In this document: positions 1-31,927 of the stretch, piece after piece | Layout: every line of letters begins with the position of its first letter | How positions within the stretch are numbered: the first letter of the stretch is position 1 | Source of the DNA: a virus | Virus record (IMG/VR): IMGVR_UViG_3300021373_001991 | Location: 1 to 31,927 of that record | Length of the DNA stretch: 31,927 nucleotides | Reading direction: 5' to 3' (one strand) | Made by a program: the position numbers and the translations under genes | Notes under the pieces: model-generated | Database searches by the model: none | What the model was told of the DNA's origin: nothing | The model's input: only the letters and a program-made list of their open reading frames with translations

Positions 1-386
1 TAATCTTCATAAGAATCTATATGAAAAACGTCATACCTAGTTGGCATACTTGCTACTATGTCAACTTCTTTTTTGTTTACAAAAAATCTGTGTTTTATCT
101 CTTTTGCTGATATATGTATGTCCTTTGGTACTAAACATATTCCATCAAAGTATGTATCATTTAAAAATGTGTGTACATATTTTTTATCCCATTCAGCTAC
201 TTCATAATCAAATGCAAAACTATCCTGTACATCTACATCATCCCAAACAACATAAAACATATCACTTAGAGCTTTACGTTGTGCTTGATCAAAACTTGTT
301 GCAAACTTAGCCGTAGGGAATCTATCGCACAGTTTTTTATACTGTGTTTTATTTTCTTTTGCAGACACGAAAATTATATCATACAT
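1..386 (-). CDS. GT-A-like glycosyltransferase family protein, 3' end cut by window edge
   Basis: Reading the minus strand from ATG at 386 gives 128 open codons to the window edge, starting MYDIIFVSAKENKTQYKK. The layout matches the transferase encoded at 7508-8398: an opening DIIF-S strand, a LC-RFP-AK segment (residues 19-27; LCNKLPWAK in the other), then an acidic pair in the place of the DGD motif. Here that stretch is YVVWDDVDV, with D49, D50 and D52. After it comes FAFDYEVAEWD (about residues 56-66), a block I associate with this transferase family in marine phages. The start lies 20 bases after the stop of the preceding gene. There is no Shine-Dalgarno sequence; instead a sigma-70-like promoter ends six bases before the ATG, so translation may be leaderless. 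The plus-strand reading frame over the same bases is a shadow. Activity is unproven because the metal-binding motif differs from the usual DxD. Confidence 0.82.
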   Translation of the reverse strand, partial: MYDIIFVSAKENKTQYKKLCDRFPTAKFATSFDQAQRKALSDMFYVVWDDVDVQDSFAFDYEVAEWDKKYVHTFLNDTYFDGICLVPKDIHISAKEIKHRFFVNKKEVDIVASMPTRYDVFHIDSYED

Positions 387-392
387 CTTGTT

Positions 393-421
393 ATTATACT
401 ACTTTTTTAGGGTTTAGTCAA
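393..421 (-). promoter_or_regulatory. sigma-70-like promoter before the last, truncated gene
   Basis: On the minus strand, TTGACT (421-416) is followed by exactly 17 bases and then TATAAT (398-393). This is five of six matches to the -35 consensus and a perfect -10. The -35 sits inside the last codons of the preceding gene. With a six-base discriminator (AACAAG) the predicted transcript begins at about 386, which is the A of the ATG. AT-rich DNA yields -10-like words by chance, but the matching -35 at ideal spacing makes this convincing. Confidence 0.7.
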
Positions 422-1534
422 GAAATATTCTTCTGTAGATTGAACAATATTTCTAGTTATTTCTTGCTTAAAATCAATGCTGTTATACACTTGTGCGTTC
501 TTTTTTAAGATAGGTTGCCAGCTTTTAAGCAACTTATAACGCTCTGTATGCTCTAAATGCACCCAGTGCTGTAAAGTATCGTGGAACAAATTAAAACGCA
601 CTGTAGGGTCTTGTATGCTGTCGTAGGAGGTGTTTAAGCCTGGTAAACGCAAGTTAATACCTATACTATCAAAGTAATCTAGTATTCCGTGTTGCCCTAA
701 TACTATACAAGGATGTCCAATAGCAATTGACCTAAATGTTTTTTCAGTAATAAACAATCCAGGTTCTTCAAAAAACGTTTCTGTAACAATACTAAGCTGA
801 CTTGCATTATAAATATCTCTATTTGTTACATTACCTAAGCCGCCGACTGTATTATCTACATCTACTCTATGCCCATACCCTGATACTAAATTATCATGTA
901 TTAAATTTTGTTTTTCTAACCAGTCAATGTGCCTACGTCTATGCGGCCTATCAGTCCTATTAAGACTGTTAAATTTTGCTAGGTCACTCCAATTACGTAA
1001 TACCTTGTCAATTACAAGACTGTCTTCCTTATACGCTGTTTTGGCATCCCACTCTATACCTCCCTGTATTTCTAACTTAGGATAAACGTTTGCATTTTTA
1101 CACCATTGTTGATATTCCTCATTTAATCTTAAATTACCACTTACAATTATTACACTGTTATTTGGCATTTTTCTTTGTTCCATATCATGATGTAATGCCT
1201 TAAACGAATTCCAATTTTCTCCAATATATGAATCACCTTCTACAATACTAATAATTGCAATTCTACATTTCCCTTGTTGTACAAGATGTATTACTTCTAT
1301 AGGAATATTTAAAAGTGTGTTAAAAGAATCTTGCGTTCCTACATCACCTGTCCATTGATGCGATAGTTTAGAAGTTTCAATAGGAAAAATACATTCAGTA
1401 CTTGGCTTGCCAAACCCAATTCCTAATTCAGGTGTTTTGTATCTTTGAATAAATTGTTTGTATGGTCGTACTTTTTTTATTTCAGGTACATGATCTAAAT
1501 TTAATCTGTCTGGTCTTATAAACTGGAATTTCAT
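407..1534 (-). CDS. putative GT-B-like glycosyltransferase, TEKT family member 3
   Basis: A 375-residue soluble protein without signal peptide or membrane segment. It shares a three-part signature with the products at 2799-3914 and 4868-6142. An N-terminal Rossmann-like part (about residues 85-145) contains an EG followed by a strand VIIVSGN and a YQQW. The middle has FNSLNRTDRPHRRRH. The C-terminal part has VTETFFEEPGLFITEKTFR and then a GHPCIVLG segment, about residues 245-280. The E-K of such a motif resembles the nucleotide-sugar site of GT10- and GT47-type enzymes, so I infer transfer of a sugar from an NDP donor, but the family assignment is not proven. The start ATG overlaps the preceding stop as TAATG and has a GAGG ribosome site. 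It lies between a methyltransferase and another transferase, in keeping with glycan assembly. Confidence 0.85.
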   Translation of the reverse strand: MKFQFIRPDRLNLDHVPEIKKVRPYKQFIQRYKTPELGIGFGKPSTECIFPIETSKLSHQWTGDVGTQDSFNTLLNIPIEVIHLVQQGKCRIAIISIVEGDSYIGENWNSFKALHHDMEQRKMPNNSVIIVSGNLRLNEEYQQWCKNANVYPKLEIQGGIEWDAKTAYKEDSLVIDKVLRNWSDLAKFNSLNRTDRPHRRRHIDWLEKQNLIHDNLVSGYGHRVDVDNTVGGLGNVTNRDIYNASQLSIVTETFFEEPGLFITEKTFRSIAIGHPCIVLGQHGILDYFDSIGINLRLPGLNTSYDSIQDPTVRFNLFHDTLQHWVHLEHTERYKLLKSWQPILKKNAQVYNSIDFKQEITRNIVQSTEEYFLTKP

Positions 1535-2118
1535 TATATACCTCTTGTAAGTATTACACCATTGTTGTCGCTGTATGCTATTTTATAACCATGTATTACC
1601 GCATAAGGTATTACAGGTCCATTTTTACCAAAGTATACTCCTGAGCTTTTGTCAAATGGTGTGTCATCGCATATTATGATACTTTCCTTGTCCATGTAAG
1701 GCATGCAACATACCATTTGTTCTAAATGTTCACGCTGACAATCAAAGTTTGTCATTTTAACGCCTCTAGTATTATATTCGCTTATAAGTTCTTTTTCTAC
1801 AGGACGTATATGATTCATAGTGCTTATCCAGTCATAATTATCTAGATACAACACACTAATAGATTTATCAAGATAAGTTTTTGCCCAACTAGAGCCTGCT
1901 TCCGCTACAATAAACTTTGTATTTTTAAGGTGTTTAAGAGATTTAGATGCATAATCTGTTACATCAACAGTATAAAAATCTTTGTTTAGTTTTTTTGAAA
2001 TGCTGTCAAACCATGCTGTACTACCTTCACCACGTTCGCTACCAATCTCTAATACAATAGAACGGTTGTCAGGTAATTGTTTTATAAATGGTTCTGCATA
2101 AAGATGAAAGTTAGCCAT
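1534..2118 (-). CDS. class I SAM-dependent methyltransferase-like protein
   Basis: The protein is 194 residues from the start I prefer. It has a Rossmann pattern: motif I LEIGSERGEGST (residues 23-34), an acidic end of strand 2 in FYTVDVTD (D52), then VLYLDNYDW (D93) and a strand with IIICDDTPF near residue 150. This arrangement is typical of small class I methyltransferases that act on sugars or other small molecules. An in-frame ATG at 2169 exists, but it would overlap the upstream gene by 44 bases and lacks a ribosome site. The ATG at 2118 lies seven bases after the upstream stop codon and is preceded by GAGG. In this cluster the likely role is O-methylation of a sugar, which is inference; cephalosporin-hydroxylase-like relatives share the fold and cannot be excluded. 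Confidence 0.82.
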   Translation of the reverse strand: MANFHLYAEPFIKQLPDNRSIVLEIGSERGEGSTAWFDSISKKLNKDFYTVDVTDYASKSLKHLKNTKFIVAEAGSSWAKTYLDKSISVLYLDNYDWISTMNHIRPVEKELISEYNTRGVKMTNFDCQREHLEQMVCCMPYMDKESIIICDDTPFDKSSGVYFGKNGPVIPYAVIHGYKIAYSDNNGVILTRGI

Positions 2119-2125
2119 AGATCCT

Positions 2126-2806
2126 CTACATAAATTGAGATCTTCTTGGTTCCTTTTCCCATGTGCCATTGCTAGTGTAATAAAATAATATTAAATTATC
2201 TCTTGACGTATCATCAGGCGTTTGTAATTGGTTAGGAAATCCATGTACAAGATCTGTATCGTATATCCAAAATGCAAGTCGATTAGGCTTAGGTGTTAAC
2301 CTATGCATACATTTTGTTTTTTTGTTATCCCAGAATTCTAAATCTCCGCCCCAAGACTCGTCCCAGCATTTATTTAAGTAAAGTATTAAATTAACTTTTC
2401 TGTTAAGTTTAATTTGATCGTTCCAATTAAAATCTGTATGTAGATCTAATTTGTAACCGTTGTGTACCTTACATAACCCTCCACCACGTAAATGTGGATC
2501 TGCTACAAGTCCAGTAATACCAATTTGTTCTTGTAACCAGTTTATAGTTTTACTTGAATTAAAAGTGTTTTGTAATGTTTCTATTAGTGGTGCGTTTACA
2601 GGGTTTCTGCATTCTGATCTACTACTAGAATCATTTGCAAATGTACTCCACTGTGCATCAGGAATATCAGTAATCTGTTTAACTACTGCTTCGTATATGT
2701 TCTGAGGCAAAAAATTATCAACAATCCAAATATCTGTAGGATCGCTGCTAACTTTTTTTGGTGTAATATCTAAACTGTTAAAGTGTTGATAAATTTCATT
2801 ATGCAT
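2126..2806 (-). CDS. 2OG-Fe(II) oxygenase family protein
   Basis: A 226-residue protein with the complete facial triad of the 2-oxoglutarate/Fe(II) dioxygenases: HTD at 123-125 (H123, D125), the distal H188 in DLVHGFPN, and R202 fourteen residues later to hold 2-oxoglutarate. Strands such as NLILYLN (139-145) and GGDLEFWD (153-160) complete the double-stranded beta-helix in the usual order for the prolyl-hydroxylase-like subgroup. Such oxygenases are frequent in marine T4-like phages. The start overlaps the preceding transferase by eight bases (ATGCATAA). The reaction is probably hydroxylation or oxidation of a sugar, protein or nucleotide; its neighbours favour a glycan intermediate, but the substrate cannot be read from sequence. 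Confidence 0.92.
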   Translation of the reverse strand: MHNEIYQHFNSLDITPKKVSSDPTDIWIVDNFLPQNIYEAVVKQITDIPDAQWSTFANDSSSRSECRNPVNAPLIETLQNTFNSSKTINWLQEQIGITGLVADPHLRGGGLCKVHNGYKLDLHTDFNWNDQIKLNRKVNLILYLNKCWDESWGGDLEFWDNKKTKCMHRLTPKPNRLAFWIYDTDLVHGFPNQLQTPDDTSRDNLILFYYTSNGTWEKEPRRSQFM

Positions 2807-3914
2807 TTTGTTTCTCTACAAGTTTACGAAAATTGTACTCGGTAATTTCTTTTATACCTTCTAGTACATCTGCATACTCTTGTGGAGGAAGATTGCAAAT
2901 GCGAGTAATTTCGTCTACAATCATATTTATCCGTTTTTTGTTGTCTGTTTCTACATCATAAGATTCGTCTATATACGGATTAAATGTTTTAAAACCTAAT
3001 GCTCTAAAGTCCACAAGCATGCGAGGTGTGCTAAACGCAATAAATGGTTTCTTACATGCTACAGCCTTGTATGTTTTCTCTGTGATACTTGTAGGTGCAA
3101 ATGATCTATCGTACTCACTTTTGTTTGTATAATAGGTTTGATCAAAATGTGTTTCAATAGCAATATGAAAGTCTGCTGATAATATTGCATCATATGTTAC
3201 ATTTGACCATTTGTTTAATACACTGGTATTTGTATCTAATTCATGTGGACATTCTTTAAGCCAACGATATGCTATTTTGCTTGTTGGTACAGATCTTTTT
3301 TCTAAATCTTCAACTATTTGTTTTGCTTTAAAAACTTTTGGAGGATTTTGGTATGGCCATATATTAAAAAAACTGTATTTGAAATGTTCTTGTAGCACAC
3401 CACTGTCAATTAGTTTTACATATAGCATTGCTCGCCAGTCTCTGTAGTTACGGCTAAGACTGCTAAACTTGTGTGTAATATCTGCATCGTGTGATTCTGG
3501 TATAGTTACTTCTTTGAGCAAATAGTTATCAACTACAATATTACAATCTCTACCATGCTTTGCAAGGTACGATAATAAAAATTGTTTATGGTTTTCATCC
3601 ATAACAATAACTTTAATATCGTCAAATCCTAAACTGTATTTTATTAGTGTGTTCTTAAGGTCTTCTGCAAAGTCAATGCTAAATGTTTCGCTATCGTTTT
3701 CATGTACTAAATGTACATCTTTAAAACGTTTGATATGATTCCAATTTGGTTCATTTAGTGCATTTAACAAAGGTATATTTTCCATAAGTGAATCATATGG
3801 ATGATGATAGTAGACTACTTCATTGCTATCTAAGTCTACATTAGTTAAATCTTGTACAACACTAAATTCTAAATCATGTGACCATTTTTTGCCTGTTTTA
3901 CTGTATACGCTCAT
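2799..3914 (-). CDS. putative GT-B-like glycosyltransferase, TEKT family member 2
   Basis: A 371-residue protein and the most divergent of three paralogues in this window. It keeps FSSLSRNYRDWRAMLYVKL (residues about 150-170), where the others have FNSLNR or FLCFQRR, and later IETHFD, then SITEKTYKAVACKKPFIAF and GFKTFN with DESYD. The 14-residue stretch between IETHFD and ITEK is longer than in its relatives. The N-terminal third is Rossmann-like with alternating strands and helices. The start lies within the end of the epimerase gene (17-base overlap) and has an AAGGA site eight bases upstream. I infer a sugar transferase using an NDP-sugar donor; acceptor and donor are unknown. The direct contact with the epimerase gene suggests a GDP-sugar donor, which is a guess from position. 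Confidence 0.82.
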   Translation of the reverse strand: MSVYSKTGKKWSHDLEFSVVQDLTNVDLDSNEVVYYHHPYDSLMENIPLLNALNEPNWNHIKRFKDVHLVHENDSETFSIDFAEDLKNTLIKYSLGFDDIKVIVMDENHKQFLLSYLAKHGRDCNIVVDNYLLKEVTIPESHDADITHKFSSLSRNYRDWRAMLYVKLIDSGVLQEHFKYSFFNIWPYQNPPKVFKAKQIVEDLEKRSVPTSKIAYRWLKECPHELDTNTSVLNKWSNVTYDAILSADFHIAIETHFDQTYYTNKSEYDRSFAPTSITEKTYKAVACKKPFIAFSTPRMLVDFRALGFKTFNPYIDESYDVETDNKKRINMIVDEITRICNLPPQEYADVLEGIKEITEYNFRKLVEKQNA

Positions 3915-4866
3915 CGCATTGTTCCTTTATCCATGCATAGGTATGTTTCAAACCATATTCTAAATCTTCGTCCGGTCTCCATCCAAGTAGTTCTTCAATA
4001 AGATCATTGTGACTTGTTCTGCCCATTACACCAACTGGACCGTCAACGTTTATAATTTCTAATTGATTTTTACCTGCAATTTGTCCTATAAGTTGAGCAA
4101 GGTCATTAATAGCAATCATTCTTTCGCTACCTAAGTTTACAGGTTGGTCAATATTGCTTTCCATTATTTTAAGTAGGCCTTTTATACATTCTTCAATATA
4201 TAAAAAACTTCTTGTTTGTGTTCCAGGACCCCATATTTCTACAACGTTTTGGCAAAGTGCTACTTTCCTACATAGTGCCGCGGGTGCTTTTTCCTTGCCA
4301 TCACACCAACTACCAAGTGGACCAAATACGTTGTGTAGTCTTACAACTTTTGCATCTATATCATAATTTTTTCTATGTGTAAGATATAATCGTTCACTGA
4401 ACAATTTTTCCCAACCATATTCTGTATCTGGTTCTGCAGGATATGCACTACTTTCTTCGCAAAGAGGATTGTTAGGATCTAACTGATTACGTTCAGGATA
4501 TACACATGCACTACTTGTGTAAAGTATTTTTTTAATACCTTTTTTAGTTGCTTCATGTAGTACATTTAAATTTATTAATGCACTGTTATGCATTATATCA
4601 CTGTCATGATCACCAATGCCGATATAACCTGTGCCGCCCATGTCTGCTGCAAGTTGGTATATTTCATCTAACTCTTTGTTTATACAGCCAGCAACAAAGT
4701 CTGGATTACGTAAATCTACTTGAAAAAATTCTTGTGCCTTTGTAGGTTCAAAAGCAGGTTGTTTTATATCTGCACCTATTACATAATGTCCTTGTTCAAC
4801 TAGTTTGTTAACTAGATGATGTCCTATGAAGCCGCCTGCTCCACATACTAGTATTTTCTTTTTCAT
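3898..4866 (-). CDS. GDP-mannose 3,5-epimerase-like NAD-dependent epimerase
   Basis: An extended SDR with an NAD site GAGGFIG (residues 9-15) and an LAADMGG-like signature (72-78). GDP-mannose 3,5-epimerase converts GDP-D-mannose to GDP-L-galactose or GDP-L-gulose. The residues known to matter in the plant enzyme (C145, Y174, K178, K217 in Arabidopsis) appear here as C121 in SSACVYP, Y150 and K154 in YGWEK, and K193 in KEKAPAA, all at a constant offset of 24. Also typical are RLHNVFGP and WGPGTQTRSF. The length of 322 residues is close to the family core. I chose ATG 4866, one base after the preceding stop with GGAA upstream, over the in-frame ATG at 4878, which has no ribosome site. The enzyme would supply the nucleotide sugar for the surrounding transferases. 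Exact product stereochemistry is not determined by sequence. Confidence 0.93.
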   Translation of the reverse strand: MKKKILVCGAGGFIGHHLVNKLVEQGHYVIGADIKQPAFEPTKAQEFFQVDLRNPDFVAGCINKELDEIYQLAADMGGTGYIGIGDHDSDIMHNSALINLNVLHEATKKGIKKILYTSSACVYPERNQLDPNNPLCEESSAYPAEPDTEYGWEKLFSERLYLTHRKNYDIDAKVVRLHNVFGPLGSWCDGKEKAPAALCRKVALCQNVVEIWGPGTQTRSFLYIEECIKGLLKIMESNIDQPVNLGSERMIAINDLAQLIGQIAGKNQLEIINVDGPVGVMGRTSHNDLIEELLGWRPDEDLEYGLKHTYAWIKEQCDERIQ

Positions 4867-4867
4867 T

Positions 4868-6142
4868 TTAGTTTCCATATTTTTCTGTTATTATATCTAA
4901 TTCAGTATCAGGTATTGTTTTTAAAAGATTAAAGTTGTATTCAACTATCTCTGCTACTTCTTTTGTAAAGTTTAATTTTACTAGATCAGACCAACCTGAT
5001 ATTACATGTACTACATCACAAATCCTGTTTATACGTTCTACAGGATCAGCAATATTATCATAATCTTCTGACCACCATTGGTCAAATGTTTTGAATCCCA
5101 TGTCTTTTATGTGTTGTAAACTTCCTTTTGCACCCATCATTATAAATGGCTGTTTATATGCAATAGGCTTATAAGTTTTTTCTGTAATGTGTATTTCGTC
5201 AGTAAAGAAAAAAGTTTCACTGATAATATTTATTAGGCTGTTTTTAAAATAATGCTCTATTGACTCTTCAGTTGACTCCATAGGATAACTGTTAAAGTTT
5301 GGATTATCTAGTACTAAAGGTAGTTTGTTTTTACTAGTTGCAATATCTTCTTGGGCTATACCTAAATTAGGATAACGTTTTATAAGGTAATCAACATTAC
5401 TTTCAAATGACCTGCCCGACTCTGGTTGTTTACTATCCATACTCATATAAAATTTATCAAGTAAGTTTCTTTTAAACATTTTAATAAAAAAAGAAAGTCT
5501 ATGATCGCTGTATCTACGTTGAAAACACAAGAAGTCTTTTTCTCTTGGTCCCACTTTATAAGGTTCTTCTTTGAGAAGTGTTTGTTCTACGTTTGTTCTA
5601 TGTACTTTAAATGTAGGAAAATACTCTACATTTATTTTAGGGCCTATTGTACCATCTGACCATTTGTTATACAAATCTTGTCCATTAGCACAATTAGTAA
5701 AGTAAACAACTTTGTCTAAAGGTATTTCATAATGATTAAAAAATCGTGTCATTACTTCCCAATGTTTGGGAGTTGCCCATCCTTCAAAAGGAATAGTAAC
5801 AAGTACATATCCATTACCATGTTGTATTTGGTCCCTAACTGTAGAAGTAGGAGGATTATTAACAAATGGTCCATCAGTAATACTAAAAAGTTTTGTCCAA
5901 TCTCTATAATAATACGATGTAAAATTTAATTCGTAAAAATACTTTTTATCTTGCGGAATCTCAAATGCAGAAATAATTTCTTTGTTTTTAAATGACTGAA
6001 ACACTACTGGTGCTTGTACATTATCATCTATGTGTCCTTCATTCATAGCATGATTTATATCTTCTATAGTAGGCACTCTATTGTTAGTTATTGGCCATTT
6101 AGGTCCACACCATTTGTATGCAAAACTTAAAGTTTTAGACAT
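4868..6142 (-). CDS. putative GT-B-like glycosyltransferase, TEKT family member 1
   Basis: At 424 residues this is the longest of the three paralogues and shows the family signature most clearly. It has an N-terminal Rossmann-like part with VVYFTNCANGQDLYNKW (about 165-181), a central FLCFQRRYSDHRLSFF (about 225-240), and ISETFFFTDEIHITEKTYK (about 325-343) followed by PFIMMGAKG and GFKTFDQWWSEDYD. The paired E and K in ITEKTYK resemble the donor site of GT10-like enzymes. No signal peptide or membrane helix is visible, so it should act in the infected host's cytoplasm. Its ATG overlaps the radical SAM gene by eight bases (ATGTCTAA) and has AAGGA eight bases upstream. It directly precedes the epimerase gene. 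Function is inferred, not demonstrated. Confidence 0.84.
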   Translation of the reverse strand: MSKTLSFAYKWCGPKWPITNNRVPTIEDINHAMNEGHIDDNVQAPVVFQSFKNKEIISAFEIPQDKKYFYELNFTSYYYRDWTKLFSITDGPFVNNPPTSTVRDQIQHGNGYVLVTIPFEGWATPKHWEVMTRFFNHYEIPLDKVVYFTNCANGQDLYNKWSDGTIGPKINVEYFPTFKVHRTNVEQTLLKEEPYKVGPREKDFLCFQRRYSDHRLSFFIKMFKRNLLDKFYMSMDSKQPESGRSFESNVDYLIKRYPNLGIAQEDIATSKNKLPLVLDNPNFNSYPMESTEESIEHYFKNSLINIISETFFFTDEIHITEKTYKPIAYKQPFIMMGAKGSLQHIKDMGFKTFDQWWSEDYDNIADPVERINRICDVVHVISGWSDLVKLNFTKEVAEIVEYNFNLLKTIPDTELDIITEKYGN

Positions 6143-7511
6143 TACCGCAATCCTTATAAAATTTTTCTAACTCAGGAAATGTTTCTACTAAATTAGTTTT
6201 TCTTCTTCGGTCATATTCTGAAAACCACGAATAGAAGTTACGCATACCGTTTATAATTTTATCTTGGTCATATTCTGTATTTTTCATGTAGTCTATTACA
6301 CGCCTAAATCTTTCGTACTCTAAAGAACTAAATTTTGTTCGGTCTTTGTCATCAGTATTATCTTGTATAAATTTTAGATGTTTTTCCATGTAAGGTAAAA
6401 ACTCGTCTTTGGGTAAAATATTCATATCAAATTGTAGTGGCTCTTTTAAATACGGTGTATCAAATCTTACACGTTGCCACTGAGTTTCATTGTCATCTGT
6501 ATTATATTTTTTACGCCATTCTAATATTTTTTCTAACAAACTATCAAAACTTGTAACTACAAATAAGTTAAATGTAACCATAAATGTTACAGGCCAACCC
6601 GTTGCTGTAAGATAGTAATCTAAGTTACGTTCCCATAGTTTAATGTCTAGTCCTGTACGTGTATATTCTGCACGTTTACCCCAAGTGTCGATACTTGTGT
6701 ATAATTTAAAACTGTTGATGCAACCTTTTTCTTTTAAATCTTTTACACGTTCTACTAACCTATATACCATTGCAGGTTTAACACCCATGTTACTGTTAAG
6801 TTCAATATTAAGATGTGGCTTAGGATTCTGTTCTAATTCGTCAAACAGGCGCCATGTGCTTTTATGCATCAACGGTTCGCCACCTGTTACACGCAAAATG
6901 TTTAGTGTCTTGCTTACTTCAGGCCACCATTTCCACCATGCGTCTACATAAGGGTTAGTATCTTCTTCATATAATTCAAACCAATCAATGTCATTACGAT
7001 GTTCTGTACTGTTACTATATGGACCGTTTTGTTTTATTTCGTTGTAGTATCTACTACTAAATTTAGGATGACAATAGCCGCATTTAAAGTTACATTCATT
7101 ACTAAAGTTAACTTCAATATATTCAGGGTTAATATTGTAATCCCAAGGATTGCTTGTAATTTCTTCTATTCTTTGTGGTGTATATATACTTGATGTTTTT
7201 ATGTGCCTATCACTTACATAGTCTTTGCCCATACATTCTATGTTCCAGCAATATTGACATCCACTCGGTTTCTGTCCGTTAAGCATAGCAAGTCTTTCTT
7301 GCTTTTTTTGTGGAGTGTTATGTAGTTGACTAGGATTTTCTTCTAGTCCTTCTAATGGAATCTTATGGGGAGCAGGATGATAGCAACTATGTGTTTCACC
7401 AGTTTGCAAATATATTGTTACATGGTGCCATTTAGCCAAACAAAAAGTAGGCGATATGTCTCGCTCTACTTTTGGCATGACTTCTTTGATTCTAATTAGC
7501 TCAGTATTCAT
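6135..7511 (-). CDS. radical SAM protein with an N-terminal twitch-like cysteine cluster
   Basis: A 458-residue enzyme. The radical SAM [4Fe-4S] motif is C140, C144 and C147 in CNFKCGYC, followed by the SAM-binding TGGEP at 209-213. Before the core is a second cysteine set, C24, C43, C85 and C88 (with C93 close by), the last pair in GCQYCW. This spacing suggests an auxiliary iron-sulfur cluster of the twitch type, placed N-terminally rather than after the core as in SPASM proteins. Family members are found in marine T4-like phages. Substrate is unknown; a sugar or peptide modification is plausible given neighbouring transferases. The start forms an ATGA overlap with the upstream gene. Such enzymes use host reductants and S-adenosylmethionine. 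Confidence 0.92.
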   Translation of the reverse strand: MNTELIRIKEVMPKVERDISPTFCLAKWHHVTIYLQTGETHSCYHPAPHKIPLEGLEENPSQLHNTPQKKQERLAMLNGQKPSGCQYCWNIECMGKDYVSDRHIKTSSIYTPQRIEEITSNPWDYNINPEYIEVNFSNECNFKCGYCHPKFSSRYYNEIKQNGPYSNSTEHRNDIDWFELYEEDTNPYVDAWWKWWPEVSKTLNILRVTGGEPLMHKSTWRLFDELEQNPKPHLNIELNSNMGVKPAMVYRLVERVKDLKEKGCINSFKLYTSIDTWGKRAEYTRTGLDIKLWERNLDYYLTATGWPVTFMVTFNLFVVTSFDSLLEKILEWRKKYNTDDNETQWQRVRFDTPYLKEPLQFDMNILPKDEFLPYMEKHLKFIQDNTDDKDRTKFSSLEYERFRRVIDYMKNTEYDQDKIINGMRNFYSWFSEYDRRRKTNLVETFPELEKFYKDCGNV

Positions 7512-8398
7512 CTTTTCTTAATTATTCTTGGTGTGTTATGATACACACTTTTGAAAAATCTACTTCCTAGTGCGTCTATGTCAGCAATTTCTAACTTTAG
7601 TTCCGATCGTATAAGGTTACCGTATCTAAATAACTCAGAGCTAACATCTAAATTTGCAACTTTTTCTTCTTTCCAGTAATTAGTTAGATATTTAAAATCA
7701 CGTACATTTGTATAATCCCAATCTGTACACATAGTCATATAGCAACCCATCCTTGCACCAAGCATACTCCAGTTACCATTTTCTACATCAGCACCAATAC
7801 TACACCAAATACGCAATCTGTCTAAATTTTGCCACCAAATGTTTTTTACATCAACATGTTTTGCACCTTCATTTAGGCTCATTTTAACACCTTCACGAAA
7901 ACCTGCTCTCCATGCTTGAAACGGAGTAGCGTTTGTGTAACTTGTACTGTAGTTGTCATTAAATTGGTAATATTTTTCATCAAAACAGAATTCTACTAGG
8001 CCTGCTGTATCATCAGCATCACTGTTTTCATGTGTTTTCATGTTATGAACAAACTTACGTGTCCATAACTTTAGTCCACCATTACCATACATTAGTCCAT
8101 TTACATAAACATTGCCGCACCAACTAAAAACATGGTCGGCAGTGACTCCTAATTTTTCAATATCAATTTCTTGTTGCAGAAATTCAGTGTCAATTATGTT
8201 ATCGCCGTCAACAGTAACAAAATATTCTGTTTCACTTAGGTCTGCACATGCCTTATGTGCAGCATCTGACCCATCTACACCGTGTACACGCTTTGCCCAA
8301 GGCAACTTGTTACATAAATCGGCATAGTTTTTTTCAGCATTGGGTTCATCGTAGGATAAAAAGATAATGTCCTGATCAATGATTTTAATTTTATTCAT
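7508..8398 (-). CDS. GT-A-like glycosyltransferase family protein with DGD motif
   Basis: A 296-residue protein of a transferase type I associate with marine T4-like phages. It starts with DIIFLSYDEPNAEKNYADLC (residues 10-29), then RVHGVDG (37-43), AHKACAD (47-53) and FVTVDGDN, in which D64-G-D66 is the probable metal and nucleotide-sugar site. A later GLMYGNGGLKLWTRK block (about 106-120) is also characteristic. The gene at 1-386 is a relative. The start overlaps the upstream gene by eight bases (ATGAATAA) and is preceded by GAGG six bases away. It is cytoplasmic by absence of signal or membrane segments. Donor and acceptor sugars cannot be predicted. Confidence 0.87.
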   Translation of the reverse strand: MNKIKIIDQDIIFLSYDEPNAEKNYADLCNKLPWAKRVHGVDGSDAAHKACADLSETEYFVTVDGDNIIDTEFLQQEIDIEKLGVTADHVFSWCGNVYVNGLMYGNGGLKLWTRKFVHNMKTHENSDADDTAGLVEFCFDEKYYQFNDNYSTSYTNATPFQAWRAGFREGVKMSLNEGAKHVDVKNIWWQNLDRLRIWCSIGADVENGNWSMLGARMGCYMTMCTDWDYTNVRDFKYLTNYWKEEKVANLDVSSELFRYGNLIRSELKLEIADIDALGSRFFKSVYHNTPRIIKKR

Positions 8399-8966
8399 TA
8401 ACTACCTCGCACGAATACTTTTGGAACTTCCTATTAGTATATACACTAAATTTGTCAAAATCATACTGACTCTGGCTGTCAAATGACTGGGGATTATCCA
8501 ACAACTTTTCTACAGTTGTGGTAAAATACTCATGCAAAATATTGGGGTTATTCTTTTGGGTAATGCTAAACTTTAACAGTTGATCGATACGCTCTTTTTT
8601 AGAGGATAATTCGTTAATTGCTTTGTCTGATAAAGACACATTCCAAACATTTTTAGATTTGTTGTAAGACACAATTACCTGTGCATTATCTTGAGGTGAG
8701 ATTTTATATACGTTGTCGTTTACATCCGACTCTATCTTTTTAAACTTATCAACTATTACATATGCTGATGTTTTTACATCATATATAACTTTATGTTTTG
8801 TAATATCTTTAGTTCCCTTTAAAAAAGGACGAACATCTTCAATATCTACTACAAAAAAGTTTTCTATATCTTGTTCTACATTTGAAATAGACTTAATATT
8901 ACCTGTTTGTTTATCAAAATATACTTTGTATATTATCTCAAATGTAGGTGTTTCTAAAACAATCAT
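8391..8966 (-). CDS. conserved phage protein of unknown function
   Basis: I recognise the N-terminal pattern (EIIYKVYFDKQTGNIKSISN, then FLKGTKDITKHKV) as recurring in hypothetical proteins of marine T4-like phages, but no function is known to me. The 191 residues are lysine-, asparagine- and aspartate-rich, mostly beta in the first half and helical after about residue 115, without catalytic motifs, membrane segments or cysteine pairs. It overlaps the GT8-like gene upstream by four bases (ATGA) and the next transferase by eight, so it is translated in the same unit. A structural or scaffold role for the neighbouring enzymes is possible, but nothing in the sequence shows it. Confidence 0.82.
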   Translation of the reverse strand: MIVLETPTFEIIYKVYFDKQTGNIKSISNVEQDIENFFVVDIEDVRPFLKGTKDITKHKVIYDVKTSAYVIVDKFKKIESDVNDNVYKISPQDNAQVIVSYNKSKNVWNVSLSDKAINELSSKKERIDQLLKFSITQKNNPNILHEYFTTTVEKLLDNPQSFDSQSQYDFDKFSVYTNRKFQKYSCEVVNE

Positions 8967-9799
8967 AAGTCTATCCTTTTTTCTAACACTTGAATGATAT
9001 CATTAGTTAAAAAATCATCTTCTGTGTAATGAAATATCCCGCTTTGTTTATATTGTCCAATATACAACTCACCCTCGTCAGTAAAATAAGTACCAACTTT
9101 AGTCTGCCAACTCTCTCTAAGCTCTTCCCAACCCTGTATGTTGGCTTTCATATGAGTAAAACTAGGCACAGTTACCTTTTCGTTAGTGACTTTTGATTTG
9201 CATTCAAGTATATCTACAGTCATTGCCGCTGTAAGATCCATGCTTGCAAAGTTTTGTATTGGTTTTTCGCCACCTAGTTTATAAAATTCTTTCCAATTGT
9301 TTGTAATAACATCTAACCATGTATAAAATTTTAGTGCAAAATCACTTTTCTTAAAGTAATGTAGTCCCATATATGTGTTAGGCAAATTATGCTTTACAAA
9401 ATTTTTCCTATAGAAGGTATCTGTAATTTTGTCGCCTCTGTAATCATAAACAGTAGACGTTAAAAACACATCATGCTGTTGTAGATATTCATACCAAGAT
9501 GTAATATCTTCAAGTACAAGCATATCTGTGTCTAACACTATTGCGTCTTCGTATGGTGAAACAAAATATGTCTTCCATCTATTGTGTATTTTCCAATCAT
9601 ATTTGTTTGCTAGATCGCCCCACGGTATTTCAATAATGTTATCAAACAAATTTTTATACTTTACAGGCACTTCGTCATCAGTAAGGATACTAATTTTGCT
9701 GTGTGGTGTAGTTGCATGTATGCTCATAGCAAGAGCACACGCTTGTTTTACATAATCTACTTCTAAAGTGTTTTGAGCAACAAGAATAAAATTAGGCAC
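8963..9799 (-). CDS. GT8-like glycosyltransferase, second of an adjacent pair
   Basis: A 278-residue protein with a GT-A style beginning (FILVAQNTLEVDYVKQA, residues 4-20), ISILTDDE (36-43) and a DxD motif in AIVLDTDMLV (D90-T-D92), where a metal ion and nucleotide sugar would bind. The same three blocks occur in the gene just upstream, so the two are probably an old tandem duplication. It begins with GTG at 9799, preceded by a strong GGAGG nine bases away and overlapping the upstream stop by eight bases (GTGCCTAA). GT8 relatives include glycogenin and LPS galactosyltransferases. Family is moderately certain; substrate is unknown. Confidence 0.86.
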   Translation of the reverse strand: MPNFILVAQNTLEVDYVKQACALAMSIHATTPHSKISILTDDEVPVKYKNLFDNIIEIPWGDLANKYDWKIHNRWKTYFVSPYEDAIVLDTDMLVLEDITSWYEYLQQHDVFLTSTVYDYRGDKITDTFYRKNFVKHNLPNTYMGLHYFKKSDFALKFYTWLDVITNNWKEFYKLGGEKPIQNFASMDLTAAMTVDILECKSKVTNEKVTVPSFTHMKANIQGWEELRESWQTKVGTYFTDEGELYIGQYKQSGIFHYTEDDFLTNDIIQVLEKRIDL

Positions 9800-10622
9800 T
9801 TAGATTATCCTCCAATGTATACTTGTTCATTACATGTACACTGTTGCCTTGAAACTTACAAGGGCTTAAATTGTCTAGTAAGCCTGTACATTGTAAGAGA
9901 AAGATAAACTTATCTCCGTCTATGGAATGTAATATATCTCTGTCTGCAGTATAAAATAACTTGCCGGGCATTCTTTTTGCAAAGTCTCCTTTTTTAAATC
10001 CATTCATTATATGAATTGCAATACTGAATGCAAAATCGTTACGATATGTTGTTGACTGTATATTGTAAACACTTCTATAATGTTGATAGTATTCTTGTAT
10101 ATGCTGTATTAGTTCAAAGAAACATTTGTTTAATTTTGTTTTTCTAAAAAATACACACGTTGCCCAATAAAAGTCTACACTTGTTTCGCTAATATGTTTA
10201 AACTCTTTTGTTTCTCTGTGACTACAAATATCTATAGCATCTTTGTAAAGTAAAAAATCATATTTACTATCAAAACAGTTTTTAAATACATCATCTGCTA
10301 TAACATAATCACTATCTAACATGAGTGTTTCGTCATATGGGCTAAGATCATATGCTAGGCAACGATTGTCATTTTTAAATTCTAAAACACTGTGATTTTT
10401 TGCACCATTATAGTATTGTTTTTTTGTTGATGACTGAGATATATTATTGATAATGATTTTATCAAACCAATCTTTATATCTGTCACCTATGCTTTGTTCA
10501 TCAGTTATAATACTAACTGGTAAGTTAAGATATTCTTTTGCTCTGCCGGCAAGAAATGCCGCTTGTTTTACATAATCAATTTCAGCATTATTGTGTGCAA
10601 AAACAAGAATACCTTTAGTCAT
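9792..10622 (-). CDS. GT8-like glycosyltransferase, first of an adjacent pair
   Basis: The 276-residue product shares with its neighbour the opening ILVFAHNNAEIDYVKQA, a VSIITDE strand and a DxD motif in LMLDSDYVIADD near residue 100. Between them it carries a longer lysine-rich insertion. A TTG at 10637 could extend the protein by five residues, but the ATG at 10622 has a good GAAGG site eight bases upstream and gives the same eight-base overlap (ATGACTAA) seen at several junctions of this cluster, so I prefer it. A sugar-transfer role is inferred from the motif order. The protein has no membrane segment. Confidence 0.84.
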   Translation of the reverse strand: MTKGILVFAHNNAEIDYVKQAAFLAGRAKEYLNLPVSIITDEQSIGDRYKDWFDKIIINNISQSSTKKQYYNGAKNHSVLEFKNDNRCLAYDLSPYDETLMLDSDYVIADDVFKNCFDSKYDFLLYKDAIDICSHRETKEFKHISETSVDFYWATCVFFRKTKLNKCFFELIQHIQEYYQHYRSVYNIQSTTYRNDFAFSIAIHIMNGFKKGDFAKRMPGKLFYTADRDILHSIDGDKFIFLLQCTGLLDNLSPCKFQGNSVHVMNKYTLEDNLSA

Positions 10623-10962
10623 TAAAAATACCTTCAACAGAACGTTGTTTTTTTAATTTATTGTATTCATTAAAGTATTTGTTAGATGCTGTTGCATATG
10701 TGTTTACTAGATTTTTTGTAAACACCGGTAAGTCTTCTATTAAAGACGGAAGTCCGTTATCATCTATAAGGACAATTTGATCTTGTTCGAGATATGTTAA
10801 ACTTTGACAAAAACTAATTAGTTCTTTGCTAGATGTAAATTGACATCCATTTTCATAATGAATTAGATCAGCATCATATTGCTGTTGTAGTATCTTTTTT
10901 TGTTGGTTTATTGTGTCAAGCAGATTGCTTGCTTCAAGTGCTTTTGCTAGTTTTTTGTCCAT
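10615..10962 (-). CDS. conserved small phage protein, first gene of the glycan cluster
   Basis: A 115-residue, largely helical protein. The N-terminal helix (about residues 1-35) is coiled-coil-like with repeated leucine and glutamine; FTSSKELISF and VLIDDNGLPSLIEDLP follow, then a basic KKQRSVEG end. I recall similar proteins as conserved hypotheticals in marine T4-like phages; no activity is assigned. It is the first gene after the sigma-70 promoter at 10989-11017, and its ATG has GGAG seven bases upstream, with a predicted leader of only about 20 bases. It is therefore likely to be made early, with the cluster. It could be a small regulator or structural protein, but the sequence does not decide. 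Confidence 0.85.
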   Translation of the reverse strand: MDKKLAKALEASNLLDTINQQKKILQQQYDADLIHYENGCQFTSSKELISFCQSLTYLEQDQIVLIDDNGLPSLIEDLPVFTKNLVNTYATASNKYFNEYNKLKKQRSVEGIFND

Positions 10963-10988
10963 ACAACATCTCCAAAGGTATACTAGTA

Positions 10989-11017
10989 ATTATACACTCT
11001 TAGGAGTCAAATGTCAA
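10989..11017 (-). promoter_or_regulatory. consensus sigma-70 promoter driving the glycan cluster
   Basis: On the minus strand TTGACA (11017-11012) is followed by a 17-base spacer and TATAAT (10994-10989): both hexamers and the spacing are perfect. The -35 overlaps the TGA stop (11016-11014) of the last structural gene. The expected start point near 10982 leaves about 20 bases before the ATG at 10962, including a GGAG ribosome site. Within the spacer is a small ACTC-CTAA-GAGT inverted repeat of uncertain meaning. T4-like early genes use host sigma-70, so this suggests the cluster is expressed early, separately from the late structural genes upstream. Confidence 0.9.
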
Positions 11018-11484
11018 GAAAAAGACCAAGTCCAAATTGAATGGGTTTCAGTTTCTTCTAACGTTGGAGCATAACTGTCAGCAAGTGGATGTTCAGTACA
11101 AGTACGTCTTATCCAATTATCGTCTCTAGCTGTTTTAGAGGTAATAAATTTTTTACTAGTAAATCCTCTTTCAATTAATGCATTATTTAATGTATCAAAA
11201 TATGTAGATTCATACAAGTAATCTCTAGAGCCATTATAAGCAATGCTATGTATTTCACCTATAGTAAACTGATCACCTTCTGCTATACCTATAACAAGTG
11301 ATACTGGTTTATTATCTATTGTAAGTAAAAAATATGTAAACACATCAGTGTATAATGTGCTCAAAGCATTTTTTAGATCACAATGTGGATTATGTTTACT
11401 AAATTCTAAAGCTAACTGGTTGTGTAATTCGTCAATAAATTCTTCTGACAACTCGTATACTTCATTTATAAAATACGTAGCCAT
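11014..11484 (-). CDS. unknown protein coupled to the glycine-rich adhesin; possible assembly partner
   Basis: I do not recognise this family. The 156 residues begin MATYFINEVYELSEEFIDEL, alternate strands and helices, and end in a tryptophan-containing THSIWTWSFS. There is no signal peptide or membrane segment. The ATG at 11484 shares one base with the stop of the adhesin gene (TAATG), pointing to translational coupling; an in-frame ATG 17 codons further upstream would overlap the adhesin by 52 bases and has no advantage. Small genes directly after a phage adhesin often encode its chaperone or a tip protein, as gene 38 does after gene 37 in T-even phages. That role is a positional guess; an acetyltransferase-like fold is another possibility. 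Confidence 0.82.
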   Translation of the reverse strand: MATYFINEVYELSEEFIDELHNQLALEFSKHNPHCDLKNALSTLYTDVFTYFLLTIDNKPVSLVIGIAEGDQFTIGEIHSIAYNGSRDYLYESTYFDTLNNALIERGFTSKKFITSKTARDDNWIRRTCTEHPLADSYAPTLEETETHSIWTWSFS

Positions 11485-14400
11485 TATTCTAAAGTCCTTA
11501 GTGTAAAATTCCAGTTGCCCTGATTCAAAACCCAAATAAATCCATTACTGTCATCCGAAGTCACTAATGGTGGTAGCCCGTCTAAAGTACTAAGTTGAAA
11601 CGTAGTGTTTGTTCCGTCGAAACTTCTTGTTGTTCGCTGTGTTTTTACGAAAGTGATATTTCTATTACTGCCTTGTGAAACATCAACACTGTGTAATCTT
11701 TCAAACGGTACATTGCCACTTAATTTAAATAAAACATAAAATGTTATACCCTGCATATATGATGTACCAGCAGGAGCACTGGATATTCTTGTTATCACTG
11801 CACTTATCAATGAATGACCGCCGGCAGTAGTACTAAAATTGTTTGTATTTGTGCCGCTGGTTCCTTGCCATCCTGCCGTATAAACTGTTGGAGAACTATT
11901 TATTATACCTACAGCACCGTTTGCTGTATAAATGTTTATTGATTTTTCAGATTCTGTAGAACTATATCTTGCTATAGCAACTACTCCAGGATGACCTGCG
12001 CCGCCTCTAGACAGTTGTTGACGCTGAGACATGCCGCCGCCACCTGCGCCAACTCCTAAACCGTTACAGTAGGTTCCGTAATTAGGTACTTGACAAGCCG
12101 CAGTGCCGCCTTGCACTTCTAGATATTGTAATAGTATCTTGTTGGTGCTGATGTTTGTTCTAGCGGCTTCTGCTACTCTGTTACCTACGTTTTCAGTTGC
12201 TAAAGTACCACTAGCAGCAAATGTATTACCATCAGGTAAGTTTGCTTGAATACCATCTCCTGTGCTTATAGTTCCACCAGTACTTGCTTGCAAAATATTA
12301 AAAGTACCTGAAGTAGCTAGACTGGCAGCACCTGTAAAGTTTGAATCTCCGCCAGTAGCATCTCCACCTACTGAAGCAAGTCCAATCAAGCCGTTTTGGC
12401 CGGCATTGGCATCTATTATTCCCCCAGCTCTTTTTATTGAATAGTAAAAAGCATTTTCTGGTTCTGCAGACCCTGGGTTCGTATCGAAGAAAGATTGCTG
12501 AGGGCCTCGTTCATATGTAACCCCGTTATAAACAAAGGAAGAACTAAAATCATTTATTGCCGTCCTAATTACGTTGCCTTCCCAGACCCACACAGACGGT
12601 ACGTTAATGCCTTGCATTACAAAACTTTCCTTACCAAATGTAAATGAATACTTAGAAATAGTAGAGCCATATGAAAAAGTGCTTGAGCCGCCGGGTCGTC
12701 CTAGATTAAAATCATTAGCACCGCTTTCTTGCCTTGAGCCATCTCCGCCTCTACCAACAATTATATTTGCTGTATTTGGAATATTTCCGTCTAGTAATGT
12801 CTTAAATGCAACGCCACCTGCTGCGCCACCGCCTGCAGGACCGCCTCTACTACTATCTACCGAAATACCTGTTCCGCCACCGCCACCACCAACTACAGCA
12901 ATATCAATTCTATTGTCGTTAGCCTGTTTAGACCATGTATAGCCAGTGTCAAAACCGCCATAAAATCTTGTTTCAGTAGCACTGTTTAACGTTGGAAGAT
13001 TAGATGCATTAGAGGATGTAATTCTTGTTTTGGTTTCAGTCGTTCCGTACGTTTGAAATGAGTCAGCACCGGTTGATCCTTGATCAAGGTCTGCAAGAGC
13101 ATAATATTCTATTGCATATAAATTTTCCGTTCTTGGAGGCACAGTAGTATCTACAATAGATGTAGTCATACTATCTACTATTGTTCCACCTACTCCACCT
13201 GTTCTAAATGATACTGTGATAGTTTCGTTATCTCCAACTACAGCATCATTTGCCCCTGTTAGTTGGAACGACCCATTGCCGCCTGTAACACTGAAACTTC
13301 CATTGTTTGTGGTCATTACACCTGTCGGACTTACTGAGTAATAATATGTGCCATCATTGTCGTTGGTTGTTACGTTATAGGTGCCTGTGCTTCCTTCATT
13401 AATACTTGATGGTCCTGTTATATCGTATGTGTTAGCCACAGGTGGTGGTGATGGTGAAGTACTAGTATCATTTATTTGTATACTTTGTTGCAATCCAAAT
13501 GATGGTACACTACATATAAGCGTTTCTGCTCCTTCTGAAGTTTCGTCATTCTTTGCAGTTATAGTTACACTTCCTATACCATTATTCATAGTAAATACAC
13601 CGCCCATGCCTTGACTATTGTCAAGATCACCAACACTTATACCTACGCCACTCAATGTATAATCTATTGTAGTACCGTTTGCCACAGGATTTACACTTAA
13701 TGTAAAGGTTACATTATCGCCTTCGTTGATAGACCCTGTTGCTGGAGTTCTTGTTAAGTTAGCAGAAGCATTATTTTGTATGCCGTCATCTAGTGCTGTA
13801 ATTGTTGTAATCGATGGTGCTGGTATTCCTAAAACTGTATCATGATAAATTTTTACATTGCTTTGAATGTCATTGTCAACATTTTCATCTATACCATCAG
13901 GACTACTACTAAAATCGTTATCTTGAAATTCTATTCTAAATCTTAATGTGCTTGGTGTTGTTGCATTACCAGCAGCAACTTCCCATGCTTCAATCCTATA
14001 TTGAATGTCAGCATATATGCCTGAGCCATTTTTAATATATATTACCGCTCTATTACTTGAACTTGTTAGATTCCAATCTGCATAATAATTACCAATCGCT
14101 GAACCAGATCCTGGACTTGAACCATCTGCTGTTGTTGCATTTTTACTAAATGTAATTGTACCCATGTTGGCTAATACAGTGTTCCAACTGTCTTCTTTTG
14201 AACTTGCTGTTACAGCACCTATAAGATCAGCATTAAATCTTAGTTCGCCGCCAGTGTTAAAGAAGTACCTTCTTTGATCAGAATTAAGCCAAGTAATTTC
14301 TACTTCGTTGGTAATTTTAGAACCAGGACTAGCAAAGTCGCCGCCGCCCCATGGGTTAGTACGTGTGCTGGTTACTGTTGTTATTGTAAAGTTATCAGCA

Positions 14401-14951
14401 TCATGTTGATTTATATCTGCTACAATTTCATCTGCCGCTGCTTCAAAGTCTAAATATCCTTCTGCTTGATCGTCTTCTGCGTTAGCACTTGTAGGTGAAA
14501 GTTTTGCAATACCTGTACCAGTTCCTGGCCCTGTTGCTGTAAATTTTATTCCTGCTTCGTTAGCAGAAGCACCTATTAATGTAAAATCAGAATCACCTGT
14601 ATCAACAATCATATATTCTGTTGACGCAACAAGTGAGAAAATAGCTAAAGGAGTTTCGTCTCCAACGTCTGCAGCACTTGCACCAACATTTTCATCTGCA
14701 CTTGGTGCAGCAAGGCCATCGGCATTGGTCCATGTTACTGGATTTGTTTGGTGTAATCTTGCTTTGATAAGGTCGTTATATAACTGTTGCATATCTGTTG
14801 CAGCAATTACATCGCCTGCGCTTTTTTGTGAACTTTGTAAAGTTTGGCCGTAACCGTTTTGTGCTCCGTCTCCAGCACCTAAAACGTCATCTATCTTACC
14901 TTGGATTGTGTTATAATTTGCCGCGGTAACATTTGTTCCAACTACAGCCAT
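11484..14951 (-). CDS. large glycine-rich tail adhesin with Calx-beta-like domains
   Basis: A 1155-residue modular virion protein. Residues 1 to about 95 and 160-385 repeat the full layout of the 337-residue protein encoded just upstream (GDGAQNGYG, YNDLIKARLHQ, DQAEGYLDFEAAADE). Residues about 98-155 are an extra module ending in a threonine-glycine-rich FTATGPGTGTG. Two Calx-beta-like segments follow, about 395-485 (SINEGDNVTFTLS) and 505-600 (SSINEGSTGTYNV). From about 685 to 1000 it is glycine-rich, with VVGGGGGGTG, PAGGGAAGG and GVGAGGGGMS, like phage receptor-binding tips. The end carries LDGLPPLVT, a motif also ending the 692-residue fibre. The role is probably host recognition at the tail. 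It lies last in the late block and may be the target of the glycan genes next door. Confidence 0.88.
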   Translation of the reverse strand: MAVVGTNVTAANYNTIQGKIDDVLGAGDGAQNGYGQTLQSSQKSAGDVIAATDMQQLYNDLIKARLHQTNPVTWTNADGLAAPSADENVGASAADVGDETPLAIFSLVASTEYMIVDTGDSDFTLIGASANEAGIKFTATGPGTGTGIAKLSPTSANAEDDQAEGYLDFEAAADEIVADINQHDADNFTITTVTSTRTNPWGGGDFASPGSKITNEVEITWLNSDQRRYFFNTGGELRFNADLIGAVTASSKEDSWNTVLANMGTITFSKNATTADGSSPGSGSAIGNYYADWNLTSSSNRAVIYIKNGSGIYADIQYRIEAWEVAAGNATTPSTLRFRIEFQDNDFSSSPDGIDENVDNDIQSNVKIYHDTVLGIPAPSITTITALDDGIQNNASANLTRTPATGSINEGDNVTFTLSVNPVANGTTIDYTLSGVGISVGDLDNSQGMGGVFTMNNGIGSVTITAKNDETSEGAETLICSVPSFGLQQSIQINDTSTSPSPPPVANTYDITGPSSINEGSTGTYNVTTNDNDGTYYYSVSPTGVMTTNNGSFSVTGGNGSFQLTGANDAVVGDNETITVSFRTGGVGGTIVDSMTTSIVDTTVPPRTENLYAIEYYALADLDQGSTGADSFQTYGTTETKTRITSSNASNLPTLNSATETRFYGGFDTGYTWSKQANDNRIDIAVVGGGGGGTGISVDSSRGGPAGGGAAGGVAFKTLLDGNIPNTANIIVGRGGDGSRQESGANDFNLGRPGGSSTFSYGSTISKYSFTFGKESFVMQGINVPSVWVWEGNVIRTAINDFSSSFVYNGVTYERGPQQSFFDTNPGSAEPENAFYYSIKRAGGIIDANAGQNGLIGLASVGGDATGGDSNFTGAASLATSGTFNILQASTGGTISTGDGIQANLPDGNTFAASGTLATENVGNRVAEAARTNISTNKILLQYLEVQGGTAACQVPNYGTYCNGLGVGAGGGGMSQRQQLSRGGAGHPGVVAIARYSSTESEKSINIYTANGAVGIINSSPTVYTAGWQGTSGTNTNNFSTTAGGHSLISAVITRISSAPAGTSYMQGITFYVLFKLSGNVPFERLHSVDVSQGSNRNITFVKTQRTTRSFDGTNTTFQLSTLDGLPPLVTSDDSNGFIWVLNQGNWNFTLRTLE

Positions 14952-14972
14952 TCCTGTTTCCTTTTATGTATG

Positions 14973-14980
14973 TACTTATA
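14973..14980 (-). promoter_or_regulatory. possible T4-type late promoter before the adhesin gene
   Basis: The minus strand reads TATAAGTA in the 24-base gap before the adhesin, one mismatch from the T4 late -10 element TATAAATA; its first bases form the stop codon of the preceding gene. A transcript would start near 14968, ahead of an AGGAAACAGG ribosome region. AT-rich DNA makes such near matches common, so this is tentative. Confidence 0.35.
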
Positions 14981-15989
14981 GATTTGAATTGACTGTCAAG
15001 GACGGTTTAGGAATTGCTAACGCTCCACTAGCATATACAAAAGAAACTGTACTTTCAGTTACCCCTGTGACATCCTCGTCTTCAGGACCTGATGAAGCAG
15101 GATCACTAACTTCGTCACCAATGTCATTATCTACAAATACAATTTTAAATCTTAAACTGTTAGACGCTGTTTCCCAAGCGTCAATATAGTATTCGTTTTC
15201 TGCATACAACCCGGAGCCACTTTTTGTAAAAATTCTTACTGGACTTGAGGAACTTGATCCTGACCAATCATGGTAATTGCCAATTGCTGTACCTGAGCCA
15301 GGATTAGTACCATCTGATGCTGTTATACCTTTTGCAAATCTTACAGTACCCATTGTACTTAACATTGTTTGCCATATTTCGTCTTTTGTTCCTGGAGGTG
15401 TTGTTGTTACATCACCTGGTACACTTGTACCACCTGTTAGCGAAGCATTAAATTTAATTGTTCCACCAGTATTAAAAAAGAATCTTCTTTCATCAGCATT
15501 TTGCCAAGTAACTGTTACTGTATGATCTATCTCGCCATTCCAACTTGATTGTCTTGTGTTTGTATCTTCAATCGTAGTTGAAAACTGTGATATATCAAAT
15601 ACGTCTCTGTCATCTAGAACATCCTGTGCGGCTGCTTCAAAGTCAGCAAATCCTTCTGCTTGATCGTTTGTTGCATCTGCACTTGTTCCGCCTGGTCCTA
15701 CATCTGCAGCATATACACCAACAATTTCTCCTATTGATGGAGCTGCAAGTCCGTCTGGATTTGTCCACGTTGGCGGATTACCTTTTTGGTGTGTTCTTGC
15801 TTTAACTAAATCATTATAAAGTTTTTGCATGTCAGCAGCATATATAATATCATTATCTGCTTTTGACTCACTTTCTAATGTTCTGCCATACCCTGTTTGT
15901 GCGCCGTCGCCAACACCTAACACATTGTTTACTGTGCTTCTAATCGAATTGTATACGGATGAGTTGACTAAGTCTGTAACAGCCGGCAT
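14976..15989 (-). CDS. tail structural protein, short paralogue of the adhesin N-terminus
   Basis: A 337-residue virion-type protein that corresponds to the first ~385 residues of the 1155-residue adhesin encoded next, without the extra ~57-residue module and ending soon after LAIPKPSLTVNSNL where the adhesin continues into Calx-beta-like domains. Shared blocks include GDGAQTGYGRTL, DMQKLYNDLVKARTHQ, NPDGLAAPS and RRFFFNTGGTIKFNASL. No transmembrane segment is visible. It may be a base, spacer or competing subunit that assembles with or instead of the long adhesin. The ATG at 15989 has AGGAG seven bases upstream. Virion location is inferred from the paralogue and the surrounding fibre genes. 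Confidence 0.87.
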   Translation of the reverse strand: MPAVTDLVNSSVYNSIRSTVNNVLGVGDGAQTGYGRTLESESKADNDIIYAADMQKLYNDLVKARTHQKGNPPTWTNPDGLAAPSIGEIVGVYAADVGPGGTSADATNDQAEGFADFEAAAQDVLDDRDVFDISQFSTTIEDTNTRQSSWNGEIDHTVTVTWQNADERRFFFNTGGTIKFNASLTGGTSVPGDVTTTPPGTKDEIWQTMLSTMGTVRFAKGITASDGTNPGSGTAIGNYHDWSGSSSSSPVRIFTKSGSGLYAENEYYIDAWETASNSLRFKIVFVDNDIGDEVSDPASSGPEDEDVTGVTESTVSFVYASGALAIPKPSLTVNSNL

Positions 15990-15999
15990 AAGTTATCTC

Positions 16000-17499
16000 C
16001 TAAAGTTTTAATATACACTCTACTAATTTTTCTTGTTCGTCTAAATTGCTTTCAAGTGCTACGCCAACTAAAGGATTACCGTCAAATTTTGTACTTGCAC
16101 ACCCTTCAGCGTCTACGTAAACTCTATCGCCTTTACGTACTTCACCAATGCATCTTACTGGAACACGACCTTCAAGTGCTATTGCTTGTCCATCTGCTTC
16201 TGCATTCATTAAGTATGCTGGTTTTTCAGATATAACACCTACTGGAAAACTATCTAATAAACATGGTGCAATTTCATATTCGCCTGCTGTACTTACATAC
16301 ATAACTGTACCTACAGGATGATCTTTTTCTACTGTATATTTTTCTGCTAAGTCAGCAAACTGTGCTTGTGTTGCTATACCTTGGAAAATATCTGCAACTA
16401 GTTTTGTATTAGCACCATCTTGTTCTCTTACAGCAATAGTTCCGCCTACATTTGATGCAGTAGCATATGTATAAGAGGTACCTGATGTACCAATTCTTAA
16501 TTCGTTAGCATTATCTGCTGTACCTTTAAATGCTGTAGCATGTATTTCGTCCCATGCATTACCATCTTTACCTAATTTAAGATCAGTAGTTGCGTCTCCT
16601 GGCATAATACCTTCTGATGTAATTGCAACAGAATGTGTAAGTGTACCTGTGGAAGGTGCTTTTAATTCAAAATCAATTTGGTTTGCGTTTGCACTTGTGT
16701 TTTTAATTAAACCAGTTTGGTTATCTGGACGCATTGTAAAGTAAAAATTACTATGAGTTACTAAACCTGCTGTTAGATCTAATTGAGTTGAAAAACTTGG
16801 TGTTCCGCCCTGTACAAAATCTCCAGCACTTAACCCTCCTAATTTTTCAGCGTTTGTTGCTGTACCGTGGAATCTAACTGCTGTACTTGTTACACCTGAA
16901 GCTGGCGTGTCTCTTAGTGTAACACCTTGTTGAATATCACTGAATCCGTTTATCTCATTATCTGCGCCTGAGCCTAATGTAAATGCTGTTGGTGATATAA
17001 TAAACTGTACAGAATCATTTACTGTTGCTGTAATAATACTTCTTGAAACGCCATTTGGGCTTGTATTATCAAGTACAGTACGACTAACCATTGCTGTTTG
17101 GCCTTCACCTGCGTCTTGTGGACCAATTAGGACAAAATTGGCACCGTTGTAAACGTAAAGTTGTTCGTTAGCACTATCCCACCAAAAATCACCTTCTGCT
17201 AATCCTGCTGGTTGAGCTCCGGAAACTTCTGCACCACCTACTGTTCGCCAGTTTTGGTTGCCATCTCTAAACTTCATTCTATCTGAACCGCTGTCAAACC
17301 AAAGTTGACCGCTTACTGGTTTAGGTGGTTGATTAGCACCTGCAAAGTTTTCTAGCAAGAATAAGAAGTTTTCGTTATGTATTTCTCCATATCCTGCATA
17401 ATTTTTTCCTACAAATTTAATATCTGTAGTTTCGTCAAGAGTACCATCCTCTACTGTTGTTAAAGGGCTCTTATTAAATCTATCTATTTGATACGCCAT
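16000..17499 (-). CDS. tail-fibre-like protein with Peptidase-G2-like C-terminus
   Basis: The 499-residue product is the third and shortest of three tandem fibre proteins. Residues 1-130 are the shared anchor: VGKNYAGYGEIHNENF (about 30-45), then two tryptophan-containing G-LWFD and GDFWWD repeats ending in VLIGP. The middle is repetitive beta structure with HATAFKGTADNANELRIG. From about 385 the end contains EKYTVEKDHPVGTVMYV, GVISEKPAYLMN, GRVPVRCIGEVRKGDRVYVD, a module common at the end of marine phage fibres and resembling the Peptidase_G2 autoprocessing fold; whether it cleaves itself is unknown. It is preceded by an exact late promoter at 17535-17542 and an AGGA ribosome site. Confidence 0.88.
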   Translation of the reverse strand: MAYQIDRFNKSPLTTVEDGTLDETTDIKFVGKNYAGYGEIHNENFLFLLENFAGANQPPKPVSGQLWFDSGSDRMKFRDGNQNWRTVGGAEVSGAQPAGLAEGDFWWDSANEQLYVYNGANFVLIGPQDAGEGQTAMVSRTVLDNTSPNGVSRSIITATVNDSVQFIISPTAFTLGSGADNEINGFSDIQQGVTLRDTPASGVTSTAVRFHGTATNAEKLGGLSAGDFVQGGTPSFSTQLDLTAGLVTHSNFYFTMRPDNQTGLIKNTSANANQIDFELKAPSTGTLTHSVAITSEGIMPGDATTDLKLGKDGNAWDEIHATAFKGTADNANELRIGTSGTSYTYATASNVGGTIAVREQDGANTKLVADIFQGIATQAQFADLAEKYTVEKDHPVGTVMYVSTAGEYEIAPCLLDSFPVGVISEKPAYLMNAEADGQAIALEGRVPVRCIGEVRKGDRVYVDAEGCASTKFDGNPLVGVALESNLDEQEKLVECILKL

Positions 17500-17534
17500 T
17501 TTTTTGTCCTATATAATCCTGTGTTTACACGTTG

Positions 17535-17542
17535 TATTTATA
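17535..17542 (-). promoter_or_regulatory. T4-type late promoter (TATAAATA)
   Basis: The minus strand reads TATAAATA, the exact T4 late -10 element recognised by the phage sigma factor gp55, immediately after the TAG stop of the 608-residue fibre gene. The start of the next gene is 36 bases further on, leaving room for a start point near 17530 and an AGGA ribosome site. Its position in one of the widest gaps of the late block supports function. Confidence 0.7.
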
Positions 17543-19369
17543 CTAATTTGCAACCCACGCTCCATTAGTAATTATAAAGTTTCTTTGCCCTCTTGTAACG
17601 CTTAACGTAAACGTCGGAGTTAAAGAGTTAGGTAAACTTATGCCCTGTATTACACTTACTACACCGCCTGCGGCTGCATTAACATCAACTTCAGTTGTTG
17701 TAGTAGGTGTTGCAATATCAATTGGGTCTGTTGATTGTCCTGCATAAGACGTTGTAGCAATTCTTGCTTCCTTGCCATTAGCAAACGTTGTTGCAGGGTA
17801 CAAACTTTGTAATATTGCAATAATTTCATCGTTGATACTTACCATGCCTGTAATATCTAGTGACATCACCAATGGTTCTGTTTGTACAGTTTGATCAACA
17901 TATACTTTATTAGCGCCGTCGCCATCTGCTGTTGGTCCTAATAAATTTGTAATTTTGTTACTGTTTAAATCAACGTCACCGCCGACGTTAATTGACAAGC
18001 CTGAGCCTGCACCTGGTCTTGTAATTACACCTGCATTAGATATGTTTACACTTGCTGTGCCACCTGTACCAATGTTTAGTGTTTCAAGTACACCAAGATT
18101 TCTTAGGCTACTGTTAATTACTCCTGAGCCAATTGTAGTTGCTGATAGTACATCAGCATTATTTACTTTATAACTTTTTCCTGATGCTAGATCTAAGTGT
18201 TCACTACTTGTCCATGAACTTGATAAATTTAACCACTGGAATGTTTTATCAGTAGAGCCTTTTAATGTAATGCCACCTTGATCACATGTTAAGTTAGTTG
18301 GGTTATCAACTACAGCCAATTCAATATTTTTATCTGCTATTTGTAATGTTTCTGCTTCAGTTACAAAACTATCGCCTTCTACTGTTAAATCACCAGTAAT
18401 ACGTACATCGCCTGTGACATCTAAATTGTAAGCAGGATTTGCATTAAATAATCCTATACGTTTTGTTGTAGGTTTAATTACTAACGCACTTGTTTGGTCA
18501 AGTACATCATTTGCACCACGTACAAGAATATTAAAATCGTCGCCTGCTCTTGTGTTTCGAATGGTGAAACCGTTATCCATAAACAATCTAGTATCGTCGT
18601 TTGTACCAATTGATATACCTGAACTTACCCTAACATCTAATCTTCCTTGTAGAACCTGATCAGCATTATTTTTCATTATTTCAGATTCTTTAACTTCTAC
18701 GCCTGTTGCACTAATTAAGTTTTGTGCAGATTCAGCAACGCCTCTGTATGTAAAGTTTACTTTGTCTATTAGGTTTATACCTTTAAAAATAGTGCCTGTG
18801 GCATTTTCTGATGTAACTAATCCTGATACTAAATTGTTAGGTATTGGGTTTGGTGTAAATGTTTCACCTGCTATCACAGCCTGCAATATTTCATTTACAA
18901 AAACTTTTAGTACTGTTTTTGAATTAAGATCTGTATCAAAAATTGTATCTGTAATAACACCACTTTTGCCTTGAAGTCTACTAAATGCTGGACCAATCAA
19001 TGTCCATACTTCGCCGTCATACAAGTAAAATTGTTTTTCAGCTGTACTAAACCATGTGTCGCCTGGTATAGGTCCTGAAGGGAAAGTTTCACTAATAAAA
19101 CTACCAGCTGCTGATTGAAAACTTGTGCCGTCAAATACTTTTAGTTTGTTTTCACTTGTATCATACCAAAGTTGTCCTTTAAGTGGTGCTACAGGACTAT
19201 TTGGGTTAGCAAAATTTTCTAACATTTTTATAAAGTTTTCATTTATAAATTCGCCGTATCCAGAATAGTTTCTACCTACTAGACTTATGTCAGTAGTGTT
19301 GTTATCTAATATACCATCTACAAGTTCTGTAAGTAGTGTTCCATCTGTTTTGTTTAAATTATAACTCAT
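17543..19369 (-). CDS. tail-fibre-like protein, middle member of the trio
   Basis: A 608-residue fibre protein starting with the shared anchor: LVGRNYSGYGEFINENFIKM (about residues 29-48), GQLWYDTSENKLKVFDG and GDTWFSTAEKQFYLYDG, then GPAFSRLQG. The middle is repetitive, with AYNLDVTGDVRITGDLTVEG (about 310-330), a pattern typical of trimeric phage fibres. The end after about residue 500 is beta-rich, with TSYAGQSTD and NFIITNGAWVAN, and contains neither collar nor Peptidase-G2-like module. It is translated from an ATG eight bases after the previous stop with AGGA upstream. It is probably part of the same tail assembly as its neighbours; its receptor, if any, is unknown. Confidence 0.87.
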   Translation of the reverse strand: MSYNLNKTDGTLLTELVDGILDNNTTDISLVGRNYSGYGEFINENFIKMLENFANPNSPVAPLKGQLWYDTSENKLKVFDGTSFQSAAGSFISETFPSGPIPGDTWFSTAEKQFYLYDGEVWTLIGPAFSRLQGKSGVITDTIFDTDLNSKTVLKVFVNEILQAVIAGETFTPNPIPNNLVSGLVTSENATGTIFKGINLIDKVNFTYRGVAESAQNLISATGVEVKESEIMKNNADQVLQGRLDVRVSSGISIGTNDDTRLFMDNGFTIRNTRAGDDFNILVRGANDVLDQTSALVIKPTTKRIGLFNANPAYNLDVTGDVRITGDLTVEGDSFVTEAETLQIADKNIELAVVDNPTNLTCDQGGITLKGSTDKTFQWLNLSSSWTSSEHLDLASGKSYKVNNADVLSATTIGSGVINSSLRNLGVLETLNIGTGGTASVNISNAGVITRPGAGSGLSINVGGDVDLNSNKITNLLGPTADGDGANKVYVDQTVQTEPLVMSLDITGMVSINDEIIAILQSLYPATTFANGKEARIATTSYAGQSTDPIDIATPTTTTEVDVNAAAGGVVSVIQGISLPNSLTPTFTLSVTRGQRNFIITNGAWVAN

Positions 19370-19377
19370 ATTGTTTC

Positions 19378-21456
19378 CTAAACATTATCGGCAAATATTA
19401 TGTAGTTTACTGTAACAAACGGTGGTAGCCCGTCAAGTGCTGTACCTAAATTTTCTGCACCTCTAAATGAGCCTTGCCCGTCTGTTCCGCCTTCTTTAAT
19501 TCCACCACTTGATGGAATACCACTAGTTGTTTGTGTGCCTTGGGAAATATTCAACGGTTGGTTTATACTTCCTTGCTCATCTGGTGCTACAGTATCATCA
19601 ATAATTGCATAATGCTGTGTACCACCTGGTGACTTCATGTCGTGTTCGTGTTCTGGTAAGTTTTCTATTTTAATATCTTTAAATTCTGAACCTGATGAAC
19701 CACCTATGTTATCTGCATTTGTATTAGTTACAGTATCTGCAGGTAAGCCGCCCATGTTATCAGCACCTAATAAGAATCTACCTCTAAAATCTGGTAAACT
19801 AAAAAATGTTGCTGGTGAATTTGACATTGATAACGGATCTTTAAATTTAAATCCAATTACATTGAACAATTCTGTTGCTTCTGTTTGTCTAAGTTCTTTA
19901 CCGTCACACAAGTACCAACCCGCAGGTGCAACTTCGCCTGCGAACGGTACAATCATTCCTACTGGATTTTTTGGAACGCCTTTTAGCAAGTTTGATTGTG
20001 ATATTCTAAATAGGCCGCCGTCGCCTTGTGTTCTGTTAATTAATAATTCATCTCCTGTTTGAGGAGTAACAACAACACTTTTATCTGATATAAATCTATC
20101 ACTAAGTGTAGTTGTAAATGTTTTTGTAAGGTCGCCTGCGCCATCAAATGTTATAGGATCTGAACTTACATCACCTGTCATTTCAAATACAGTTTTGTTA
20201 TTAAGTTTTGCAGCACTTGATGCTGTACCATTAATAGTACCTGATACACTTCCGTTAAAGAAGCCTTCAAATGTGTCTGCTTTTACAGTACCAAATCCTT
20301 CCATATTAGGTTTTGTTAATGCATCTGGATCAGCAATAACATCGCCGCCTATATTTGTTTGACCTTTTACAGTTAATTTTGCACCAATTTTAAGATTTTT
20401 TGCAACACTTGCGCCGCCTGATGTTACAATAGCACCTTCAGTTAGTGTATCGTTAAAACTATCATCTGCATCTTCAACACCAGTTACGTCTAAGTTTCCT
20501 GTAAAACGTCCACTACCTGTTACATCTAATGGAACTTGCGGATTTTCTTGATTTATACCAACATTAGTATCAGACTTAATTCTAATTGCTGTTTGTTCGC
20601 CTTGATCATTTTTAACTTTAAAGTCTAAACTAGCACCGTTGAAGTTACTTTTTACAACACCGCTTTCGCCTGATGATTCTAATGCTAGTTGTGAATTTGC
20701 TCCTACTTGCACACCTTGGTTGTTCTTAACATAAAGTATACCATTTGCTGTTGTGTTTACATCAGCACGTAAAAAGTTGCTAGAAGGAATATTATTATTT
20801 CCTATTCTAAGTGCATCTGCAGATTCTGCTACACCATTATATCTAGCAGTAGTATTTGACAGTGTCAAACTAGTTAAATTAAATCCTGGTTTAAGGACTG
20901 AAAAGCCTCTAATATTTACTTTGGGTGTAAATTGTGCATTCGTTATAATTGCTACAGGTTGAGCACCTACTTCAACTTTTAAAATTGTGTAAGTTTTATC
21001 ATCTGTACCTTGAATTTGTTCTGCTTTTGTGCCTGAAGATAAACCTTCACTAAATTCTGGACCAACAAGTATCCAACTTGAACCGTTATTTAAATATAAT
21101 TGCTGATTACTAGTATCTACCCAAAGATCACCAATGACGCTGTTTCCAACTTCAGGTTGTGCTGCGCCTTTTTTAATACCGCCTGATTCAACCCAATTTG
21201 TTCCGTCATATACTTTAAGTGCATCAACACCAACAGTTGTATCGTACCATGTTTGTCCTTCGACAGGATTAGCAGGTGGATTATTATTTGCAAAGTTTTC
21301 TAAAATGTGCAAGAAGTTACTTGCAATCGCTTCGCCGTATGCTGTGCTGTTTCTGCCAGGTAGAGATAAACTAGTGTCAGTGCTGTTTATTTCTCTATCT
21401 TCTACAACGATAGATCCTTTATTTGTAAAATCTGTAAATTGGATTTGATATGCCAT
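19378..21456 (-). CDS. tail-fibre protein with phage tail-collar domain
   Basis: A 692-residue fibre protein and the first of three with the common N-terminal anchor (residues 1-130: LPGRNSTAYGEAIASNF, GQTWYDTTVG, GDLWVDTSNQQLYLNNG). A beta-rich shaft contains repeated NPQVPLDVTGSGRFTGNLDV and VTSGGASVAKNLKIG segments. The collar domain runs from about 495: VGMIVPFAGEVAPAGWYLCD, then LPDFRGRFLLGADNMGG near 550 and LPEHEHDM near 605, whose H-x-H resembles the metal-binding histidines of T4 gp12. It ends in GLPPFVTVNYIIFADNV. It is likely a short-tail-fibre or adhesin component. The ATG overlaps the previous stop as TAATG and has a strong GGAGG site. Confidence 0.93.
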   Translation of the reverse strand: MAYQIQFTDFTNKGSIVVEDREINSTDTSLSLPGRNSTAYGEAIASNFLHILENFANNNPPANPVEGQTWYDTTVGVDALKVYDGTNWVESGGIKKGAAQPEVGNSVIGDLWVDTSNQQLYLNNGSSWILVGPEFSEGLSSGTKAEQIQGTDDKTYTILKVEVGAQPVAIITNAQFTPKVNIRGFSVLKPGFNLTSLTLSNTTARYNGVAESADALRIGNNNIPSSNFLRADVNTTANGILYVKNNQGVQVGANSQLALESSGESGVVKSNFNGASLDFKVKNDQGEQTAIRIKSDTNVGINQENPQVPLDVTGSGRFTGNLDVTGVEDADDSFNDTLTEGAIVTSGGASVAKNLKIGAKLTVKGQTNIGGDVIADPDALTKPNMEGFGTVKADTFEGFFNGSVSGTINGTASSAAKLNNKTVFEMTGDVSSDPITFDGAGDLTKTFTTTLSDRFISDKSVVVTPQTGDELLINRTQGDGGLFRISQSNLLKGVPKNPVGMIVPFAGEVAPAGWYLCDGKELRQTEATELFNVIGFKFKDPLSMSNSPATFFSLPDFRGRFLLGADNMGGLPADTVTNTNADNIGGSSGSEFKDIKIENLPEHEHDMKSPGGTQHYAIIDDTVAPDEQGSINQPLNISQGTQTTSGIPSSGGIKEGGTDGQGSFRGAENLGTALDGLPPFVTVNYIIFADNV

Positions 21457-22076
21457 TAGCTGTTACCTCCGCTAAGGCTTTGTACTCGAACTGTGTAGTC
21501 TACTTGGATTAATCTGTTTAATGATTTTTGTACAGGGTGGAAAATGACATGTGTAAGTAATCTACCATTACCTAAAACACCATCTGTACTTGCACTACGC
21601 AATCCTAATTCATCAAATACAAAACTGTTGTCTGCATCAGATGCTGTATCAAATGCATCTTGACCATTTGGTTCGCCATAATCTAGTAAACATGTAATAA
21701 CAATATCAGTATAGTTTGTACCATTTACGTGCCTAGTTTCAATCTTGTTTCTAGTAGGATCTAAATTATCTGTATTTCGATCATCAACTATTTTTGTAAA
21801 CGTTTGATTGTACAAACCTGCGTTTGTTCCTGTTGAGTTTGGAGTAAGATATGTTATTACTCCTGTTGAATCTACATTAGTACCACCGTTGCCAAAGCTC
21901 ATTACAGCAATAGGCCCTTGTCCTGCATTTCCTAATGATTCTGCAAGAGCAATACTCATATTTTCGTAGTGTATGGCGTTCTTTTTGTTAACAAAGACTT
22001 CGCCGCTGTTAGGGTCACTTATTTTAATATGCCCTTGTACAAATACACCGTTTTGTTCATTAATTGTGTTTGTCAT
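21456..22076 (-). CDS. conserved phage structural protein of unknown role
   Basis: A 206-residue protein found, as far as I recall, next to fibre genes in marine T4-like phages. Recognisable blocks are GHIKISDPNSGEVFVNKKNA (about residues 15-34), MSFGNGGTNVD (59-69), and a later RLLTHVIFHPVQKSL (about 170-185). It is beta-rich with no membrane or signal segment and no enzyme motif. Placed between the giant virion protein and three fibres, it may be a connector or tail-tip subunit; this is inferred from position. The ATG has AGGAA seven bases upstream, and its stop overlaps the start of the collar-domain fibre by one base. Confidence 0.85.
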   Translation of the reverse strand: MTNTINEQNGVFVQGHIKISDPNSGEVFVNKKNAIHYENMSIALAESLGNAGQGPIAVMSFGNGGTNVDSTGVITYLTPNSTGTNAGLYNQTFTKIVDDRNTDNLDPTRNKIETRHVNGTNYTDIVITCLLDYGEPNGQDAFDTASDADNSFVFDELGLRSASTDGVLGNGRLLTHVIFHPVQKSLNRLIQVDYTVRVQSLSGGNS

Positions 22077-22094
22077 TTTCTATTCCTACTAGTA

Positions 22095-22102
22095 TATTTA
22101 TT
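22095..22102 (-). promoter_or_regulatory. possible T4-like late promoter after the giant gene
   Basis: The minus strand reads AATAAATA across the stop codon of the giant protein gene, matching the NATAAATA form described for late promoters of marine T4-like phages. A start near 22089 would leave a leader of about 13 bases that just contains the AGGAA ribosome site. The short leader and AT-rich context keep confidence low. Confidence 0.4.
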
Positions 22103-25100
22103 CGGGTAATTCACTTCTTGCTCCACGTAAGAAACTACCAATATCGTTTTGAGCATCTTTTAATGGAGTGCCCGGATCTGTCCACAATTTACCTACTTTT
22201 CTAATAACAACTAACTTTTGATTTGCTTTCATTGGACTTGTTAGTGTTAATGTATTGCCATTTACAGTGAACTCTGCTGGTGTATTTACATCACCTTCAG
22301 GTGAGTCAATAGCAAGTGCGGGATCAAATGTTGCTATAGCAGCCTTATTTAACCTCTTTCCTGCAGCAAACACTTCGAATTCATTTACACTGTTAGGTGT
22401 AAAGTCAAGTGTAAATTCAGTTTGTCCTTCAGTTACAGCATCAACTGGTGACCAAATTATATTTTGATCAGCATATGGAATATTTTTCTCTACTCCGGCG
22501 CTGTATACTCTAGATCCTGTTTTATGTGTTGTTGCAATACCTGTGCCTAATGTGCCTCTACGTAATTGTCTTAGATCATTACCTGTTTTGGCAAAAAACT
22601 CAATACGTTCACCGTTAATCCAAATAATGCCTGGTTTGTTAGCACGTTTATCTGGAGTCGGTAATCTGTCTGCTCCCTCAACTACAACAATTCTTAAATC
22701 ATTATATTGTAAGTCTTGTGCTAGTTTTACACCATCGTTGTTGTCAACACGTTTGTAGTGTGTTCTGTTAAGAATATCTTTAAACTGTTGCCATGCAATA
22801 GTTGGTGTGCTAATTGGTGCTGTAAAGTGTATAATATCTATTGTATCATTTTCGCTAGGCTCGTTAGCAAGTTCAATAATTCTCATGTTGTCTTGTAACT
22901 TGTAATCCATACTTGGCGACAACATAGAACCATTTTTAAATATCCAAACATATTCAACACCGCTGGCTGGCTGATTCAACAACACTCTACCGCCAGTTAA
23001 TTGATGGTATGCTGAATAATTATCTGTTCCAGGTGTTAGTGAACTTCTGTTAATTACGTCATAACTTATACGGTTTATATCTAATACATCGTGATTACTA
23101 AATGTATAAGCGTTTATAATATCACCTTCTGCTAGTAAATTAGTAAATGTAATTTGATTTCCAACTACACGATAATCACCGTTTCTAAAGTAAACAGTTA
23201 ATACATCACCTTCTGACAAAAGATTACTTGCTACTGTAATACTACTTTGACCAATGTTGACTGTATAACTACCCTGCTGGTTTAACAGTTTACCGTTTAA
23301 GTAAACTTCTGTATCAGCGGCACTCAACGTTGCTTCTTGTACTTGGAATGTTTCTAAAGTGTATTCTCTTATCGTTGCGTCAGTAATATGGAATACTTTT
23401 GAGTAGCCTGGCTTTTTAATAGCACCATTGACTTCTACAATGCTAAAGAACTCTGCAGGTGTTTCATATATTGCATTAGTTGACAAATTATATGTTACAC
23501 TTGATCCGTCAGCAATAATATTATCTTTTTGTATTTTACTATAATTGATAAGTGTGTTATCAGAATAAATTTCATAATCTAATCTTGTGCCAACAGGCGG
23601 TGCTACTGGACTAAACACAAATTCAATAAACCCTGTATCACTCTTTTTAGCAATTAGTTCAGGGCCATCTGGCTCCTGTCCATTTTTTCTAAGGTAAACA
23701 GCATACCTGTCATCCCATAAAATATTTGTTACATACGAACTTTGTCCTTCTACAGTAAACAATACACCAAGGTCAATAATATTTTGTCCGTTTATTCCAA
23801 CTGTAAGAATTGTTAATACTTGATCCTCTGCAGGTGCATTATTAAATGTTATTGTAAGAGCTGTGTAGTCTAATGAATACTGAGCTTTATCAACTATAGT
23901 ATTACCTAGTTTAACAATTACAGCGTCATCACTATGCGGTGCTAGTCCTAATGGGTAAATTGTAGTTGTACCGTCAGTTAAATAATTTTGATTGTATACC
24001 TGACCTTGGCCTTCACCGTTTCTTTCATAAACTGTAATATTCACAGAGTCCATCACTTGGCCATTTACTAATTCTTCTGGGCCTCCTGATGTTAATGGAG
24101 TAACAAACAAATCACCATCTAATACAATATCATCAGCATTAATACCGCCAGCATTGCCGTAGTCTAATACGCCGCCTTCGAGTATAGTATCGTAACTGTC
24201 ACCGTCTGGTTTGAAACTTCCATCTGAAGTTGTTTTTCTAATAGTAACAATGTCACCATCATTGACTTGAATATCATTTTCAGCTAAATTAATTGTTTGT
24301 GTTACACCGTCGCCTACAAGTGTCTGCATCATTGCTAAAGGATTAGTAGGAATAGAATTGTAACTAGGATCGTCTATTCTAATTGCTTTTGTTTGTCCAA
24401 AGCGTTTTAAGTAAACATTATATTCAACGCCATCTTCTAAAGGTTTAGCAAGCTCGATAGCAACAGTAGTTCCATCTGCAAAGAAAATTTCATCTTCAAA
24501 TGTATTATCGTAACTGTCCCAAGTATCTGTTCCGTATTCGTCGGTCATCCATCCTGCTGTTCCTTCAAAGCCAAAACTCTTAACTTCAACGCCACCGTAA
24601 TCAATACCAACCATTAATTGTGCTAAGTCTTTACCAAGCATTCCTGTTGTAGGATTATATAAATGATTAATTCTATCTTGTGCATTTAATATTGCAGGAT
24701 CTTTTTCGTATTCAACTAAAATAACATCTCCTAATTCAGGAGTTTTACTAAATGTTATTTGACCTTTTTGTCTATCATATGTATATGTTTTATCGTCTAC
24801 ATTAGTAAACGTATATTCACTACGCAATAATAATGTACCATTAATTGTAACTTTTATTTTATTACGTTTTAAATTAATTGGCCATTTTAAATCAAACTTA
24901 TCATTTATTGCTGTACCTGTAAATGTTTCTGTTTCAGGTAGTGTTGTAATAAAGTATTGACCAGACACTCTATCAAACTTAATACCAACATGTAAACTTC
25001 TAACAACACCGTCACCAATTTGTGCAGATGCTATTGCTGTTGTAGAACCGTCTGCTTGTGATCCGCTCAGTGTAACAGTTGGCGCACTAGTGTAACCTGA

Positions 25101-28100
25101 TCCGCTATTTGTTACTTCAATTTTAATTACTTTGCCTGCACCAATGTATGCTCTAGCCGTTGCGCCGGTGCCGCCTCCACCTACAATAGTTACAGTTGGT
25201 GGATAGGTATATTTGCTTCCACCATCATAAATATTAATTGCTGTAACTTTGTACCCATAATTTTCTTTCCATGACTGATATGGATATTCATCAAAAAATG
25301 CATCGACGCCAATTAAGTCGTTATCTCTAATTTTTACGGATTTAGTTTTTATTCCGTTTTGTGTAAAGTCATAATACGGAGGAACATCAAAGTCACTAGT
25401 TTGTGTATTAGTATTATCTACATTTTCATAAGAACTTATATATTCACGTATATTTGTTTTGTAAGGTTTAACTTCATTAATGTAATCATTATAACTACTT
25501 AAATTATCATTTTGATAATTTATTTTTTGTTCTAGATCGCCTACATTATGTTTTGCTTTTACAAAACTTGTTTTATATACCCAGTCAACATTTTGTTGTT
25601 CTGACAATACGTATCTAATACTTGCAAAGAATAATTCTTGCCATTTAATTGCTAGGTTGTCTACAAATATATCGTTTTTTAGTGCTGTTAATATCTGTCT
25701 ACCTTCAACTACTGGTTCAGTATCAAAAAATCTATTGTCATACCCAAGCAAGTCGTAACCAACTGTATTTTCTATTACGTTATAAAGTTTGCTACTAATT
25801 TCTATAGTGCCGTTTTGTCTACCAATAGTTTCATAGTCAATTGTGTAATCTGAAGAGTTAGTGTCTGCAACACGTTTTAGTAACAACCAACCGCCATTAC
25901 CTATGTTATCAATTTTAACAATTTGACCAATCTTAGCATTTGCAGATGCTAGTTGATAACTTTCGTTGACTCTATGATCAATTCTTGTAAATTGTGTGTA
26001 TCCTGTTGCATACCAGTCTACATAATCCCAATATTCTTTTGTATCGTAACTTTGTGACTTTACTCTATCCCAAAGATTTGATGATTTATTCCATTCGTAA
26101 ATGGCCCATTTGTTATTAACTGTGCTATCGTTTTCAACTAATACTGTAAGTGGTCTTACCTCAATTATTAAATTTTCATCATATCCAGAACCACCGTTAA
26201 TAATGTTTACTTTACTAATTTGTCCTAGGTTATTAATCTCTAAATTAAAGTCTAATCCGCTACCGTTACCAAACAATTTAAAACTTGGTCCGTGTCTTAC
26301 AACACTTGTAGTATTATCATATGTAGGATCATTATATCCTCTACCAGTATCAATAATTCTAATATCAGTTACTACACCACCATGTACTGATGCTTGTAGT
26401 TTTGCTGTTTTAACTTTGTTAATACCAATAAAATCTAATTCATCCAATGTATCAACTTTATAATCGTATAATCTGTCTGTAACAAACGGTTGGGCATCAG
26501 CACTGTTGAGTGTAGTGAAACTAAAGTCATCTACAATAATAGTTTCTTTAAGAGCTAAGTTTGCTCTTTCAACAACTTGTTTAAATGCTTCTTGTCTGTT
26601 AACAAACCAACTTTGTCTTGGACTGTTTAATGTACCATATTTGTCTTTAGTGCTTAACTCAGGATCTGGAACAACGCGACCTCTTGAATCGTAACCAAGT
26701 AAACTGTCAATCCATTTTCTTTCTATATCTGCTTTAGGTATACTTGTTTCTAGTCCTTCTGTTAAGATATTATATTCAAAATGTCTATTTTGTTCTTGTG
26801 TATCTTGTGTATAGTAACTTACATGTAAAGCAATATCTTCATCTTTAATTAAACTTTCGCAGTTGTAAAGAACAAACCTATCATTACTTAATAATGCTAC
26901 AAAACTATAACCTTGTCCTCTTGGATCAGCAATTAATTTTGCAACTTCAGATGCACTAATTTTTCTTGATTCCATCACTGGAACTGTTAATTTATTTTTA
27001 ACCCAGAAATAATACTTGTCACTAAATGTTTGTGATACAGGATTGTAAACTAATTTTTGACTGTACGCATCATTACCATATTTAGAAAATCCACTTATAC
27101 CTTTTGCAAAGCCTGCGGCTGTTTCTGCTTGAGCATCCCAGTCTGACGGTATAATATCACTTTCTACCCATTCGTAAACATCAACTGAGTAATTAGGTAT
27201 TAACTTGCTCCAGTTGTTTGCTTGGTTAGTAATATCTTCTTGATATACATTAAAGAACTTTGCTGTAGATAAATCCCACCATAGTTTGCCAACATGTTGT
27301 TCTTCCCAATTAGTAGTTTCACTAAAGTAGTCAGGTAATGTTGTAACATTGTAACGTGCAAAATCTATGTTAGATTTAAATGTTAACTCTTGTTCTGCTG
27401 GTCCTGCAATCTTGCCTTGTACAGGATCAATGTAATCTAAATATGTAGATAATTGATTTGTTTTTACATTATATAAAAATGTTGATTTAATTTTTTGTAT
27501 ATCAACAACTTCGTTTGGTGTTCTTAATAGTGTCCATGGTTTTTTGTTTTGTGTAACTTGATAATCTACAAAACTACCTGGATTAATATCTTCATCATAA
27601 TATGTGTTTGGATCTGCTGGAACACCTACATAAACGTGATTATCGTTAATTAAAACTTGTTCACCAAATCTACTTGCAAATAGTACATTGTTGTCGCCGT
27701 CATAGTCTAATTCTTCTGCAAGTATAAATGCATCTTTTATTTTCTGATAAAGTCTAACACTACCACTGTCTATTCTTTTGTCAGGATATGTTGTAAATGT
27801 ATCGTCAAATGATGTTGTACCGTTGTCAAACGTTGTTTCAGTAATAATATCGCCATTGCCACTTGTTACAGCAATTATATCTTTTGAAATACTAACTTTG
27901 GTGCCAAACTTTTCACTAAGTGTGCCAGTGCCGGACAATGTTTGATGTAATTCAAAAGCACCATTTACTTTTGCATACACAAAAACTTTGCCGGTGTTGT
28001 AACCTTGTACATCACTTTCAGGATCAGCAATTACTAAAGTATCACCGTCCTCGCTTAAACTTATACTACTTCCCCAACCTGTGTTTGATACAGGTGCAAC

Positions 28101-31100
28101 AATAGTTTGATCAAAAACATATCGATCGTCTAAAATTCTATAAACAAGTACTTTGTTATCAGGATCAATGCTTGTGTCAGTAATAACACTTATTGCAAGA
28201 ACTTGACCATTTTCACTTAGAGATATTTCTTTTGTAAAGTCTAATACACCTTCACCTAAATCGTTAAACACTGGATCATTGTAAATGTTTACATCATTCG
28301 GTAGTGATGGAAGATAGTTAACTGTGCTGTCTAACGTTCTCCATTTAAGTGTGTCAGTAGGTATCACACCTTTAACAAATGTAAGTGCTGAATATAACTG
28401 ATTGTTATATAAAACTATTTCATCTGTTTTGTATGCAACATCTGCTGTATACGGTCCTCTATAATGAGGATTGATGTCTAAGGCATAATTGTAATTTTTA
28501 CCGTACTTGTCAGTACCATGTTTGATAACTGTTAAGTTTTCTTTTGAACCTACATAAAATCTATACAAGTCACCGTCTTGTGTTACAGCAACTTGTTTAC
28601 CAACATTACTGTTTGTAGTACTTCCAGGAATAGTCCATGTTCCTCTGTTGGTCCATGTGCTTCCTACTCTATTAAAGATACTGTATACACCTTGGTTAGC
28701 TGGCTTACTTACTTGTGACCCGCTTGTGTCTACAGGTAAATTGTAAACAAGTTGCCAATCACTGTTTGCTGTGCTAGGTATACTTGCTTCTGCTTCTGCG
28801 CCAGCTTCTGTTAAATTTTCTTTGTAAACCCAAAACTCTTTATTAACGTGTGCAAATGTATTTAAATCTCTAAACTGATCTAATCCGCCGTATGATTCAG
28901 GGTGTGCAGGAAAATTAGTTCCTCTTTGCATAACAGCAATTTTACCTGTATTGCTTCCTGTTACAGAAATTTTATTAATTGGACCCATAATACGTTGGTT
29001 TGGTAACTGTGAAGGTCCTTCAAGTGTTTCAAGTAATAATCTGTTGCCTTGAGTAAATGTTCCTGTAACATCTTTAAGGTATACTCTACCCTGGTCCGTT
29101 GCACGTCTTATATAATATGCAACACGGCCTCTTGCACCGGTAATTTCATCTCTAATAAAGTCGCCTGCGGCGCCGCCCGGATTTACAATATTTCCACCTA
29201 AGTCTGAAAATACTTTTCCTTCATAAGCAGGCTCAAAGAAGTCACCGGTATCAATGTCTTGGTCTGATAACATATCAACATCAGCACCCTGTGTTTTAGT
29301 AAATGTAAAGTCAATATAACCTTCCCACATATCTACAACAGTGTGTAAGTTGTCGTTAATATAACTAGGATCAATACCTAGTAAAGTAAAGTCTGGTGCA
29401 TCAGCTTGGTCATTAATATATGCTCTAAATTGATCTCCTGCTTGTGTAATTTCTCCATTTAGATTTGACGGAACTCTCATTAACCATCTGTTGTCTAAAA
29501 TGTTTTGTACACCATCGTTGTCAACATTTATATATGCTGCACCTCTGTGTGAAAGAACACTAACAAACACTGGTTCATCTCTAGTTGGGAATATAGTGTT
29601 TTGAACATCATCTAAACCATTTGCATAAAAGTTTGGTATAGTCCTTGCATATGTTTGAGTATTTTCATCATACACTAGTACGTCTTGATATACTAGTCCA
29701 TAACCCGGTACACCAAAATCTTTTGCTTCTGTAAATTCATCTGATGTTAGATAATTTGTACCTGTATTAATATACCACCAGCCGCCAGCTGCTCCAGTTG
29801 TGCCATTATAGTTTGGTTGTGTATACTCACCAATTAATGTTCCGTTGCTGTTTGTAATAGTTCCAGTTGGTCCAAATACTCCATTTGTATCTTTTGTATA
29901 GATTACAAGTTTAAAGTCTCTTTGGAAGGCTTTGTATACTGTTGCTGAGCCGCCAACTGTATCGATAATATCTCCTTCTACAGGAGGATCAGTAAATGGC
30001 TCTATTAGTAGTACAGCATCAACTTTTTCTACAATAACATGCTCGCCTTCTATAAATGTTGATGTTGGCTCCGTATATTGTGGTGCTGTATTTTGGGCAT
30101 TAATACCTTGTGGGAATACTTCTACAGGAGTTGTACTACCTGTATTTCTATTAAAGTTTGTATAATTGTTCCAGTTAAGAACTAATTTGTCCTGTGGCTT
30201 AGAACCTCTATACTGATCAAATGGTGCTGCAATCAATAAATGATCTGTTTGTGTGTTTGGTAAGTATGGACTACCTTGTAGTATAAGTGTTAGTAAACTA
30301 CTGTCACTGGATCTTTCAAAGTTTGCATAACTGTCAAATGTACTAAATGCAATACTTGCACTTTCAGGAGTAATTGTTCTTACAGCCTTCCAATAGTTTT
30401 CATTGTATTTGACAATTTCATTTTCTGTGTATTCTATAGTTTTACTATAATCGCCTTGATAGTTAGAAGCAACATCACTTGCTGTGCTTGACCCTACAAT
30501 AAGGTACTTGCCATCGGAACTAATATCAATATCTGCTCCAAAGCGATGTCCGTCTGCTACTGGATATGTGTCAGTATCTAAATTAAGTGTTGCTTCATAA
30601 AGTAATTCTCTAAGGTTTGATCCTCTTTGATAAGTGTACACATTACCATTCAAACTATTTGCACTATGATCTCCAAGCACAATTCTAGTATTTGCTTTGT
30701 TTGATGACATAGCAGAACCAAATTCGTATGTAGATGTAATATCATAATCGCTAGGATTATTATAATGCTTCTTATCATCATATACATTTTCTTGTATAGC
30801 AACAACCCAGTCGTTTTTGCTTGAGCCGTTGATCCAAACTTTTTGGTCTTCAACTATCTTATCTTCTAGTACAACGTTTGCATCTTTTACAGTGTCAAAG
30901 TTTACTGATCGTAAAATACTTACATAGCCGTTGATATCACTTAGATCTTCTATGCTGTTATTTGCTCCAGCAAGAACGTTTACACTAGTAGGCTTTACAA
31001 CTTCTACTGTATAAAATCCGTCGTTCTGTGTTGAAGTATTTTTTAATCCAATGATATCGCCTCTTTTAAAATTGTGGGCTCTATCAAACTCAAATGTTCC

Positions 31101-31927
31101 GCCTGGATTATCTACACCTACAAATGCATCAGCGCCTTCATCAAAGCCTGTTATATCAGTTACTCTAATGTTAGTAGTTACGTGCTGTAGGACATCCCAT
31201 GGCTGACTATCACCTGTTACCCATACATAATCTTTTGCGCCTATAACATTAATGTTTGCTGTAAGTATGTCTGTCTTGTCATTAATTCTATATGCAACAT
31301 CAGAATCAAACACAAATCCAGCGTCTTTAGTAAACTGTTTGTAATCTATTACAGTTGGAAATGGTTTATGATCGTAGTTTTGAGGTCTTTTATATACGTC
31401 TGCTGGGGTGAGTTTATAAATAGTGTCGGTGTCGTTAGCAGGTAAATTAGTTACAAGCTCTATCGGCTGTGGATTAGTTTTAATTTTCTTTTCGTCAATT
31501 AAAAATTCAACATCTTCAAAGTTTTCAGTAGCACCGTACTGTCCAACTCTAATTGCCCATTCTTCGTAAAACTCTAAACTTTCTTTATCAGCACTTGCAA
31601 GAGCATCAAACAGTTTTACCAAACTATTTTTTGTACCTTTGTCCTGTAACATTCCTTGATAGAATTTGTACTGACTTACATCATCATTTATAATGTTTTC
31701 TAAATACTTGCGTTTTTGATATCCAATTAAATGTTGTGCATGCTTTTGTTGTTCAAGATCAAAATTGTCTGTATCTAAATCGTAGAAGTCTGCAAACTGG
31801 TTAATTTTGTATTCAAAGTTTGGAACTAATTGTGCTTGAGGACGATTTTCTAAACGTTCCCATTGTGAGTCAATAAAGACTTCTGTGCCAGTTATATTAG
31901 ACAATGCAACATAGTAAAACTCTTTAT
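22098..31927 (-). CDS. giant mosaic virion protein, 5' end outside window
   Basis: At least 3,268 residues and probably more. The frame stays open past the first possible TTG start (31904) to the window edge, reading KEFYYVA before LSNITG, with no ribosome site, so the true start lies upstream. The N-terminal ~150 residues are helical. FG-GAP-like propeller strands appear near 453 ([18 protein letters not shown]) and 1280-1420 ([47 protein letters not shown]). Short chitin-binding-like segments lie near 485-508 ([15 protein letters not shown]) and 1151-1173 ([15 protein letters not shown]). GSGY-type repeats occur at about 1850-1910 and 2228-2280. From about 2350 come repeated NG-L-Y-type beta units. 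Near 3050-3140 is [13 protein letters not shown] with RRGTLGTG, a motif I know from T4-like phage structural proteins. It may form a large tail or baseplate appendage. Confidence 0.88.

Follow-up and report, generated by a model that had tools for sequence, protein, structure and literature searches.

The genes that follow the tail-fibre genes of this phage form two units: a conserved core, M-L-K-J-I-H, and a variable sugar module, G-F-E-D-C-B. We consider it close to an even prospect that the locus makes a type-specific glycan and attaches it, most likely to the phage's own tail fibres. The window, i.e., the whole stretch of DNA analyzed here, is a 31.9-kb virus record (35% G+C) from an uncultured, aquatic, T4-related phage, one relative of which (G001) encodes a late sigma factor. 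Its genes, and all of its features located below, lie on the minus strand. In gene direction they run T (a giant structural protein), S, R, Q, P, O, N, M-L-K-J-I-H-G-F-E-D-C-B and the start of A, with S, R, Q, P, and O encoding fibre-like proteins. The cassette reading frames are packed tightly between 10962 and 407 (−), most overlapping by a few bases. All cassette genes tested are under purifying selection, with dN/dS values mostly between 0.03 and 0.2. An earlier note had read the run as a cassette for sugar synthesis, modification, and transfer. Such a cassette does exist: the GDP-mannose 3,5-epimerase (GME), 2-oxoglutarate (2OG) oxygenase, radical SAM, and glycosyltransferase families were all confirmed.

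The most conserved core gene is H (6135..7511), which encodes a radical SAM enzyme with an N-terminal twitch. It scores 322 bits against NF033640 (cut-off 170), covers positions 1–398 of that 398-position profile, and contains the CxxxCxxC motif as CNFKCGYC. No relative of H was found among GTDB contigs. The structural model of I (7508..8398; pLDDT 82, DGD motif) supports a predicted GT-A fold and a putative glycosyltransferase function; its best PDB fold match is 2p6w, a glycosyltransferase of PBCV-1 whose entry title links it to glycosylation of the major capsid. K (8963..9799) is a GT8-like glycosyltransferase with a DTD motif, matching the glycogenin (GT8) profile over residues 9–103 with an E-value of 7e-5. 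By homology to K (hhalign 99.4%), L (9792..10637; DSD motif) is GT8-like as well. J (8391..8966) and the small protein M (10615..10962), the first gene of the cassette, are conserved proteins placed by synteny, with no function assigned to either. Elsewhere, L035 contains an in-frame ORF resembling I and the radical SAM gene, to which we gave no weight as evidence.

Within the sugar module, F (3898..4878) belongs by family to the true GDP-mannose 3,5-epimerases, with the corresponding activity predicted. Among extended SDR enzymes its best PDB match is the Arabidopsis GME 2c59 (E 4.6e-87), with the next family at 8e-27. In the alignment it retains the GME motifs SSAC, YGxEK, and EKAPAA, which hold the catalytic Cys, the Tyr/Lys pair, and the Lys motif. 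The fold family and active-site motifs are thus common to F and the plant enzyme (PDB 2c54, 2c59), whereas F sits in a phage context and its activity is a prediction. F is 55–58% identical to GMEs in three metagenome-assembled genomes of unrelated kinds, so these matches give no clue to the host. The PF00483 nucleotidyltransferase family was absent from nine relatives, mostly fragments; with no such pyrophosphorylase there, GDP-mannose is presumably supplied by the host, and we set aside synthesis of GDP-mannose by the phage. D (2126..2806) is a 2OG-Fe(II) oxygenase that scores 54.2 bits against PF13640 (cut-off 27; E 3e-14), also matches PF13661, and carries the HxD...H...R residues; the Pfam search gave no match to TET/JBP. 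C (1534..2169) is a probable class I methyltransferase with a conserved EIGS.R.EGST motif; it scores 16.2 bits against Methyltransf_24, below the cut-off of 26.3, and a PDB profile search returned no match.

The remaining module genes, G (4868..6142), E (2799..3914), and B (407..1534), encode paralogous putative glycosyltransferases of one family, which we call TEKT, with a predicted GT-B fold that was modeled for G and extended to E and B by hhalign alone (99.8% to G in each case). The AlphaFold model of G, built on the TEKT alignment, has a pLDDT of 89 and a pTM of 0.88. Its PDB fold matches are mostly GT-B enzymes, with E-values down to 8e-5, and the best is the chlorovirus NY2A protein 3oy2. 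The best matches of both G and I have TM scores of ~0.3–0.4 and are to be read as superfamily-level fold assignments, not as orthology. No TEKT protein gave a significant family match in Pfam, NCBIfam, or PHROGs; the three paralogues and the core GT-A protein represent glycosyltransferase groups that these collections did not recognize here. The TEK motif had suggested GT10 fucosyltransferases. This assignment was rejected, as G has neither a Pfam nor a PDB profile match and the fucosyltransferase 2nzw ranks only 32nd among its fold matches (E 0.03), which supports a general GT-B fold alone. A TEKT–GME fusion in L017 was also dismissed as proof of coupling and counts as weak evidence, since a stop at the same place in L018 reduces it to a single stop-codon difference.

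At the window's edge, A (3..386) is cut short: its reading frame runs off the end, leaving the N-terminal part of a putative GT-A-like protein with several domains. Full-length relatives are ~560 aa (L120:17129-18808, 559 aa; L012:15768-17453, 561 aa). In relatives, A is followed by another radical SAM gene and by an ORF resembling nucleotide-sugar dehydrogenases (named by eye), and the corresponding genes in other groups match UDPG_MGDP_dh and Radical_SAM in Pfam. The gene run therefore probably extends beyond the window. The gene list given earlier was right overall, with the amendments that A is a truncated protein of ~560 aa, that C is only probable, and that the run probably continues. 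Likewise, its transferases stand as two GT8-like proteins, three TEKT proteins, and I as GT-A, while A becomes a truncated putative GT-A-like protein.

The division into two units emerged from relatives. Scanning viral contigs with F and G recovered ~34 contigs, some of them near-duplicates, in which all or most of the GME module (G-F-E-D-C-B) follows the core with its gene order preserved. The more distant GMEs (identity of at most 58%) occur in other surroundings and lack partners of the G, E, D, C, or B type. A scan with H returned 554 viral loci, and we compared neighbourhoods in the best 80 of these. Where the contig was long enough, nearly all of the best 80 of 554 kept the order fibres-M-L-K-(J)-I-H. 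After H, content varied by group across the same best 80, and the GME module was one of several. One alternative combines reverse-strand TEKT genes with a DegT aminotransferase and nucleotide-sugar (UDPG/GDP-mannose) dehydrogenase genes, another places a second radical SAM gene after H, and a third pairs a GDP-mannose-dehydratase-like gene with a 2OG-type gene. Because the core occurs with many downstream modules, the radical SAM enzyme, the GT8 pair, and the GT-A protein have no specific tie to the GME sugar. The genes do stay together in relatives, as the earlier note expected, but as two units with an exchangeable GME module. Its picture of one pathway under one promoter does not hold: the core pairs with many modules, and a second sigma-70-type site precedes A. 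Exchange is also visible at close range. Between the window and L121, dS is 0.01–0.12 in B–F and 0.5–1.4 in G–K; this far lower divergence indicates that the B–F block was swapped recently with L121. Near relatives exchange B–F as a unit and G separately.

G, in turn, appears matched to the fibre genes upstream. These include Q (16000..17499), a fibre/structural protein (PHROGs tail fiber, 9e-16); P (14976..15989), a short fibre protein whose N-terminal part is common to O (O homologues align at ~40%); O (11484..14951), a long, type-variable, fibre-tip-like protein with 22% Ser+Thr; and N (11014..11535), which in the relatives compared is found only alongside the long type of O. A backbone tree built from I+H+F+K+E forms a ladder of L041, L128, L126, L122, and then the window group, with support of 0.995–1.0. 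G exists as two alleles that are ~54% identical to each other. The window group's allele is common to L128 (86–96%), and the other is common to L122 and L126 (86%). In the window group and L128 the fibre type combines the long O with N, and N is missing from L122 and L126. Genes between G and O/N mostly track the backbone. The G allele and the O/N fibre type covary against the backbone tree, a suggestive pattern of about two switches across five lineages. Such co-segregation would tie G to the fibre or to the fibre's receptor, and either could be the target of modification. With the module after H exchanged and G matched to the fibre tip, the locus resembles a serotype locus linked to receptor-binding genes.

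A perfect sigma-70-type promoter, TTGACA-N17-TATAAT (10989..11017; 12/12), sits 26 bp before M and shares a few bases with the 3′ end of N; chance alone would yield ~0.03 such sites per window. The site before M retains 11–12 of 12 hexamer positions and the 17-bp spacing in relatives with 40–96% M identity, including the L129-L132, L171/L172/L192, L210-L212, L041, and L047 groups. As judged from these motifs, the predicted promoter is deeply conserved within the window's group, and the earlier identification of a host-type promoter was borne out. A second site, TTGACT-N17-TATAAT (393..421; 11/12), precedes A, and all near relatives of A have identical hexamers there. Perfect sites also occur in the 152-kb relative G001, before NifU-like, GTP cyclohydrolase (folE), and gp55-like late sigma genes, among others; in its main minus-strand block, which holds the fibre locus, the cassette's own is the only perfect site. 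An assignment of G001:60921 as a gp45 clamp was dropped, as PHROGs gives unknown function. The T4 late promoter motif is TATAAATA (PMC2984593), and a T4-late-like copy lies before Q (17535..17542) and is kept in G001. Before M, other groups carry TATAAATA (L033/L038), CTAAATA (L036/L039), or other TAAATA motifs, and in L176-L191 TAAATA overlaps TATAAT. Given these late-like motifs, expression timing is probably not constant across the family. The proposed early action thus suits the host-type promoter of the window's group but not the groups with TATAAATA or CTAAATA-type motifs at the same position.

In the mechanism we propose, F would convert host GDP-mannose to GDP-L-galactose, an activity predicted from its family and motifs. 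D and C would hydroxylate and methylate the sugar or the glycan, and G, E, and B would transfer the modified sugar onto a core-built scaffold. L, K, I, and H may build or prime a constant inner part on a protein of the fibre locus, whichever module follows. We infer donor use, acceptor, step order, and the role of H throughout. Attachment to the phage's own fibres would account for the retention of fibres-M-L-K-J-I-H, in that order, across most of the best 80 of 554 radical SAM loci, for the ordered GME module on ~34 contigs and the other nucleotide-sugar genes of alternative modules, and for the joint behaviour of G with O/N and the B–F exchange. No cassette protein has a clear transmembrane-like segment (highest 19-residue mean 1.61), and family searches recognized no flippase, polymerase, or lipid-carrier transferase among them, which favours a cytosolic acceptor, e.g., a fibre protein. 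The late-like motifs before the core in some groups and the chlorovirus fold matches of G and I (3oy2 and the capsid-titled 2p6w) point the same way, although those matches are superfamily-level and both the acceptor site and a virion glycan are suppositions. The window's host-type promoter, of the kind that serves non-structural genes in G001, fits less well, as fibre glycosylation does not require early expression. The same sigma-70-type promoter speaks for an early role against the host, where the enzymes might alter a receptor glycan (an O-chain of LPS or a capsule precursor) and keep out superinfecting phages that have the same fibre type. We regard such masking as possible, though a lesser prospect. 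It accommodates the conserved perfect site, shared in kind with the late-sigma-factor, folE, and NifU-like genes of G001, and the roughly two allele switches in five lineages are equally expected if G masks the fibre's receptor. It is also what the authors preferred for the glycosyltransferases of an analogous pelagimyophage cluster (PMC7029224). Counting against it, no flippase, polymerase, lipid-carrier transferase, or membrane protein was recognized in the cassette, several groups place late-like motifs before the core, and the number of enzymes is large for a simple mask.

Alternatively, donor sugars could be prepared at an early stage for use on fibres made late, or separate enzymes could have separate targets. 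The earlier note had already raised this possibility, and the evolutionary separability of core and sugar module and the TAAATA/TATAAT overlap in L176-L191 agree with it; two targets have no direct support, and we think it unlikely. Twitch radical SAM enzymes and 2OG oxygenases are capable of peptide modification, and relatives have more radical SAM genes downstream, so that the locus could center on peptide or protein side chains with sugars secondary. Nucleotide-sugar enzymes and glycosyltransferase folds predominate, no precursor peptide gene was recognized, and this is very improbable. Decoration of phage bases by the oxygenase and glycosyltransferases deserves the least credence of all: phage glycosyltransferases do act in DNA hypermodification elsewhere (PMC12619734), but D belongs to PF13640 and not to TET/JBP, and the locus is linked to genes for fibres and not to those for replication. 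Returning to fibre glycosylation, we tentatively suggest, with confidence well short of even, a phage "serotype" locus in which a constant radical SAM and glycosyltransferase core, exchangeable sugar modules, and a fibre-matched transferase give switchable adhesin glycans. If true, it would be comparable to bacterial O-antigen loci.

Several known systems share parts of this arrangement. Serotype conversion by gtrABC brings about a type-specific change of surface glycan and superinfection exclusion, and requires a membrane flippase and a membrane glycosyltransferase. The likeness to the window would lie in the type-specific change and the exclusion; the difference is that neither membrane component was found in the cassette. 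In mycobacteriophages, structural proteins serve as glycan carriers, as proposed here, though that system reportedly has no fibre-linked cassette with sugar synthesis. The carriers there are capsid and tail tube proteins (Freeman et al. 2023, cited by PMC12619734). Chloroviruses glycosylate their capsids autonomously and, as in the window, encode nucleotide-sugar enzymes with GT-A and GT-B transferases (PMC4691112); they are eukaryotic viruses with a capsid target, and the homology is at the fold level alone. Among published systems, the host recognition cluster of pelagimyophages comes closest; this hypervariable island lies among the structural genes and holds fibres, GT8, nucleotide-sugar genes, and radical SAM cassettes, and its glycosyltransferases are favoured by the authors as O-chain modifiers against coinfection (PMC7029224). 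Both are fibre-linked variable islands with glycosyltransferases and radical SAM genes in T4-like aquatic phages. The published account mentions no epimerase and describes a non-syntenic island, whereas the window has the fixed core M-L-K-J-I-H followed by exchangeable modules. Glycosyltransferases encoded by T4-like phages from aquatic habitats usually receive brief mention, with host LPS as their presumed target; the window locus, with its defined architecture and a named donor pathway (GDP-L-galactose), makes virion versus host glycosylation testable. At the thresholds used, G, H, I, K, E, and B had no isolate match save weak partial matches of H to two Vibrio phages. Identity as a pelagimyophage or cyanophage was unsupported for the two genes compared, whose best isolate relatives are the jumbo phages Phosso, Atu_ph07, and PA5oct.

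A second sigma-70-type sequence motif, TTGACT-N17-TATAAT, precedes gene A (putative GT-A-like protein) at window 421-393, where it overlaps the end of the TEKT-family gene B, and its hexamers are identical in all near relatives. Upstream of M, the first cassette gene, TATAAT and TAAATA-type motifs overlap in the related loci L176-L191. Overlapping early and late promoters have been proposed for the middle genes of cyanophages, an arrangement that the overlap before M resembles at the level of the motifs.

In relatives, the stretches downstream of the sugar module (L120:17129-21051, L012:17446-21065 and L187:16805-20326) carry extra radical SAM genes, together with a 2OG-like ORF and nucleotide-sugar-dehydrogenase-like ORFs; as many as four CxxxCxxC ORFs follow the radical SAM gene H in a single locus. 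The alternative sugar module of locus L154 includes an ORF (L154:12840-13808) that appears amidinotransferase-like by eye and had no match in Pfam. On the related 152-kb contig G001, a NifU-like Fe-S assembly gene (43614-44090) lies behind a perfect sigma-70-type promoter; its product could assist the radical SAM enzymes that the phage itself encodes.

The ORF at window 22098-31925, which is still open where the window stops and so is 3268 aa or longer, matches PHROG 10938, a virion structural protein (E 6e-108).
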